Origin: a virus
Strand: one strand, 5' to 3'
IMG/VR virus record: IMGVR_UViG_3300025732_000030
Span: 1 to 64,000 of that record
DNA: 64,000 nucleotides
Shown: piece by piece, positions 1 through 64,000 of the stretch
How the letters are laid out: every line of letters starts with the position of its first letter
How positions within the stretch are numbered: the stretch's first letter is position 1
Position numbers and translations under genes: made by a program
The notes under the pieces: generated by a model
Seen by the model: only the letters and a program-made list of their open reading frames with translations
What the model was told of the DNA's origin: nothing
Database searches by the model: none

Positions 1-120
1 GGACAATTCAACGGGTACCGTGTGATGATGTCTCAAACAATGCCAGCTATCTGGGTAAAAGACCCTACAAAAGTCTTGAAAATTGTTATGAGAAACCCAA
101 TCACTGGTGGCTCTCTATAA
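1..120 (+). CDS. 3' end of a structural gene, possibly major capsid protein (partial)
   Basis: Frame 1 is open from the first base of the window and ends with TAA at 118-120, giving the last 39 residues of a protein that ends in RNPITGGSL. The start lies outside the window. A strong hairpin terminator follows 13 bases after the stop, which suits a very highly expressed gene. In crAss-like phages the major capsid gene lies at about this place, upstream of the small lysine-rich genes and ring proteins, so capsid protein is the best guess. That identity rests on context only; the 39 residues carry no motif I can assign. It could instead be another head protein. Confidence 0.5.
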   Translation, partial: GQFNGYRVMMSQTMPAIWVKDPTKVLKIVMRNPITGGSL

Positions 121-133
121 TAGATCAGGGTAT

Positions 134-162
134 AAGAGGGAGAGTAAAATCTCCCTCTTTTT
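134..162 (+). terminator. Rho-independent terminator after the first gene
   Basis: A 10-bp perfect stem (AAGAGGGAGA paired with TCTCCCTCTT) closes a GTAAAA loop and runs into a T tract. It lies directly after the stop at 118-120 and before the next start at 196. It should insulate the strongly expressed upstream gene from the genes that follow. Confidence 0.85.
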
Positions 163-195
163 ACTTAATTTTTAAAAACTTAAACCAACAAAAAA

Positions 196-1221
196 ATGAA
201 AAATTCAGAATTTACAATGGTGGAAATAAACAAGGCTGCCACCAGCAGAAAAACAGCCATAGCTATTAGAACATACTTTGACAGTAATTCTTCTAATATG
301 GGATTAGAAAACTACCAACAAGTATTGTTTGACGGTGTTAAACATCATGAACAATTAGCTTGTTTAGAGGTCAATGGAGTAATTAGATATATCACAGGTT
401 TAAATGAATTTGCACCTGAGATTAAACTGTTAGTTCCTGAACAAAGAGAAGCTAAGGTAAAAGAAATTAGAACAGCAGTTGCTGAACTAGAAAGAGAACT
501 AGCAGCAAATGTTATTGACATTGAAGATAAAGATTTTTGGAATAAAGTAAAATTACTTAGTCCAAATAATAAAGACTTCTGGAATAAGATAGATTTAAAA
601 TGTGGTAATGAGCCACTTTATCTTGATCCAAAAGATCCTTTTGATAGAATTAAACTTTATGCTATTGAAGCTGGGGGATTTTCAATTGTAGCCAAAAGCT
701 ATGATGATGCAAGATCAAAATCTAAGCCCCCAAAGTTTTATCTAGATAAAGAAGAAGAAACTGTAATGATTAGAACAGAGTACAAGAAAATGAGAAACAA
801 AGCTCTTTCTGAATTACAGAAGTTATTTGATAAGAACAGTACAAAACTATTCTATGTTGCTAAGGTAGTAGATATTAACAGCACACAGTATAGAAAATCT
901 ACTCCAAATGACGTACTTTATGAAAACATGGATATGTACATAAATGGTGAAGGAGGAGAAAGCAACAAAGAAAGAGCAGCAAAATCTTTCATAGATGCAG
1001 TAAATATGGATATGGAAACACTAAAAATTAAATCAGTTGTAAGAGATTCCGTATTTTTTAAGTATATTATTAGTAAGGCAGATGGTCATATTTATCATGC
1101 TAAGTCAAATAGCTTACTTGGTAGAAATGTATCAGATGTTGTAGAGTACTTTAAGAACCCTTTAAATGAGGATATTCTTAATGATGTTACAGCTTCTGTC
1201 GAGAAATTGTGGAATTCTTAA
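196..1221 (+). CDS. Conserved-type crAss-like protein of 341 residues, function unknown
   Basis: The 341-residue product has no signal peptide or membrane segment and is mixed alpha/beta with a helical, Glu/Lys-rich stretch around residues 85-105. A local repeat of KDFWNK occurs near residues 111 and 126. The C-terminal part (residues about 275-325) reads like a small alpha/beta domain ending in a helix. The ATG at 196 follows the A-rich leader AAACCAACAAAAAAA, a start context seen again at 6745 and, on the minus strand, before 61506. It sits between the putative capsid gene and the lysine-rich gene nest, so a role in head assembly or as a capsid-associated protein is possible. I do not recognise a family with a known function. 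Confidence 0.85.
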   Translation: MKNSEFTMVEINKAATSRKTAIAIRTYFDSNSSNMGLENYQQVLFDGVKHHEQLACLEVNGVIRYITGLNEFAPEIKLLVPEQREAKVKEIRTAVAELERELAANVIDIEDKDFWNKVKLLSPNNKDFWNKIDLKCGNEPLYLDPKDPFDRIKLYAIEAGGFSIVAKSYDDARSKSKPPKFYLDKEEETVMIRTEYKKMRNKALSELQKLFDKNSTKLFYVAKVVDINSTQYRKSTPNDVLYENMDMYINGEGGESNKERAAKSFIDAVNMDMETLKIKSVVRDSVFFKYIISKADGHIYHAKSNSLLGRNVSDVVEYFKNPLNEDILNDVTASVEKLWNS

Positions 1222-1238
1222 TTTAAATATATAAAATC

Positions 1239-1301
1239 ATGGCAACAATTAAAAAAACAGGACCTGGTGTTTTGAAAAAAGGGGCTAAAAAGAAAAAATA
1301 A
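1239..1301 (+). CDS. 20-residue lysine-rich peptide
   Basis: The frame reads ATG GCA ACA ATT to TAA and encodes MATIKKTGPGVLKKGAKKKK, 9 of 20 residues being lysine. Its TAA overlaps the ATG of the next gene by one base (TAATG), the coupling seen elsewhere in this phage. Its start context ATCATGG matches those of its small neighbours. The layout and the same basic style as the surrounding genes argue that it is real. A DNA-binding or packaged basic peptide is an inference from charge alone. Confidence 0.6.
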   Translation: MATIKKTGPGVLKKGAKKKK

Positions 1302-1639
1302 TGCCAAAAGATGCTTGTTATAATAAAGTAAAATCTCAATATGCTGTATTTCCTTCAGCAAGAGCCTCTCAAGCTATTGCCAAATGTAGAAAGAAATCTG
1401 GTACAGTAAGAAAAACTGAGAAGGGTACTGAACTAAAAAGATGGCAAGCAGAAAAATGGCAAGATACTAAATCAGGAAAAGCTTGTGGTGCCGGTGGTAA
1501 AAATGAATACTGCCGGCCTACAAAAAGAGTATCAAAGGATACACCTAAAACAAAGTATGAACTAACTCCTTCTAAACTAGCTGCTAAAAAAGCTGAGAAG
1601 TCTAGAGTAGGAATGGGAAGAAGAGTTAAAAATGTATAG
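1301..1639 (+). CDS. Basic DUF5872-like protein
   Basis: The 112-residue product is very basic and has a conserved-looking core: an ELKRWQAEKW segment near residues 44-53, then GKACG and YCRPTKRVS, then TPKT. This order resembles the DUF5872-type domain of phages and large algal viruses, named here from memory. Cysteines at about 6, 29, 62 and 70 could bind metal. It overlaps the stop of the 20-residue gene by one base and ends with TAG, so amber is a real stop in this genome. The family's function is unknown. Its place in a nest of small basic genes after the capsid gene suggests a packaged or DNA-associated protein. Confidence 0.75.
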   Translation: MPKDACYNKVKSQYAVFPSARASQAIAKCRKKSGTVRKTEKGTELKRWQAEKWQDTKSGKACGAGGKNEYCRPTKRVSKDTPKTKYELTPSKLAAKKAEKSRVGMGRRVKNV

Positions 1640-1641
1640 TC

Positions 1642-1881
1642 ATGGCAATTAAAAAAACAACAACTAGAAAATCATCAGCTAAGAAATCATCTTCAGTTGG
1701 TATTTCTATTTTAGGTAGTAGTAGAGCAGACATGAGAAAATGGGAAATTGAATCTGCTATGTCTACATTACAAAGAGCATCTGAGATACAGAAGAATGCT
1801 AAACTTATGAATGATGTTAAAAAGTTAGCAGCTGAAAAAGCCAAAGAGTTTAATAATCTTGCAACAGGTAAAAAGATTTAA
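1642..1881 (+). CDS. Small protein with basic tail and helical domain
   Basis: The 79-residue product has a Lys/Ser-rich disordered N-terminus (residues 1-20) and then a helical segment beginning MRKWEIESAMSTLQRA. That arrangement, a WEIE..TLqrA helix with an EI pair, occurs in small proteins of other large phages of Bacteroidota, by memory. The start follows the TAG of the previous gene with a TC spacer (TAGTCATG), a junction repeated in this cluster. Function is unknown. The opposite-strand frame at 1626-1844 is a shadow of this gene. Confidence 0.75.
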   Translation: MAIKKTTTRKSSAKKSSSVGISILGSSRADMRKWEIESAMSTLQRASEIQKNAKLMNDVKKLAAEKAKEFNNLATGKKI

Positions 1882-1883
1882 TA

Positions 1884-2147
1884 ATGGCAAGAGTTACTGC
1901 TGATGGTGAAAAGCATAGGATTTACAAAAAAACTAATAAAATAGGAAAAGGTAAACCTGGTGATATAATGGTTAATCATCCCACAAAAGACAAAGGAGAG
2001 TGGGATACAATTAACTTAACTAAAAAAGCAGGAGCAAAAACTATTAAACAAGGTATAGCAGCAACTAAAAAATGGCATAAAGAAAATCCATATCCTAAAA
2101 AGAAAAAAAATGGCAAAGACAGCAGCTTGGCAAAGAAAAGAAGGTAA
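1884..2147 (+). CDS. Small lysine-rich protein
   Basis: The 87-residue, strongly basic product holds the segment KPGDIMVNHPTKDKGEWDTI followed by a helical, Lys-rich tail. Its last 38 bases overlap the start of the next gene in another frame. It has no hydrophobic segment and no cysteine. The pattern 'GDIMVNHPTKDKG.WDTINLT' looks conserved and folded rather than random. I cannot name the family. It belongs to the same co-transcribed nest of basic proteins. Confidence 0.7.
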   Translation: MARVTADGEKHRIYKKTNKIGKGKPGDIMVNHPTKDKGEWDTINLTKKAGAKTIKQGIAATKKWHKENPYPKKKKNGKDSSLAKKRR

Positions 2148-2382
2148 AAATAAAACAGGTGGTTTAAATGCTAAAGGAGTAGCTTCATATAGAAAAGAAA
2201 ATCCAGGAAGCAAACTTCAGACAGCTGTTACTACTAAACCATCAAAACTAAAACCTGGAAGTAAAGATGCTAAAAGACGTAAAAGTTTTTGTGCTAGAAT
2301 GTCTGGAATGCCAGGACCAATGAAAGATGAAAAAGGAAGACCAACTAGAAAGGCTCTTTCTTTAAGAAAATGGAATTGTTAA
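2110..2382 (+). CDS. Basic SFCARM-type protein (DUF6321-like)
   Basis: The 90-residue product begins MAKTAAWQRKEGKN..GGLN and carries SKLKPGSKDAKRRKSFCARM, GMPGPMK and a C-terminal SLRKWNC. This series matches a family of small phage proteins that I recall as DUF6321-like, often encoded near head genes. It is very rich in Lys and Arg and probably associates with nucleic acid or packaged DNA. The conserved N-terminus fixes the start at 2110, so the gene truly overlaps its neighbour by 38 bases. Biochemical function is unknown. Confidence 0.8.
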   Translation: MAKTAAWQRKEGKNKTGGLNAKGVASYRKENPGSKLQTAVTTKPSKLKPGSKDAKRRKSFCARMSGMPGPMKDEKGRPTRKALSLRKWNC

Positions 2383-2399
2383 TTTAAAAAAATATAATC

Positions 2400-2564
2400 A
2401 TGAAAAAATGTATGAAGTGTGGTGGTAAAGTTAAAATGGCTAAAGGTGGTAGTGCTAAAAGTATTATCAACTTTAAAGGCTTACCATTAAGTGGCCCAAC
2501 AGGACCAAATTCTTCAGGTATTAATACTGCAAAGAAAGGTGGCATAGTTAAGAAAAAGAAGTAA
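2400..2564 (+). CDS. 54-residue CxxC and KKGG peptide
   Basis: The frame opens with ATG at 2400 and stops with TAA at 2562-2564. The product starts MKKCMKCGGKVKMAKGG, has a central Gly/Pro/Ser stretch and ends NTAKKGGIVKKKK. The CMKC pair is a possible metal knuckle. The C-terminal AKKGG peptide recurs in the 162-residue neighbour and in the large cargo proteins at 18617 and 21813. The start context AATCATG and the TAATCATG junction to the next gene fit the cluster. Function is unknown; a packaged peptide is an inference. Confidence 0.65.
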   Translation: MKKCMKCGGKVKMAKGGSAKSIINFKGLPLSGPTGPNSSGINTAKKGGIVKKKK

Positions 2565-2566
2565 TC

Positions 2567-2605
2567 ATGTGTAGCTGTAGAGGTAAAGGTAAAGTAAAAA
2601 AATAA
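2567..2605 (+). CDS. Possible 12-residue peptide gene
   Basis: ATG at 2567 follows the previous stop with the cluster's TC spacer, and the frame encodes MCSCRGKGKVKK then TAA. Its end is followed by AGTCATGG, the start of the next gene. Apart from its layout and basic composition nothing proves translation. Very short basic peptides of this kind do occur between larger genes of this type, but this could be only a spacer. Confidence 0.35.
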   Translation: MCSCRGKGKVKK

Positions 2606-2609
2606 AGTC

Positions 2610-2762
2610 ATGGCAACTAAAAAGAAGACAGATAAAAAGTGGATTCAAAAAGCAATAAATCCAGCACATAAAGGATTTTGCACTCCTATGACTAAAAAAA
2701 CATGTACTCCTAAAAGAAAAGCTCTTGCTATCACACTAAAGAAAATGTCTAAAAATAAATAA
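2610..2762 (+). CDS. 50-residue CTP-motif basic protein
   Basis: The product is rich in Lys (MATKKKTDKKWIQKAINPAH...) and holds a repeated CTP motif: GFCTPMTKKTCTPKRKALA. The WIQKAI start followed by CTP..K..CTP..KALA..LKKM is a small-protein type that I recall in large phages and phage-like elements. Stop and following start form TAATCATG. Paired cysteines may bind metal. It probably acts with the other basic peptides of this nest, perhaps in the capsid; function is otherwise unknown. Confidence 0.7.
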   Translation: MATKKKTDKKWIQKAINPAHKGFCTPMTKKTCTPKRKALAITLKKMSKNK

Positions 2763-2764
2763 TC

Positions 2765-3253
2765 ATGAAACAGAATAAAAAAATAAATCCACTTATACAC
2801 TTTAATAATCTTAAAGCTGCTGCTGTTAAGAGGGGACAGGCCCAAATGGCTAATTTTACAAAAAAAATGAGATTGGGCGGTGAAGGAGAACCTGAAGAAA
2901 CAAAACCACCTGCACAAAAAGAAAATGACACAGAAAAAAAAGAAGAAAGTGCAGTTAGTGCTACTAAATTTGGAGCTATGTCTAATAAAGAATTTCGTCA
3001 ATTAAAAAAAGGAGAAAAACGTAAAGCAAAAATAGAAAGAATTTCTAGTGGAAAACAAGGTGAAAGAGTTGATAATGTTATTAAAGCTGTTGGAGCAGGT
3101 GCTGAAGCAATAGGTAATGTTGCAGGTAGTATAAAAGATATAAAAGGAGTATTTGGTCCATCACAACAAAAAAGAGGTGGTGTTATAAATAGAAGGACAA
3201 CTTCTAGACCTATTGCTAAAAAAGGTGGATCTGTAAAAAGAAAAAGAAAATAA
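2765..3253 (+). CDS. 162-residue basic protein with AKKGG tail
   Basis: The product has a basic N-terminus, a charged disordered middle (residues about 40-65, E/K/P-rich), a helical segment and a Gly/Ala-rich amphipathic stretch (residues about 102-125). It ends RPIAKKGGSVKRKRK. This AKKGG tail is shared with the 54-residue gene and resembles peptides in the cargo proteins. The Ala/Gly helix could touch membrane or pack against other capsid contents. It is the last member of the small basic nest; the next gene starts 3 bases after its stop. Function is unknown. Confidence 0.75.
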   Translation: MKQNKKINPLIHFNNLKAAAVKRGQAQMANFTKKMRLGGEGEPEETKPPAQKENDTEKKEESAVSATKFGAMSNKEFRQLKKGEKRKAKIERISSGKQGERVDNVIKAVGAGAEAIGNVAGSIKDIKGVFGPSQQKRGGVINRRTTSRPIAKKGGSVKRKRK

Positions 3254-3256
3254 GAA

Positions 3257-3958
3257 ATGTTAAATAGTACTATAACTGTAAAGATTAAACAACGTCTCAA
3301 TAAGCTTGACAGCCAAGACTATGATAACATAGAGTGCTGGCAGGTTGTGGAGGCATTTAACAAGGCTCAAGTAGAATGGGCTAGAAGACAGTTACACGGC
3401 ATTAATGTAGTTAAAGAAGGAGATGAACAATCTACTAGAAGAAAAGACGACCTTCAAGTTCTTCTTAATAAAACTACTATAACTAGTTTAACGGACAAAG
3501 GAGATTATTCTTTTTTAAGTATCCCCGGAAATTATCTACAATGGAAAAGAGTAGATGTCTTTGCACAAAGAGATTGTTGTGATAAAAGAAGAATGGTAAT
3601 ATATCTTGCAGAAGAAGGTAATGTATCTATACTTCTAAGAGATAAACTAAAACAACCAAGCTTTGAATGGGCAGAGACATTTGCTACATTAATAGATGAT
3701 AGAATTAATATCTATACTAATAATGAGTTTAATATCCCTGAAGTAGAACTTACATACTATAGACAACCTGTAAAAATTCAAATTCAAGGTTGTGTTGATC
3801 CCTACACTAATTTACAATCTACAACAAATGTGGAATGTGAATTTAAAGATGATATAATAGAATTACTAATTGATGAAACAGTAAGTATTTTGGCAGGAGA
3901 TATTGAATCTAACAATCAATTCTCAAGAGGTACTGAAACTGCAGAAAGAAATAACTAA
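3257..3958 (+). CDS. Connector or ring-protein candidate (crAss-like)
   Basis: The 233-residue product starts with a helical segment, SQDYDNIECWQVVEAFNKAQ then EWARRQL, which I recall from conserved crAss-like connector/ring proteins. A beta-rich middle follows (residues about 75-190, with SFLSIPGNYLQWKRVDVF). The C-terminal helix covers DDIIELLIDETVSILAGDIE. A helical rim with a central beta domain is the usual plan of head-tail connector rings. Its position upstream of the other ring genes (11450, 12115) fits a virion joint protein. The exact ring number cannot be set without structure comparison. Confidence 0.65.
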   Translation: MLNSTITVKIKQRLNKLDSQDYDNIECWQVVEAFNKAQVEWARRQLHGINVVKEGDEQSTRRKDDLQVLLNKTTITSLTDKGDYSFLSIPGNYLQWKRVDVFAQRDCCDKRRMVIYLAEEGNVSILLRDKLKQPSFEWAETFATLIDDRINIYTNNEFNIPEVELTYYRQPVKIQIQGCVDPYTNLQSTTNVECEFKDDIIELLIDETVSILAGDIESNNQFSRGTETAERNN

Positions 3959-3964
3959 TAAATA

Positions 3965-4423
3965 ATGGAAAAGCCAAGAATGTTAAAAAGAGAGTATGTA
4001 CCATCTAAAAGTGCAGAATATTCTACAGCAGGAGCATCAGCTAATTCTGAAGTACTAACAGCTGCTTGTGCAACTGAACTTATGAATGCTGCAAGTAGCT
4101 TTCATAAACTTCATTTAAAAGTAAAAGGATCCGGAGCATATGCTGCTCACAAAGCACTTAATGAACTTTATGATGCATTACCTGGTCATGCAGACATTCT
4201 TATTGAAGGATACCAAGGAGCATCAGAGAAAATCCTTGACTATAAAGAATCTACCCCAAGAACACTTAACTCAGTAGAAGAAGGTTTAGCTTATCTGAGA
4301 GATATGTATCAAATGGTAAATACTCTTCAAGCTAAAATGCCTTATTCTGAAATTATAAATTCATTGGATAATCTAAAAGATACTATTAACTCTGCTAAGT
4401 ATAAATTACTTTTCTTAAAATAA
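3965..4423 (+). CDS. Dps/ferritin-like helical protein (DUF5856-like)
   Basis: The 152-residue product reads as a four-helix bundle. Residues about 45-85 hold SFHKLHLKVKGSGAYAAHKA and then LNELYDALPGHADILIEGYQG, with the HxxxH, H..L..LYD and D..IEGYQG spacing seen at the Dps dinuclear iron site. In Dps the ligands are His, Asp and Glu at comparable places; H47, H51, H62, D76 and E81 are candidates here by eye. I recall phage and algal-virus homologues under DUF5856. It may protect DNA, be packaged or be a structural bundle. A TTTTTAGTATATT promoter-like motif follows the gene. Confidence 0.7.
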   Translation: MEKPRMLKREYVPSKSAEYSTAGASANSEVLTAACATELMNAASSFHKLHLKVKGSGAYAAHKALNELYDALPGHADILIEGYQGASEKILDYKESTPRTLNSVEEGLAYLRDMYQMVNTLQAKMPYSEIINSLDNLKDTINSAKYKLLFLK

Positions 4424-4439
4424 TTTTGGAGTTAAGAAT

Positions 4440-4465
4440 ATTTTTAGTATATTATAATATATATG
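4440..4465 (+). promoter_or_regulatory. Predicted late promoter before the 541-residue gene
   Basis: The segment ATTTTTAGTATATTATAATA starts 22-47 bases upstream of the ATG at 4487. The core TTTTTAGTATATT is repeated before the genes at 10872 and 21813, and in weaker form before 8842 and 28539. It does not look like the Bacteroidota housekeeping promoter (TTTG and TAnnTTTG). Confidence 0.55.
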
Positions 4466-4486
4466 TTTAACTAAAAAATAAAAAAA

Positions 4487-6112
4487 ATGGCTTATTTTAA
4501 TCACGCGTTTCAAAAAACGTTTTTGGCTACAGGTGCCACAATTGGTCCTGTAACTATCACATTACCTGATGGTACTACTACCGCAGCTAGTGCAACTGGT
4601 GGTTTTTTAACTACTGCCGGTGTTCCTACTTATGCACTTAATCAAGTTTCTGCAGCTGGAATTGTTGCTAATGGAGATCTTGAAAGTGGATATGTTGGTT
4701 GGTTTGATCCTAAAACTAATGTGTCTGTAGTACCAAGTACTGCTAGTGCTTGTTGTCCTTTGTATCTTGCTGGATCAACAATCTACTGTAATGACAAAAT
4801 TAGTCCTTTCTTAGGTGGATACCAAGAAACTAACAAGTCTAAAGTTGTTAATCCTAGATATGTATCTAGATTATATGATGTAGAGCCTTGTGAGCCTACT
4901 AACAATGTAGTACACGTTGGTTCAACTTATTGGACTGCAGGTGGTGGAATTTTAACTACTAATAACCTTGTTGGTGGTGCTGGATATACAACTGGTGTAA
5001 CTACTACAACTGGTGGTACTGGAACAGGGGCTGTTGTTTCTTTCACAGCTGTTGCTGGTGCTGTAACTGTTGTTACTCTTGTTTCTCCAGGAAAAGGATA
5101 CACAATTGGTGATACTCTTACTCTTGTAGGTGGTGGTGGTAATGCTACTTTTGATGTTTTAACAGTAACTGCTGCTGCAGGTGATGCTTCTTGCTGTAAA
5201 GAATTCTTATGTGGTGAGACTTACTATCTTCGTTTAGATGTTAAAGGTTCTCCTGCTTTAAGATTCTTAAATCACAATGCATACTATACTGCATCTGCAT
5301 ATACTGGTTGTTGTCCTGCAGGAGCTATTGCTCCAACTGCGGTTGACTCAACTGAAGTTATGATCCTTTGGGCTAATGACTTATTAAATTCTCCAATTGT
5401 ATCTCCATTCTTACAAATTGCTGTGGAAGATGAGGCTGGTGTTATTTGGTATGCTCCTGGTACATCTGCTGCTTTCTTGGCTTCAGTTGGTGCTGATACT
5501 TGGGATAACTATCCAGCTACTGCCCATACTCCTGGTGCATGTGCAGGTTTAATTTTAAATGGTGCTTATGTAGATACTAGATTTGGAAATTGTACTTTCC
5601 AAGTTTCTGACTTCTATGAATTACAACCAATTAACTTATATCCAAGTGAAGTAGACTTAAATGGTGATCCATGTGAGTTTACAGGAGTATGTGTAGTTAA
5701 TGAGTGTTTGGGTAGCCAAGCAATGGGTACTGGAGAATCAGTGGTAAGAGATCTTTCTCTTTCTGAGTCTTACAGACAAAACTTTACTGCTACAGATCTT
5801 CGTATTAGAGAGATCACTCAAGGTAATCAACTTATAAATGCTATCAATAGACAAGCACTTTACTATAGAGTTTATTTACAACACAGTGTTCCAAGATTTA
5901 ACAATCCTTCTGGTACTTTTGATAATGATCAATACTTGTTAGAAGTTGTATTTACAGATGTTGCTAGTGGTGGGGCTTTCCTTACAGCTACTGAAGACTG
6001 GTTAGATGCTTGTGGAGTTTGTACAATTGAAGTAGGTGTTAATGGCTTCACTTGTGAGTCTACATGTTCAGCAGTTGACTTCCCTGCTCTTCCAACTCAG
6101 TGTGGAATCTAA
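4487..6112 (+). CDS. Abundant virion structural protein with inserted Gly/Thr-rich beta domain
   Basis: The 541-residue product is rich in Ala, Thr, Val and Gly with many cysteines, several as CC or CxC pairs (ACCP, SCCK, GCCP). Residues about 148-233 form an insertion with the phage pattern GGAGYTTG..., GAVTVVTLVSPGKGYTIGDT; the host domain resumes at CCKEFLCGETYYLRLD. The C-terminal part has a helix-containing region (residues about 425-470, SESYRQNFTATDLRIREITQ) and ends with cysteines. It has its own promoter-like motif and a strong terminator, so it is probably expressed very highly. A head-decorating, shell or tail component is likely; I cannot choose between them. Confidence 0.75.
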   Translation: MAYFNHAFQKTFLATGATIGPVTITLPDGTTTAASATGGFLTTAGVPTYALNQVSAAGIVANGDLESGYVGWFDPKTNVSVVPSTASACCPLYLAGSTIYCNDKISPFLGGYQETNKSKVVNPRYVSRLYDVEPCEPTNNVVHVGSTYWTAGGGILTTNNLVGGAGYTTGVTTTTGGTGTGAVVSFTAVAGAVTVVTLVSPGKGYTIGDTLTLVGGGGNATFDVLTVTAAAGDASCCKEFLCGETYYLRLDVKGSPALRFLNHNAYYTASAYTGCCPAGAIAPTAVDSTEVMILWANDLLNSPIVSPFLQIAVEDEAGVIWYAPGTSAAFLASVGADTWDNYPATAHTPGACAGLILNGAYVDTRFGNCTFQVSDFYELQPINLYPSEVDLNGDPCEFTGVCVVNECLGSQAMGTGESVVRDLSLSESYRQNFTATDLRIREITQGNQLINAINRQALYYRVYLQHSVPRFNNPSGTFDNDQYLLEVVFTDVASGGAFLTATEDWLDACGVCTIEVGVNGFTCESTCSAVDFPALPTQCGI

Positions 6113-6135
6113 GAATTAAAGGTTAATAAATAAAT

Positions 6136-6172
6136 AAAGGGGAGAGAGAGTTTAGACTCCTTTCCCCTTTTT
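6136..6172 (+). terminator. Rho-independent terminator after the 541-residue gene
   Basis: AAAGGGG at 6136-6142 pairs with CCCCTTT at 6164-6170, with a GGAG/CTCC inner pairing, followed by TTTTTA. It lies 24 bases after the stop codon of the structural gene and before the next start at 6187. Confidence 0.8.
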
Positions 6173-6186
6173 ATTAAAAAGAAATT

Positions 6187-6747
6187 ATGGCAAATCATGT
6201 ATTAAGTCTAGAGGTGCCTCAAGTAATGAATGAGTGTATTCTCAAATTACTAGACACAAGTATATATCAAACAGCAAATCCAGCAATTCCAGTAGTTTGT
6301 CCTACCCTGAATATTACTGTTCCGGGATTTGGGTATTCTAATCAAATTGATGCTACTAGCTTTTATACTACAGGATCTGCTACTATAACAGCTTGTGATC
6401 TACAACTACAAACTACTAATTGTACAACTCAACATTTTAATTTACCTGATGGTATTTATATTATAAAATACAGTGTATCTCCTAATGATACTGTATATGT
6501 AGAGTACAATCATTTAAGAGTTACATCTGCTTTAAATAAATATTACAAAATACTTTGTGATATAGATGTTGCAGCATGTGACCCTCCATTTAAAATTCAA
6601 CAAAAACTTGAAGAACTAAGATTGATATTTATGTATCTTCAAGCAGCAAAGTCTAAGGTAGAGTTTTGTCATGAGCCACAGAAAGGTATGAGCTTATACA
6701 ACTATGCTGTAAAACTTTTAAATAAAATGTCCTGTTCAAATTGTTAA
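6187..6747 (+). CDS. Conserved structural-module protein of 186 residues
   Basis: The product begins MANHVLSLEVPQVMNECILKL with CPTLNITVPGFGY, LPDGIYIIKYSVSPN and VYVEYNHLRVTSALNKYY, ending in a helix with GMSLYNYAVKLLNKMSCSNC. This ordered set of blocks is one I recall from structural regions of crAss-like and related Bacteroidota phages. The N-terminal two thirds look beta-rich and the last third helical, with cysteines that may bind metal. It lies upstream of a zinc-ribbon-like peptide and the appendage genes, so a part in fibre or tail attachment is plausible. Function is not known to me. Confidence 0.75.
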   Translation: MANHVLSLEVPQVMNECILKLLDTSIYQTANPAIPVVCPTLNITVPGFGYSNQIDATSFYTTGSATITACDLQLQTTNCTTQHFNLPDGIYIIKYSVSPNDTVYVEYNHLRVTSALNKYYKILCDIDVAACDPPFKIQQKLEELRLIFMYLQAAKSKVEFCHEPQKGMSLYNYAVKLLNKMSCSNC

Positions 6748-6768
6748 ACCAACAAAAAACCAATAGTT

Positions 6769-6927
6769 ATGTCAGTATGTTCAAATTGTAAAGCAAAATT
6801 ATCCTGCGGGTGTCAGAAGAGAAAAGCATCTAATGGACAACAAGTATGCTCCAATTGCTTAGCAAAATATGAAACACAATTAAAAGCCAATAAAGGAAAA
6901 GATAGCTTACAAAAATTTACTAAATAA
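6769..6927 (+). CDS. 52-residue zinc-ribbon-like protein
   Basis: The frame ATG at 6769 to TAA at 6925-6927 encodes a product starting MSVCSNCKAKLSCGCQKRKA, then VCSNC and a helical basic tail. Cysteines in CSNC, CGC and a second CSNC give seven candidates for a zinc site. The stop overlaps the next ATG by one base. I recall near-identical SCGCQKR-type small proteins next to fibre genes in crAss-like phages. It may be a zinc knuckle that helps assembly of the neighbouring cysteine-rich proteins. Confidence 0.75.
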   Translation: MSVCSNCKAKLSCGCQKRKASNGQQVCSNCLAKYETQLKANKGKDSLQKFTK

Positions 6928-8822
6928 TGGCTCCTGTATATTATATATTTACACCTTGTTGCGGAGGGGATGATCTTTATTTTCAAACAGATCCTTCTGG
7001 TATACTTCCATATGCATTACCCCATCAGTTAATATATGATGCATATGCATGGGATACAACACCTCCTGGAGTACCAACTTATGGTGATCAGTATGGTTTA
7101 GTATCTGGAACATGCTATACAGTTAGCACTGGTATAGTTGCTACTGGAGAGCCAATAGAAACATTGCTACAGTTTTTTTCTTTGCCAATACTAAGTAATT
7201 CATGGATGAGCTTTACTGCTGCAGGTTATACAGATTGTGATCCTTTATATGGAGAGTGTAAACCATGTCCAGATTGTTATTTATTAATATCGTGTGATGG
7301 TTCTGTACCACCATTTACAACCAATCAAGATCTAGCTGCAATAGGAGCAACTCCTGGAGGATCATATATATTAGGTAGTCCTGATTATGGTGATGTATGT
7401 TTTCAAGTATTACTTGCACCTGAAGCTTTATTGCCATGTGATACATCAGCACCTGTATTATCTTATATAGATACTTGTATATGTGATTGTGATTGCTACT
7501 CTGTTATTGCAAATTCTAAAAACTGCTATTATATTGATTGTAATGGAAATTTAGTAAATACTGGTGCATTAACCGGTACAGAAATAAAGTTTTGTTCTTT
7601 AACATATCCTATTATTGTAGGAAATCAATGGCCATTACCTTTTTATATAACAAATACTGGGGCATGTGTTAATCAAATATGCCCTGAAGAGTGTTATGAA
7701 TTAGTAGATTGTGATGGTTTACAAGATCCTATTTTTACTACTAAACCTTCATTAGGACAATATGCAATTATTGGACAAGTAGTTATTATAGAGGGTTATC
7801 CAGATACATGTTGGATAGTTAACTCAGTAGCAGATTGTGAATGTGCAATAGATGTTGTTGTACTTCAATCTTATGCAGATTGTCCTACTTGTAAAAACCC
7901 AAGTAAGTACAAATTAATTAATTGTGCTGACTCAGGAACAATAGTATATACTAGTTCAGATTTAAGTGCTGTTGTTGGTCAAGTAATTACTATATTAGAT
8001 TGCCCAGGGTGTTGGTTTGTAGAAGAAATACCAGATATTCCATCTGATACAATAGTAATAGTAAATCAAGTTTATGTAGACTGTGTAGAATGTGAGCGTG
8101 AATATTATCAGTTAATAGATTGTACTGGTTACATGGCTCCCATAATAACCTATACAGATCTTAGTGCATATATTGGCTCAGTAATTAAACTTAAATATTG
8201 TCCTGATACATGTTGGTCAGTAAATATTACACAAAATTTTCAAGATGCTGGAATAGTAATTCCAGAAACTGAATATGTAGATTGTCCAGAGTGTTTACGT
8301 ACATTTCCATGTATTTGTACAACAGTAAGGAATGACAGTGATATAGCATTAGATTATAGATACTATGATTGTGATATTGCTGTACAACAGTTTACTCTAC
8401 AACCGGGAGAAACTTCTCCTAAGTTTTGTATTAGAGCATGGTCAATTTATTTTCCTGATACAGATTATATAGTACAACATGGAGATTGTACACAAGTAAT
8501 GCAAGATCCTTGGGGGTGTCCACCAGAAGTTTATCCAAGAAGAAGTGTACAACCGGGATATAATACACCAGCATGTACTGCAGATAAGTATGAAAAAATA
8601 TCTTGTAAATCAGCAGAAGTATACTATAAACAAGTACTTTATTTAAGATATGGTATATCTGATTGCTGTCCAGAAGATACAGATAAATGGTTAATTAAAA
8701 AAGAACTTATAGATATGGATGCACTAAGAGATCCAAATTGGGTATGCACCATATCTACTTGTGGATGTCCTCCAGCTTCATGTAACTGTACTCCACTATC
8801 AACAACTTGTAATTCTCAATAA
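6927..8822 (+). CDS. Cysteine-rich beta-repeat appendage protein
   Basis: The 631-residue product has at least four, probably five, copies of a module of about 60-70 residues with the plan C/YYxLxxCxG ... (T)DLsxyiGxvixlxxCPxxCWxV ... CxxC. Clear copies begin at CYELVDCDG (residue about 256), KYKLINCADSG (about 328) and YYQLIDCTG (about 392). A divergent copy begins at CYLLISCDG (about 117). The N-terminus starts YYIFTPCCGGDDLYF, and the C-terminus is rich in CPP and CNC. The even spacing suggests a string of small beta domains held by metal or disulfides. Position next to a fibre gene suggests an appendage or adhesin. Binding target is unknown. Confidence 0.7.
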   Translation: MAPVYYIFTPCCGGDDLYFQTDPSGILPYALPHQLIYDAYAWDTTPPGVPTYGDQYGLVSGTCYTVSTGIVATGEPIETLLQFFSLPILSNSWMSFTAAGYTDCDPLYGECKPCPDCYLLISCDGSVPPFTTNQDLAAIGATPGGSYILGSPDYGDVCFQVLLAPEALLPCDTSAPVLSYIDTCICDCDCYSVIANSKNCYYIDCNGNLVNTGALTGTEIKFCSLTYPIIVGNQWPLPFYITNTGACVNQICPEECYELVDCDGLQDPIFTTKPSLGQYAIIGQVVIIEGYPDTCWIVNSVADCECAIDVVVLQSYADCPTCKNPSKYKLINCADSGTIVYTSSDLSAVVGQVITILDCPGCWFVEEIPDIPSDTIVIVNQVYVDCVECEREYYQLIDCTGYMAPIITYTDLSAYIGSVIKLKYCPDTCWSVNITQNFQDAGIVIPETEYVDCPECLRTFPCICTTVRNDSDIALDYRYYDCDIAVQQFTLQPGETSPKFCIRAWSIYFPDTDYIVQHGDCTQVMQDPWGCPPEVYPRRSVQPGYNTPACTADKYEKISCKSAEVYYKQVLYLRYGISDCCPEDTDKWLIKKELIDMDALRDPNWVCTISTCGCPPASCNCTPLSTTCNSQ

Positions 8823-8823
8823 T

Positions 8824-8841
8824 AATTAGTATATTATAGAT
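8824..8841 (+). promoter_or_regulatory. Possible promoter directly before the fibre gene
   Basis: AATTAGTATATTATAGAT sits right against the ATG at 8842 and shares AGTATATTA with the stronger late-promoter motifs. If used, the transcript would be almost leaderless, so this is the weakest of the five copies. Confidence 0.3.
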
Positions 8842-10491
8842 ATGAAACCTATAAATTTAGATAATAGTCCTTGTAGTCCAATCTCAAGCAATTGTGTGAT
8901 TTGGCAAGGCCCAGATATTCCATGCATTAAGCTATGTACTGGAGATACAGTTTCTAATGTGATACATGAACTTGCAACAGAGCTTTGCAATATTATGGAT
9001 CTTTTAGATGTTAATGGCTATGACTTATCTTGTTTTGATTTAGCAAGTTGTAAGCCTCAAAATATTCAAGAGTTAATTCAGTTTCTAATTGGAAGAATTT
9101 GCACTATTGAAACAGAACAAGCTGCTGAAGTTGCAGCTGCAATAGCTGGAGGGGTAGTTAAGTCTGCTTCTGCAGATACTCTAGTTACTGTTGCTCCTTG
9201 CTTTGTTGTAGGAACAACTACAGTAATGACAATAGCTGAATATGCTCAAGCAATGGGAACCAAGATCTGTAGTATTATTACTCAAATAGATACTATTAAT
9301 TTACAGATTAATGATTTAGATATAAGAGTAACTACATTAGAAAATACACCTGTTATTTTTCCTCCTACACCAAGCATAGTTATTGATTGTAACATAGGAG
9401 TTTTAATATCAGGAAATTCATATACTATTGATAATGTATTAGATGAGCTCATAAATAATGCTACAAATGGTTATTGTGCATATATGAGTGTGCTTGGTAC
9501 TCCAGCTAATATCACTTCATCTTTTACACCAGCTTGTGTTTTTGGAGCACCAATTACAACAGATCCTAATTGGAGTCCTGTTCCTGTAGATTTATCAGAA
9601 ACATTAACTAATATTTGGATTGCAATATGCTCTATTTATAGTTCTATTACTCCATTGACTACACAAAACAGTAGTACAATTAATCTTGATTATACTGCAA
9701 ATATTTTAACAGCTAAAATTAATGATACAGGTTGGGTTGATCTTGATGGTTTTGGATATTATACTGGGGCAGATACTCTAGCATTAAAACCACAAGCAAG
9801 AAGAATTGGTAATGCAGTTCATTTTCGTGGAATAATTACTATTCCAATTGATGATGGAGCTGGGCAGCCTTTATTATGGCAATATCAATCAGCACCTCCA
9901 GTAGACACTTATTATTTGTCTACTACAGTAACGCCAGCAACAGTAGGGCCTGATTCAGTTAATCTATCTACTGCAGGTACTATAACTTTTAATCAAGGGC
10001 TTTCTGTTATTCCAGCAAGTATTATGGATGTTGGTGAATTATTTGATAATACTTATGGAAGTAATTTTTTAATTGGAACAAGACCTGTAGAAATAGATGC
10101 TGCACCTGTGACAAGTACAATTTTATCAGGGTTATTTAATATTTCAATTACAGCAAGTAAAACATTACTTTTATCTCTTCCAAAAAATGCTGAACAAAAT
10201 GCTTTTTCTGGAACAGCAGCTTTTAATACATCACATTTAAATTATGTTGTATCTCATGTAGTATCAGGAGACAATGTTCCAAAATTTGATAATGCCAATA
10301 CAAATGTTAATAGTAATACGGGTGCTGGAACAATAGCTCTTAACATGGAATATGATGCAGCATTAACATATCCTTTTTCTTGTAATGCAAATGATGAACA
10401 AGAAGTTGGTGGTTTTAGAATTGTATTAGATGGTATCACAGCATATATTGATCCTTGCACTACAGATATTAAAAACTTTATTTGTCCTTAA
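8842..10491 (+). CDS. Fibre protein with GPDI N-terminal module
   Basis: The 549-residue product begins with a cysteine-rich module, NCVIWQGPDIPCI..GDTVSNVIHELATELC, shared with the 82-residue neighbour. A Cys/helix section (residues about 50-110), a coiled-coil-like part (about 140-170) and Thr/Ser/Asn-rich beta segments follow. The C-terminal half opens with GWVDLDGFGYYTGADTLALK and RRIGNAVHFRGIITIPI, the usual start of a phage fibre head domain, and continues as beta structure to the end. It is probably a trimeric head or tail fibre with receptor-binding ability in its last 250 residues. The N-terminal module probably anchors it to the particle. Confidence 0.7.
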   Translation: MKPINLDNSPCSPISSNCVIWQGPDIPCIKLCTGDTVSNVIHELATELCNIMDLLDVNGYDLSCFDLASCKPQNIQELIQFLIGRICTIETEQAAEVAAAIAGGVVKSASADTLVTVAPCFVVGTTTVMTIAEYAQAMGTKICSIITQIDTINLQINDLDIRVTTLENTPVIFPPTPSIVIDCNIGVLISGNSYTIDNVLDELINNATNGYCAYMSVLGTPANITSSFTPACVFGAPITTDPNWSPVPVDLSETLTNIWIAICSIYSSITPLTTQNSSTINLDYTANILTAKINDTGWVDLDGFGYYTGADTLALKPQARRIGNAVHFRGIITIPIDDGAGQPLLWQYQSAPPVDTYYLSTTVTPATVGPDSVNLSTAGTITFNQGLSVIPASIMDVGELFDNTYGSNFLIGTRPVEIDAAPVTSTILSGLFNISITASKTLLLSLPKNAEQNAFSGTAAFNTSHLNYVVSHVVSGDNVPKFDNANTNVNSNTGAGTIALNMEYDAALTYPFSCNANDEQEVGGFRIVLDGITAYIDPCTTDIKNFICP

Positions 10492-10502
10492 TAAATTAAA
10501 CT

Positions 10503-10751
10503 ATGGCTACTAATACTTGTACTTCTTGTGGATGTAAAAAATGTGGATGTTCAGACAGTGCATTAATATCTCCTGCTCCATGCCCAACTCCAGCTGGTTG
10601 TCCAACACCTTTAACATGTTCTGAAGTTTTTGATGCAGAATGTGTAGTATATACAGGTCCTGACATTACATGTAATGGGGATATTGTTGTTCCTACTGAT
10701 ACAAATATGGCAGATGCACTAACATTAATTGTTGCATATTTCTGCCCTTGA
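10503..10751 (+). CDS. Small cysteine-rich protein sharing the fibre anchor module
   Basis: The 82-residue product has an N-terminal cysteine cluster (CTSCGCKKCGCSD) and then ECVVYTGPDITCNGDIVVPT and TNMADALTLIVAYFC. The second part matches the N-terminus of the 549-residue fibre (NCVIWQGPDIPC ... C). It ends at TGA 10749-10751 and is followed by a terminator. It looks like an anchor module without a fibre shaft. It may be a real small anchor or adaptor, or the remnant of a fibre that lost its distal part. Confidence 0.65.
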   Translation: MATNTCTSCGCKKCGCSDSALISPAPCPTPAGCPTPLTCSEVFDAECVVYTGPDITCNGDIVVPTDTNMADALTLIVAYFCP

Positions 10752-10788
10752 TATAAAGTTACAGTTGTTGGTTTCTGTGACAACAGGT

Positions 10789-10814
10789 AAAACCCCTGCA
10801 CTTGTGGGGGTTTT
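10789..10814 (+). terminator. Rho-independent terminator ending the appendage genes
   Basis: AAAACCCC (10789-10796) pairs with GGGGTTTT (10807-10814), and CAC/GTG can extend the pairing inside the loop. It lies 37 bases after the 82-residue gene and separates the appendage genes from the ring/muzzle genes. Confidence 0.8.
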
Positions 10815-10842
10815 GCATTTATTACTATATTTGTTAAAGTCA

Positions 10843-10864
10843 TTTATTTTTAGTATATTAAATA
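10843..10864 (+). promoter_or_regulatory. Predicted late promoter before the ring/muzzle operon
   Basis: TTTATTTTTAGTATATTA starts 29 bases before the ATG at 10872, just after a terminator, where a new transcript must begin. It shares 16 of its bases, TTATTTTTAGTATATT, exactly with the copy at 21778-21806. Confidence 0.65.
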
Positions 10865-10871
10865 GTATAGT

Positions 10872-11453
10872 ATGAAGGAGTTTAAGAGCCCGGATTTAAA
10901 AGCACCAAGGTATAGACCAGAAGTGCATACAATTATGAGCAAAGAGTTCTTTGAAAGTTTTAAAAAGAAATATCCTAGGTATAAAAACTTAGATGATAAA
11001 GAGTTAAGAAAAATTATTAAGGCATTTAATAATACAATTTATCAGACAGTAATAGATACTAGGGATGGGGTTCAATTGCCTGAACAAATTGGATGGTTGT
11101 TTATTGGAACTTGTCAAAGTCCTAAAAAACAAAACATTGATTTTGTAAAGTCAAAAAAATATGGAGTAGCAGTTACAAATAAAAACTGGGAAACAGATGG
11201 TAAGCTTGCCAAGATATTCTTTACAAGCTATGCATTAAAACACAAAATGAAGAATAGAGAGTTTTGGGGATTTGTAGCATGTAGAGATTTTAAAAGAGCA
11301 GTGGCTAAGTCTTATCCAGAAAACTGGAATATGTATTTAGTAGTTGAACCAACAGTAAGAATAAAACTTAACAGTACTAAAAATTATTTGGTCTACTCCG
11401 GTAAACAAAAAGACAGAGAAGGCTTAAAACATTATAATGAATTTGAACTATGA
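10872..11453 (+). CDS. Conserved crAss-like virion-module protein (193 residues)
   Basis: The product has blocks that I recall as well kept in crAss-like phages: RYRPEVHTIMSKEFFESFKK, RDGVQLPEQIGWLFIGTCQ, NKNWETDGKLAKIFFTSYAL and REFWGFVACRDFKRAV. The N-terminal part (about residues 20-85: helices, then a GVxLPExIG turn) has some likeness to HU/IHF subunits, which crAss-like genomes are reported to encode. That link is weak here. It is first in the ring/muzzle operon, after a terminator and promoter, and overlaps the next gene by 4 bases (ATGA). Role is unknown; DNA-binding or connector protein are the main options. Confidence 0.65.
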   Translation: MKEFKSPDLKAPRYRPEVHTIMSKEFFESFKKKYPRYKNLDDKELRKIIKAFNNTIYQTVIDTRDGVQLPEQIGWLFIGTCQSPKKQNIDFVKSKKYGVAVTNKNWETDGKLAKIFFTSYALKHKMKNREFWGFVACRDFKRAVAKSYPENWNMYLVVEPTVRIKLNSTKNYLVYSGKQKDREGLKHYNEFEL

Positions 11454-12115
11454 CAACTATTGGTGAAGCAATATCAAGAGTTAGAAATACTTTAAAAGCA
11501 GTTAAAGAAGATCCATTCTTAACTGATAGAGTAATCTATAGCTCATTAATTAAATATGGTCAGACACTTTTAAAGAGAGAAGACAATCAATTTAGATTAA
11601 TGAAGATCAGTTCTATTTTTCAAGTGCTTCCTTATATAGAACTCATTGATGTAGATAAAGTAGAGGCTGGCTGTCTCGGAGTTTATTCAGGATGTTATTT
11701 TAAAAGATCAAAAGATAAACTCCCAACTATTCTTAATGGGGCTATGGGGCCTATTATACGCACCACATCTTCAATAGATGGTAGTATAGAGATGTTTAGA
11801 ACAGATCCAGGTACTTGGGTTTCTATGACTAAAACAACAACATTTAAATATAATACAAGAAAATATTTCTGGTATTTAGATGGTTACTTATATGCACCTA
11901 ATATAGATTGGGAAGCAGTTAGAATGGAAGCAATATTTCAAGGAGTTACAAATCCATGTGATCCAAAGGCAGAATGTGAAATAGCTCAAGATAAACTATT
12001 AACAATTCCAGAATATTTATTTTCTGAAGTAGAGCAATTTGTAATTAAAGAATTAACAATGTCTATGCAAGTACCTTCTGATGGTGCTGATGATAGCCAA
12101 AACACTCTTAGATAA
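11450..12115 (+). CDS. Ring/connector protein (crAss-like tail)
   Basis: The 221-residue product shows the crAss-like structural blocks DRVIYSSLIKYGQTLLKRED, PYIELIDVDKVEAGC, IIRTTSSIDGS, MTKTTTFKYNTRKYFWYLDG and IPEYLFSEVEQFVIKELTM. The N-terminal helix pair, beta core and C-terminal helix match the plan of a ring protein between portal and tail tube. It is coupled to both neighbours (ATGA and TAATG overlaps). In the structure of crAss001, several such rings form the tail barrel; which ring this is cannot be told from sequence alone. Confidence 0.75.
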   Translation: MTTIGEAISRVRNTLKAVKEDPFLTDRVIYSSLIKYGQTLLKREDNQFRLMKISSIFQVLPYIELIDVDKVEAGCLGVYSGCYFKRSKDKLPTILNGAMGPIIRTTSSIDGSIEMFRTDPGTWVSMTKTTTFKYNTRKYFWYLDGYLYAPNIDWEAVRMEAIFQGVTNPCDPKAECEIAQDKLLTIPEYLFSEVEQFVIKELTMSMQVPSDGADDSQNTLR

Positions 12116-13155
12116 TGGATTTTAATTATACACTCCGCTACAGGTCATTTGACCAACTTTTAGAAGATGTAACAGTTGATCTAAATACATTTGCTCTAGA
12201 AAATATGATAGAGCCCCAACAGTTGATTAAACTTGCTAAAAAATTAAACTATGATCTTGGTTTAAGAATAAATCAAACTAAAGAAGAAATATTAGAAGTG
12301 TGTCATGGTAGAGTAAAGCTTCCAGATGATTTTTATACTTTTAATTATGGCATGATCTGTGGAGAATTTGCTGAACATGTCGGATATGGTGGCTATGGTG
12401 GTACTAATATACAAGAAGTACCATATGTAGAAGTTCCTGCTAATGTAGATGTATGTGCCCCACCAACAGTAAACTGTAGTACATGTAATTCTCAGCCATG
12501 TAATCAAACTGCAGCATGTGATCTTAACTTCCCCATAGTAGATCCAATACCCACAGCTTATGATCCTTTAAATCCTTATGGAAATACTTGTATTCCACCT
12601 AGAGTTTTTATGAACTGTAAAGGAGATAAATATGAATTAATTCAGGTAATTAATACAGGTAATGTAAGAGTTTATACAAGACTTATACCATTAAGAATGA
12701 AGGCAAGTCAAGAAATAGAGTGTGATTGTCCTAATTTATATATTAATGCTGCAAATGAAGGTTGGATTAAAGGTGGATTTTTATTTACTACTTTTCAAAC
12801 TGGAAAAGTATATTTAAACTATCAAGGACAAATGGAAGATGATCAAGGTAACTTAATGGTTCCTGATCATGATTTAATTAATGAATATTATGAGTATGCA
12901 TTTAAATCAAGAATCCTTGAAAATTTATATCTTAATGGAGAAGATGTTGCACAAAGAATGCAACTTGTTGAACAAAGACTTAAAGCAGCAAGAAATCAAG
13001 CACTAAGTGTTGTTAATACTCCAAACTTTAAAGAACTTGAACAGGTGTGGTGGACAAATAGAAAAGCTATGTATGGTAAATACTATGACATGTTTAAAAG
13101 TTATTCTCCAACTAATGCTTTTTATAATAAATATGGTACTTCAAGATTAATTTAG
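12115..13155 (+). CDS. Tail-tube ring protein (T7 gp11-like position)
   Basis: The 346-residue product begins with a helical domain (LLEDVTVDLNTFALENMIEP) followed by LPDDFYTFNYGM. A cysteine-rich loop follows (residues about 110-150, CAPPTVNCSTCNSQPC). The core is GFLFTTFQTGKVYLNYQGQM, DDQGNLMVPDHDLINEYYEY and AFKSRILENLYLNGED. The YxGQxxDxxGxxxVPxH and C-terminal helices resemble tail tubular protein A of podoviruses. It directly precedes the muzzle gene, the same order as gp11-gp12 of T7. It ends with a TAG stop. The cysteine loop is probably exposed on the tail surface. Confidence 0.75.
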   Translation: MDFNYTLRYRSFDQLLEDVTVDLNTFALENMIEPQQLIKLAKKLNYDLGLRINQTKEEILEVCHGRVKLPDDFYTFNYGMICGEFAEHVGYGGYGGTNIQEVPYVEVPANVDVCAPPTVNCSTCNSQPCNQTAACDLNFPIVDPIPTAYDPLNPYGNTCIPPRVFMNCKGDKYELIQVINTGNVRVYTRLIPLRMKASQEIECDCPNLYINAANEGWIKGGFLFTTFQTGKVYLNYQGQMEDDQGNLMVPDHDLINEYYEYAFKSRILENLYLNGEDVAQRMQLVEQRLKAARNQALSVVNTPNFKELEQVWWTNRKAMYGKYYDMFKSYSPTNAFYNKYGTSRLI

Positions 13156-13157
13156 TT

Positions 13158-16100
13158 ATGGCAAAAAAGGAATCAAGTACTAGTCAAAATAATTTAAATA
13201 CATTTATCAAGGGTCTTCATAAAGATTCTGATCCTGCATTTATTTCAGAGGGCATGTGGACACATGCAAGAAATGTAGTTAATAATACAATTGAAGGTGA
13301 TATAGGTACATTATCCAATGAAGCATCAAATGCTCTTTGTGCTCTTGCTGGAGCAACAATGCCCAATACTGTAAATTTTAGATATATTATTGGAGCAGTT
13401 CATTTATTTTCTGATAAGTGGATTATCTATACAGCGGGTCACAATACTGAAATTGCTGTTATTTCTTCAATGTCAGAAATAGGTTTATTTGAAATAGACA
13501 GTTGTACATATAGACCAATAGTACAAGATGCATGTTTAAATTTTTGTAAATCTAATTTAGTAAGTGGTGTATCTAGAGAATTACAAAACTGTTCATGGCA
13601 AGTATATTGGGCAGATGGCTTAAATCCAGATAGAGTTTTAAATCTTGGTGACCAAAAACTTTGGCCCTCTCTTGCTGATTATTCATGGGCTGGTGCTGGT
13701 GCAAATGTAAATTATTACATAAGCTTATTAGTACCGGGATTAAAAGTACTTTGGCCAGGAGTTACTTGGAAACAAATTTGCACAGATAGTTTAGGAATAT
13801 CACAAACTTCTCCAGGAGTATGGCCTATTGGTCATCCTGTTGGTTGTATAACCTGTGATAATCTTAATGAACTTGACTGTGATGCTATAAGATTAGCAAG
13901 ACTGATGAAGACACCATGTCTTAATTTAAGTATTGCTGAAGGATCAGGAAGTTTAGAAAATGGTAGTTATTATGCAGTTATTGCTTATAGTATTAAAAAT
14001 CAAAAAGTAACAGATTATTTTGCACCAAGCAATGTTCAGCCAGTATATACTTTAACATCAAGTCAGGGGTCTTTAATACTAGATGTAGATGCAGATACTG
14101 AAAGTTTTGATGAATTTGAATTAGTAGTAGTAGCTAATATTAATGAAAATACAGCTGCTATAATTCACGGCTATTATTCTACAAAAACTAAAAGAATTTT
14201 TATTGAGCAATTTGCTTTAAATAAACCTGCTGTTGATCCAAGTTCAATTGGATTAATTATACCAATATTTGAGAAATCAGATCAGATGACTCAGCTTAAT
14301 AATTATTTATTAAGAATAGGACCAACAACTAAATTTGATTTTAATTATCAGCCATTAGCAAATCTTATTCAGTCAGAATGGGTTGCTGTAGAATATCCAT
14401 CAGATTATTATTTTAAAGGTGGAAGCCATACAAACTATTTAAGAGATGAAGTATATTCTTTCTTTATAAGATGGGTGTATGACACAGGAGATAAGTCCGC
14501 TTCTTATCATATACCTGGAAGAGCAGCAAGAAGATGGGGGCCTAATTCTTATTTTGAAAATGCACCAAATTCTCTTTCTAATGGGGATAGTTTTCCAGGA
14601 GATACTAAAATATTTCAAACAATAAATACAGCCACACAAACATCAACTGGTGGTACAACATTGCCTGATGGTGGAACTATTGTTGGTGTGGGTGATATGG
14701 GATACTGGCAATCTACAGAAATATATCCAGATGATAGGCCAGATATATGGAATGCAAGTGACCACATGTGGACTGGAAAATTTCAATCTCCAAATCCATC
14801 ATATGATCTTTGTGGTTTACCAATTAGACACCACAAGTTTCCTGAGAATGTAATTTATAATGCTGTTACAGGTAACTTAACAAACTTAACTGGCTCAAGC
14901 CACTTTAGAAAAGACGCTGTAACTGGGGCTCTCTTCATTAGAGTAATGGGAGTAAGATTTAAAAATATTATTCTTCCAAAAGATAATGATGGTATTGATA
15001 TACAAAATATAGTTGGTTATGAAATATTAAGGGGTGGTAGAGATGGTAACAAATCTATTGTTGCTAAAGGTATGATAAATAACTTTAGAGATTATGAAAG
15101 ACAAGGGGTTACTGCAAACACAAGAAAGGGGTTATATGCTAATTATCCTTTTAATACTATTTATCCTGTAGGAAACACATTAAACTCTTCTGACCATAAT
15201 TATCAGTATAATGATCCATATATAAAATCAGTAGATAATAATAATGATGTTGTAAATCAAGATATACCAAATAATCTTATTACTTTTCATTCACCAGATA
15301 CAACATTTAGAAATCCATATTTAGGTATACCAGAATTAAAGTTATATGGATATTTATCTGGAACAGCAACTCAACAATTTATTGAACCACAAGGGCATCC
15401 TAAATTTACCTTACTTTCAGATGAGGCTTTATGGGTTGCAATGGTTGCTGGTTTATTAGATGTGCTATTAAGATCTGGTGGCAAGAAAACATTTAACTAT
15501 CCCCAAGGTAGTTTTATTAGTCAATTCCAACTTCCTGAAGTAGCAGCAACTACAGCATTGCCCGGAGTACAAGCTAATCTGACTGCACTTACTGGCGTGA
15601 CTACAGCTAATCAAACATTTAATACTGCAATTAATACCTATACCAATAGTGGTTTTGCCTTGTCACAAGCATTTAGTGGACAAAGCACTTTAGACAATAT
15701 TTATAATAACCACAATCAAACAGTTCTATTGGCAGGTGGGAACTATGATCCACAAACATATAGTGTAGAAGCATCTGCATATTCAATGCTTCCTTCATGG
15801 GTATCTACAACATTATCTATTGCTGGAGCAGTATCACAAATAGCATTCTTTTTTATGGAAGGAGCAGGTGCAGCAATTGACGTATTATATGCTTTAGGTC
15901 CATTAAGACAATATGCCCTTCAGTTAATTGCACATGGTTTGTATGATGTATTTAATCCATTTAATATTAATGATACAAAAAGATTTAGAATTGCGGATGC
16001 ATTTTATATTGCAAAAAATACATCAGCAGAAGTAAGAAACTATCAAAACACAATAACAGGTAATACAGATAGTTATACAATTAATAACTATAAAAGACCA

Positions 16101-18617
16101 AAGATCCTTACTATTAGAACTGAGAGAGCAAATAATAATCAGACTGCGGGTCCAAAGTTATTAGTAGGTGCAACTATTGCTTCTGGTTTAGACCAATCTT
16201 TAGGTTCATTAAACATGTTTGATGATGCAGGGTTTGGACCTAAAATAAATGACAAGGATAAAAGTAAAGAATTTCAAGCAAAAATTGCAAGTCATTATGG
16301 AGCATTAAAAATAAATATAGAAGATCAATATGGTAATTTAAGAAGTATTATACAATTACCAATAACACCATGTGAGCAACATATTCCAAATTTACCAGTT
16401 TCAAATATAAGTGTTAACTATAATTTACCAGATGGAACCCCTACATCAACAATAATACAACAAAAAATAATTCAATCTTCTATAGAGTTATTTAATGGAG
16501 ATACTTATGTATGTAGGTTTACTGAAAAAAATCCAATGTTCTTTTTCTATGATTGGTTATATGGTGAACCAAATGGTTATGAATATAATTACTTTAATAA
16601 CCAAATGATCCCTGAACCAAGATTTTGGTCAAATAGTGAAAAATATGACATTAGCAATTTACAAGTAACTAATATTGCTGCTTGGACGGCCATAATAAAT
16701 AATGCAACAACAGGTACAGGATTCCTTCCTAGCTCATATTATAATTTAGATAATGATAATTATAATATGACCAATGATCATCATGGGGCTTATCCTGGTT
16801 TTATGTTTGTTAAAAATTCATATTTCTATTTATCAGCTTCAGGTGTTAGGGACTTTGTTGTTGAATCAGATGTATTATTAGACTTTAGAGAAGTTGGTGT
16901 ATTTGATTATGAAAAATGTTATCAACCCTATCAGTACACAGATTTATATGCCATGTTTAGAATGGATAAATTAACTGCTACTGAAGGAAATTTCTACATA
17001 TATGATCAGTCTTTAAGTATTAGTAGATTAACTAATAGGTTTACTTCTTTTGGATTTCTGCAGTCAGTATTTTATGATCCCACTGTTGCAGAGCTTTGCT
17101 ATACATATTTACCAAATACAATAACATATTCATTACCAACAACTGCTAATACTGCAATTGATTATTGGTATATGTTTTTACCATTTAATAGAAAAAACTT
17201 TATCGGTCAAATTAGTTCTGTAAAATCTTTTGCTAAAACTGGTGCTTTTGTAACATTTAAAAATGAAAGTCCTATTGTATTTCAAGGAGTAGATACATTA
17301 GAAATGGATGGCTCAGGTACTAAAGTTATTATTGGTGACGGAGGTTTATTTGCAAGAGAACCTCAAAATGTTGTAGTAGCAGATCAACCATATATGTATG
17401 GCTCTTCACAGGGAAGATTATCAGTTATATCTACTCCTGCAGGTATGTACTATGTTTCACAAGATCAAGGTAAAATATTTTCTTATGGTGAGGGGCTTAC
17501 AGAAATAAATCAAGCAGGTATGAAGTGGTGGTTTGATGAATTTTTACCATCTAAATTACTAGCAGACTTTCCTCAATTCCCCTATGCAGATAATCCAGTA
17601 GCTGGTGTTGGTACGCAAGCTATTTATGATAATGGCAATTCAGTATTATATTTCTGTAAAAAAGATTATAAACTAAAAACATATGATCAGTTTGGTAATC
17701 TAATAAAACCACAAGTAACATATGTGAATACAGGAAAAGAAAGTTACTTTTTATATGTTCCCATTGGAGCTGACGGTAAATTATTAACTCCTGTAAAAAT
17801 GCCTTTAGGAGATCCATTAATATTTGAAGATGCTTCTTGGACAATGAGCTATGATCCAAAATCTAAATTCTGGATTAGTTTTCATGACTGGCATCCAAAT
17901 TTAATTATTCCTACAAAAGAAAGTTTTGTAAGTATTGTTAAAAATGAATTGTGGCAACATTATTTTTCATGTAATGACTATTGTAATTTTTATGGTACAC
18001 AGTATCCATTTGAAGTTGAGTTCCCAGTATCAACAGGTCAAACAGTAACTACTTTAAAATCAGTAGAGTATATTCTTGAATGTTATAGAAGAGATACTAT
18101 ACATTGCATGGATCAGTTTCATGTGCTTGATTATAATTTTGATCAAGCTGTGATTTATAACTCAGAACAAATCTCTGGATATTTAAATCTTAATATATTT
18201 CCCAAAAACAATGTGACTCTATCTTTAGATTATCCTAAACTTAATCAATCTAACTTAGCTTCATTTGATGTATTATTCTCAAAAGAAGAACAGAAGTATA
18301 GAATAAATCAGTTCTGGGATATTACAAAAGATAGGGGGGAATTCCCACTTACTGCAGGCTATCCTCCAACAGGACCACTTGTTCCAGGAACAACAGTTCT
18401 TTTAGGAAACTATCCACAAGAATTATTATGGATTACAGAATCTAATGGATATAAAAAATCTATTAATCCAAATTCTGTAAACTATAATAAAGATTCTATG
18501 CAGAGAAAGAAATTTAGACATATGGTTAACTTTATACATCTAAGTAAAGCAGATACTAGAGATACCAACATGATCTTTAAAATGTTTAATACCAAAAATC
18601 AATATTCTTTTAGATAA
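13158..18617 (+). CDS. Tail muzzle/stabilisation protein
   Basis: The 1,819-residue product opens with NTFIKGLHKDSDPAFISEGM and ARNVVNNTIEGDIGTLSNEA, the hallmark N-terminus of the crAss-like muzzle, which also recalls T7 gp12. Further typical blocks are GGSHTNYLRDEVYSFFIRWV (residues about 420-440), RVMGVRFKNIILPKDNDGI and the closing KFRHMVNFIHLSKADTRDTN. The protein is beta-rich with inserted domains. A hydrophobic, Ala-rich helical section around residues 870-935 (SIAGAVSQIAFFFMEGAGAA) is unusual and could be a membrane-active or packing insert. It is the distal end of the tail barrel, and its gene overlaps the next by one base. Confidence 0.8.
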   Translation: MAKKESSTSQNNLNTFIKGLHKDSDPAFISEGMWTHARNVVNNTIEGDIGTLSNEASNALCALAGATMPNTVNFRYIIGAVHLFSDKWIIYTAGHNTEIAVISSMSEIGLFEIDSCTYRPIVQDACLNFCKSNLVSGVSRELQNCSWQVYWADGLNPDRVLNLGDQKLWPSLADYSWAGAGANVNYYISLLVPGLKVLWPGVTWKQICTDSLGISQTSPGVWPIGHPVGCITCDNLNELDCDAIRLARLMKTPCLNLSIAEGSGSLENGSYYAVIAYSIKNQKVTDYFAPSNVQPVYTLTSSQGSLILDVDADTESFDEFELVVVANINENTAAIIHGYYSTKTKRIFIEQFALNKPAVDPSSIGLIIPIFEKSDQMTQLNNYLLRIGPTTKFDFNYQPLANLIQSEWVAVEYPSDYYFKGGSHTNYLRDEVYSFFIRWVYDTGDKSASYHIPGRAARRWGPNSYFENAPNSLSNGDSFPGDTKIFQTINTATQTSTGGTTLPDGGTIVGVGDMGYWQSTEIYPDDRPDIWNASDHMWTGKFQSPNPSYDLCGLPIRHHKFPENVIYNAVTGNLTNLTGSSHFRKDAVTGALFIRVMGVRFKNIILPKDNDGIDIQNIVGYEILRGGRDGNKSIVAKGMINNFRDYERQGVTANTRKGLYANYPFNTIYPVGNTLNSSDHNYQYNDPYIKSVDNNNDVVNQDIPNNLITFHSPDTTFRNPYLGIPELKLYGYLSGTATQQFIEPQGHPKFTLLSDEALWVAMVAGLLDVLLRSGGKKTFNYPQGSFISQFQLPEVAATTALPGVQANLTALTGVTTANQTFNTAINTYTNSGFALSQAFSGQSTLDNIYNNHNQTVLLAGGNYDPQTYSVEASAYSMLPSWVSTTLSIAGAVSQIAFFFMEGAGAAIDVLYALGPLRQYALQLIAHGLYDVFNPFNINDTKRFRIADAFYIAKNTSAEVRNYQNTITGNTDSYTINNYKRPKILTIRTERANNNQTAGPKLLVGATIASGLDQSLGSLNMFDDAGFGPKINDKDKSKEFQAKIASHYGALKINIEDQYGNLRSIIQLPITPCEQHIPNLPVSNISVNYNLPDGTPTSTIIQQKIIQSSIELFNGDTYVCRFTEKNPMFFFYDWLYGEPNGYEYNYFNNQMIPEPRFWSNSEKYDISNLQVTNIAAWTAIINNATTGTGFLPSSYYNLDNDNYNMTNDHHGAYPGFMFVKNSYFYLSASGVRDFVVESDVLLDFREVGVFDYEKCYQPYQYTDLYAMFRMDKLTATEGNFYIYDQSLSISRLTNRFTSFGFLQSVFYDPTVAELCYTYLPNTITYSLPTTANTAIDYWYMFLPFNRKNFIGQISSVKSFAKTGAFVTFKNESPIVFQGVDTLEMDGSGTKVIIGDGGLFAREPQNVVVADQPYMYGSSQGRLSVISTPAGMYYVSQDQGKIFSYGEGLTEINQAGMKWWFDEFLPSKLLADFPQFPYADNPVAGVGTQAIYDNGNSVLYFCKKDYKLKTYDQFGNLIKPQVTYVNTGKESYFLYVPIGADGKLLTPVKMPLGDPLIFEDASWTMSYDPKSKFWISFHDWHPNLIIPTKESFVSIVKNELWQHYFSCNDYCNFYGTQYPFEVEFPVSTGQTVTTLKSVEYILECYRRDTIHCMDQFHVLDYNFDQAVIYNSEQISGYLNLNIFPKNNVTLSLDYPKLNQSNLASFDVLFSKEEQKYRINQFWDITKDRGEFPLTAGYPPTGPLVPGTTVLLGNYPQELLWITESNGYKKSINPNSVNYNKDSMQRKKFRHMVNFIHLSKADTRDTNMIFKMFNTKNQYSFR

Positions 18618-21600
18618 TGAAAAAATCTCTGAAAAAAGGTTTACCTGGTGGCCCAAATGAAAAACTATTTTCAAAAGAAGGATATAGAAGTACATCCTCT
18701 GATGTAAATAATTTATTTAATATCATTCCTTCTGGTAATATTACTATGAAGGAAAAAGATGGAACACCATTAAAAAAAGGACCTTTATTAGGGATTGATA
18801 ATTTGGGTAATTCACAATTAATGCTTCCTGGTGCAGATTATCAATTTCCTGGAAATGTTGTTCAAGAGGTTCCATTAGCTAAAAAGGGAGGGCCTTTTCA
18901 GAATAGCAATATTTATGCAACTAATAAACTATTTGCAATAAATCCATTATTTAAAAAAAGAAAGAAGGGTAAAAAAGCAAGGGGTATTTATAATCCTAAA
19001 GCAAAGTATACTTATGATGAAGGTGGAGAAACAAATTGCCCATTAGGTTATATGTGGAATGGTATAGAATGTATTCTTAATCCTTTTGAAACAAGACCAA
19101 GTCAAAGAGCAGCTGTTTATATGGATAAAGATGGTACTTATAAGATGGACCCAGTATACCAACAGTTCTCTCAACAAAAGTTTGATGTAGCAGAATCTAA
19201 TAGAAAAGCACAAGAGTTTAATAAGATGTATGTTCAGTCTAAAAACTATAAAAGACTTTTAAAGAAACAAGGTTATACTCCTGAAGAAATAGAAGATAGA
19301 ATTAATTCTGTCATGAACATAAATGACTTCAGGTATATTGATCAAGGTCAAAGTTGGGTAGGTGCTGATGAAAATACAGGTAAGGAATTTATATCATACA
19401 ATGTAACAGATCCAGGTGATTGGCCTGGGTTTGATCAGATAGCAGCACATGAGTGGGGTCATGTAGGTGTAGACTCAGGAGCTAGTCCTCTTAAACAAAA
19501 AGAAAAAGAAGAGTTTATTAATAGGATAAATAAAGAACAGGCAGGAGTTACTGGTAACCCAGATGACTTAGTGCATGATATGGAGCCTCAAGAAAATAGG
19601 GCAGACTTAGTACAATTAAAACTACAACTGCAAGAATCTGGAATATTTGATTCCACAAAAAGAAAAAGATTCACAAAGAAAGATCTTAACAAATATAAGG
19701 AGGCTATGAAGTCTTCTGAAAGAAATTGGGATAACATGTGGAATAGAATGTTTAGATTATATGATGATGATAGCATTATATATTTGATGAACAATGTTGC
19801 ACAAAATAATTCCAATGAAGATGTCCAAGTTGCAAAGTATGGTTTTGAATTAGATCTTACAGAAGATGAAATACAAAAATATGTTAAAGGAGGATACATA
19901 GTAGAAGACATTTCTGTGCCTTTATTAACTAGAATGCAACTTGCTGGTGAAGTTCCTGAATCAACATATACACCCATCGCACCTAATTATTTAGAAGAAA
20001 ATCCAGAAACATATTCTCAAATTGTAAATAAACCAGAGGTCTCTACAGAAAGAGAAGGTTCAGATATTGGTAAACTAAGAGCAGAGTTCCGTGAACAAAA
20101 TCCATTAGATATATTTTTAGATGAGAAGAAAAGACAATATCTAAGAAGAAATAAAGGATTAAATAAATCTGCTGGAGTTACTATGGAAAAATTTCCAGAA
20201 GATGTTCTTCAGAACTTTATGAAAGAGTATGATTATAAAACAAATAATTATGCTGTAAAAAAACTTGGTAAGAAAGAAGGATGGAATCCTAGAAGAAGAG
20301 GTGAATGGGTAGATGAACTCACACCCGGTGAAAAAGATGCTGTAGCAGAATCTAGATATGGTTCTAAGCTACAACCAAGTTATTGGTCTAGATCATTAGC
20401 AGGTGTTCAAGAATTAGGTAATACTCTTCTACCAGGTCAGCCATTACAGTTTGATATTCCCGGGCTCACAAAGAAAGAGGAAAAAGAAATGAGAGACTCT
20501 AAATTAAGTGCTCTTGAGACTCTTGCACCAATAGATATTCCAGGTGCAGTTATAGCCAATCTTTCCAAAAATACTGGATTATCTACAGGTTCTGATTATA
20601 AAGAACAACCAAACGTATTATCTGGTGAAAAAATGTCTAATGTTTCTGATATAGATGCAACATTATTAAATCCATTAACTTATGCAGGACTAGAAGCACT
20701 ACCTGAGCTTGGTGTAAATTTAGTTAAGGGTATTAGTAAAGGCATTTCTGCAGCACCAGAAGCTATTTCAAATTTAAAAAAGTTTATTACTACAGAAGCA
20801 CCTTTAAACTTGGATACGCCAGTTAATAATATTGATAATGTAGTAGATGTAAGATCAAAAGTTTTAGAAAGTGTTCCAAAAGATGCTCCATATGTTATGT
20901 CAGATGAACTTTTACCTGATTATAAAACATTTAAAACTAGAGGACGATCAATAACATATGATGAGGGTGTTGATCTTTTAGAAGATATGGCAAATAAATA
21001 TCCTGTGCTTCAAGAAAGTCCTAAAATACCAGTATACTATCACGGAACTACATCTGCCTCTTTACCTGGTATAATTAAAAATGAAGGACTATTACCTGTT
21101 GGTGAATTAATAAGAGAAGGTAAAATTCCATTAACAGGTGAGCTAGGTTCTGGAGTTGCAGGTATAAATAATTCAAGTATATCAACTGCAATGGCAAGAG
21201 GACATCAGGGTGCATTGGATTATGCAATTGGTTTATCTGGAAAAAATAAAGTTAATGTGGAAGATGATTTGGCAAAATGGTTTGAAAGAGGTGGTAGAGA
21301 ATCTTTTGTTGAGTCACCATATAGTCCAGATATTTCTTTTTATGATGATTTAAAAAATAAAAGATTAACTGAATGGCAAAATTTATCTGATGCTGAAAAA
21401 GCTTTAGTTCAAGATAATTATCCTGTTATGTTTGGAATAAATCCTACAAAAGGAAATACTGAAAGATTTGTTATTCCAAAAACAGATATATCAGATGAAG
21501 TTGGTATTTCTGGTAAAATTAATTTTGAAGAAATTCCTTCTATTTTTGTACCAAAAAGTAAAGTAGCAGCTCTTCAAGAACAATTGGGAACAAAAACAAA

Positions 21601-21754
21601 AGTATTACCCATTGAGGATTTTATGCAGAATTATAAAAATGCAGATCAGTATAATCAAATGGGTTATTCAAAAGGTGGTATAGTGGCTCAACTTCTTAAA
21701 ACACAAATTGATAAACTTATAAAACAAGGATACATAATAGAGGAGATTGATTAA
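18617..21754 (+). CDS. Virion cargo protein with zincin motif and ADP-ribosyltransferase-like domain
   Basis: The 1,045-residue product has an N-terminal part with AKKGG and a CPLGYMWNGIEC knuckle. It then has a zinc-protease motif HEWGH (278-282) with a candidate third ligand in QENRAD (E326). Residues about 400-430 hold the segment LTEDEIQKYVKGGYIVEDI, repeated at the C-terminus as KGGIVAQLLKTQIDKLIKQG. Residues about 800-1000 start YYHGTTSASLPGIIKNEGLL, then GALDYAIGL and EEIPSIFVP, the plan of an ADP-ribosyltransferase fold (YHGT, YA, late acidic E). A packaged effector or ejection protein is likely. Activity is predicted, not shown. Confidence 0.65.
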   Translation: MKKSLKKGLPGGPNEKLFSKEGYRSTSSDVNNLFNIIPSGNITMKEKDGTPLKKGPLLGIDNLGNSQLMLPGADYQFPGNVVQEVPLAKKGGPFQNSNIYATNKLFAINPLFKKRKKGKKARGIYNPKAKYTYDEGGETNCPLGYMWNGIECILNPFETRPSQRAAVYMDKDGTYKMDPVYQQFSQQKFDVAESNRKAQEFNKMYVQSKNYKRLLKKQGYTPEEIEDRINSVMNINDFRYIDQGQSWVGADENTGKEFISYNVTDPGDWPGFDQIAAHEWGHVGVDSGASPLKQKEKEEFINRINKEQAGVTGNPDDLVHDMEPQENRADLVQLKLQLQESGIFDSTKRKRFTKKDLNKYKEAMKSSERNWDNMWNRMFRLYDDDSIIYLMNNVAQNNSNEDVQVAKYGFELDLTEDEIQKYVKGGYIVEDISVPLLTRMQLAGEVPESTYTPIAPNYLEENPETYSQIVNKPEVSTEREGSDIGKLRAEFREQNPLDIFLDEKKRQYLRRNKGLNKSAGVTMEKFPEDVLQNFMKEYDYKTNNYAVKKLGKKEGWNPRRRGEWVDELTPGEKDAVAESRYGSKLQPSYWSRSLAGVQELGNTLLPGQPLQFDIPGLTKKEEKEMRDSKLSALETLAPIDIPGAVIANLSKNTGLSTGSDYKEQPNVLSGEKMSNVSDIDATLLNPLTYAGLEALPELGVNLVKGISKGISAAPEAISNLKKFITTEAPLNLDTPVNNIDNVVDVRSKVLESVPKDAPYVMSDELLPDYKTFKTRGRSITYDEGVDLLEDMANKYPVLQESPKIPVYYHGTTSASLPGIIKNEGLLPVGELIREGKIPLTGELGSGVAGINNSSISTAMARGHQGALDYAIGLSGKNKVNVEDDLAKWFERGGRESFVESPYSPDISFYDDLKNKRLTEWQNLSDAEKALVQDNYPVMFGINPTKGNTERFVIPKTDISDEVGISGKINFEEIPSIFVPKSKVAALQEQLGTKTKVLPIEDFMQNYKNADQYNQMGYSKGGIVAQLLKTQIDKLIKQGYIIEEID

Positions 21755-21777
21755 ACTTATTTGGTTTACTACTTAAA

Positions 21778-21806
21778 TTTATTTTTAGTATATTTAATAT
21801 ATAACG
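21778..21806 (+). promoter_or_regulatory. Predicted late promoter before the 1,340-residue cargo gene
   Basis: The segment contains TTATTTTTAGTATATT followed by TAATATATAACG and ends 6 bases before the ATG at 21813. The match to the copy at 10843 covers 16 bases without a mismatch. Confidence 0.65.
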
Positions 21807-21812
21807 TGCAAC

Positions 21813-24800
21813 ATGGCAACAAAAAAAGTTAGAATCCGCAAACCCAATGAAGGTGAACAACCCGGGTTTATTAGTAAGCTCAGTAAGTATACAGAGACCA
21901 AGAAAGAACAGTCTCAATATTCTGATGAAGATATATATAGGTATATACTTACTAAAGTTCAAGAAGGAGATTTTCCTGAACAAATTATTGCGGATTTAGA
22001 AAAATATAAAATTCCAAGATCAAAAGTAGCTGACACTGCTTATGATTTATATGATGATTATAAAAGGGCTGCTGAAGAAAAGAAAAAAGAATCTGGTAAA
22101 GCACCATATGATACAGAAAATCCTTATAATACAGAAACTGCATCCACAGAAGATGAAACTGCAGAAGAAGTTTATGATGAAGAAGAAGATGATGAGGAAA
22201 TACAAGAAGCTCAAGCCGGGGGTCAGTTTATAGGTAATAGCATTTTTCCAAAACCAACAAAACCTTATTATGTGGGGGCTGATGCAGAGCCATATGATAA
22301 TGCTTATAAAACAGGTGGGGCAACTAGTAAAAGATCTTTTATTAATAAGTTTGTAAAAGATAAACTTAAACAAGCTGCAGAAGGTGATGAGGTTCAGAAC
22401 AATGAATTCTATTTACCACCTACCGGAACTATAGATGATCCAATGGGTAAGTATACTCAAAAAGCAAAACTATTTGCAAAGACAGTACAGAATACTGGTA
22501 ATCAAGCAGTATATAAAGAACAAGCAGAACAAGCATATAACAATTATATTCAAAATATGGGCGGCCCCATGAATCAACAAGATTCACATGACCCATTAGA
22601 ACATTTACATATATATGGAGAAGCTTTAGATCATACATTAACACAAAATACTTCAGGCATGGCTGATGAATTTCAATTTGGTGGAATAAAAAAATTAAAA
22701 GAAATGGGTGGAAATAGAAGAATAAGAAGAGCTAACAAAGCTTTATTTGGAACACCATATGCTATACCTGGTGTAGATGTTAATTATGAGTTTGGTCCTC
22801 TAGGAGGATTAAGAAAAGCAACAGCAGATTGGGATGTTTCTGTACTGGGAGATCTAGTAAAATTCTTACCACAAAGAGGAGGGTCTTTTAACTCTCCATT
22901 TAATGCTGGCTATTCATTAGTTTCCACGCCTGCAAAAATGCGGGATAAAGTTATTAGAACAATAAATAATAAAGCTTTAGATGAAGTTGCAGCAAATACT
23001 CCAGGATCTGATGCTACAAGAAATAATACTACAAATAATAAGGCAGAACTAACTTGCCCTCCGGGAGCAACATATGATGCTAATAAAGGTTACTGTGTAG
23101 ACATGAACGGTAGAATGGTATTCTCACCATCTACTATGCTTACTAAAGATTCATCTGAACTTTTAACTAATCCTTTTGTAAATCCTTATGCTGATCAAAT
23201 TCCAGGAAGCTATGAGAACTTAAAAGCAAAACAAGCTAAGACAAATGTATTAACTAATGCTGGTGTATCTCCATTACAAGCTAATACAGCACCTATGTCA
23301 AATATTGCTTGGATGGGTTCTAATGTGGGAATGTTTAAAGAAACTTGGACACCAGAAAAACTTGCATTTGAGAAAGCTGCTGAACCAGAAAGTTACTCTG
23401 ATACAAATAAACCTTGGTATTATTTTACGGATCCTTCAGGAAAACAATATGATACACAATATGTAGAAAGTTTTGATCCTTTAACAGGAGAGCCAACTTT
23501 TAATAAAAATTATTATAAAAATAAACCTGCTGATATTTATGATAAAACAGCATATTATCAGAAATATATTGCATCGTCACCCTATTCTTATCTATTAGAT
23601 GAAAATTATAGAAAAGCCAATAATATAAATAAGTTTGAGGACTATACTCCTGAACAGCGAAAACAGTTATATGATTATGGCCAATATTCTTATTTAGTAA
23701 CAGATAAAGAAGGTAATGAATATTCAGCACGAAGTATGGCTCCAGATTATAAAGAACAGGTTTATGATCCAGCTGTGAAGGCCTACAAACCACAATACGA
23801 TATGGGATTATACAATGAGCAGGTAATGGAAAGTTTAGGATTAACCATACCAGATCCATATCAAACAGGTGGTTTTATAGATTCTGAAAATCCAGATCTA
23901 TATAAATTCATTTATGGTGGAGATGATCTTTATGGAGAAGGAGGATATCTTCCAAAAGCAGAATATGGAGATTGGTCAAAAAGTAGATTTAATACAGGTT
24001 TTAAACCAAGATATAGCCAACAAAGAGAAAGATTAACTCTTGATCCAGCTATTATGAATCCATTTGGTGCAGATGGTTGGAGAGAAAATGCCATGAATAC
24101 TTTTAGACAACGTGTTACTGAAGATAGAAATAAACAAGGTACAACTAATAATACTACTCAACCTACTACGACTACTACTAATACACAGCAAGGAACTAAT
24201 ACCCAACAAGGTACAAATACACAGCAAGGAAACAATACACAGCAAGGTGCACCTGGAACATTTAATTTTATAGCTCCACCATCAAGAAGAGGAATCTTTG
24301 GTCTTACAAGAGACTTTAATTATGGTTCAGGATTCTCACCAGTTAACTGGCAAGTTCCTGAAGGAACAACATCCATTAGAGAAGTAGCTTATAAAGATCG
24401 TGGTAAATGGTATAATCCATTTGATACTAAAAGAATTAAAGAGTATTATGCAATGGGACTACCTGGTGCAGAAAATACTACAGGACAACCTGCTGGAACT
24501 ACTACTCAACCTGGAACCACCCCTTCTACTAATCAACCAGGAGGAACACAAACTCCATCTGCACAAGTTAGAAATGTATCTGGTATGACTATTACTAATG
24601 TAGATGGCAATGAGGCAAAAGGTATAGATAGAAAAGGTAGATTAGTTTCCGGAGATCTTACTGGTGATAGACAAATGAATAGGCAAGATAGAAGATATCA
24701 AAGAAGACATGGTAGTCCTGATGAGCCACAAGATCCAGATTTAACTGCACTTGGGTTTCAACCTGATATGTCAAATATGCAAGATATGGAAGAAGTACCT

Positions 24801-25835
24801 ACTGCTATTAATACTGGAGGTATAGAACAAATTGATATGCCACAGGGTAAACCAAATACTGTATTATATGCTAATTCCCCATTAGCATATAAGCAAACAG
24901 AAAGTGCACCATCCCAATCTGTTAATCCTAAAAGTATTTGGGATCCTAATAGTGTAGTTCCTAATACAGTTAATCAAGATGTTCCACAAAATAATCTTGG
25001 TCCTGTTGGTTTTGGCACAACACAAAATACTCAACAAGGAGTACCACCATTATTACAAAGAACCAATGTTTCACAAACAGTAACTCAAAACCAGGCAGAT
25101 GCTCAGTCACCAAAAGATATTTGGGATCCAAATAATATTATATCTGGCTCAAATTCTAATGTATCTAGTACAAATCCTGTAGTACCACAAGTGGTTTCTC
25201 AATCTAATACAAGATTGATGGGAAATCCATTTGCAGATGCTCAACAAAATATATTTAATAAACAAGCTCCTACAAATCCATTTGGAGTAATTAGAAGAGC
25301 ACATGGTGGTGAGATGGATTATATGCCAGACTATATGGCATATGGTGGTTATCTACCACAAGCGGGTCCTGGTATTGTAGTAGATCAACCAGAATTTAAT
25401 GATCCAAATTATATTGGTAAAGTAGTTGAAGAATCTGGATTTAGTTGGGATCCAAAACAATTGGGAGCAGACCTATTTGGTGGTAAAATGAGTTTAACAG
25501 GTATGGCTACATCAATTGGTGATGCATTTAAGAATGAGAAAAACTTTGATCAATATAGAAAGATGGCTAGATCTTCTGATGCAGCAACTCCAAATACTGG
25601 TCAGTCAGGTTTTGGTTCAGCTGAAGTACCTGGAAGTAATATGGGATACATGGGGGTAAATGATATAAACTCTGGAAGAAGAATTCAAGGTATTGGTTGG
25701 CAAGGTAATGAGGTAATCACTAAAAAAGGTGGTCAATTAGGTTCTAATTATAAAAAAGGAAGTGTTTATACATTAACAGCTAAGCAGATTCAAGAGATTG
25801 TTGCTGCGGGTGGTAAAGTAGAATATATAAAATAA
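21813..25835 (+). CDS. Large cargo protein, low-complexity, crAss-like
   Basis: The 1,340-residue product starts with a basic segment and a helical module (residues about 38-90, EGDFPEQIIADLEKYKIP), a plan seen also in the 881-residue neighbour. Long disordered stretches rich in Asn, Gln, Pro and Thr follow, with a CPPGATYDANKGYC knuckle near residue 415 and a repeat of NTQQGx. Two IWDPN segments occur late. Aromatic-Gly-Gly peptides recur (FQFGG, YGGYLPQ, IYGGDD). It ends with KKGGQLGSNYKKGSVYTLTA and QIQEIVAAGGKVEYI, which parallel the cargo protein upstream. No enzyme motif was seen. It is probably packaged and flexible, and may be extruded through the tail. Confidence 0.7.
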   Translation: MATKKVRIRKPNEGEQPGFISKLSKYTETKKEQSQYSDEDIYRYILTKVQEGDFPEQIIADLEKYKIPRSKVADTAYDLYDDYKRAAEEKKKESGKAPYDTENPYNTETASTEDETAEEVYDEEEDDEEIQEAQAGGQFIGNSIFPKPTKPYYVGADAEPYDNAYKTGGATSKRSFINKFVKDKLKQAAEGDEVQNNEFYLPPTGTIDDPMGKYTQKAKLFAKTVQNTGNQAVYKEQAEQAYNNYIQNMGGPMNQQDSHDPLEHLHIYGEALDHTLTQNTSGMADEFQFGGIKKLKEMGGNRRIRRANKALFGTPYAIPGVDVNYEFGPLGGLRKATADWDVSVLGDLVKFLPQRGGSFNSPFNAGYSLVSTPAKMRDKVIRTINNKALDEVAANTPGSDATRNNTTNNKAELTCPPGATYDANKGYCVDMNGRMVFSPSTMLTKDSSELLTNPFVNPYADQIPGSYENLKAKQAKTNVLTNAGVSPLQANTAPMSNIAWMGSNVGMFKETWTPEKLAFEKAAEPESYSDTNKPWYYFTDPSGKQYDTQYVESFDPLTGEPTFNKNYYKNKPADIYDKTAYYQKYIASSPYSYLLDENYRKANNINKFEDYTPEQRKQLYDYGQYSYLVTDKEGNEYSARSMAPDYKEQVYDPAVKAYKPQYDMGLYNEQVMESLGLTIPDPYQTGGFIDSENPDLYKFIYGGDDLYGEGGYLPKAEYGDWSKSRFNTGFKPRYSQQRERLTLDPAIMNPFGADGWRENAMNTFRQRVTEDRNKQGTTNNTTQPTTTTTNTQQGTNTQQGTNTQQGNNTQQGAPGTFNFIAPPSRRGIFGLTRDFNYGSGFSPVNWQVPEGTTSIREVAYKDRGKWYNPFDTKRIKEYYAMGLPGAENTTGQPAGTTTQPGTTPSTNQPGGTQTPSAQVRNVSGMTITNVDGNEAKGIDRKGRLVSGDLTGDRQMNRQDRRYQRRHGSPDEPQDPDLTALGFQPDMSNMQDMEEVPTAINTGGIEQIDMPQGKPNTVLYANSPLAYKQTESAPSQSVNPKSIWDPNSVVPNTVNQDVPQNNLGPVGFGTTQNTQQGVPPLLQRTNVSQTVTQNQADAQSPKDIWDPNNIISGSNSNVSSTNPVVPQVVSQSNTRLMGNPFADAQQNIFNKQAPTNPFGVIRRAHGGEMDYMPDYMAYGGYLPQAGPGIVVDQPEFNDPNYIGKVVEESGFSWDPKQLGADLFGGKMSLTGMATSIGDAFKNEKNFDQYRKMARSSDAATPNTGQSGFGSAEVPGSNMGYMGVNDINSGRRIQGIGWQGNEVITKKGGQLGSNYKKGSVYTLTAKQIQEIVAAGGKVEYIK
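24180..24251 (+). repeat. Four tandem 18-base repeats coding NTQQGx
   Basis: Four units of 18 bases read AATACACAGCAAGGA with small changes and code for NTQQGT, NTQQGT, NTQQGN and NTQQGA, residues about 790-813 of the 1,340-residue protein. A run of Thr codons stands just before it. Such a repeat can change length by slippage. Confidence 0.85.
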
Positions 25836-25841
25836 ACTAAC

Positions 25842-28487
25842 ATGCAATACAGAATAAAAATAGTTGAGGAACCAGAAATCTATAAAGTAAGAGTTACAGA
25901 TGTTCCTAAAGCTAAAACAGGCTATCAAGTTGATGGATCTCTGGCAAATGATATAACAGCATTTGGTGGAGGAAATATAAAACTTGATCAACCAAAAGCA
26001 GTTGCTAGAAAAACAATAACTAAAGTTCCAAGAGAAGAAGCAAATCTAGAAGCTGAAGGTGGGGAAACTGTATTAACATTTGATCCTAGTGGTTATCCAT
26101 TATTCTATGAAATTAAAGGCCCAAGACACAGTCAAAATGGTGTACCTTTAAATTTACCAGATGACAGTTTTATTTTCAGTGATACAAAATCTATGAAAAT
26201 AAGTGATCCAAATATATTAGAAATGTTTGGTAAGAAAGCTAAGAAAGGAGGATATACCCCGGCAGAACTATCTAAACAATATCTAAATATAAATAAACAT
26301 AGAGAAGTTCTACAAGATAAAGACTCAGATAAAATTGAGATTAAAACTGCACAGTTAATGATAAAGAAAAGCATCTTTAAATTAGGTGCATTAGCATTAG
26401 CTCAAGAATCTAAAAAAGGTTTTCCTCAAGGAATTCCTGTAGTTGCTAAAACTTATATGGAAGAAGCAGGTATATCTGAACAAGACATATTACCAAATGC
26501 TGAACAACCACAAGAAGGTGTGCCACAAGAAGGTCAACAACCTATACCTCAAGAACAAATGCTGCAAGGTGAAGCTCCTACTATGCCTGATGGTTCTCCA
26601 GTTGCTATGCCGGAAGAACTCTCTCAAGGACAACCTATGCCACAAGCACAGCCTACTATGGGCTATGGTGGAATTAATTTGAGAAGAGCAAGAGATGGAG
26701 AAGAAGTAACTTTAAATAAAATTAAAGAAAGAGTAAGAATGCAGTTAGAAAATGATGTGGCTGCAGATGATATAGTAGTTGCTTTAATTAAAGGTGGTAT
26801 AAATTTAGAAGATATACAAGATATATTTGTTAGTTTAAGAATTCCAGAACAACAAGCAAAAAGATTTGCATTACAAGGCTTGGAAAAATATCAACAAATG
26901 GTTGCTGCTCAAAGACAACAACAACAGCAACAACAACCTCAAGGAATGCCAATGGTTGGCCCACAAGGACAAGGAGTGCCACCACAACAAATGGATCCAA
27001 GAATGATGCAGATGATAGCTCAACAGCAACAAATGCAACAAGCACCCATGGCAAAATATGGAATGATCCTAGGTGGTTTTGATATGCCACTTATTATGTC
27101 TGATGGAGGTTACTTAGACAGATTTGATCCTGGTGGCACACCTAGACCAAAAAATACTAAAAAAGTTGGTAAAGAAGAGTATAATGCAAGTGATTGGGAA
27201 ACAAGAACAGATGAAACAGGAGAATACAAATACAATAAAAAAACTGGTGAAGTAATTGGAAAAGCTAAAGTTAAAACAAGAGAAGAAAGGGGACCAGTTA
27301 CTAGAGGTGGGGGATATACTAAAGAGCAAGTTTGTGCTTGGATGAAACAAGAAGGTGGAAACTATTATGGGTGGACTGCAGATGAAATAATTGCGGCAGG
27401 AATTGCTGCTCCATCACTTAAAGGATATTTACAAGGGTGTGAAGTAAAAGGAGAAACAGAAAGTGAAGAAGCTATATATATGGACGGAGAACCTGTTGTT
27501 GACTGTGAACCATGTTTAGACAAAGATGGAAAACCAATGGTAGATGCAAGTGGGCAACCTGTTGTAAGAACTAAAGATCCTACTACTGGGTTATGCTCTG
27601 ATTGCCCTACAGAAACAACAGAAAAAGAATGTTACTGTACAGATCCTAATACTGGTCAAGAAGTTATTGTAGATTGTGGTACTAATTGTGATGAATGGGT
27701 AAAGAATCCAGAGCCAACACCTGTACAAGAACTTCCTGAAGATCAATTTGCATTAGCAACTTCTTTAGCTGCTCGTCCAGTTAATATAGCTCCAATTAGA
27801 GGTAGAGCTCCTGGTGTAAGGGAACAAGTTTTTGGTATTGATTATTTAAATCAAGCCATGTTAGCATCTGGTATGAATCAAGGTATGCAAAAAAATATGG
27901 CTCCGTTATTACAAAATAATCCTGGTGCTGCACTATCTGCTATGTTTACAGGACAACAAGAAGCTCAAAGAAATATTATGGGTGCTGCAGAAGCTGCAGA
28001 TAGATTTAATTCACAACAATCAAGTGCAATTAGTGCTAAAAATACAGCATGGCAAGATAAACAATTACAACAAGGTATAACTCAAGATGATTTATATAAT
28101 ACCAGGTTTGCTACATATAAAGGAAATGTAGCACAGGATGACGCAAATTATTGGGCTAAAGCTAGTAATGACTATAGTAAATTAAAAGGTGATGCAAGAG
28201 CAGCTGCTGCTGCCAATGCTGGGCAGGGAATGAAATGGATATTTGGTCCTGGTGGTAGAGAATATATTGTTAATACTAATAACAAACAAATCACACCAGA
28301 AGCACCAGATAAAACTACAGCTGAAATGGTAGCAGATTATAAGAAACTGGGTTATGATCCTGATCAATCTATTAGACTTGCAGAACTTGATGTAAGAAGA
28401 CAACCAAAAGCAAAGTTTGGTGGAGTTATATATATGGGCAATGGTGGGTATATTTATGGAACTAATACATATCCATTTGAGTATTAA
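25842..28487 (+). CDS. Conserved cargo protein with EREEAN-type domain
   Basis: The 881-residue product has a domain at residues about 65-200 with PREEANLEAEGGETVLTFD, RHSQNGVPLNLPDDSFIFSD, KKGGYTPAELSKQYLNINKH and ALAQESKKGFPQGIPVV. I recall this series as a conserved structural domain of crAss-like and related Bacteroidota phages. A Gln/Pro-rich linker (about 210-265), a helical module (about 290-350, like one in the 1,340-residue protein), a poly-Gln stretch (7 Gln near residue 360) and a Cys-rich part (about 545-625) follow. The last 250 residues are helical and Ala/Gln-rich. It ends in AKFGGVIYMGNGGYIYG. A packaged structural protein is likely. Confidence 0.75.
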   Translation: MQYRIKIVEEPEIYKVRVTDVPKAKTGYQVDGSLANDITAFGGGNIKLDQPKAVARKTITKVPREEANLEAEGGETVLTFDPSGYPLFYEIKGPRHSQNGVPLNLPDDSFIFSDTKSMKISDPNILEMFGKKAKKGGYTPAELSKQYLNINKHREVLQDKDSDKIEIKTAQLMIKKSIFKLGALALAQESKKGFPQGIPVVAKTYMEEAGISEQDILPNAEQPQEGVPQEGQQPIPQEQMLQGEAPTMPDGSPVAMPEELSQGQPMPQAQPTMGYGGINLRRARDGEEVTLNKIKERVRMQLENDVAADDIVVALIKGGINLEDIQDIFVSLRIPEQQAKRFALQGLEKYQQMVAAQRQQQQQQQPQGMPMVGPQGQGVPPQQMDPRMMQMIAQQQQMQQAPMAKYGMILGGFDMPLIMSDGGYLDRFDPGGTPRPKNTKKVGKEEYNASDWETRTDETGEYKYNKKTGEVIGKAKVKTREERGPVTRGGGYTKEQVCAWMKQEGGNYYGWTADEIIAAGIAAPSLKGYLQGCEVKGETESEEAIYMDGEPVVDCEPCLDKDGKPMVDASGQPVVRTKDPTTGLCSDCPTETTEKECYCTDPNTGQEVIVDCGTNCDEWVKNPEPTPVQELPEDQFALATSLAARPVNIAPIRGRAPGVREQVFGIDYLNQAMLASGMNQGMQKNMAPLLQNNPGAALSAMFTGQQEAQRNIMGAAEAADRFNSQQSSAISAKNTAWQDKQLQQGITQDDLYNTRFATYKGNVAQDDANYWAKASNDYSKLKGDARAAAAANAGQGMKWIFGPGGREYIVNTNNKQITPEAPDKTTAEMVADYKKLGYDPDQSIRLAELDVRRQPKAKFGGVIYMGNGGYIYGTNTYPFEY

Positions 28488-28508
28488 TAAACTTCAAAAA
28501 TTTATTAA

Positions 28509-28538
28509 ACTTATAAAATTTTAATATATTTACAATAT
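28509..28538 (+). promoter_or_regulatory. Possible late promoter before the 504-residue gene
   Basis: ATAAAATTTTAATATATTTA followed by CAATAT lies directly before the ATG at 28539. It matches the TTTTTAGTATATTTAATATA copy at 21778 in most positions (TTTTAATATATTTACAATAT) but has A for G in the core. Confidence 0.4.
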
Positions 28539-30053
28539 ATGGGAACTTATTTACAAGGTGTACAATCAATAATTCCATCACTGCAGCCGCATGATAATGG
28601 ACTTAATGTTGTTGCTAACCTTTTACAATTAAAGCAGTCACAGTATGATTCAAATTATAAATCATTAAATAAGCTTTACGGTCAGTATTATTATGCAGAT
28701 CTAACAAGAACAGATAATCTTGAAAAAAGAGATAATACTGTAAGACAAATAGATTTTGATTTAAAAAGAATTTCTGGACTAGATCTTTCATTAGAACAAA
28801 ATGTTAATCAAGCCATGCAAGTATTTAAACCATTTTATGAAGACACTTCATTAATGAAAGATATGGCTTGGACAAAAAACTTTAACATGCAGTTGGGAGA
28901 AGCAGAAGGATTAAATAAAAGTACTGATATAGATAGAAAAAAACTTTATTGGGAAGAAGGTGTTCAAGCTCTACAATATAAAAGAAAAGAGTTTATGGAA
29001 GCTTCCCCAGAAGAAGCAATGTCATTTGAGAATCCTATATATACTCCATATGTGAATGTCCAAGCTAAGTCAATGGAGATATTTAAAGACTCGGGAATTT
29101 CTATGGATGTGTCAGATACAGATGGTAACTATATAATAAGACAAAAAAATGGGGATATTTTAACTGAACCATTGAGCAAACTATTACAAGCACAGTTATC
29201 ATCAGATCCAATGGTAAGAGCTGTTTATGATACTAAAGCATATGTGAACAGAAAGAAATGGGTTTCTGCTAATGCATCAGAATATGGTGGAGAAAAACAA
29301 GCTGAGATGCAATATCTACAAGATGCTTATGGAAAAATGAAAAAAGAAACAGAAGACAGGCATGCTGATTATCAAGATGTTGCTAAAGCATATGATGCTA
29401 AAATTAAAGATATTAAAGCTCAAATAAATGCTAAAGGGAGTAGTCCAATGTTAGAAAAACAATTGCGCCAGTATGAAAGCAATAAACAAATTAATGATGA
29501 ATTATTATCAAGCTCATCTAAACAATTAGAACAATTTAATAATGCATATTCAAGTAGTGGCAATACATCTACAGGATTTAAAAATCCATATGACAATATT
29601 AACACTTTAAGATTTATTGTAGATAATAGTGTATCTAATAATTTCTTTTCTGAAGATGTAATGTTTGCTGCAGAAAGTCTTTCTAAAAGAGAAATGGTTA
29701 GAGATATTAAACCAGATCCATTTGCTGTCATTGATAGAAGGCATGCAAATAGAATGGCTGAAATAAATAAACAAGCTTACTATGATAAATATGATTATGA
29801 TGGAAACTTAAAACCTGTAAAATCTTCTAATACTGGAAAAGGAAAAGGAAGTGGAAGTAGTGGTGGTAATAATAGTGGTAGTGGTGCATTTACTCCTCCA
29901 GGATTAAATGGTGGTGGTGGTAACAACAATAATAATAACAATGGTAGTAATGGTAATAATACTCCAAAGCCCACTATTGTAAAAAATAAAAAAACAGGTG
30001 CTGTGACTATAAAAAAAGATGATGGCTCTTCTGTAACAATAGATCCTATATAA
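28539..30053 (+). CDS. Conserved crAss-like cargo protein (504 residues)
   Basis: The product begins YLQGVQSIIPSLQPHDNGLN and continues LLQLKQSQYDSNYKSLNKLY, LTRTDNLEKRD and ISGLDLSLEQNVNQAMQVFK. This is a block order I recall as widespread in crAss-like genomes just upstream of the giant proteins. It is largely helical with coiled-coil character (residues about 245-310), and ends in a Gly/Asn/Ser-rich flexible tail (about 430-480) and a short basic beta segment. No enzyme motif is visible. It probably lies inside the capsid and leaves with the DNA. The ATG at 28539 follows a promoter-like motif. Confidence 0.75.
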   Translation: MGTYLQGVQSIIPSLQPHDNGLNVVANLLQLKQSQYDSNYKSLNKLYGQYYYADLTRTDNLEKRDNTVRQIDFDLKRISGLDLSLEQNVNQAMQVFKPFYEDTSLMKDMAWTKNFNMQLGEAEGLNKSTDIDRKKLYWEEGVQALQYKRKEFMEASPEEAMSFENPIYTPYVNVQAKSMEIFKDSGISMDVSDTDGNYIIRQKNGDILTEPLSKLLQAQLSSDPMVRAVYDTKAYVNRKKWVSANASEYGGEKQAEMQYLQDAYGKMKKETEDRHADYQDVAKAYDAKIKDIKAQINAKGSSPMLEKQLRQYESNKQINDELLSSSSKQLEQFNNAYSSSGNTSTGFKNPYDNINTLRFIVDNSVSNNFFSEDVMFAAESLSKREMVRDIKPDPFAVIDRRHANRMAEINKQAYYDKYDYDGNLKPVKSSNTGKGKGSGSSGGNNSGSGAFTPPGLNGGGGNNNNNNNGSNGNNTPKPTIVKNKKTGAVTIKKDDGSSVTIDPI

Positions 30054-30078
30054 TAATATTAATTTAATTTATAATAAC

Positions 30079-32403
30079 ATGCCTGATCCTCAATATAAAC
30101 AATATGATGACCCAACTATTCAAGTAGGTGATACTGTAATAGGACCTGATGGTAACAAAGGTGTTATTAGGCACTTAAAAGATAAATGGGGTCGGCCATC
30201 TGATAGTAAATGGTATGGGTGGGATGATAAAAGTAAGATATATACTCAAGGTCCAAAAGCTACTGCAGTATCTGATACCATTAAAAAAATAATAAAGCCT
30301 ATGACCACAGGAGACTTAAGTGGTACATGGTCAGAATGGGATTTTAATAATCCAAGAACAGCTGTACAAAGACCGGGTACTGTATTAGATAAACAAGATA
30401 TATCAAAAGGAGTAACATTAAATCTTAATCAAGGGTATGATACCTATGTTAAACCTGCACTTACTGTTTCATTAGATCTATTGGAATCTTTAGAAAGTAC
30501 AGGTGCTATAAGTAAACAGGAAATATATGATATATTATCTCCAGGTACAGGAAAATCCACAGAATACAAAGACCCATTGGGTTATGATACAATGGATGAA
30601 TGGGTAAAAAAATATGATCCTGATTATTTTAAAGGAACAATATATGATAAAAATATATATAAAAGTGTTAAAGCCTATAAAAATGCAGTTGCAGAACAAG
30701 GTGCTGATTTTTTTCTTGCAAGAACTAATGTTGGTAGACGTACACAATATGATAAAAATGGTAAGCCAATAATGGCAGCAGACTATGGTACTACAAGAGA
30801 TATGCTTAGCACAATCCCACAAACAGATAAAGATATAAAAGAAGAAAATTATACAATGCAAGTTATAAATAAACTTTCAAGTTGGATTGGTAAAAATTCT
30901 GGATTAGATCCTGTTAAAAATGCTATGAAAATGCAAGACCTAGTGCCCTTACTAACAGCTGCTAATACATATGCATTGAATATGCAAGATGTAAAAGATT
31001 TTCGAATAAAAGCCAAATCCAAAATTGTTAGTTCAATGTATAATGGTTTAAAAGATAGAAAAGATATTAAAGAGGAATTTGGAAAACCAGTATTTGATAA
31101 AAACAATAAGTTTGTGAAATATAATATGGACAATTTAAGATTTCAACTAGATAAATCTTTTGATGAAGCTGGAAACTTTGATCCTTACTTTATTCCAAAA
31201 ACTAATTATGAAGGAGACTTAAGACATAAAAATTATTATGATAAAAAACTTTATGGAGATTCATTTAAACCTATTGATCTTTTTAGTCCTCATAAAGGCG
31301 GTAGAGAGGGTATGATTGATCCATCAGATTTAGAACCTTGGCAAAGACAAGAACTAGCATCATATAAAACATTTGATGATTTTATGGGAGCAGGGATGGG
31401 TGATATACAAAAAAGATCAAAAAAAGAAGCAATAAAAAAAGGATATCCTATTTACACAGATATAGGTGCTGGAACATATGTACCAGATGTTATTCCTTAT
31501 TCAGAAACTGGTATTGGTGAATTATTTGCTGATGAATTTCAAAAAGCTGTTAAAAATATTTATACAGATACAGATGACAGAAATGTATTAGGTTTAGGAT
31601 ATAATAATATACCCTTTTTAGACTTTGCAGGTGCTGGTGGTACAGGAATTTCTGCAGATGCTTTATCAAAAAAAATAAGACTCAGTGCTGGAAAAAATTC
31701 TGATGCACTTGTTATTTGGAATACCTTTCTTAGGGATTGGGATAATGGAGATATAAAAAATAAAATTAATGGTAATGATAGATTAATTAGTTTTCATGGT
31801 GCTGGGACGGTTGGGTATAATGAGTCTTTAGGAGAAGATGAAGATATAGGTGATTCAAGTGAAAAAGGTATTAAATTAATTAATGACTTTATAGAGTGGA
31901 TACCTAATAATAGATCAACTGACTTTGGTATAACTGCATATAAATATGCTGTCAATTCTTTTGATAAATCTGCAATGGTTTTAAACTTTCCTCCTGCATT
32001 TTTAAAAAGTAAAAAAGAAGATAAAACTAATGGTTATTTAACAGATACTGATATTAAGTTATTAGAACAACATGGTGCATCAATTATTGGAAATCAAGGA
32101 GATTTTAGTAATGAGCTAATGCTTGCACAAAAAACACCATTACAAACTCATATTGATTATAGAAAAAAATTTACTTGGACACACCCAACAGGTTTAGCAT
32201 CATATGAAATATTAAAAGGTAAACCCGGTGAAGCTGATTATAAAACTATCACAAGAATTTATGGTTTTAATGAAGATGGTTCATTTGGCAAAATATTATC
32301 TGAACAAAGAAATTCTATAACAAATTTCAGAGATAATATTGATAAAGCATTAAATGATGCAGTAATTGAGTTAAATAACATAGTTAATGAAATGAATAAC
32401 TAA
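30079..32403 (+). CDS. Large cargo protein of unknown function (774 residues)
   Basis: The product starts with a short beta domain (residues about 8-60) holding QVGDTVIGPDGNKGVIRHLK, like the small barrels that bind peptides or polymers. A long mixed region follows with no cysteine-rich or catalytic motif that I can see. The C-terminal helices end ELNNIVNEMNN. It stands between the 504-residue cargo gene and the 2,142-residue giant, with spacers of 25 and 10 bases, so it is probably made and packaged with them. I do not recognise its family. Confidence 0.7.
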   Translation: MPDPQYKQYDDPTIQVGDTVIGPDGNKGVIRHLKDKWGRPSDSKWYGWDDKSKIYTQGPKATAVSDTIKKIIKPMTTGDLSGTWSEWDFNNPRTAVQRPGTVLDKQDISKGVTLNLNQGYDTYVKPALTVSLDLLESLESTGAISKQEIYDILSPGTGKSTEYKDPLGYDTMDEWVKKYDPDYFKGTIYDKNIYKSVKAYKNAVAEQGADFFLARTNVGRRTQYDKNGKPIMAADYGTTRDMLSTIPQTDKDIKEENYTMQVINKLSSWIGKNSGLDPVKNAMKMQDLVPLLTAANTYALNMQDVKDFRIKAKSKIVSSMYNGLKDRKDIKEEFGKPVFDKNNKFVKYNMDNLRFQLDKSFDEAGNFDPYFIPKTNYEGDLRHKNYYDKKLYGDSFKPIDLFSPHKGGREGMIDPSDLEPWQRQELASYKTFDDFMGAGMGDIQKRSKKEAIKKGYPIYTDIGAGTYVPDVIPYSETGIGELFADEFQKAVKNIYTDTDDRNVLGLGYNNIPFLDFAGAGGTGISADALSKKIRLSAGKNSDALVIWNTFLRDWDNGDIKNKINGNDRLISFHGAGTVGYNESLGEDEDIGDSSEKGIKLINDFIEWIPNNRSTDFGITAYKYAVNSFDKSAMVLNFPPAFLKSKKEDKTNGYLTDTDIKLLEQHGASIIGNQGDFSNELMLAQKTPLQTHIDYRKKFTWTHPTGLASYEILKGKPGEADYKTITRIYGFNEDGSFGKILSEQRNSITNFRDNIDKALNDAVIELNNIVNEMNN

Positions 32404-32413
32404 TTAATATATA

Positions 32414-35400
32414 ATGCCTGGTATTGAAGATTTTAATGAAAAGTTAACAAAATTAGCAAATGCTAGTTCAAGTAGAATGCTTGAAAATGAAATGCGTTTG
32501 TATAATCCCAATGATCAAATAACTCCATATGCATATAATGCTGGAAAAACAAGTGGCTCTCATTTTAAAAGATATTACGCATATGGTCCTGAAACATTTG
32601 AAAGAATAGGTTTTTCACCATTTCAAAATAATGAAAAAAATTTTAATGAAGGTACTGGAACATATGCTGAATTTAAAAGATCTATTGTGCATGGTTTTGC
32701 ACCATTATTTGCAAGAGGATTTGTATCTGGACCTAAGAGTTTGGGGAGAATGCTTAAAGGAGATTTTAGTGATGACCCAGAAGAAGCAGCAGCATATGCA
32801 GAAGCATCAGCAATTGCATCATCTACTAAAGGTGGTTTAACGGGATTTGGAAGTAATTTATTAGTAAACTTTGGTTATACTGCAGGAATTATAATGGAAG
32901 CAGTTGCTGAAGAAGCTTTAACATTAGGTTTAAGTAGTGAATATACTATCTTCAATGCAGGTAAAAATTTAGTAAGAGGTGTTAAATATGTTGGTCGTGC
33001 ACCAAAGGTTGGTAAAGGAATATTAGCAACAGAAAGTATACTACAAAGAACTAATCAATTACAGTCAACACTTAAAAAATTAGATAATATAACTGATGCA
33101 AGAAACTATTGGAAATCTCTGAAGGTGGATAGATCAATGGGTAATGTAGCTGCAAAGTCAAAAAGTACAGGGAAATCTGTTTTAAATTTTTTTAATCCTA
33201 TTAGCAATACTACAGATGCAATAATTGATGTTGCTAAATCTTCTAAGAATTTTCAGGGTCTAGAAAAAATTTCTAATGCTGCATTCAAAACTGTTGGGGG
33301 TTTATATAGAGATATTAGAAATGTTAATATGGCTTTATCAGAGGGTAGGCTAGAAGCAGGCTTTGTTAGAAAAGATACTTTTGATCAACTATTTGATGAG
33401 TATAGAGAAACACATAATGGAGAAGATCCACCTGATGATCTTCAAGATGAAATGCGTCAAAAAGCAAAAGAAGCTTCAGAAGGAGCTTTGCTTGCAAATA
33501 CTCTTTTAATTTTTGCTACAAACAAAATTGTTTTTGACAATGTTATGTCTCCTAAAAGAGGGATAGCAAGAGTATTCAGCAAAAAAATAGCTGATGTTAA
33601 AAAGAACATGGCCGGGAGAACAGTAAGAGAGTTTACTAAAAAGACACTTAAAACTGGTAAAGAAGTTCTTACACCTAAATTATCTGTAATTAAAAAAGGT
33701 TGGAAAGGTTGGAAAGGTACTGCTCAAGCTATAAAAAAACAAGGATTTCAAAAAACTGTATTAAAAACAATTGGCTATGCTAAGGCAAATATAATGGAGG
33801 GTATCCAAGAATCAATGCAAGATGTAATTGCTAAAACCTCAAAAGATTATTATACAGAATCTTTTTATTCTGAACCTGTTGCTTCTTATTATTATACTGA
33901 AGGTTTTTTAAATAAAAAAAACAAAGAAGACAAATCATTTTGGGATCACTTAGGAGAAGGATTTCAAGCACAAGTTTATGAAACTGATGCAAGAGGAGAA
34001 TTTGTTTTAAAGAAAGGAGAAAAACAATGGAGTGGAAAAGGTTTTGAAACATTTTTATCTGGTTTTGCAATGGGGACAATGGCAGGCCCAGTCAACAAAG
34101 CATTACCATTTATTCAATCTAAGATTGCTAAATATAAAAATAAAGCTCAATATGATGCTCTTAAAGCTAAGCTTGCATCATATAATGAATCAATGGCAAA
34201 ACAAGTTAATGATACTTTTAAAAATGATCCATTAAATATGCTTAATGCAAGATTATATAATCTTGGTGTGCAATCTAAACTTGCTGATCAAATTGCTGAT
34301 CCGGATACAAAAGCAAAACAAGATGCAATTGAAGAAGCTACTGTAAAGCAAATATCTCAAATGATTGAACTGGGTGCAACAGACATTTGGTTGGATCATT
34401 TAGAAAATATTAAAAATCTTACACAAGAAGAGTATGCAGAATATCAGGGGATTACAATGGAACAAGCTGATGGACATACAGAAAAGATAGATCATATCAT
34501 AAATAAAACACAAGACATTCTTAAAAATTATGATAAGGTAAATGAAATGTATCCCAATCCTGTAGACTTAAATGAATACAAGAAGGGTTCAGTAGAATAT
34601 CAAAAGGCCGCTTTATTTTCTAAAGCATGGGATGAGGCTGTAAGAAATGTAATTTTTTATAATGATAGTTATAAAAATACTCTTGATAGAATGCAAAAAG
34701 TTTATCGGGATATGGCATCAAACAAATTAATTGGTAAAGTAGATCCTTTAAGAGTACAAGCATTATTTAATGAAGATGATTTAACTGGAGAAATTGGAAT
34801 GCTTAAAACAGAAATTGAAGCTTTAGAAGGTTCTGAAGATCCAAATTCTAAAAAACAGTTAGTTGCAAGAAAAGATTCTTTAAAAGCTTTAGAAGAATTT
34901 AAAGAAAACTATAATAGTTTTATGGATCACTTCTATAAAACTGCTAGATCTCAAGAAGATGATGAAGTACAAGCTATAGAGTCTCAACTAAGTGACATTG
35001 AAACCCAATTAAAAGGTAAACCAAGAAGAGCTGAAAGAGTAAGATTAGAAAGAGAACAAAAAAGATTAAATACAAGACTATCTCAGTTTGAAAAAAATGA
35101 GGAGAGAACACTTGAGAGACAAGAACTAAAAGATAAAAAAAATAGAATCATTGATCTCAATAATCAGATTGATGAATTAACAAATACAAAAAATAATTTT
35201 TCAGTTCCAGCATATTATGATCAATTTACCACAGCCAGTCAATATCAAGAAAGAGAATCAGAAAGAATAGATAGAAAAATTGCTGATTTAGAGCAAGAAC
35301 GTGATTCAATAAATACTGAAGTAGAGTCCACTATGGATTTTACTAATGAAAAAATGTTAGCTAATCTTGAAGGTTCATTTAAAAAGTATTTGAAAACTCT

Positions 35401-38400
35401 TGCTAATCAAAGCAATGAAACTTTATTAGATAGTAATATGGATCAAGCCTTTGAAATGCTTGTTGATTATTACAGATTAGGTAAAGAAGCTCAAGGTACA
35501 GCAGAGGCCATTAATATTTTGAATGATCCTGCTGGTTTTGTGGAACATGTTGAAAATAATTTTGCTTGGATGTCAGATCTATGGAACAATAGAGAAGACA
35601 TGATACTAAAAAATATAACAGAGCAAACAAAAAGAATTCAGTATAACAACTTGTTAAATATGTTAGCTGCTGAGGGCATCTATGTTGATTTAGAAGAGTT
35701 TGCAAACTGGAAAATGAATGGTGAACTACCTACTGAATTTTATGACTCAGTTAATAAAAGAGTTGTTCCAAAAGGAAGTATATTATATAATCAAGTTGCT
35801 CAAAAATTTATTGAGTTAGACTTTTTAAATAATATGGTGGAAAGTAAAAAATCACCAGAACAAAAACTTGCGGATAGTTTAAAAATGTTAAATTTATTAG
35901 AGCAAGAAGAACTTAATGAGCTTCAAAAATATAATGTAAAAAAAGAAATTGGTAAAATTGATGATAAAGAATTTACAATAGATACTGTTAAAAGTAAATT
36001 AGGGATTGATCAATACCTAGATGCTACATATACAACAGAAGATGGAAAAACTGTAAATATTACTTTTTATAAAGATTCTGATGGAAACATTAAATATACT
36101 GATGCTCAAGGATCAATAGTTGGTAATATATCTATTAAGCTTAGAGATGGAAAAATATTTGCTTATAGAGAAGAGCCAGATCCAGTTGAAGTTGAAGCCA
36201 TCAAAAAAAGATATGATCAACTTAGAGCAGAGGCTGCTGAAGGATCTATTGCAAGTACATCAAATGTAATCTTAGAAGGTGGTGTAGTTTCATTAGATGA
36301 TCTTAATGCAGATACTCCAATTGCTAATATGCCTGAAGAATTAAGAGAACAGCTTAAAGCAGCATTTGAAGATTATAGAGATGACCCAAAAAATGAATAT
36401 TTATTTCCAGAAAACCTTACTGAAGAAGAAATAGAATACAGATTTGTTAAATTTATAAAAAGTGAGTCAGAAGCATTAGAGCTTATTGAAAATTATATTA
36501 AAGAACAAAGGCTTAAAACTTCAACTTCTGAGGGAGAAGTTTCTGCTCCAATGATTACTTTATCAACTGGTAAAAAAATATCTGCAGAGAATGCTACTGA
36601 TAAACAAATTCAATCTGTATTACAACGCTATAATATGGAAATTAATGCTATAGAGAATAATAAAAATAAATCTATAGATGATGAAGTAAGGCTAAAAGAA
36701 TTAAAAGAAAAGTATTCACTTTTAGAATCTTATATTAAAAGTAGAATTAATAAAGCTCTTACTCCGGAAATGCAGAATGCTCTTGAGTTAATTAAACAAT
36801 TACAGAAAGAACAAGAAAGAATAGAAGCATTACCAACAGGATATAAGATTGGTATGAAGATTCTTAGAAGGGTAACAAATGTTATTCAAAAATTCTTGGG
36901 TAAAAAATATGAATATAAATCTAAACCAGAAATTGAAGCTGCCTATAATTTAACAATAGGGGAAGGTCAATCAGTTAAAGACTTTATTGATATTTTAAAA
37001 GCAAGTAAGCTTCCAGGATTCAATGAGAAATCTTATGAAGCTATAGAGGCATTCATGAATGAATATAGTGATACTGATTTAAAAGGTATTGATCCTGCAT
37101 TATTAGCTGCAAGACGTGGAGATAGAAAAGCTCAGGAAGAATTTGAAAAGTATGGATTAGAGTGGGAACAAACAACCACTTATAGATTTGTAGGGCAATC
37201 AGAAGTAGATGTGCTATTATCTGGAAAAAATGTAGATAGCAAAAGGGGAATGGCAGATGCTGGTATTGATGTAACCACATCCCCAAAAGTTACAAGTGCT
37301 GCTACCAATGAATATAGAGTTACGTTCAAAGAGAGTTTTGATGTGAATAATGGTTTAGGTAAAGTAAGGGAAAAAAATAAAGAATTAGGAGATCATCATC
37401 TTGAAAAAGGTAGGGGTTATTCTTTAAATGATGTTGTTAAAATAGAAAGACTAGATGAAAATGGAAATGTTATAGAAACTATATACAGCCCTAATATAGA
37501 TAGTTTAAAAGAAGCAACAATTAACTTTATCACAGAACAAGCAACATATCAATGGGGTAGAGATAGAGGTAATGTAATAGATAGACTAACTAAAAAATAT
37601 TTTAGTGGTGAAAAAGTTCAACCAGATCTTAATGAAATTTCACAAGAAGCATTTGATAGTTTGTTTGGAAGAAATGGTATTTATAAAACTATAAAAGATT
37701 ATATAGATACAAATGATTTAATTGTTGTAGCAAATGGTCTTATAGTATATGATGAGGAAGCAAATGTAGCTGGGGAAATAGATTTACTTCTTGTTGATAG
37801 AAAAGGTAATTTTCAGATTATAGATATTAAAACTGGTGAAACAGCCAAGTGGAATGGGTATAATAATCCTAAAAGTGATAACTATGAAAAACAAATTGAG
37901 AATACTTATCAGCAAATGGTATATGCTAGACTATTGAAAAATATGTTTGGTATAGATGCTAAGATAAATATACTACCTATTGAAACTACTGTAGATCCTA
38001 CAACAAGTAAAATACTTACTGCAAAAAGACCAGGCTCTCCACTGCTATTGAAGGCAGATAAAATTTTATTTCCATTAGAGCCAACCCAAGAAATGTATGA
38101 TAAACTTGATGCTGAAATACCTGTAACAGAACCTAAATTTAAAGGAACAGTTCCATCTAGTAATGTTGAAGATATACTTGATGATCCTAATCTTAATGAT
38201 GTTGAAAATTCAGACTATGAAAATGAAAATCCAGAGGAAGAAGATGATGATGATCAATTAAACAGTGTTAAAGAATATAATAAATTAAAATCTAAAATTG
38301 AAAAAGCAGACTATGATCAGTTGCAACTTCTTAAAGTAGATCTTGCAATGAACATTGTAAAATTTTCCCCTGCACAGTTTACAGAATTAAATAAATTAAT

Positions 38401-38842
38401 TGAAGAAAAAGAAGCAGCTTTAAAAGTACAGGATGAAACTGAAGATGGAGAAGTAATTATTTACAATATAGGTGATCAAGTTTACTCAGAAAATGATATC
38501 TTTACAAATACGGGTAGGAAATTTTTGAGTGCTAATCAAACAGCAGTTATATCAGAGATTTCTGGAGATAAAATTACTATTAAACCAGAAGGTAAAAGAA
38601 CTAAAATGGAAATGAGTATAGAAGAATTTAAAAAGAAATTTAAACCTGCAAGCACATTGTTTAGTGGAGAAGAAACAGATGGTCCTGTAGTTGACGAGAG
38701 TGAAGGAGTTACTCAAGAATCTACAGATACTGTTTCAGATTTATTGGATGGTCAAGATGCTGCTTCTAGACAAAAAGCTTTAGAAGATCAAGCTATAGTG
38801 GAAAATACAAGAGATAATTTATTAGATGACTTAGATTGTTAA
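32414..38842 (+). CDS. Giant ejection protein with coiled coil, possible ART-like fold and PD-(D/E)XK nuclease domain
   Basis: The 2,142-residue product has N-terminal hydrophobic or amphipathic helices (SNLLVNFGYTAGIIMEAVAE near residue 160; GALLANTLLIFATNKIVF near 360; FLSGFAMGTMAGPV near 550). A long coiled coil spans about 850-980. Residues 1590-1640 start YRFVGQSEVDVLLSGK and read like an ADP-ribosyltransferase fold, with low certainty. Residues 1785-1840 hold GEIDLLL (D1790), IIDIKTG (D1804, K1806) and QQMVY (Q1833, Y1837), a complete PD-(D/E)XK signature of the Cas4/RecB type. The C-terminus is acidic. It probably crosses the cell envelope during ejection and brings a nuclease with it. 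Confidence 0.75.
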   Translation: MPGIEDFNEKLTKLANASSSRMLENEMRLYNPNDQITPYAYNAGKTSGSHFKRYYAYGPETFERIGFSPFQNNEKNFNEGTGTYAEFKRSIVHGFAPLFARGFVSGPKSLGRMLKGDFSDDPEEAAAYAEASAIASSTKGGLTGFGSNLLVNFGYTAGIIMEAVAEEALTLGLSSEYTIFNAGKNLVRGVKYVGRAPKVGKGILATESILQRTNQLQSTLKKLDNITDARNYWKSLKVDRSMGNVAAKSKSTGKSVLNFFNPISNTTDAIIDVAKSSKNFQGLEKISNAAFKTVGGLYRDIRNVNMALSEGRLEAGFVRKDTFDQLFDEYRETHNGEDPPDDLQDEMRQKAKEASEGALLANTLLIFATNKIVFDNVMSPKRGIARVFSKKIADVKKNMAGRTVREFTKKTLKTGKEVLTPKLSVIKKGWKGWKGTAQAIKKQGFQKTVLKTIGYAKANIMEGIQESMQDVIAKTSKDYYTESFYSEPVASYYYTEGFLNKKNKEDKSFWDHLGEGFQAQVYETDARGEFVLKKGEKQWSGKGFETFLSGFAMGTMAGPVNKALPFIQSKIAKYKNKAQYDALKAKLASYNESMAKQVNDTFKNDPLNMLNARLYNLGVQSKLADQIADPDTKAKQDAIEEATVKQISQMIELGATDIWLDHLENIKNLTQEEYAEYQGITMEQADGHTEKIDHIINKTQDILKNYDKVNEMYPNPVDLNEYKKGSVEYQKAALFSKAWDEAVRNVIFYNDSYKNTLDRMQKVYRDMASNKLIGKVDPLRVQALFNEDDLTGEIGMLKTEIEALEGSEDPNSKKQLVARKDSLKALEEFKENYNSFMDHFYKTARSQEDDEVQAIESQLSDIETQLKGKPRRAERVRLEREQKRLNTRLSQFEKNEERTLERQELKDKKNRIIDLNNQIDELTNTKNNFSVPAYYDQFTTASQYQERESERIDRKIADLEQERDSINTEVESTMDFTNEKMLANLEGSFKKYLKTLANQSNETLLDSNMDQAFEMLVDYYRLGKEAQGTAEAINILNDPAGFVEHVENNFAWMSDLWNNREDMILKNITEQTKRIQYNNLLNMLAAEGIYVDLEEFANWKMNGELPTEFYDSVNKRVVPKGSILYNQVAQKFIELDFLNNMVESKKSPEQKLADSLKMLNLLEQEELNELQKYNVKKEIGKIDDKEFTIDTVKSKLGIDQYLDATYTTEDGKTVNITFYKDSDGNIKYTDAQGSIVGNISIKLRDGKIFAYREEPDPVEVEAIKKRYDQLRAEAAEGSIASTSNVILEGGVVSLDDLNADTPIANMPEELREQLKAAFEDYRDDPKNEYLFPENLTEEEIEYRFVKFIKSESEALELIENYIKEQRLKTSTSEGEVSAPMITLSTGKKISAENATDKQIQSVLQRYNMEINAIENNKNKSIDDEVRLKELKEKYSLLESYIKSRINKALTPEMQNALELIKQLQKEQERIEALPTGYKIGMKILRRVTNVIQKFLGKKYEYKSKPEIEAAYNLTIGEGQSVKDFIDILKASKLPGFNEKSYEAIEAFMNEYSDTDLKGIDPALLAARRGDRKAQEEFEKYGLEWEQTTTYRFVGQSEVDVLLSGKNVDSKRGMADAGIDVTTSPKVTSAATNEYRVTFKESFDVNNGLGKVREKNKELGDHHLEKGRGYSLNDVVKIERLDENGNVIETIYSPNIDSLKEATINFITEQATYQWGRDRGNVIDRLTKKYFSGEKVQPDLNEISQEAFDSLFGRNGIYKTIKDYIDTNDLIVVANGLIVYDEEANVAGEIDLLLVDRKGNFQIIDIKTGETAKWNGYNNPKSDNYEKQIENTYQQMVYARLLKNMFGIDAKINILPIETTVDPTTSKILTAKRPGSPLLLKADKILFPLEPTQEMYDKLDAEIPVTEPKFKGTVPSSNVEDILDDPNLNDVENSDYENENPEEEDDDDQLNSVKEYNKLKSKIEKADYDQLQLLKVDLAMNIVKFSPAQFTELNKLIEEKEAALKVQDETEDGEVIIYNIGDQVYSENDIFTNTGRKFLSANQTAVISEISGDKITIKPEGKRTKMEMSIEEFKKKFKPASTLFSGEETDGPVVDESEGVTQESTDTVSDLLDGQDAASRQKALEDQAIVENTRDNLLDDLDC

Positions 38843-38846
38843 GAAG

Positions 38847-41800
38847 ATGAAAATAGTTTGTGCATTATCACCAAAACAAGTAGAGAACTTATATAAAGAT
38901 ATATATAAAAACATGTTGAATTCATTAGAAGCTGATAAAGCTTTTAATGCTAATGACTACATGAAAACTTTATTTACACAAATTGCTGAGAAAAAAGATG
39001 TTCCAACAGCAATGAAATTTTTACAGCAAGTGCCTAGCATTATGAGAGCTGTTGGTGTAAAATCACAGTTTGATAATTTAGATATTTCTTTAGACGCCCT
39101 TAAGCCATTGGTTACAGATTTTAAAAATGAAAAAGATGGTTTCAAGAATGTACTTAACTATTTCAAGCCAGAGATGTCTGACAAAGACAAACTGGAATTA
39201 CTTGTAGCAAATCAATTTATCTCAAGCTTACCTACTGAAATAGAAGATCCTAAAGAGATAAAAGATCCTTTTAGATTTAAACCATTTAGTTGGTTAAGTA
39301 CTACATTTCAACAATTAATACAACTTAACCCACTTAATAAATTAAAGTTATTAAGTGAAAAACCAGATGCTAATAAAAATAGGATTTACAACACTATAGA
39401 CAAAATACAAGCTGCTATTAGTGCTGAGCAAGCTTTAGTAACTGATGGTACATTAACGGTAGCTGGTAAAGTATTAAAACTAAAACCTGTTAGACTATTA
39501 GATCTTTATGATACAAACCAAGCAGATATTGATAACACTACTGCTCAAGATGTAATAAGAACTAAATCTATTAAAAATAGACCTGCGGGAGTTGAAACAC
39601 AAGATACAATTGCTTTAGTTTTATCAGATGAAGATGGTAATTATTACCACTTTACAGAGGACGGAAATTTTTCTACTGAAGAAGAAGGAGGAAAAATAGT
39701 TTATCAGTTTATGAGAAATGTAAACAAAGATAATACTACTGGAGAATATGTTGCAGTAAATCAATATGGGTATGATGATCAGATTCAAACACCAGAAATG
39801 ATTGCAGAAAAATTAGAAATTACTGTAGAAAAAGCTAAAGAACTTCAACAAGAAGAATTAAAAAACTTATACGAAATAAAACAAGCTGTTGTAAACAATC
39901 AGCAAAATCCTCTTTTAAATGTGGTTGAATTAAGTGCGGGTGTTCCAGAAAGTTTAGCACAAAAGAAAATATCATTAAAAAATTTAAGATCTCTTCCATT
40001 TGTAAATAATGCAACATTTAAAACAATAACACCAGTAATTGAAAAAGGATCAGATGTATCTGCAGTTATTACATTAAATGGTACTATATATCCGGTGGAT
40101 AAACCAGATTTATCTGAAGTTTTAATACAAAAAATAACATCAGTTCTTACAAATCCTAAACTATCTAATAAACAAAAGTATGACTTTGTAAATCAATTTC
40201 TTTCTGATAAAGCTTCAATGAAAGCAAGAAGACATACGTTACTTTATAATCCTGGAACAGATGCCCTCACTTTTCAATATACTGAAAAAACAAATGCTGA
40301 TGGAACTGGTGGAACATATACATTACTCAATGACCAATTAAATAATAAATATGATTTAGTATATGATGTTTTAAGATATGCAAAAGGTGATAGTAGAAAG
40401 GGTAAACCTTTTCCTGCTAAAATGACTTATAATATTGATGTCCTATCTAGAAATGGATATCAAGATTATAATATAGAAACAGGAGAAATTAGTGATGAGT
40501 ATACACCTTATATTCCATTATTAGAAACACTAGATGCCGCAGATATTAAAATATCTGAAAGCACAGATCCTGGATTTTATAATACATATATTAGATTTAG
40601 TATTCCTTCAGATATTTCTATAGATGCAACTGAAGAGCCAAAAGTGAGATCACAATATGTAGGTAAATTTATTTACTCAACTCCGGGATCTGGAAAAACT
40701 ACTTTAGCAAATACAGATGAGAACATTATAGATACTGATGAGTTAATTGTAGAAGAAATGAATAAAAGGCATCCTGACTTTAAACAGGAAGCTAATGAAC
40801 CCATACAAGAGTTTATTTTAAGATATGTTATAAAATATGACCATAAAGCTGAAATAAACAAAATAGTTTTAAATCAAGTTAAAGAACTAACTGCTAGTGG
40901 TAAAACTGTTCTTACAGGTACAATGGCATTCATTAAAGATGTTGATGTTGTATTTAGAATGAATCCTACAAGCAGTAGAGCAATTGAAAGATTTGGTTCA
41001 GTTGAGAAAGCAAAAGATTTTGCTAAAAAAGAAAAAGATGAAGCTAATAAAGCAAAGAAAAAATCAATTGAAACAAAAGGAATAGAACAAAGTATAATGA
41101 CATCTTTTGTTTCTGAACCTGTTACGCAAACACCAAAAGAAGAAAGAGATAATATCATAGAACCTGAAAACACACCAAAACCAGAAGAAGGAGGTCTTGG
41201 TAGTTTGCTTGATGATGAAATGTACAGATCTGGTAAAAATTTAGATTTAGAAAATATTACTTCTGAAGATATAAAAAATGCTGAGACATGGTGGAATAAC
41301 TCACCACTGTCTAAGTTTATTGATTTCAAAACAATGGTTAACATTGTTAACTCTGATGTTTATGCAAAGTTTATTGCATATGGAGCTGTGTTAAATAATA
41401 AATATGGTGAGATTCAAATTGGTCAAAGAACTAGTATAGTAGATGTATATCATGAAGCATGGCACGGATTTACTCAGTTATTCTTAACTCCAACTGAAAG
41501 AAAAGCTTTATATGATGAAGTTGCAAAACAAGAAGGAAGCTTTACACTATTAAATGAAACCACTGTTAAATTTAGTGACGCAACATATGGACAGCTTGAA
41601 GAATATCTTGCAGAAGAATTTAGAACTTATGCAAAAGAACAAGGTGTTAAAGCTAATTCACCTAAAAGAAATAGTATATTTAGAAAAATTCTAAACTTCT
41701 TAAAAAATCTATTTAAATCTAAAAATACTAAAGATAAACTCTTTAATGAGTTATACTTAGCTGGAAAAAATAAAAAGAATAGTCAAAAGTTCTTAAATAA

Positions 41801-44800
41801 ATATTCTCCGCTTGTTAATACTTTCAGCTTTAAAGAACTTAACAGAGGTATAGAAAATGTAGTTGAACCTACAATTGATGCTTTAGATAAACAAGATAGT
41901 AATCTTGTATCAAAAAGTATTGACTCTTTCTTTTCATTAAGAGCAGATAAAAATTCTGAAGAGACAGGTACTAAAGAGGCAACTATAAGAATCTTTACAA
42001 ATGAAAAAACAAAAGAAAAAGTATATGCTGAAGCTAAAGTAGATTTTCAAAATAAACTTGATACGGCTAAAGAAGAATTAGAAAAAATACAAGATGACCC
42101 CACTAAGGCATTAGAAATTGAAAAGCTTCAAAATAAAATAAGAATATTTGAAACTGCATTAAAAAATTGGGGTGATAAAAAGTCAGGAGTAATTGCTTAT
42201 CATAATGAGAATAGTGATTATAAAATCATCAACAAAAAGTTTAAAGAGATAAAAGATGAAGAGGAAGATGATACCACTACACAATCTCAAACTGCTAATA
42301 GTAAAACAGTAGAAAATAGTTCGCAAGGTGAAACTTTGGGAATAAAAGATGATACTCAAACTAAATCTTTATTAGATTTAGCAAGTTCAGAAACTATTGT
42401 TTTATTATCTAGTTTACATAAAATAGAAAATGGCAAAACTGTGCTAAATGAATTAGGTTATCCAGAACTTGCAGATTTTGCAACTACTTGGAATAATACT
42501 ATCAGAGCTCTTAATGGAGAAAAAAATCCATCTAAAATGCTTGAAAATATTAGAACTTCTGCACAAACAATATATCCTGAATTTAAACAATTATTAAGAA
42601 AGCTTCCGGGATATACAATTGAAAATGGTAAGATTGTTATCAATGAAAAAAATAGATTTGAAGTAAAAACATTAAGTGCATTTTGGCAAGATTTTCAAAA
42701 AACAAGAGTAACTTATTTACAAACAACAATATTTGATAATAATATTGCTGAAGTTACTAAAGCTTCAATTGAAACAATGAGCTTAATGCGTAAGTTTCAA
42801 GCTAAGTTTAAAAGTGATCTTGAAAATAAATTCATTGGAAGATCAGCAGAAAATGTTGCATTCTTAAAAGTTGCAGAAGTTGTAGCAGAATTTGGTAAAG
42901 ATGGAAAATTAGATTCTGATAGAGCTTATGAATTTGCAAGAGCAATAGGTTTATATTTAGATGATTTATCAATCATTAAAAATGAACTTAATCTAAATCA
43001 GAAAGCTAAGCAGATGTATGGTCTCATATATATCTATAGGGCAATGTATGATATAGATAATGCAATGAAGAATCCTAAAACAACTCAGAAAACAGTAACT
43101 GAAATAAATGAGTTTTTATTAGATCCAATTGGTAAACTAACTTCTGGGTTTAGTGCAGGGACTATTGCTGAAAAAGAAGTAAGACAAAAAAATGCTATAG
43201 ACAGAATTCTTGGTTTACAAGCTAAATATGGTTTTGATTCTGCAAACTTTGCAGTATTAAATGCAGAAAAAAATCTTGTATTTGAACATATAGATGATCA
43301 CACTATAAGTTATATAACTTATGCTCTGAATAAAATGGATAATTTATCAGAGGCATGGACACCAGGTAGTGAATTTGAATACATGAGTTATTTAAATCCA
43401 TTAATTAATTCATTTACAACAAGACTTGGTATTATTAATACACTATTTGATAAGAATGATACAGAAGATGGTGTATACAACTGGGCTAAAAGATCTGGAA
43501 AATCCTTACAATTATTTATCAATTCAGGCACTCAGGTAGAAGCAATTGATGATGGAACAAATACAACTTCATTAGATGCTAGAGGTAAGTTCTTACAAGA
43601 ATTACACAGCATGCTTAAAGGAGGAATGATAGAATTTATGAGACATGCATCTAAGTCATCATCTTTTGGTGCTAGAATAGACGGAGAAGGTGGTATTCTA
43701 GGTGGTGTTGGTAAAGGCACAGATACAAGATTATGGGTTGATATAGACAAATTTGCAGTAGGTAATGCATATGAATATGTTGTAAAAAATCATATGATAC
43801 CATATATTGCTGGTGAGTTAGAAAGAATAAATAAATTTAAAGCTAACAAAGAATTATTTAAAACATATAAAGGATACAACAGAGTTCTTGCGGATGGCAC
43901 TATGGCCGGTGAAAACTTTACTGCATTTGATAATGTTTTAACTAAAGACACAAAAGCAAAAATCTTAGAGGCAGTAACAGATCCTAATATTAGATTTGAA
44001 GATTATATAAAAACTAATCCTAAATTATATAAGGAAATCTTAGAAGAAATTACTAAATATTTTACTGATCAGACTAAAGATTTGCAAAACTATTATAATG
44101 AAGCTAAGTATTTAAGCCCAGATCTTTTAGATAAGCTTTCTGTATTTAATCTTGATCAAGAGAAAGTTGAAGAAGTTTTAATGTCTGCATATGCAGTAAA
44201 CTCTTGGGTACAAAACTTTGAAACTGCTACTTTATTCTATGGTGATATTGTACAATACAACCATGAAAAAGAAGAAATGCATAAGAGAAACTCAGGTGCA
44301 ACTTCTGGTGGATTAAAGATAAGAACAGACCAATCAATAAGACGTTATCTAACTGAATTAAATGGTAAATTATCTTATGCACAAGCTGAAGGATTAGAAA
44401 CTTTAGCATATACAGGAACTTATAATTCTGCTATTATTCAAGATATTAAAAGAGAATCTGTTTATTCTCCAATAATTGAAAGAGAACTTAGAAAAGATTA
44501 TACTGAAAGACTTAAAGGAAAAGTTCCAGCTGATAAATTATCAGAGGAAGTAGAGATGCGTGTGGCTCAGGATCTTAAGCCTTATGCAAAAATGGAAGAA
44601 GCGGATGGTCAAGGTTGGATTACAATTGATGCATATAGAAATCTTAAAATGGCATCTGATCAATGGAGTGATTTACAGGAAGAGTTATTTAAAAAAATAA
44701 TAAATAAACAACCTGTTAAATATTCTGACATTATTGAATTCTTTCCTGTATATAAAGTTCAAAACTTTGGACATTTAGCTAATACGGCACTACCCGTAAT

Positions 44801-47800
44801 GGCAATGCATAAGTTTGCATTAGCTCCCCTTATTCCACCAATGATAAAGAATTCTGATTTAGAATCTTTACATAAACAGATGATTAAGAATAACATTCAG
44901 TATGTAACTTTTCCAACAGGTTCTAAAGTTGGTAGTGTAACCTCTCAAGTTAATGAAAAAGGAGAAGCAGTTGCTGATAAAATTTATGATGACAAAGATC
45001 AAAAATCATTAAAGACAAATATTAAGTTCACACCAAATAAAGTTTATTTAGAATATCTTAAGGATGTAACTAAAGTTCCTGTGTCTTATAAAAACAAAAC
45101 AGTATTTGCTACTCAGTTAAGAAAACTTATCTTATCTAACCTATATAGAAATGGTGAATTAACTGTTAAAAATCAAGTTTTAATTAAAGACTATGAAGAT
45201 GCAGTAGATGCCTACGGTGAGTTCTTAAAAATGGAATTACTTAATGAGATAGGCTATACATTTGAAGATGGTAAATACATTGGAAACTTTAAAAACTTCT
45301 TAGAACTTGTTCAAAGAGAATTGGGTAGAAAGAATATTCCAGAACACCATATTGAGTTTGTTAATATGAATCCAGATAATTCTTTGAAAACAGATTTATC
45401 TTTCCATTTAAGAGCAGATGAGATTGAAAAAATTATTGTTTCATTAATTGAAAAAAGATTAGTAAGACAAAAAATTAAAGGTGAAGCATTAGTACAAGTT
45501 TCTAGTGCAATGACAAATGGTATTTGGGATAACCAAATTCAATTTGATAAAGCTGATATAGAGCAAGTAAGAAAGTTCATGGGAACTAATAACTTACCTT
45601 TCTATAACTATAATAAGGATAGAACATCAGCAATGAAAGTTGCTATTGCTCTTCAAGGAGACTTTGTTAATCTTTTAAACTTAGATTACAAAGGAGAAAA
45701 AATTGGTACAAGAGAAAGACTGAATCAGGCTATCAAAGATGATGAATGGTTAAATGCAAATGATGGAGCTAACAGAAAAGCAATTACTATGATTGCTGTT
45801 AGGATTCCTGTGCAAGGTCTTAACTCTATGGAATACATGGAAGTATATGAGTTCTTAGATGAGGCTGCTGGTCCAATTATTATACCACCATCAGAAATAG
45901 TTGCTAAGTCAGGAGCTGACTTTGACGTTGATAAACTTACTACATTTATGCCATCATTGGATAAATCTGGAAAGTTTGTAGAATCAGCAATATCTAATGA
46001 AAGACTTCAAAATCTTCTTAACCAAAATAAAGATACAGAAGAAGGAAAACAAATGAATGCTAGATTACTAAGCACTCAAAAGGCAGCTTTAGAGAATAAA
46101 CTAATTACTAGCATATCTAACATACTCAGTTTACCAGAAAATTATGCATCACTGGTAAGACCAAATGCCACTTACTTATTAAAAGATGCTATAGCAGATA
46201 AAATAGCAGATAAGGTAACAGACTATAATAGATTTGATAATTATCATGGTGAAGAAACAAGATTAAATGAAAAAGGTGAAAAAGCTATCAGCCCTACTAG
46301 AGTATTAGAACCACTATATAATTTGCACAAACATGAGGCAAACATGATTGGTAAAAAAGTATTGGGTATTGTGGCTATTTATAATGCTCTACACCCTGTT
46401 CTAAATAGTTTGGGTGCATCAATGCCTAAAACATATAGGTATAAAAAATCAAAAGAAAGAAAATCTAGAATATTTTTACCGGTTAATAAAACAAAGGATG
46501 GTAGAATATCACTATCAGAAACTACTACAGTGGATGGAGATTTAATCTCAGAACTATATTCACAATTAATGAATGGTTCAGTAGATGTTGAAAAAGATGC
46601 TTGGATATTTTTTATTCAAGGTAATGAAGAGCTAATTGGTTTAATGGCTATGCTACTTAAATCCGGAGTTCCAAGAGAACATGCCATTAAGTTTCTATCA
46701 CAACCATTAGTTAGAGAGTATGCAAAAGAACAAAGACTTTTAAAAAGTTCTTATTCAGATCTTATTACTGATAATAGCGGTATACCAAAAACTCAATTAA
46801 CTGTAAATTATTACGGTGAACCAATAGAGATAAAAATTCCAGATAAAGAAATTGCAGCAGCTAGAGTACTCTCAAGATTTGGTGTTGATAAACCAATGAG
46901 ATTTGTAAAGGGTAATGCAGATCAAGCTTCATTAGATGCATTTATAAAGAAAGGAAATATATTAAACAAAGAAGGAGTATTTGATCTTAAATTACTAGAT
47001 GCTATATTAGAAGATCCAAATAATCCTGCACGCAAAGATCAGCAAATTGCTACATTATTACATGTAATGGAGTTAGAAAAACAATTCTCTGGATATCAAG
47101 AGCTAATGAGATTATCTAATCCAGATACTTCAATATCTAAAACTTTACAGCAAGTATTAAATAGAAATGTACTACTTGATGAAATTGAAAATGATTCAAG
47201 GGTAGAAAGTAAAATAGTAAACGCTTTAAGAAAGGAATCTATTTTATCTACATTTTTTGATAATCAAATTGTTCAAGATTTAGTTGAACCAGTATTTCCA
47301 TTAAGAAATTCAAAAGATATAAGTAATATTATTATTGGCCTAATAAAGAACAATAGTTTTCAGATAACAAAAAGATTTGGTGATACTGAAAAATTTATTT
47401 CAGAGATAAAAAATAACATGGTTAATTCTGTGTTCCAAAACTATATGATGGGTTATGTGCAATCTGAAAAAGACTTATTAAATATTCCGTCAGATCTTTT
47501 AGCTAAATACTTTACAAAAGATGTGTTCTTCCAAAATACAGGATATTCATTTGCAGAAGATATTTTTGATATTATAAATCAACATCCTGAACTAAAAGAT
47601 AAATATAGTTTATTATCACAGTTATCTATTCCAGAAGTTAAGGATGGTCAAAAGATTCTTACTTTAAATAACTCTAGATTATTAAGCAAAGGAAATATAG
47701 CTGAGCAATATTATCAAAATATTGTTGCTCTAGCTGATCCTAATGTTTCTAAGGTAGATGACCCAGTACAGAATAAATATATCAGTGACATGTTCCGTGT

Positions 47801-50800
47801 ACTCCCACTTATGGCCATATACCAAAATGGAGTGGGATACAGTAGATTTGGCTTTAATGAAATCTTGCCATTTGAGGATTATGTTACAATCATGAATAAT
47901 GCCGCAGTAGATTTTAATAATCAAAGTTTTGAGAATAAACAACTATACATGGATAGAGTATTTAGTATAAGTATGAATCCTAAAAATAGAATCTTTAAAA
48001 ACTTTGTGTCAGCTGCATTTGCATCTACTATTCCAACATTTGAAAAGAAAAACAGATTTACAGTTATTCCACAATCAGGAGTAAAAGATGCTAAAGCTGT
48101 TGTAAAATCTAGTATCTCTACACAGTTTATTGGTTTTGGAGAAGGTATAGTTGGTAAAGATGGTAAACGCAGTAGCACACAAATATACAGAGAGCAAGTT
48201 GGTAATTTAGCAAATACTGGAAAATATAGCAGTACAGATGTAATCTTTGTATCTGTTCCTGGACTAAGAGGTGATGCAGCAATTACCAAAAGAGAACAAG
48301 ATAAAACAATCAAAGAAGCAATTAAAGCTATAGAAGCTGAAGCAACTATTCTTGTAGATAATAAAGCTTATACTTTTGATTCTAAAAATACTTACAACAC
48401 CGGAGAAAAAAGATTGTTTCAAAATCTTGAAGCCAAAGGTTATAACTATTCTGAGATTACAATTGATGGTGTAAAAATAGGAACATGGAGTAAATCTAGA
48501 ACTACTCAAGCTCCTATAAGTACTGGAGTAGAAATTAGTTCTAATGCTAAAGGTCTTGCAGCTGCCCTTACTAATCCTACAGAGTTAGCTAAATCTAAAG
48601 GTAATCTCACCCAATCTTATCCAATAGAATTTAATGGTAAAACTTATAAAGATGTTGAAGCTGCATATCAAGCATTAAAAGATAAATCTGAGTCTATAAC
48701 AAAACCTACTAAAGAAAATAGTAAGAACTATAAATTAATGGTAGATTTAATAAAAGCCAAGTTACAACAGCATTCAAGATTAGTTTCAGAAATAACTAAA
48801 CAAGGTGGTTCTACTTGGGTTTTATCATCTACTCATCAACCTACTAATGCAAATACCGTATGGGAAACAGGAGGAAAAAATTGGTTTATTGAAGCTCTTA
48901 ACGATGCTTACTTATCTACTCAACCTACTACAGCTCCTACTGTTATAACTGAAATTAAACCAGAAGATATAACTTTTAAATCAAATAGATTAGAAACATT
49001 TGAAAGACAGGGAGACCTTGAATCAGTAAAAGGTTATGGATTAATTATAAAAGGTCAACCTAATGTAGATTTATTTACATTTAAAGATGATTCAGAATGG
49101 GTCATCATTGATAATAAGTCTAAATTACTAATACCAATTAGAGGAGGAATTTCTACTAAACGTGATATAGCGAAATTACTAAGCAATGATTTAACTTTTC
49201 ATATATCAAAAGAAAGGAATAGAAAATTATTAGAAGGAATTGGTTTTAATTTTACTCAAGAACAAAAACCAGGTGATCAATTAGATTTATTTAACCAACG
49301 TACTATAAATCCAAATCAAAAGTTTGATAAAGTACTTGCTAAAAAAATACAAGATAAACTTGAAAAACTATATCCTGAGATTAAATTAAACATTAGCAAT
49401 ACTCCAGTTTGGGAGCAAGGTGATAATGTACTTAATCAAGAGCAATATAATAATCAAGTAAACTATAGGATTAAAACAGTTGATATTTTACTTACACCAA
49501 AAGCTGATCAAGTATTTGCTAAGGGTATTAAAAATAAATGGACACTGGATAAAATCTTAACAGAACTTCAGATACCTAAAAATCAAAAAGGACTTATAGA
49601 AAGAGTAATAGAAACAATGCCATACTTTGAGGGTATACCTTTTAACGCTCAACTTGCATATGCTATTGCTTCTACTTATAACTATACTATTGAGATTAAT
49701 ACTTCTAAAGATAAAATTGAGGATGCTTTCGGCAATGTTTGGGTTGATAAATATCCTAATAAAAAAATTGGAGATTATATTACTATTGATAATAAACAAT
49801 GGAAAATAACAGGTACAAGATTTGAAGATGATAGTTGGGGGGATTCGGGTTTAGAACAAAGAGAATCTTTTATTGTAGGTTCAGAAGGAGAAAACACTCA
49901 ATATTACTCTAATCTAACAGTTCCAGGTGGAACTAACTATACTGAACAAGAAGTAACAACACCGGGTGTTGTTCCTAATATTAAAGGGCATGCTCAGTTT
50001 GCTACAGATAAAGGTATAGGTTGGTTTAGGAGTGATGAAAGGACTAATAGTTTAAAGCAATTTAATGAGTTTGAAATAGGAGATACTTGGTATGCTCAAG
50101 GTAGCATCAACATGTATGGTAGAGAATACTATGGTAAAATAGTTGGTAATAATGAAGGAGTAGAAATTTCAAAAGAAGAATTTGAAAAAGCTAAGCAAGA
50201 ATTTATTAGTAGTAATCCTTCTTATACAGATAATACTAAAACTCGTAGAATACTAGAAGTACAATCTGATTTGTTTCAGAAAGGTAGAGATAAATATTTT
50301 CTATATGAAAAAGAAGGTAAACAAACTGTTTTAGGTACTCAAATAATTGATAGTTCTGAAAACCAATTTCTTCAACTCCTCAACAAAGACAATAACTGGG
50401 TAACATTCTTTGTTAAATCTATTATTCAAGATAGTGCTAAGAAAGGATATGAGAAAGTTTTATTTCCAAGTGGTAATACTGCTAGTAAAGTTGAAGGTCA
50501 TACTACTTTAGAAGAGTTTAAGAAGCAAAAAGAAGATAGGATTAAAGAACTTGAAAAAGATGAAAATATTTATCACCTTGCATTAATTTTAGATAAATCT
50601 GATAGCGGTATTTTAGATTCTTTTCCTACAAAAGAAGAAGCTTTAATCGCAATTAATAGAAATAACAAAGAAATACAAGAATTGGATTCTAGTAGTGAAT
50701 TAACCTATGAACTTAGAGAAAAGAATTTAAACTTAAATGAAATAAATCAACTTAAACAAGAACTTGAAAGAATAGAAGGTCCAGAAGGTTTTGGTGCTTT

Positions 50801-51470
50801 AAAACCTATTTATAATTTCTATGAAAATGTAGTGGCTAATGTTCTTAAAAAACAAGGTTATACACCTACACAAGTTACAGATGAGTATGGTAATACTTGG
50901 AATGAGGTAATAATTAACCAAGCTAGAGATTTACAAAATGTATTGTTGCAAAAAAATGAAGCAGATAAAATTATAGGTCAAGCTAATATTAAAGCTATGA
51001 CAGTATTAATTGATGCTGTAAATCAAAGACAAGATACATTACCACATGAGTATGCTCACCATTATATTGCTTGGTTTAGAAATACTCCTATTGTTCAAGA
51101 AGGCATTAAAAGATTTGGTAGTGAAGAAGCATTAGTACAAGCAATTGGAGAACAAGTTGTAAAACAAAAAGGAAATGCCTATAATTGGTGGAAAAAGTTT
51201 ACTAACTTTATCTTAAATCTATTGTCTAATAAACAAGTGTTACAAGTATTAACTGATAGTTTCTTAAATAGAACAAACTTAAATGAAGTTACCTATAATG
51301 AAGAAATGGAAAGTCAGGAAATAGAAACTGAAACAACACAAGAAAGACAAGAAAAAATTGATACTTTAAATGAACTAGAATTTAAAAATTGGTTCACAAA
51401 TGAAGCAACTAAAAATCCAGATTTAGATATCTTAGATGCTCTAGATTATTATATGAAATGTAAAAGATAA
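38847..51470 (+). CDS. Giant virion RNA polymerase polyprotein (crAss-like vRNAP)
   Basis: The 4,207-residue product carries DFDVD at 2358-2362 in the context PPSEIVAKSGADFDVDKLT, preceded by RIPVQGLNSMEYMEVYEFL. This is the catalytic region of the crAss-like single-chain RNA polymerase known from phi14:2 gp66. Other parts are a P-loop TPGSGKTT (612-619), zincin HEAWH (869-873), a glycine-poor Rossmann-like region (about 3090-3215), a NADAR-like domain (about 3235-3355, VEAAYQALK), and a block ILEVQSDLFQKGRDK to DEYGNTWNEV (about 3798-4020). A second zincin HEYAHH lies at 4067-4072. It probably travels into the host to transcribe early genes, and may be cut into separate parts. Confidence 0.85.
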   Translation: MKIVCALSPKQVENLYKDIYKNMLNSLEADKAFNANDYMKTLFTQIAEKKDVPTAMKFLQQVPSIMRAVGVKSQFDNLDISLDALKPLVTDFKNEKDGFKNVLNYFKPEMSDKDKLELLVANQFISSLPTEIEDPKEIKDPFRFKPFSWLSTTFQQLIQLNPLNKLKLLSEKPDANKNRIYNTIDKIQAAISAEQALVTDGTLTVAGKVLKLKPVRLLDLYDTNQADIDNTTAQDVIRTKSIKNRPAGVETQDTIALVLSDEDGNYYHFTEDGNFSTEEEGGKIVYQFMRNVNKDNTTGEYVAVNQYGYDDQIQTPEMIAEKLEITVEKAKELQQEELKNLYEIKQAVVNNQQNPLLNVVELSAGVPESLAQKKISLKNLRSLPFVNNATFKTITPVIEKGSDVSAVITLNGTIYPVDKPDLSEVLIQKITSVLTNPKLSNKQKYDFVNQFLSDKASMKARRHTLLYNPGTDALTFQYTEKTNADGTGGTYTLLNDQLNNKYDLVYDVLRYAKGDSRKGKPFPAKMTYNIDVLSRNGYQDYNIETGEISDEYTPYIPLLETLDAADIKISESTDPGFYNTYIRFSIPSDISIDATEEPKVRSQYVGKFIYSTPGSGKTTLANTDENIIDTDELIVEEMNKRHPDFKQEANEPIQEFILRYVIKYDHKAEINKIVLNQVKELTASGKTVLTGTMAFIKDVDVVFRMNPTSSRAIERFGSVEKAKDFAKKEKDEANKAKKKSIETKGIEQSIMTSFVSEPVTQTPKEERDNIIEPENTPKPEEGGLGSLLDDEMYRSGKNLDLENITSEDIKNAETWWNNSPLSKFIDFKTMVNIVNSDVYAKFIAYGAVLNNKYGEIQIGQRTSIVDVYHEAWHGFTQLFLTPTERKALYDEVAKQEGSFTLLNETTVKFSDATYGQLEEYLAEEFRTYAKEQGVKANSPKRNSIFRKILNFLKNLFKSKNTKDKLFNELYLAGKNKKNSQKFLNKYSPLVNTFSFKELNRGIENVVEPTIDALDKQDSNLVSKSIDSFFSLRADKNSEETGTKEATIRIFTNEKTKEKVYAEAKVDFQNKLDTAKEELEKIQDDPTKALEIEKLQNKIRIFETALKNWGDKKSGVIAYHNENSDYKIINKKFKEIKDEEEDDTTTQSQTANSKTVENSSQGETLGIKDDTQTKSLLDLASSETIVLLSSLHKIENGKTVLNELGYPELADFATTWNNTIRALNGEKNPSKMLENIRTSAQTIYPEFKQLLRKLPGYTIENGKIVINEKNRFEVKTLSAFWQDFQKTRVTYLQTTIFDNNIAEVTKASIETMSLMRKFQAKFKSDLENKFIGRSAENVAFLKVAEVVAEFGKDGKLDSDRAYEFARAIGLYLDDLSIIKNELNLNQKAKQMYGLIYIYRAMYDIDNAMKNPKTTQKTVTEINEFLLDPIGKLTSGFSAGTIAEKEVRQKNAIDRILGLQAKYGFDSANFAVLNAEKNLVFEHIDDHTISYITYALNKMDNLSEAWTPGSEFEYMSYLNPLINSFTTRLGIINTLFDKNDTEDGVYNWAKRSGKSLQLFINSGTQVEAIDDGTNTTSLDARGKFLQELHSMLKGGMIEFMRHASKSSSFGARIDGEGGILGGVGKGTDTRLWVDIDKFAVGNAYEYVVKNHMIPYIAGELERINKFKANKELFKTYKGYNRVLADGTMAGENFTAFDNVLTKDTKAKILEAVTDPNIRFEDYIKTNPKLYKEILEEITKYFTDQTKDLQNYYNEAKYLSPDLLDKLSVFNLDQEKVEEVLMSAYAVNSWVQNFETATLFYGDIVQYNHEKEEMHKRNSGATSGGLKIRTDQSIRRYLTELNGKLSYAQAEGLETLAYTGTYNSAIIQDIKRESVYSPIIERELRKDYTERLKGKVPADKLSEEVEMRVAQDLKPYAKMEEADGQGWITIDAYRNLKMASDQWSDLQEELFKKIINKQPVKYSDIIEFFPVYKVQNFGHLANTALPVMAMHKFALAPLIPPMIKNSDLESLHKQMIKNNIQYVTFPTGSKVGSVTSQVNEKGEAVADKIYDDKDQKSLKTNIKFTPNKVYLEYLKDVTKVPVSYKNKTVFATQLRKLILSNLYRNGELTVKNQVLIKDYEDAVDAYGEFLKMELLNEIGYTFEDGKYIGNFKNFLELVQRELGRKNIPEHHIEFVNMNPDNSLKTDLSFHLRADEIEKIIVSLIEKRLVRQKIKGEALVQVSSAMTNGIWDNQIQFDKADIEQVRKFMGTNNLPFYNYNKDRTSAMKVAIALQGDFVNLLNLDYKGEKIGTRERLNQAIKDDEWLNANDGANRKAITMIAVRIPVQGLNSMEYMEVYEFLDEAAGPIIIPPSEIVAKSGADFDVDKLTTFMPSLDKSGKFVESAISNERLQNLLNQNKDTEEGKQMNARLLSTQKAALENKLITSISNILSLPENYASLVRPNATYLLKDAIADKIADKVTDYNRFDNYHGEETRLNEKGEKAISPTRVLEPLYNLHKHEANMIGKKVLGIVAIYNALHPVLNSLGASMPKTYRYKKSKERKSRIFLPVNKTKDGRISLSETTTVDGDLISELYSQLMNGSVDVEKDAWIFFIQGNEELIGLMAMLLKSGVPREHAIKFLSQPLVREYAKEQRLLKSSYSDLITDNSGIPKTQLTVNYYGEPIEIKIPDKEIAAARVLSRFGVDKPMRFVKGNADQASLDAFIKKGNILNKEGVFDLKLLDAILEDPNNPARKDQQIATLLHVMELEKQFSGYQELMRLSNPDTSISKTLQQVLNRNVLLDEIENDSRVESKIVNALRKESILSTFFDNQIVQDLVEPVFPLRNSKDISNIIIGLIKNNSFQITKRFGDTEKFISEIKNNMVNSVFQNYMMGYVQSEKDLLNIPSDLLAKYFTKDVFFQNTGYSFAEDIFDIINQHPELKDKYSLLSQLSIPEVKDGQKILTLNNSRLLSKGNIAEQYYQNIVALADPNVSKVDDPVQNKYISDMFRVLPLMAIYQNGVGYSRFGFNEILPFEDYVTIMNNAAVDFNNQSFENKQLYMDRVFSISMNPKNRIFKNFVSAAFASTIPTFEKKNRFTVIPQSGVKDAKAVVKSSISTQFIGFGEGIVGKDGKRSSTQIYREQVGNLANTGKYSSTDVIFVSVPGLRGDAAITKREQDKTIKEAIKAIEAEATILVDNKAYTFDSKNTYNTGEKRLFQNLEAKGYNYSEITIDGVKIGTWSKSRTTQAPISTGVEISSNAKGLAAALTNPTELAKSKGNLTQSYPIEFNGKTYKDVEAAYQALKDKSESITKPTKENSKNYKLMVDLIKAKLQQHSRLVSEITKQGGSTWVLSSTHQPTNANTVWETGGKNWFIEALNDAYLSTQPTTAPTVITEIKPEDITFKSNRLETFERQGDLESVKGYGLIIKGQPNVDLFTFKDDSEWVIIDNKSKLLIPIRGGISTKRDIAKLLSNDLTFHISKERNRKLLEGIGFNFTQEQKPGDQLDLFNQRTINPNQKFDKVLAKKIQDKLEKLYPEIKLNISNTPVWEQGDNVLNQEQYNNQVNYRIKTVDILLTPKADQVFAKGIKNKWTLDKILTELQIPKNQKGLIERVIETMPYFEGIPFNAQLAYAIASTYNYTIEINTSKDKIEDAFGNVWVDKYPNKKIGDYITIDNKQWKITGTRFEDDSWGDSGLEQRESFIVGSEGENTQYYSNLTVPGGTNYTEQEVTTPGVVPNIKGHAQFATDKGIGWFRSDERTNSLKQFNEFEIGDTWYAQGSINMYGREYYGKIVGNNEGVEISKEEFEKAKQEFISSNPSYTDNTKTRRILEVQSDLFQKGRDKYFLYEKEGKQTVLGTQIIDSSENQFLQLLNKDNNWVTFFVKSIIQDSAKKGYEKVLFPSGNTASKVEGHTTLEEFKKQKEDRIKELEKDENIYHLALILDKSDSGILDSFPTKEEALIAINRNNKEIQELDSSSELTYELREKNLNLNEINQLKQELERIEGPEGFGALKPIYNFYENVVANVLKKQGYTPTQVTDEYGNTWNEVIINQARDLQNVLLQKNEADKIIGQANIKAMTVLIDAVNQRQDTLPHEYAHHYIAWFRNTPIVQEGIKRFGSEEALVQAIGEQVVKQKGNAYNWWKKFTNFILNLLSNKQVLQVLTDSFLNRTNLNEVTYNEEMESQEIETETTQERQEKIDTLNELEFKNWFTNEATKNPDLDILDALDYYMKCKR

Positions 51471-51475
51471 ATATT

Positions 51476-54400
51476 ATGTCATTCTGTTTAAACTTTGGTG
51501 ATCCTAATGTACAAAAAATGGTAAAAGATTTTGGAGAGGTTAAAGTCTCTAATCTTATCCAGGAATTTTTTAATAGTGAAACACCTATATATGATGATTT
51601 CATTAAAAATAAAAATGTTAAAGAGGCATTAGGTTTAGTACCTATATCTAAAGTGAAACAAGAAATTGGTAAAAGCTTTCCCAAAGAAATTAGTGGAAGC
51701 CAAATGATTAGTTTAAAGAGTGCCGTTTCTAGAAAAAACAACTATAATTTTAGTAATAAAATTTCAGTAGTATATTCTTTATATAACTTAGAGCAAATAG
51801 GGCAAGCAGATTTAAATACTTGGGGTCTTAGAAAAGTTAAAGGTAAATTAGATATTGATGGCAAAATAGATAGAGCAAAATCTAGAATTGTAGATGCTGG
51901 TCAATCAAATAAACCTGTATCAGAATTAGAAAATCTAATTAAAACAGGAGCATATATAAAACCAGAATTCAGAGAGAAAACTCCTGAAGAATTATTATAT
52001 GAACAAGAAGCTAGAAAGATACAAGAGGAGGATGCTAAAAGAGCAGGTGTAGATTATAGCGATGACTACTTATTTGGAAGAAATTCTGAAGGACAATTGG
52101 GTGTAGATCCAAATATTACAGAAGCAGAGTTCAGAAGACAAGCAGACATTGTAACTAAAATGGCAGCTGTAGAAGAAGCTACTGCAGATAATTTTGATGT
52201 TAAAAAAGAAAAAGCTATTGAGGTTGCTACAAAACTTGCAGATAAATTATCTGAAGCTATGAATGTAGAATGGGAGTTAGTAACTCCTGAAGCTGCTGAA
52301 ATATTATTAAAAAATACTCCAACAGAATATGCCGGAGAACCAGCATTTTTCTTTGGTAATAAAGTATACTTTGTAGAAGGTAATCTATCACTTGATAATG
52401 TACTACATGAATTTGCACATCCTTTAATAAAGGGAATTGAGCAAGAGAATCCTGAGCTATTTGATAAGTTATATACTGAATTAAGTATGACACCAGAGGG
52501 TCTAGATGTTATAGCATATATAGAAAGGGTATATCCAAGACTTCAAAAAAGCACAAAAGCATTTATGCGGGAAGCATTAGTTACTTCTATTGAAAGAAAA
52601 GGTACAGCTCCATCTTCTAAATTTAAAAAATTCTTAGACAAACTAATGTTTGCTATCAAGAAAATTATTAGAAAAGTGTTTAGCCCGCAAGCAGCCGCAA
52701 AGATTAATTTAAATAAATTAAGTCAAAGTACCACTTTAGATCAATTAGCAAATATGCTTGCTAATGAGGAGTTTGAGATAGAAACAGTTGATATTTTAGA
52801 TACTGATTCTGCAGAGTTTAAAAAACTAGAAAATAATATTTCTAGAAGAATTGCAGAACTTAAAGAATTACCGGTTGAAAAATTGCAAGAAGAGATTAAT
52901 AGAATCTATGACAATAACATGCGGCAGCTTAATAGTTTAAAGCAAGTGCCATTTAAAGTAAAAGATTTATTAGTTAAAAGTGGTGGTACAAAAATTTTAA
53001 ATTATATTCGGGAAGAGCTTTCAAAATATCAAACAGTTAATGTAAGAGCAGAAGATATTGATCCAGAAAATGTTATCAGAGCTGTAGAAGATATAGAAAA
53101 AGAAACAAGACTTAGAGCCCTTGCTTTAATAAACTCATTAAATGAAATAAAAATATTTACTGAAAGTATTGAAAAAATTCTTGATGATTTATCAAAAGTA
53201 GAATCACAAACAAATGAAAATATATCAAGAGTTGTTTATTATAAAACTTCATTACAAAATCAAAAAGATTTAATAGATAACTTAAAAGATATAGGATTAG
53301 ATAAAGAAACTTTATTTTTTAGTACTCTTAACTCAATTCAAAATTCAATTGAAAAAGCTAATAAAAAAATAGAAGAAATTGAATTTAAGTTTATATCTGA
53401 TTTCTTTACAGATGAGACTGAATTAATGAAAGGCAGTGTTGAAAAAAATTTAAAAGAAAGGGTTGGTATAATCTTAAAGGCAGAGGGATATTCTGATGTA
53501 GAAATAGATAAATTTATAAATAATGTAATTGATACAAAAGATAGGGAAACATATACATTAAAAGATCTTGGTTTAACTGGAGTAAGTTCAAGAAGAGCAA
53601 AACTGGTTGTTAAGGCTGTAAATGAGTATATGTTTAAAAGATTGGGTAAACAGCAAATTGAAGAATATTTAAAAGGGCAGAGAGGAGATATTTCATTTTT
53701 TACAGGATTTATAACTCCATATGCAAATATGGATGATCCAATTTCTGGTTCCTTTACAAGATTTATAAAAACTAAAATATTTGAAGCTCAACAATCAGCA
53801 CAAGATCAAGCAGATGAAATAACATATAAATTACTACCATTATTAAATGCAGTAGGTTATCAACCACATAAAGTAGATCAACTTGGTGATATGCTATTAT
53901 TTTTAGATAAAGTTGGTTATGTAGATAATAATGGAGATTTTCAAGAAAAAGAAGTTTGGACATTCAAAAATAAGTTTAAAAATTATAAATATGATTTAGC
54001 AAAACTTCAAAATGATTTTGCAGTTGCAAGACATAACAATGATAAACAAGGTATGAAAGATGCTTATCAAGCAATTCAAGACTTTGAAGAAAAATATATG
54101 CATAGAAAATATACAAAAGCTTTTTATGATATACAAAAAATTTGGAATACCGGATCTACAGTAACTGATCCTTTTACAGGAGAAGAAATAACTGTATCTC
54201 CTAGTGTAGCATTTGATGCATATGTAGAAAGACAGAATCAACTTTCTAAAATGAATACATTAAAGAATGTTAATTTCTTAGACTTAGAGGACTTATATGA
54301 TTTTAATGACTCAGAGGAACAGGCCAGATTAGAATATAATAGGTTATTTGATATATATTCCTTAGACGGTAAACCAAAACAAGGTGAAGAACTTCAAAGA

Positions 54401-57400
54401 GTGTTATTAAGAAAAAAACACCGGGAGCTATCTAGAAACATGTATGATTATGATGTGGATAGTGATAGAGTACAAAAAGATCTTGACAATTTTCATAATA
54501 GATTATTGGCCAAAGGAATAGACCCAGAAGCAGAGCCTAAAGAAGGAGAAACTAAAAATGAATATCAAAAACAGATTGATAAGTTCATACGGGCTAATTT
54601 TAAAACAGCTTATACATCTAAGTTTTATTCTGAAAGAAAAAGAATACTAAATGAGATTAGACAAATTACAGAAAAAGTTGCTAACAAAAAATCTCAGGTA
54701 GCTTTAGATTTAGCTGAGTTATATAAAACTAGATATAATTTATCAGTATCTACATCAGATGCAAATGGACAACCAAATGGTTTAAATCTTTCTCCCGAAC
54801 AAATTAATCTTTTAAAGAAAATAGAAGATGAAATAGTAATATTAGAAGAACAATTTAACAGAAAAACAGGATTAACAAAGGATCAAACAGCTAGATATGA
54901 TTCTTATATTGCAAAGGCAGCATCTGGAACTAAATTAACTGAAGAAGAAAAAAAAGATTATCTAGAAATACTTTCTGTTAAAAATGAAATGGGATTAAAT
55001 TCAACGGAACTAGCGGCACTTAAAGCTAGATTTGCTGAACTAAGAGAACTTGAAAGTAAAATACCTACAGATTATTATTTAGAAGCATTTAATTATGCAA
55101 TAAGGAATTTAGAACTTCCAGAAATTGATATGGATAATGCAGATAAGTGGATTAATTCAGATGACTTAACTAAAGCATTAGAAAATCCAGAATTTGCAAA
55201 ATGGTTTGGTAGAAATCATTACCAAAAAGAAGTATTTGATTTGGATTTAAATCAGAAAGTTGTTAAAAATTTTAGAACAGCTGCTTGGAGTATGAAAGTT
55301 CCAAATAATTCTGATCATTTCTTTTCAACATCTATGATTGATCCATTAACAAAAGAAGAAATACAAATTCCAGGAAGACCAACAGGAAAATATACTAAAA
55401 GTAAAATAAAGAATGAGTTTCTAACCATGCCAAAAGGAGAAAATTGGGATAATTATGTAGGAACTATTATAGATAACAGAGGGAACTTTTTACCAAAAGA
55501 ATACATAGTTGGTAATTCAGATTCAGCATTTGATAAAAAATATCAAAATGAAGAATATGAAGAAATAAAAAAGAATGGTGGCCCAGAGTTTCAGCTATTA
55601 AATGCAATAACTGAATCTATGTTACAAATTCAAAAAAATAAACCTGTTTCAAGTAGGTTATATTTAGAAATGCCAAGATTTAGAAAAAGAGGCAATTTAG
55701 AATATCTAATGACTGGGGAAACTAAAGAAAACATAGTAGAAAAAATTGGTGGATTTAAAGGTCTATGGAAAACATGGTTTGGTAGAGATATAGATGATGC
55801 AGAGTTTGGATTTAACCATGATCTTAATTATAATTTAGTAACTACAGATTTAGAAGGAAGGCCAGTTAATAGAGTTAAAATAAGGGGTTTATATAATTTA
55901 GAACAAAAACGTGTTTCTAAAGATGTATTGAGAGGTATGTATGACTATCTTTTGTCATTAGAAGAACAAAAAGTACTACTGGAAAATGAACCAATTGCTA
56001 AAGCTTTAGAAAGTGTTCTTGATAAAAATGGTGTAAAAGATCTAAATAGAGTTGATAGAGAAGAATATCGTAGAACTGGTAAAAAAGAATTCATTAAAAA
56101 AGAAGGAAATAGAAGACGTGATGTAATTAACCATATGGTTGAAAAAATCTTTTATGGTAAAATTGCTGGAGACTTTTCTGATGAACATCCAACAATAACT
56201 AAAATTGTTCAAGGATTATTTAGAAGATCATCAAGAGCATTCATTGCATTTGACCCACAGTCAGCTATTAAAAACCGTTGGGGGATGCTTTATCAAAATG
56301 CCATATATGCATCAGGTGGTAAAAATGTTACACCACTGTCATTAGCTAAGGGATATGCAAAAGCTAAGCAATCTGCAATGTACTGGGTTTTTAAAGATAT
56401 TTATGAACAAGGAATTAAATCAGCTGATATACAGTTAATAGAAAGAATGGACCCAACAGCAATGTTTGGTAAAAACTTTGGTAAATCATCTTCAAGATCA
56501 AAATTAAAAGACTTAGCAGATTTAACTTATGCTTATGACTTTAGAAGAACTATGGAACTTGAAGCAGCCATGGAAATGTTCTGGGGTATAATGTATAATA
56601 AATATATTCCTCAAGCAGGTTCATCAGAAGATATTACTTATGCAGATGCATGGGAAACAGATGATAAGGGGATTTTAAAATTAAAAGATGGTATTGATCC
56701 AGCATATGATTATAAAAAAGTGGATCATGAATATAAATTTGGAGATACTTTTGAAAGTATTGGTAAAAGATATAATATAACTGCTGAACAAGTTAAACAA
56801 AGAAGTGGTATAACAGATATGTCAAAACTTGAACCTGGAGATAAAATTACTGTAGGTAATATGGAAGAATTTATAAATATGAAATTCTTACAACAAGGTA
56901 TACAAAAAAAGACAACAGGTTTAATGGATGTATTTGATACACCACAGGCTGAAAAATATTTAGTTTATCGAGCATTCACTTTTTATAAAAGATTTGCTAC
57001 AGGAATATTTCTTGACAAATATCAAATAGATACAACTAAAGGTAATAGAGGTGGTTATGTTTATAACTGGGATACTAATGCTTTAGATAAAGGTTATTAT
57101 ACCAATACTTTACAAAATGTTTGGAGACTTATAAGATCTGTTGGTAAAGATTTGGCAATAATGACTGAAGATGAAAAAATAGCTACAAGAAAAATGATTA
57201 TAGAAAATATTGGTTATTTTTTAATAGCAATGATAATTGGTTCATGGTATTTTGGTTTTGACCCGGATGATGAGGACAAGTGGGACAAATTAAAAGCAAG
57301 AGGTACAACAACACAAGGACAACTTGAAAATCATCTCCTTTATCTTTTACTGATGACTAAAATGGAAAATGAAGCTTTTTCTCCTTTAGCTATTTATACA

Positions 57401-57676
57401 CAAGGAACAAAATATTTTAAAACAACAACAATTGCACTAGATAATACAGTAGTGTTATATGGTAAAATTGCACAAGATCTTAAGAATATGGCAGAAGGTG
57501 ATGATAATGAAGCTAGATATAGTCAAGATGTGGGGTCTTATTCTTGGCAAAAGAAAGGGTCATTAAAGCTTTGGAACCATCTTTTTTCAACTTATGGTAT
57601 TAAAGGTAAAAATGAAATAGAAGAAGGTGGTATTTGGTCTATTAAAAAATACCAAGCATTTGAAAATGCTGATTAA
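51476..57676 (+). CDS. Giant late protein with zincin motif, LysM repeat and membrane segment
   Basis: The 2,066-residue product has a zincin motif HEFAH (311-315) after VYFVEGNLSLDNVLHEFAHP and long helical or coiled-coil regions (about 440-620 and 1000-1200). RRSSRAFIAFDPQSAIKNRW lies near residue 1590. Residues about 1752-1796 are a LysM repeat: EYKFGDTFESIGKRYNITAE, then SGITDMSKLEPGDKITV. A hydrophobic stretch IGYFLIAMIIGSWYFGF near residue 1915 is probably a transmembrane helix. It is the last late gene and is closed by a bidirectional terminator. LysM plus protease and membrane helix suggest a protein that passes or digests the envelope during DNA entry. Confidence 0.75.
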   Translation: MSFCLNFGDPNVQKMVKDFGEVKVSNLIQEFFNSETPIYDDFIKNKNVKEALGLVPISKVKQEIGKSFPKEISGSQMISLKSAVSRKNNYNFSNKISVVYSLYNLEQIGQADLNTWGLRKVKGKLDIDGKIDRAKSRIVDAGQSNKPVSELENLIKTGAYIKPEFREKTPEELLYEQEARKIQEEDAKRAGVDYSDDYLFGRNSEGQLGVDPNITEAEFRRQADIVTKMAAVEEATADNFDVKKEKAIEVATKLADKLSEAMNVEWELVTPEAAEILLKNTPTEYAGEPAFFFGNKVYFVEGNLSLDNVLHEFAHPLIKGIEQENPELFDKLYTELSMTPEGLDVIAYIERVYPRLQKSTKAFMREALVTSIERKGTAPSSKFKKFLDKLMFAIKKIIRKVFSPQAAAKINLNKLSQSTTLDQLANMLANEEFEIETVDILDTDSAEFKKLENNISRRIAELKELPVEKLQEEINRIYDNNMRQLNSLKQVPFKVKDLLVKSGGTKILNYIREELSKYQTVNVRAEDIDPENVIRAVEDIEKETRLRALALINSLNEIKIFTESIEKILDDLSKVESQTNENISRVVYYKTSLQNQKDLIDNLKDIGLDKETLFFSTLNSIQNSIEKANKKIEEIEFKFISDFFTDETELMKGSVEKNLKERVGIILKAEGYSDVEIDKFINNVIDTKDRETYTLKDLGLTGVSSRRAKLVVKAVNEYMFKRLGKQQIEEYLKGQRGDISFFTGFITPYANMDDPISGSFTRFIKTKIFEAQQSAQDQADEITYKLLPLLNAVGYQPHKVDQLGDMLLFLDKVGYVDNNGDFQEKEVWTFKNKFKNYKYDLAKLQNDFAVARHNNDKQGMKDAYQAIQDFEEKYMHRKYTKAFYDIQKIWNTGSTVTDPFTGEEITVSPSVAFDAYVERQNQLSKMNTLKNVNFLDLEDLYDFNDSEEQARLEYNRLFDIYSLDGKPKQGEELQRVLLRKKHRELSRNMYDYDVDSDRVQKDLDNFHNRLLAKGIDPEAEPKEGETKNEYQKQIDKFIRANFKTAYTSKFYSERKRILNEIRQITEKVANKKSQVALDLAELYKTRYNLSVSTSDANGQPNGLNLSPEQINLLKKIEDEIVILEEQFNRKTGLTKDQTARYDSYIAKAASGTKLTEEEKKDYLEILSVKNEMGLNSTELAALKARFAELRELESKIPTDYYLEAFNYAIRNLELPEIDMDNADKWINSDDLTKALENPEFAKWFGRNHYQKEVFDLDLNQKVVKNFRTAAWSMKVPNNSDHFFSTSMIDPLTKEEIQIPGRPTGKYTKSKIKNEFLTMPKGENWDNYVGTIIDNRGNFLPKEYIVGNSDSAFDKKYQNEEYEEIKKNGGPEFQLLNAITESMLQIQKNKPVSSRLYLEMPRFRKRGNLEYLMTGETKENIVEKIGGFKGLWKTWFGRDIDDAEFGFNHDLNYNLVTTDLEGRPVNRVKIRGLYNLEQKRVSKDVLRGMYDYLLSLEEQKVLLENEPIAKALESVLDKNGVKDLNRVDREEYRRTGKKEFIKKEGNRRRDVINHMVEKIFYGKIAGDFSDEHPTITKIVQGLFRRSSRAFIAFDPQSAIKNRWGMLYQNAIYASGGKNVTPLSLAKGYAKAKQSAMYWVFKDIYEQGIKSADIQLIERMDPTAMFGKNFGKSSSRSKLKDLADLTYAYDFRRTMELEAAMEMFWGIMYNKYIPQAGSSEDITYADAWETDDKGILKLKDGIDPAYDYKKVDHEYKFGDTFESIGKRYNITAEQVKQRSGITDMSKLEPGDKITVGNMEEFINMKFLQQGIQKKTTGLMDVFDTPQAEKYLVYRAFTFYKRFATGIFLDKYQIDTTKGNRGGYVYNWDTNALDKGYYTNTLQNVWRLIRSVGKDLAIMTEDEKIATRKMIIENIGYFLIAMIIGSWYFGFDPDDEDKWDKLKARGTTTQGQLENHLLYLLLMTKMENEAFSPLAIYTQGTKYFKTTTIALDNTVVLYGKIAQDLKNMAEGDDNEARYSQDVGSYSWQKKGSLKLWNHLFSTYGIKGKNEIEEGGIWSIKKYQAFENAD

Positions 57677-57680
57677 AAAT

Positions 57681-57709
57681 AAAAGGGAAGATTATTTCTT
57701 CCCTTTTTT
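57681..57709. terminator. Bidirectional terminator between the converging modules
   Basis: AAAAGGGAAGA (57681-57691) pairs perfectly over 11 bp with TCTTCCCTTTT (57697-57707), with loop TTATT and a T or A tract on each side. It works for the plus-strand late operon, whose stop is at 57674-57676. It also works for the minus-strand 63-residue gene, whose last codons (KKGKK and stop) are written in the right arm. Confidence 0.85.
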
Positions 57710-57883
57710 AACTTTTTTAAATTTACTTATATCAACTCCTACAAGTTCACTTGTATTAAGTTTAAACTTACCAAGTGTACCTTCTTTATCCTTGCTTACA
57801 AGAACATAGCCATTATTTTCTGATACAAAGTTGATATATAATTCTTGGCCATTGAATTCAATTTTCATTTTTTTATTTTTCAT
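57692..57883 (-). CDS. Small basic protein of 63 residues
   Basis: The product MKNKKMKIEFNGQELYINFV continues with NNGYVLVSKDKEGTLGKF and a Lys-rich end. It reads as a compact beta sheet with a basic tail. An inner ATG at 57868 (MKIEFNGQ) is an alternative start with a natural domain edge. The gene is preceded by the conserved-loop hairpin and TTATATTATAA, which could serve as promoter. Its stop lies within the shared terminator. Function is unknown. Confidence 0.6.
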   Translation of the reverse strand: MKNKKMKIEFNGQELYINFVSENNGYVLVSKDKEGTLGKFKLNTSELVGVDISKFKKVKKGKK

Positions 57884-57902
57884 AAGATTTATAATATAAA
57901 GT

Positions 57903-57938
57903 TAAAAAAAATAGGGGAACAGCCTAAGCCATTCCCCC
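57903..57938 (-). terminator. Conserved-loop hairpin 1 with U tract, minus strand
   Basis: On the minus strand, GGGGAA and TTCCCC (57914-57919 with 57932-57937) enclose a 12-base loop, TGGCTTAGGCTG, and the hairpin runs into TATTTTTTTT. It lies 36 bases after the stop of the DUF932-like gene and fits a terminator. The loop is nearly identical to that of the hairpin at 61106-61136 although the stems differ. Confidence 0.75.
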
Positions 57939-57973
57939 ATCTTTGTTGTTATTTATTACCCCTTTTGGGATCT

Positions 57974-59170
57974 TTAGAAAAAGTCTGATGAATCATCATC
58001 ATCATCTTCTTCAATATCAAATATTAGGTCATCTAAGTTAGCATCTTCTGATGCATCTTTTTCATCTGACTTAATTAACTCTAATTCAACAGCATCTCTT
58101 TCTTCAGGAGATACTTCTAGACTCATGTGAGATGCATTTTCACCTGTATACTCTTGATTCTCATCAGCCTCATATCCTGGGAAACTTTCTTCTGTCTCTG
58201 ATCCTTCTAATGGAAGATCCATCCAATCATTAAGATCTTCTTCTTCATCTTCAGGATCTACACTATCTACAACAGGAGCTTCAAAAGTATTTCCAATCGG
58301 ATCAGTATAAGTAACAACTATATCTGACTGAGCTTCTTCTGCTTCTGCAATAGCAATTAGATCTAGTAAATTTGTTTGATTAGGATCAATTACATCTTCC
58401 TCAGCTTCAACAACTACAGGAATAGGCGTAATTACCTGTGCAGGTGCAGTGCACTGTTGAAAGTTATTAACAGTTGATATAAAATAATGCAAGACACGTT
58501 GATCTTCCATCCAAGTTTTAGGATGTGAATGCTGTAAAGCAATTGTAACATAATTATAAAATGCCCACAAACTATTACTGTCGTCATATACATGACTTGG
58601 TCTGTCCATTTGTTGTCTTATAATACTAGCTTGCTCTGTAGTAAGAATCTGATACTCAGCAAACAAGATACCCAATAACTGAGCTTGTTTTCTCTTGTTT
58701 AATGTGATATCTTTCATAGAGTCTTTGTCTGCACAAAGTTGGTTATAATACATGTTAGCATTAGCTATTTGATCTTGTATGGTTTTAATTGTCTCTTCAT
58801 CTGCAGTTCCAGTATGTTTACGAGCCCAACTTCCCATGTCTCCACATACCATAGATGTTCCTGTCAGATTAATATAGGCACCCACACCACACTTAAATCT
58901 TACTTGTTTGTTATAACTGTTTGTCCATGCAAACATCATAGATAGCTCAGGGTCATTATTAAAATTTAATTTATAAATTCCGTGAGCAATTTGTCCATCA
59001 GCAGTACATCTGTACTCTTCACTGACAACACCAAAACCTGCAGCAGCAAGCTCAGTATATACATAATCAATTACTGATTGGTGACTAATTACAGTGTAAG
59101 TAGCACCATGATTTGGTAAATCCACACTAACTAAGTGTGCTTTTGTACATTCGGCAATTTTCTTTGGCAT
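57974..59170 (-). CDS. DUF932-like replication-module protein with acidic C-terminal tail
   Basis: The start at 59170 (MPKKIAECTK, 398 residues) is preferred. It lies 1 base after the stop of the polymerase gene, while the upstream ATG at 59206 would overlap that gene by 35 bases. The folded part (residues about 1-240) has CTADGQIAHGIYKL, SMMFAWTNSYNKQVRFKCGV and NSLWAFYNYVTIALQHSHPK, the plan of DUF932 phage/plasmid proteins. The last 140 residues are acidic and end in FDIEEDDDDDSSDFF, like the acidic aromatic tails of single-stranded DNA-binding proteins. Gene order next to DNA polymerase supports a single-strand-binding or replication-accessory role. That function is an inference. Confidence 0.7.
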   Translation of the reverse strand: MPKKIAECTKAHLVSVDLPNHGATYTVISHQSVIDYVYTELAAAGFGVVSEEYRCTADGQIAHGIYKLNFNNDPELSMMFAWTNSYNKQVRFKCGVGAYINLTGTSMVCGDMGSWARKHTGTADEETIKTIQDQIANANMYYNQLCADKDSMKDITLNKRKQAQLLGILFAEYQILTTEQASIIRQQMDRPSHVYDDSNSLWAFYNYVTIALQHSHPKTWMEDQRVLHYFISTVNNFQQCTAPAQVITPIPVVVEAEEDVIDPNQTNLLDLIAIAEAEEAQSDIVVTYTDPIGNTFEAPVVDSVDPEDEEEDLNDWMDLPLEGSETEESFPGYEADENQEYTGENASHMSLEVSPEERDAVELELIKSDEKDASEDANLDDLIFDIEEDDDDDSSDFF

Positions 59171-59171
59171 T

Positions 59172-61070
59172 TTAAAATAATTTATATTGTGTAACAATAG
59201 GCTCAAGATCTCTTATTTCTTTATTGATCTTGTCCAAATAATAATCATAATTAATATCATATTCAGTAAATGGCTTTTCTTTATAGTTAATTAATAAAGT
59301 TTGTAACCATCTACCTGCTTCTATTTGTATTTCCCGGTTATCAGTATTATTTTTCTTAATAACCTTTGTACCTGTATTAGATATAAAATACCTGATAGTA
59401 TGCTGTAGTTTTTCAATTAAATATTCCCCGTCAACAATTTTATGTTGATAAAAGTTCCAGTCTCCTTTGATTTTTACACCACCACAGAAGTCAAATATAT
59501 CTGTGTTAGATTTAATATAATCCTCGGGTTTAATTCCATCTACAAAATATGCATGGATAGCTTTAGGAACAACTAAGAAACTTTTGTTTTTATGCATTGC
59601 TAGATTAGCAAACTCAAACCTACCCTTGCATTTAGACTTACCTTCTTCTGTTATAGCAATGTAATTATTTACATCACCTAAAATAACCTTGGAATATTTA
59701 TCATGTTCTAGTTGTAGATTAGTAATCTTCTCCCATCTTTTACAAATCTCCATATACTTATCTACATACTGTCTAGGGATCATAGTCTCTAAACCATCTG
59801 TGTTTTGCATAAGTGGCAAAGCATTTGGTATTTCCTCACAGATCATCTCATACAACATAGTAAGACTAAGTTGACCATTGATGGTAATTCTCATAGTAAA
59901 CTCTGGGTCATACAAGAAACTATTCTCATCATTGCTGAGCCCATAAGTTGAATTTAGTATAATCTTATATACATAGTTCTTAGGATCTTTCTTCGGGATC
60001 TTTTTTCTTTCTTCAAAGAACCATTCATACAGATTACAAAACTCTTGTTCAGGCAAATGTGCCGGGGCCCATTTATTTCTAATAGCAAGATTAGGATAGA
60101 AACTAGTAACGTCAGACGTCATTATTATCATATCTTCATTAGATGAATATACTTTAGTAGCTCTAGCTCCATGAATACCACCAAGACCATAATCTGTTTT
60201 GACACCTTTATACTGTACAGAATATTTAAAACCACCTTTTGTTTCTCCTGGATATAATACTACATCCTGAAACTTTTTCAGAAGATTCTGAAAGGTAGCT
60301 GTTTTAAACTCTATATAAGGTAGTATAATGTCTTTAACAGTTATTTTAGTTCTGATAGTTCTCATTTTCCGCAACTCAAACTTTCTTATCCCCGTCTGTT
60401 TTGTTAAAAAATGTAAAAATAATTCTTTAGATATTCTTGGTTCAGATGCAGAATATAAATCTATCCCATATTCATCTGTCAATTGTCTACGCAAGTCTAT
60501 CTGATCTTTACAGAGATGCATTATTTTCTTAGTAGATTTAACATCATTAATACAATATCTGATTATCTCAGGTATTTGTTCTGCTGTAACTTCAGTAGTG
60601 TGATGAATAGGCATGTCAATAATGTTATGCCAGTCCATAGTAAACTGAATCCACTTTAAACTTGATCTCTTAGCATTGTTGTCCCAATGGTTTAGTTTAA
60701 AAACATCTAGTTGTCTGATGCTTAAATCTCTAGGAGAATACTCCTGAAACTCTCCATTGTTACTTCTGTTAATTACATCTTGAGCTTTATTATATAAAAA
60801 TCTAGCAATAGTATTGCCAGACTGTTCTAATAACTGCTCTTTATTTCTTAAAATGTGCTCGGTGATTTGGCTATCAAAGCCAAGACCATTGAAACTTACA
60901 TGCCACTCATCATAAGCAATGTTTCTTTCTAGAAATGTAACCAGTTCTAGAATATCATTTTTACTTTCATGAATAGTAAAGATTTCTTGGTCTTCAGATT
61001 TTACTCCTTCAAAGCATGCAATAAAGCAGTTGCTTAAGGTTTCAAAATCCATTACATAGTGTTGTCTCAT
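59172..61070 (-). CDS. Family B DNA polymerase with 3'-5' exonuclease domain
   Basis: The 632-residue product replicates the phage genome. Exonuclease motifs are DFE (D8, E10), NGLGFD (N61-D66) and YCIND (Y172, D176). Polymerase motifs are YGLGGIHGA (294-302), motif A DVTSFYP (320-326), motif B KIILNSTYG (369-377), motif C NTDG (423-426) and a thumb-like KCKGRFE (480-486). Motif C lacks the first aspartate of the common DTDS; the aspartate usually bound to metal (D425) is kept. The chain is short for family B. The start MRQHYVMDFE could also be the second ATG at M7. It is the fifth gene on the minus strand. Confidence 0.9.
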   Translation of the reverse strand: MRQHYVMDFETLSNCFIACFEGVKSEDQEIFTIHESKNDILELVTFLERNIAYDEWHVSFNGLGFDSQITEHILRNKEQLLEQSGNTIARFLYNKAQDVINRSNNGEFQEYSPRDLSIRQLDVFKLNHWDNNAKRSSLKWIQFTMDWHNIIDMPIHHTTEVTAEQIPEIIRYCINDVKSTKKIMHLCKDQIDLRRQLTDEYGIDLYSASEPRISKELFLHFLTKQTGIRKFELRKMRTIRTKITVKDIILPYIEFKTATFQNLLKKFQDVVLYPGETKGGFKYSVQYKGVKTDYGLGGIHGARATKVYSSNEDMIIMTSDVTSFYPNLAIRNKWAPAHLPEQEFCNLYEWFFEERKKIPKKDPKNYVYKIILNSTYGLSNDENSFLYDPEFTMRITINGQLSLTMLYEMICEEIPNALPLMQNTDGLETMIPRQYVDKYMEICKRWEKITNLQLEHDKYSKVILGDVNNYIAITEEGKSKCKGRFEFANLAMHKNKSFLVVPKAIHAYFVDGIKPEDYIKSNTDIFDFCGGVKIKGDWNFYQHKIVDGEYLIEKLQHTIRYFISNTGTKVIKKNNTDNREIQIEAGRWLQTLLINYKEKPFTEYDINYDYYLDKINKEIRDLEPIVTQYKLF

Positions 61071-61105
61071 AATAAATTCAGTTAAGCTGTTTCCCCGTAT
61101 AATAT

Positions 61106-61136
61106 CACATGGGGCAACCTAAGCCACCCCATAGTG
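61106..61136 (-). other. Conserved-loop hairpin 2 before the polymerase gene
   Basis: On the minus strand, CAC(T)ATGGGG and CCCCATGTG enclose the 12-base loop TGGCTTAGGTTG (61115-61126). Its loop matches 11 of 12 bases of hairpin 1. There is no U tract; TGATATTATAC and then the polymerase start at 61070 follow. It may be a regulator, weak terminator, RNA-binding site or promoter element for polymerase. Confidence 0.6.
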
Positions 61137-61143
61137 ACCTAAA

Positions 61144-61506
61144 TTACTTTTGTTTTTCAGAGTCAGTCATAAAAGACTTGTAGTCAAACTTCTTGGCGTT
61201 AATAGCAAAGTGCTCTACTATCTCTGTGATAGCTGTTACATCTTCAATATAAAACTCTTGGAAGACTTCAATCTTATGTCTGTCTTGTTTGGTGCCTTTA
61301 GCTCCCGTGATTACTTGCCCATACTCATCTAACTTAGGAAGCATATGTAAAGTATGCTTAGTAGTTTTAGAGATAATAACAAATACTTTTGTCCCGGGAT
61401 CAAAAATACACTCTACATAAGGGCATGATTCTGTAATAGGAATCATTCTAAAGGTTTGGCTTTCTTGCCAGCTAGATTGAACTAGCATCATTGATTTTTC
61501 ACTCAT
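61144..61506 (-). CDS. Conserved-type replication-module protein (120 residues)
   Basis: The product MSEKSMMLVQSSWQESQTFR has blocks MIPITESCPYVECIFDPGTK and VFVIISKTTKHTLHMLPKLD. I recall these from crAss-like genomes beside polymerase and nuclease genes. It looks like a small beta-rich protein with a C-terminal helix pair and no membrane segment or catalytic triad. The ATG at 61506 follows AAAAAAACCAACA, the leader seen also before 196 and 6769. Function is unknown. The hairpin 2 element lies between it and the polymerase gene. Confidence 0.75.
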   Translation of the reverse strand: MSEKSMMLVQSSWQESQTFRMIPITESCPYVECIFDPGTKVFVIISKTTKHTLHMLPKLDEYGQVITGAKGTKQDRHKIEVFQEFYIEDVTAITEIVEHFAINAKKFDYKSFMTDSEKQK

Positions 61507-61535
61507 TGTTGGTTTTTTTATAAATTTAATACAAA

Positions 61536-62102
61536 TTAATCTAGAATTCTTATATTTTCCAAATCTGCAACCTGAATTAATAAATTTTCTTTATCAAAAT
61601 CTGGTTTATCACACAATTCCACTACATCTTTTAGCAAATCTGGTTTTACACCTAACAGCTCTGCATATCTTTCATACCATTTATTTGGATATAAAAAGCT
61701 ATGCACATAGACATAGTTCCCACTATTTTTCTCAAAGAAATCTAGGATTTTGATTTTAATTTTATTGTCAAATTTACTGAATCTTCCTTCAAAAAACATT
61801 TGCCAATTTTCTTGGTGATCTGAAAAATCAAATATAAATACACTGGTGGTTTCATTTACTTTTACGTAATCATATAATCTTGTATGTTTTAATAAAACAT
61901 TAGTCTCAAAAGTTGTATACTCTGAGTCTGTTCTTGTTTTATATACACACACTAATTTCATATCCTCGGGAGAATATTTTTCATTCCAACTAACATAAGT
62001 TTCATCTGGAATAACACTTGTCCCCCTTTTAATGCCCAAGAGCGGATATAAGAATATCTTGGACTTTTGAAAATATTTACCGTACAGTGTATTAATTACC
62101 AT
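61536..62102 (-). CDS. Unrecognised replication-module protein (188 residues)
   Basis: The product MVINTLYGKYFQKSKIFLYP continues with an alpha/beta body rich in aromatic residues (VFIFDFSDHQENWQMFFEGR near residues 88-107), and ends with KPDFDKENLLIQVADLENIR. The start lies 4 bases after the stop of the nuclease gene, so the two are co-transcribed and probably coupled. I see no catalytic motif and cannot name a family. The gene order suggests a replication or recombination accessory role. Confidence 0.7.
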   Translation of the reverse strand: MVINTLYGKYFQKSKIFLYPLLGIKRGTSVIPDETYVSWNEKYSPEDMKLVCVYKTRTDSEYTTFETNVLLKHTRLYDYVKVNETTSVFIFDFSDHQENWQMFFEGRFSKFDNKIKIKILDFFEKNSGNYVYVHSFLYPNKWYERYAELLGVKPDLLKDVVELCDKPDFDKENLLIQVADLENIRILD

Positions 62103-62106
62103 AAAT

Positions 62107-63123
62107 CTACAATTTTACATTACCAAACACTAAATCATATGGCAGTGTAAAGTCTTTGTTTTCATAATGATATTTAACCATATCACCTACATCATCAAAG
62201 TCTTGTTGCCATATGGCCATTGTCTCTCTTGAGACTTGAAAAGGATAAGCTTGGTTGTATTTGTCTATTACAATAAATGTAAAGTACAACGTCCACTCAG
62301 CCAAATCTGGTAAATCTTTTAGAAATTTATGAAAAACAAGTTTCTCATATACTACTGCCTGAATCCAATATTTATAATACTGCACTGATTCAGGAAACTC
62401 TAAAAGAGATTTACCTGTAGTCTTAAGGTCATTGATAAATATTGTTTTAGATTCTCTATCTATAACAAGATTATCTATTACTCCCTTAAAACCATATGGT
62501 AGATAATCCACGTCAACCTTCACTGGCAACTCACTATACACCTCTATGTGGTCATCTGTTTCAGCCCTATCAAATTGTAGTAATTGTCTTATGTCTTTAT
62601 TAGACTTAAGAACCTCAACACTTACTTTACAGCCATCTAAAGTAGGTTGATCTACTACCGTTTTATCACGGGCTTCTTTAAGAAAATTAAAGTATTGTTT
62701 GTTTTCCTCTGTAAGTATCTTATCAAGTCTCTGTTGATCTGTCTTAAGTGTTTGGTAGAGATTAGCTGTGAGTAGCTCTATAAGTATATCTGCTGAGTAG
62801 TCTTCCAAAGATAGAGAATTATTTTCAATTGACAAGTGTGTCCTGAAAATATTATCAATTATTTTTTTCTGACTATCAGTTGGTAGTTTTCCCGGCATGC
62901 TTGTAAAATAATCATCATACTTATCCTCTTCAAACAAGAGACAGTGTATGACCCTACCTGCTACCAGGTGAGGGCCAACACTATCTTCTCTTCTGTTGAG
63001 CACATAATGATTATAGAAAGCTACGGGAGAATAAAGAAGTTTACTTATACTAGAATAGCTAAAGTAAAACTTTTCTTTATAGAATTTTTCTAGTTCTTCA
63101 GAACCATTCAAAGTCATCTCCAT
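62107..63123 (-). CDS. PD-(D/E)XK exonuclease, Cas4/RecB-like
   Basis: The 338-residue product opens with FSYSSISKLLYSPVAFYNHY, the usual S..S.L..SP..Y start of Cas4/RecB-type nucleases. It then has GRVIHCLL (H60), GVIDNLVID (D217), INDLKTT (D232, K234) and the closing QAVVY (Q255, Y259). All core residues of the PD-(D/E)XK site are present, so it should be an active DNA exonuclease, working in recombination or host-DNA breakdown. It overlaps the upstream gene by 26 bases and ends with TAG. No cysteine cluster for the iron-sulfur site of Cas4 was seen. Confidence 0.85.
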   Translation of the reverse strand: MEMTLNGSEELEKFYKEKFYFSYSSISKLLYSPVAFYNHYVLNRREDSVGPHLVAGRVIHCLLFEEDKYDDYFTSMPGKLPTDSQKKIIDNIFRTHLSIENNSLSLEDYSADILIELLTANLYQTLKTDQQRLDKILTEENKQYFNFLKEARDKTVVDQPTLDGCKVSVEVLKSNKDIRQLLQFDRAETDDHIEVYSELPVKVDVDYLPYGFKGVIDNLVIDRESKTIFINDLKTTGKSLLEFPESVQYYKYWIQAVVYEKLVFHKFLKDLPDLAEWTLYFTFIVIDKYNQAYPFQVSRETMAIWQQDFDDVGDMVKYHYENKDFTLPYDLVFGNVKL

Positions 63124-64000
63124 TTGTTTTCTCTATTTGATTGTTATTTGATTCTTCTTCAGGGCTCCCTTGTTCTGCACTTAACTCTTCTTCTAATGCT
63201 ATTAACTCTGACTTAAGTTCAGCTCTTTGAATATTAGTTATTGCAGCTTCTATGAGTTCATCAGTAACTGTATCATCTATTGTAGCTGTGACCTCAAGAG
63301 TGCTGTCTTCTTCTGGATTAATTAAATTTAGAGAAGTTATATTAAGCTTATCAAGATATTCTGGGTTAATAGTAACTTCTTTAATTTGAAAAACATCATT
63401 ATACACAATATTTCTATGAATATCATCACTATATTCTTGGTATAATCTTTTGATCATATCTAGTGTAAGTAATCCTTTTTCCTCAATCTGTTTTATAATA
63501 TTATCAGAATTTCTACGTCCAAGATCTCTTGGTGCCCATCCAAAATAACTAAGCAGAGACTTAAAGTTTACATGGTTTCTAGTATGAGAATTAGATATTA
63601 TATTACTATAATCACTTAATAACATCTGCAAATAGAGTATGCTATTGTCATAATGAGAATTAGCCATAATTTCCATAGCAAGTACATGATTATCACGATC
63701 AGTACTTTCAAACATATTTTTCAGTTGTTCATATACTATATCATCTATTACAGTAGAATCTTCACCATTTATTTTAGTAAGTAATTCTGACTCATGATAA
63801 ATAGGTTTACTTTGCATAGCATTATAAACATCCTGATACTCTGGTTCAATGCCATATATATATGAACTAGTGTAATCAATAGCAGTATCATTAGAAAGAA
63901 TGTTTCTCATGTCTTGCCAATCTGAACAAATTGTTGTAGCACCTGAACCAGTAATAGCTGTTTCTAGTCTTTCAATATAAAATTCATCAGTGCAAATATT
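63098..64000 (-). CDS. Open-ended protein with acidic aromatic tail (partial)
   Basis: The frame stays open to the window edge. Thirty codons upstream of the ATG at 63910 read NICTDEFYIERLETAITGSG and on without a stop, so the true start is outside and at least 300 residues belong to it. The visible part is mostly helical (DIVYEQLKNMFESTDRDNHV, YLQMLLSDYSNI), with a domain holding GWAPRDLGRRNSDNIIKQIE and an acidic, Glu-rich C-terminal region ending NGDDFEWF. The tail resembles the SSB-type end of the DUF932-like gene. I do not recognise the family; a replication role is suggested by position. Confidence 0.7.
   Translation of the reverse strand, partial: NICTDEFYIERLETAITGSGATTICSDWQDMRNILSNDTAIDYTSSYIYGIEPEYQDVYNAMQSKPIYHESELLTKINGEDSTVIDDIVYEQLKNMFESTDRDNHVLAMEIMANSHYDNSILYLQMLLSDYSNIISNSHTRNHVNFKSLLSYFGWAPRDLGRRNSDNIIKQIEEKGLLTLDMIKRLYQEYSDDIHRNIVYNDVFQIKEVTINPEYLDKLNITSLNLINPEEDSTLEVTATIDDTVTDELIEAAITNIQRAELKSELIALEEELSAEQGSPEEESNNNQIEKTNGDDFEWF

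What the first reader, a model, noticed from the sequence alone, without database searches (positions are those of the whole stretch)
48550..48915. NADAR-like ADP-ribose-processing domain in a virion protein
Residues about 3235-3355 hold FNGKTYKDVEAAYQALK, an HSRLVSEI block, GGSTWVLSSTH and WFIEALNDAYL, the order found in NADAR/YbiA-family proteins. NADAR enzymes act on N-glycosidic ADP-ribose, and some remove ADP-ribose from guanine as antitoxins of DarT. A copy carried in by the virion could undo NAD-based or ADP-ribosylation defences at the first moment of infection. The preceding region (ATILVDNKAYTFDSKN, N.GEKRLFQNLEAKGY) may be a nucleotide-binding Rossmann or SLOG-like partner.
Basis: partly seen in the sequence, partly recalled or inferred. 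Interest (0 to 1): 0.75.

Follow-up and report, generated by a model that had tools for sequence, protein, structure and literature searches.

The report
Swappable NADAR module in phage polymerase
A virus of the crAss-like kind carries, inside the giant RNA polymerase that its relatives inject at infection, a small swappable enzyme module related to enzymes that remove ADP-ribose from nucleic acids, and related viruses trade this and many other such modules through a nearly identical stretch of linker DNA.

Summary
Window 48528-48914 encodes a NADAR-fold domain: profile-profile match to Pfam NADARs at 97% (negative control 0.1%); AlphaFold2 pLDDT 97; structural Z 9.7 to NADAR-ADP-ribose (8bau) and 9.2 to YbiA, next hit 2.9. 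The catalytic E-x6-K pair is invariant in 24 relatives. It is a compact subfamily outside Pfam's cut-off, lacking about 20 residues that carry ADP-ribose contacts in 8bau.

The 4207-aa host protein is homologous to the Crassvirales virion RNA polymerase (DFDVD motif; all 93 isolate-database hits look crAss-like), whose crAss001 counterparts are virion cargo. So 'virion protein' is well supported by homology.

A ~90%-identical phage has an empty site; another has a canonical NADAR plus an A1S_2505 domain there. The same ~400-bp cassette shares an ORF with the polymerase core in 27 related loci, beside SLOG, ASCH, AlkB, A1S_2505 or DUF7831 modules. Such modules are joined by a 21-bp linker (TQPSTSV), exact and in frame at 50 sites in 43 contigs, with 41 left/right combinations.

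Most likely role: injected counter-defence against ADP-ribosylation or NAD-derived signals. Substrate and packaging are untested.

The parts
38847..51470 (+). Giant ORF, 4207 aa: homologue of the Crassvirales virion RNA polymerase protein, with a variable C-terminal region
41451..41465 (+). HEAWH zincin-type metallopeptidase motif (aa 869)
   Evidence: motif only, function inferred
45918..45932 (+). DFDVD (DxDxD) RNA polymerase catalytic motif (aa 2358), inside the stretch that matches crAss-like phages
48057..48494 (+). Preceding domain ('SSTxxY' domain), also stand-alone beside nrdAB in Vibrio phages Kuja and SUMAE; function unknown, possibly SLOG-like
48501..48527 (+). Left linker (TTQAPISTG), degenerate version of the TQPSTSV linker
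48528..48914 (+). Compact NADAR domain (residues 3228-3356)
48657..48680 (+). E3271-x6-K3278, the catalytic Glu/Lys pair of NADARs
   Evidence: alignments; role from PMC11543638
48834..48836 (+). H3330, invariant in 24 relatives; candidate for the third catalytic position (His in phage gp30.3-type NADARs)
   Evidence: assignment inferred
48915..48941 (+). Right linker STQPTTAPT (TCTACTCAACCTACTACAGCTCCTACT)
48513..49266 (+). Segment absent from the near-identical phage L074 (natural empty site): NADAR plus the unidentified domain that follows
51045..51059 (+). Second zincin-type motif HEYAH(H) (aa 4067) near the C-terminus
   Evidence: motif only

Best explanation
The domain is a compact NADAR-superfamily module carried as an exchangeable cassette in the variable region of a crAss-like virion RNA polymerase (a polyvalent protein). 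The giant protein is packaged and injected with the DNA. Inside the cell the module most likely hydrolyses an N-glycosidic ADP-ribose (or related ribosyl) bond, on phage DNA or RNA or on a small NAD-derived signal, so that an ADP-ribosylation- or NAD-based defence fails before phage genes are expressed. Cassettes are gained, lost and swapped by recombination at short, nearly identical linker DNA. Shown by computation: the fold, homology, the E-x6-K pair, fusion to the polymerase homologue, the empty site, the replacement, and the linker-joined combinations. Inferred: packaging, catalysis, substrate and the counter-defence role.
For: Fold and homology: (control 79). Catalytic pair invariant. 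Same-ORF fusion to the RNAP core in 27 of 40 loci; RNAP homology only to crAss-like records; the crAss001 RNAP-associated proteins are in the virion: PMC10172136. Natural empty site. Region in L075 occupied by A1S_2505 plus a canonical NADAR (PF08719 E 2.7e-11, over the cut-off). Neighbouring cassettes include domains linked to ADP-ribose/NAD networks in PMC9503650 (SLOG) plus ART-PolyVal, A1S_2505, DUF7831, ASCH, AlkB. Bacterial stand-alone relatives lie beside SLOG genes (L071 by eye; L072, L073 by weak Pfam matches) and, in two, a DSP-type phosphatase. L032 shares only this cassette with the window in 20 kb, at 87% nt identity, with third-codon identity 0.75 against 0.80 for the polymerase of sister phage L074. 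Linker. All tested NADARs, T4 gp30.3 included, hydrolyse guanosine-ADPr: PMC11125620.
Against: No activity, packaging or phenotype data. The segment with R79, W89 and R93 (ADP-ribose contacts in 8bau) is absent, and D130, G146 and R153 positions differ, so the substrate may not be ADP-ribose or the site may only bind. The position of H3330 in the pocket was not superposed. T4 gp30.3 is active in vitro yet did not rescue cells from DarT1 (PMC11125620), so activity need not mean anti-DarT. Several cassettes (AlkB, ASCH, kinase) are not ADP-ribose enzymes, so neighbourhood alone does not fix the function.
Confidence: 0.6

Rival explanations
1. Template or transcript clean-up: the module serves the fused polymerase itself, removing ADP-ribose from guanines in incoming DNA or nascent RNA, in cis, rather than acting as a free counter-defence enzyme.
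For: Fused to the RNAP core in 27 of 40 loci. A cyanobacterial plasmid-type protein beside a relaxase also combines a DFDGD motif, compact NADAR and SSTxxY domain. NADARs act on guanosine in DNA and RNA (PMC11543638, PMC11833690).
Against: The position is not fixed: before the core in L039/L040/L065, after it elsewhere, on another giant protein in L055, on a 434-aa protein in L066 and stand-alone in L063/L064. It is lost in L074 without other change.
Confidence: 0.15
2. Binding or sensing module: the domain recognises an ADP-ribose-like ligand or NAD-capped RNA without hydrolysing it (a sponge or targeting module).
For: Loss of the R79/W89/R93 segment and substitution of D130, G146 and R153 positions.
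Against: E-x6-K and H are invariant in all 24 relatives, as expected for catalysis rather than a decayed site.
Confidence: 0.13
3. Self-protection: it reverses modification by ADP-ribosyltransferase cassettes carried by the same virus group.
For: ART-PolyVal cassettes occur in the same linker-joined set and in the same ORF as NADAR in L052 and L061.
Against: No ART-PolyVal or DarT match in the window's own record, which may be incomplete; most NADAR ORFs show no ART.
Confidence: 0.07
4. Neutral or scaffold passenger: cassettes are shuffled by recombination with little selection on the activity of this one.
For: Frequent gain, loss and swapping.
Against: Codon-position identities 0.89/0.98/0.75 between window and L032 show purifying selection on the protein; invariant catalytic residues over 41-82% identity.
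Confidence: 0.05

Closest known systems
NADAR superfamily: YbiA (2b3w), P. nicotianae NADAR (8bau), DarT1-linked NADARs, Pfam PF08719
   Same: Fold (Z 9.2-9.7), LSN-like motif (LTN), E-x6-K, conserved W and GxN near the C-terminus
   Different: About 20 residues shorter between K51 and M71; lacks R79/W89/R93, D130, G146 and R153 equivalents; below Pfam's cut-off
T4 gp30.3, phage-type NADAR (PF08010)
   Same: LSN...E..LQ..K block aligns (hhalign 76.7%); phage NADARs have His at the third catalytic position
   Different: gp30.3 is a separate gene product; the match covers only the N-terminal third; the window domain is a cassette in a giant polymerase
Crassvirales virion RNA polymerase (Cellulophaga phi14:2 RNAP; crAss001 gp47/gp49/gp50)
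   Same: Sequence homology over the DxDxD region; large multidomain protein in a block of giant ORFs
   Different: 4207 aa here, with an exchangeable cassette region holding NADAR and other effector-like modules
Polyvalent proteins (Iyer et al. 2017, PMC5512222)
   Same: Giant protein with zincin motifs and many effector-like domains, expected to be injected; ART-PolyVal (PF18760) occurs among the cassettes of relatives
   Different: That paper's text held here does not mention NADAR, SLOG, crAss or linkers; cassettes sharing identical linker DNA are not described there
ADP-ribose counter-defence genes of phages (PMC9503650 survey)
   Same: NADAR, SLOG and Macro domains in phages proposed to counter NAD/ADPr immunity, some packaged in heads
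   Different: The survey calls phage versions typically stand-alone proteins; here they are serial modules of a virion polymerase

Membership tests
NADAR superfamily (YbiA fold) | YbiA/NADAR fold | tested here: met
   AF2 pLDDT 97.3; VIA Z 9.7 and 9.2, next 2.9
NADAR superfamily (YbiA fold) | Profile-level sequence homology to known NADARs | tested here: met
   hhalign 97.1%; control 0.1%
NADAR superfamily (YbiA fold) | Catalytic Glu and Lys (E88/K95 of E. coli C7 NADAR) | tested here: met
   E44-x6-K51 invariant in 24 sequences and aligned to YbiA E48/K55
NADAR superfamily (YbiA fold) | Third catalytic residue Glu/Asp/His in the last strand | tested here: inconclusive
   H103 invariant, but the hhalign alignment is gapped there and no residue-level superposition was available
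Pfam PF08719 as curated | Score above the gathering cut-off | tested here: not met
   No match in the window record; bacterial relatives only E 0.065 and 0.11
Pfam PF08719 as curated | R79/W89/R93-type ADP-ribose contacts (W89 invariant in 19 NADARs) | tested here: not met
   Segment absent
NADAR superfamily (YbiA fold) | Hydrolysis of guanosine-ADPr or a related N-glycoside | not testable with these tools
   needs biochemistry
Crassvirales virion RNA polymerase | Sequence homology and DxDxD motif | tested here: met
   93 phage records, organism names and hosts all of crAss-like type; DFDVD at aa 2358
Crassvirales virion RNA polymerase | Packaged in the virion and injected | not testable with these tools
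   shown for crAss001 proteins (PMC10172136), inferred here
Polyvalent proteins | Giant protein combining polymerase/peptidase motifs and effector-like domains | tested here: met
   domains by homology, peptidases by motif only
SLOG superfamily (domain before NADAR) | SLOG Rossmannoid fold | tested here: inconclusive
   AF2 pLDDT 93; best VIA Z 5.1 to unrelated folds, none SLOG among the 50 entries shown; SLOG-like GNAAGTDQLV only in relatives

The most novel reading that the evidence does not exclude
Crass-like phages of this group run a combinatorial cassette system inside their injected polymerase: a pool of about 120-330-residue effector modules (compact and canonical NADAR, A1S_2505, SLOG, ASCH, AlkB, DUF7831, ART-PolyVal, zeta-toxin-like kinase) is shuffled between phages and between giant virion proteins by homologous recombination at a DNA-conserved linker (ACWCAACCATCTACTAGTGTT), giving each phage its own pre-loaded set of counter-defence enzymes.
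Probability: 0.5. Interest if true: 0.85.

Novelty: new variant of a known kind. Interest (0 to 1): 0.68.

Why it matters
NADARs in phages are described mainly as stand-alone genes. A NADAR built into the injected polymerase would act before any phage gene is expressed, a point at which host NAD-based or ADP-ribosylation defences can be met in advance. The natural pair of phages with and without the cassette (window against L074) and the replacement by a canonical NADAR in L075 make the question directly testable. The shared linker DNA offers a concrete mechanism for how giant virion proteins acquire new domains, and a DNA tag by which unknown effector modules can be collected.

Tried and rejected
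Chance resemblance: rejected by profile and structure evidence. Single-sequence searches in Pfam, NCBIfam, PHROGs and PDB gave nothing useful; the Pfam Gp-FAR-1 (E 0.0039) and PDB fatty-acid-binding-protein hits are short helical matches and were ignored. Search with E. coli YbiA in viral contigs gave one relative and T4 gp30.3 only near-identical T4-type copies, of little use for the reference set. PHROG and tblastn identification of the capsid-side genes was poor; the major ORF at 8842-10491 had no phage-database match. phmmer of the polymerase region against PDB gave no hit. Fold search of the preceding domain found no confident match; SLOG is not excluded. Slow evolution alone as the reason for the high cassette identity: disfavoured, because L032 shares no other DNA with the window in 20 kb and its third-codon identity is close to that of a sister phage's polymerase. 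'DUF4326-like' cassette: my reading by eye; Pfam did not confirm it. A protein-level explanation of the linker: disfavoured, because all 8 sites found by amino-acid pattern in loci not chosen by linker DNA are 20-21/21 identical at the DNA level (TQPSTSV has 18,432 codings) and conservation drops outside the repeat. Looking for DarT or ART in the window's own record: none. Literature searches for crAss plus ADP-ribose, polyvalent plus crAss, and linker-driven domain shuffling in phage giant proteins found no prior report in this open-licence library; subscription papers and preprints were not covered.

Full report
CHECK. The window is 64 kb of a 78.5-kb IMG/VR virus record. The reported motifs lie in ORF 38847..51470, 4207 aa. 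The conserved unit is residues 3228-3356, window 48528-48914, a little longer than reported.

IDENTITY. I collected relatives from viral contigs and bacterial genomes and aligned 24 of them (A2). I built a reference set of 19 NADARs, 18 from whole genomes found with PF08719 plus E. coli YbiA. Profile-profile comparison gives 97.1% probability; an unrelated alignment gives 0.1%. As a yardstick, the reference NADARs against T4 gp30.3-type proteins, which the literature counts as NADARs, give 97.3%. The AlphaFold2 model (pLDDT 97.3) aligns to the NADAR-ADP-ribose complex 8bau at Z 9.7 (113 residues, 2.7 A) and to YbiA at Z 9.2; the next entry has 2.9. Foldseek alone is weaker (YbiA first, E 0.085). 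So the fold and the homology are firm.

POCKET. Schuller et al. (PMC11543638) found E88 and K95 essential in E. coli C7 NADAR, with a third residue that is Asp, Glu or, in phage NADARs, His. The window family keeps E44-x6-K51 and H103 in all 24 sequences. H103 as the third residue is my inference: the alignment is gapped there and I had no coordinates to superpose. The family lacks the stretch of about 20 residues that in 8bau carries R79, W89 and R93, and it replaces positions invariant in the reference set (D130, G146, R153). I therefore call it a compact subfamily of the NADAR superfamily, outside PF08719 as curated, and leave the substrate open.

HOST PROTEIN. The stretch around DFDVD (aa 2358) matches 93 records in the phage collection, with organism names and hosts of the crAss-like type, including Bacteroides phages and two Cellulophaga baltica #14 phages, at 21-29% identity and E down to 1e-20. 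In crAss001 the RNAP-associated proteins gp47, gp49 and gp50 are in the virion (PMC10172136), and the phi14:2 enzyme is injected and transcribes early genes (PMC7886860). Packaging of this protein is inferred from that. Two zincin-type motifs (HEAWH, HEYAHH) fit the polyvalent-protein type (motif only).

A CASSETTE. Three facts show that the domain is exchangeable. First, L074 is collinear with the window at 89.7% nt identity up to 48512 and resumes at 49267 at 95.5%; window 48513-49266 (NADAR and the next domain) is missing, in frame. Second, L075, also about 88% identical, is collinear up to 48498 and then carries an A1S_2505 domain (NF049995, E 1.7e-15) and a canonical NADAR (PF08719, E 2.7e-11, above the cut-off). 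Third, in phages whose polymerases are only 22-38% identical to the window's, or not alignable, the NADAR is 58-90% identical (43-48% in the most distant three) and DNA similarity starts at or within 3-31 bases of 48525 and ends around 48900-48936. L032 shares nothing else in 20 kb, yet its third-codon identity (0.75) is near that of the sister phage's polymerase (0.80). Recent horizontal exchange is the simplest reading.

ARCHITECTURE. In 27 of the 40 viral loci the NADAR and the RNAP core lie in one ORF at E 1e-4; many of the 40 are near-copies of each other or truncated contigs, so these are not 27 independent events. NADAR is C-terminal of the core in most, N-terminal in L039/L040/L065, on a homologue of the neighbouring giant protein (window 32414-38842) in L055, and alone in L063/L064. 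Neighbours include A1S_2505, SLOG types, ASCH, AlkB-type 2OG oxygenase and DUF7831. ART-PolyVal is in the same ORF in L052 and L061 only. SLOG and DUF4326-like labels of several cassettes rest on my reading; cpYpsA, DUF7831, AlkB, ASCH, A1S_2505 and ART-PolyVal passed curated cut-offs in at least one representative.

LINKER. Modules are joined by TQPST-type linkers. In L039 four of them share 20-21 of 21 bases. An exact scan with ACWCAACCATCTACTAGTGTT found 43 viral contigs with 50 sites; all 50 are read in the same frame as TQPSTSV inside open frames, at domain junctions. The flanks fall into 26 left and 21 right clusters, in 41 combinations (some sites come from near-identical phages: 44 distinct by 30-bp flanks). 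20 of the 43 contigs show the RNAP core in the same ORF; many pieces are truncated. To avoid circularity I looked for the peptide in loci not chosen by this DNA: all 8 sites are 20-21/21 identical. Conservation falls sharply beyond the repeat. The window carries only degenerate versions (ACTACTCAAGCT... at 48501; TCTACTCAACCTACT... at 48915), and the pattern itself is absent from it at up to 3 mismatches. So linker-driven exchange is shown for the group and inferred for this copy.

STAND-ALONE RELATIVES. In Variovorax and an Agitococcus MAG the compact NADAR lies near a SLOG-type gene (PF18306 E 4e-5 and 8e-5, below the cut-off) and a DSP-type phosphatase (weak matches); in Tychonema it is followed by a gene that looks SLOG-like to me but has no Pfam match. 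Wider sampling found it in 1 of 398 and 4 of 292 genomes of the two phyla, the query genomes included. Cyanobacterial G472, G527 and G678 have it in a protein of about 2200 residues; in G527, beside a relaxase (PF03432), that protein also has a DFDGD motif and the SSTxxY domain.

MECHANISM. I think the module is injected counter-defence: it removes N-glycosidically linked ADP-ribose or a related ribosyl group made by host defence. Support: all NADARs tested, including T4 gp30.3, hydrolyse guanosine-ADPr (PMC11125620; RNA, PMC11833690); the cassette neighbours; invariant E/K/H; a canonical NADAR in the same region of L075. Limits: nothing biochemical is known for the compact form, the ADP-ribose contacts differ, and gp30.3 failed to rescue cells from DarT1. 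Rivals are a polymerase-coupled clean-up role, a binding-only role, self-protection against the group's own ART cassettes, and a neutral passenger.

NOVELTY. NADAR in phages and giant polyvalent proteins are both known. Not found in the papers I could search: a NADAR built into a crAss-like virion polymerase, the compact subfamily, and DNA-conserved linkers joining shuffled effector modules. I rate this a new variant of a known kind.

Noticed in passing
L120-L162; window versions at 48501-48527 and 48915-48941: 21-bp linker DNA (TQPSTSV) joins unrelated domains in giant ORFs of 43 viral contigs, 50 sites all in the same frame, 41 left/right combinations.
   Followed up: partly
window 48057-48494; L027 6022-6432; L028 5992-6396: Conserved domain FIGxG..SST..Y...AN...Y..D..fvS, well folded (pLDDT 93) without a confident known fold; stand-alone next to nrdAB in Vibrio phages Kuja and SUMAE.
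   Followed up: partly
L169 2150-8692: Cyanobacterial protein of about 2180 aa beside a relaxase gene has a DFDGD motif, a compact NADAR and the SSTxxY domain: perhaps an RNA-polymerase-type polyvalent protein of a conjugative element.
   Followed up: partly
window 48942-49266: Domain after NADAR (ITFKSNRLETFERQGDLESVKGYGLIIKGQ...) has no Pfam match and is lost together with NADAR in L074.
   Followed up: no
L161 12407-13015, L162 13016-14005, L144 2530-3312: ADP-ribosyltransferase (ART-PolyVal) and zeta-toxin-like P-loop kinase cassettes share the same ~30-residue lead-in (KEGVSELFESNPELA) after the linker, so the swap unit may be smaller than a domain.
   Followed up: no
window 8842-10491: 549-aa ORF between head-type genes without any match in the phage collection or PHROGs, in a phage whose polymerase is recognisably crAss-like.
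   Followed up: no
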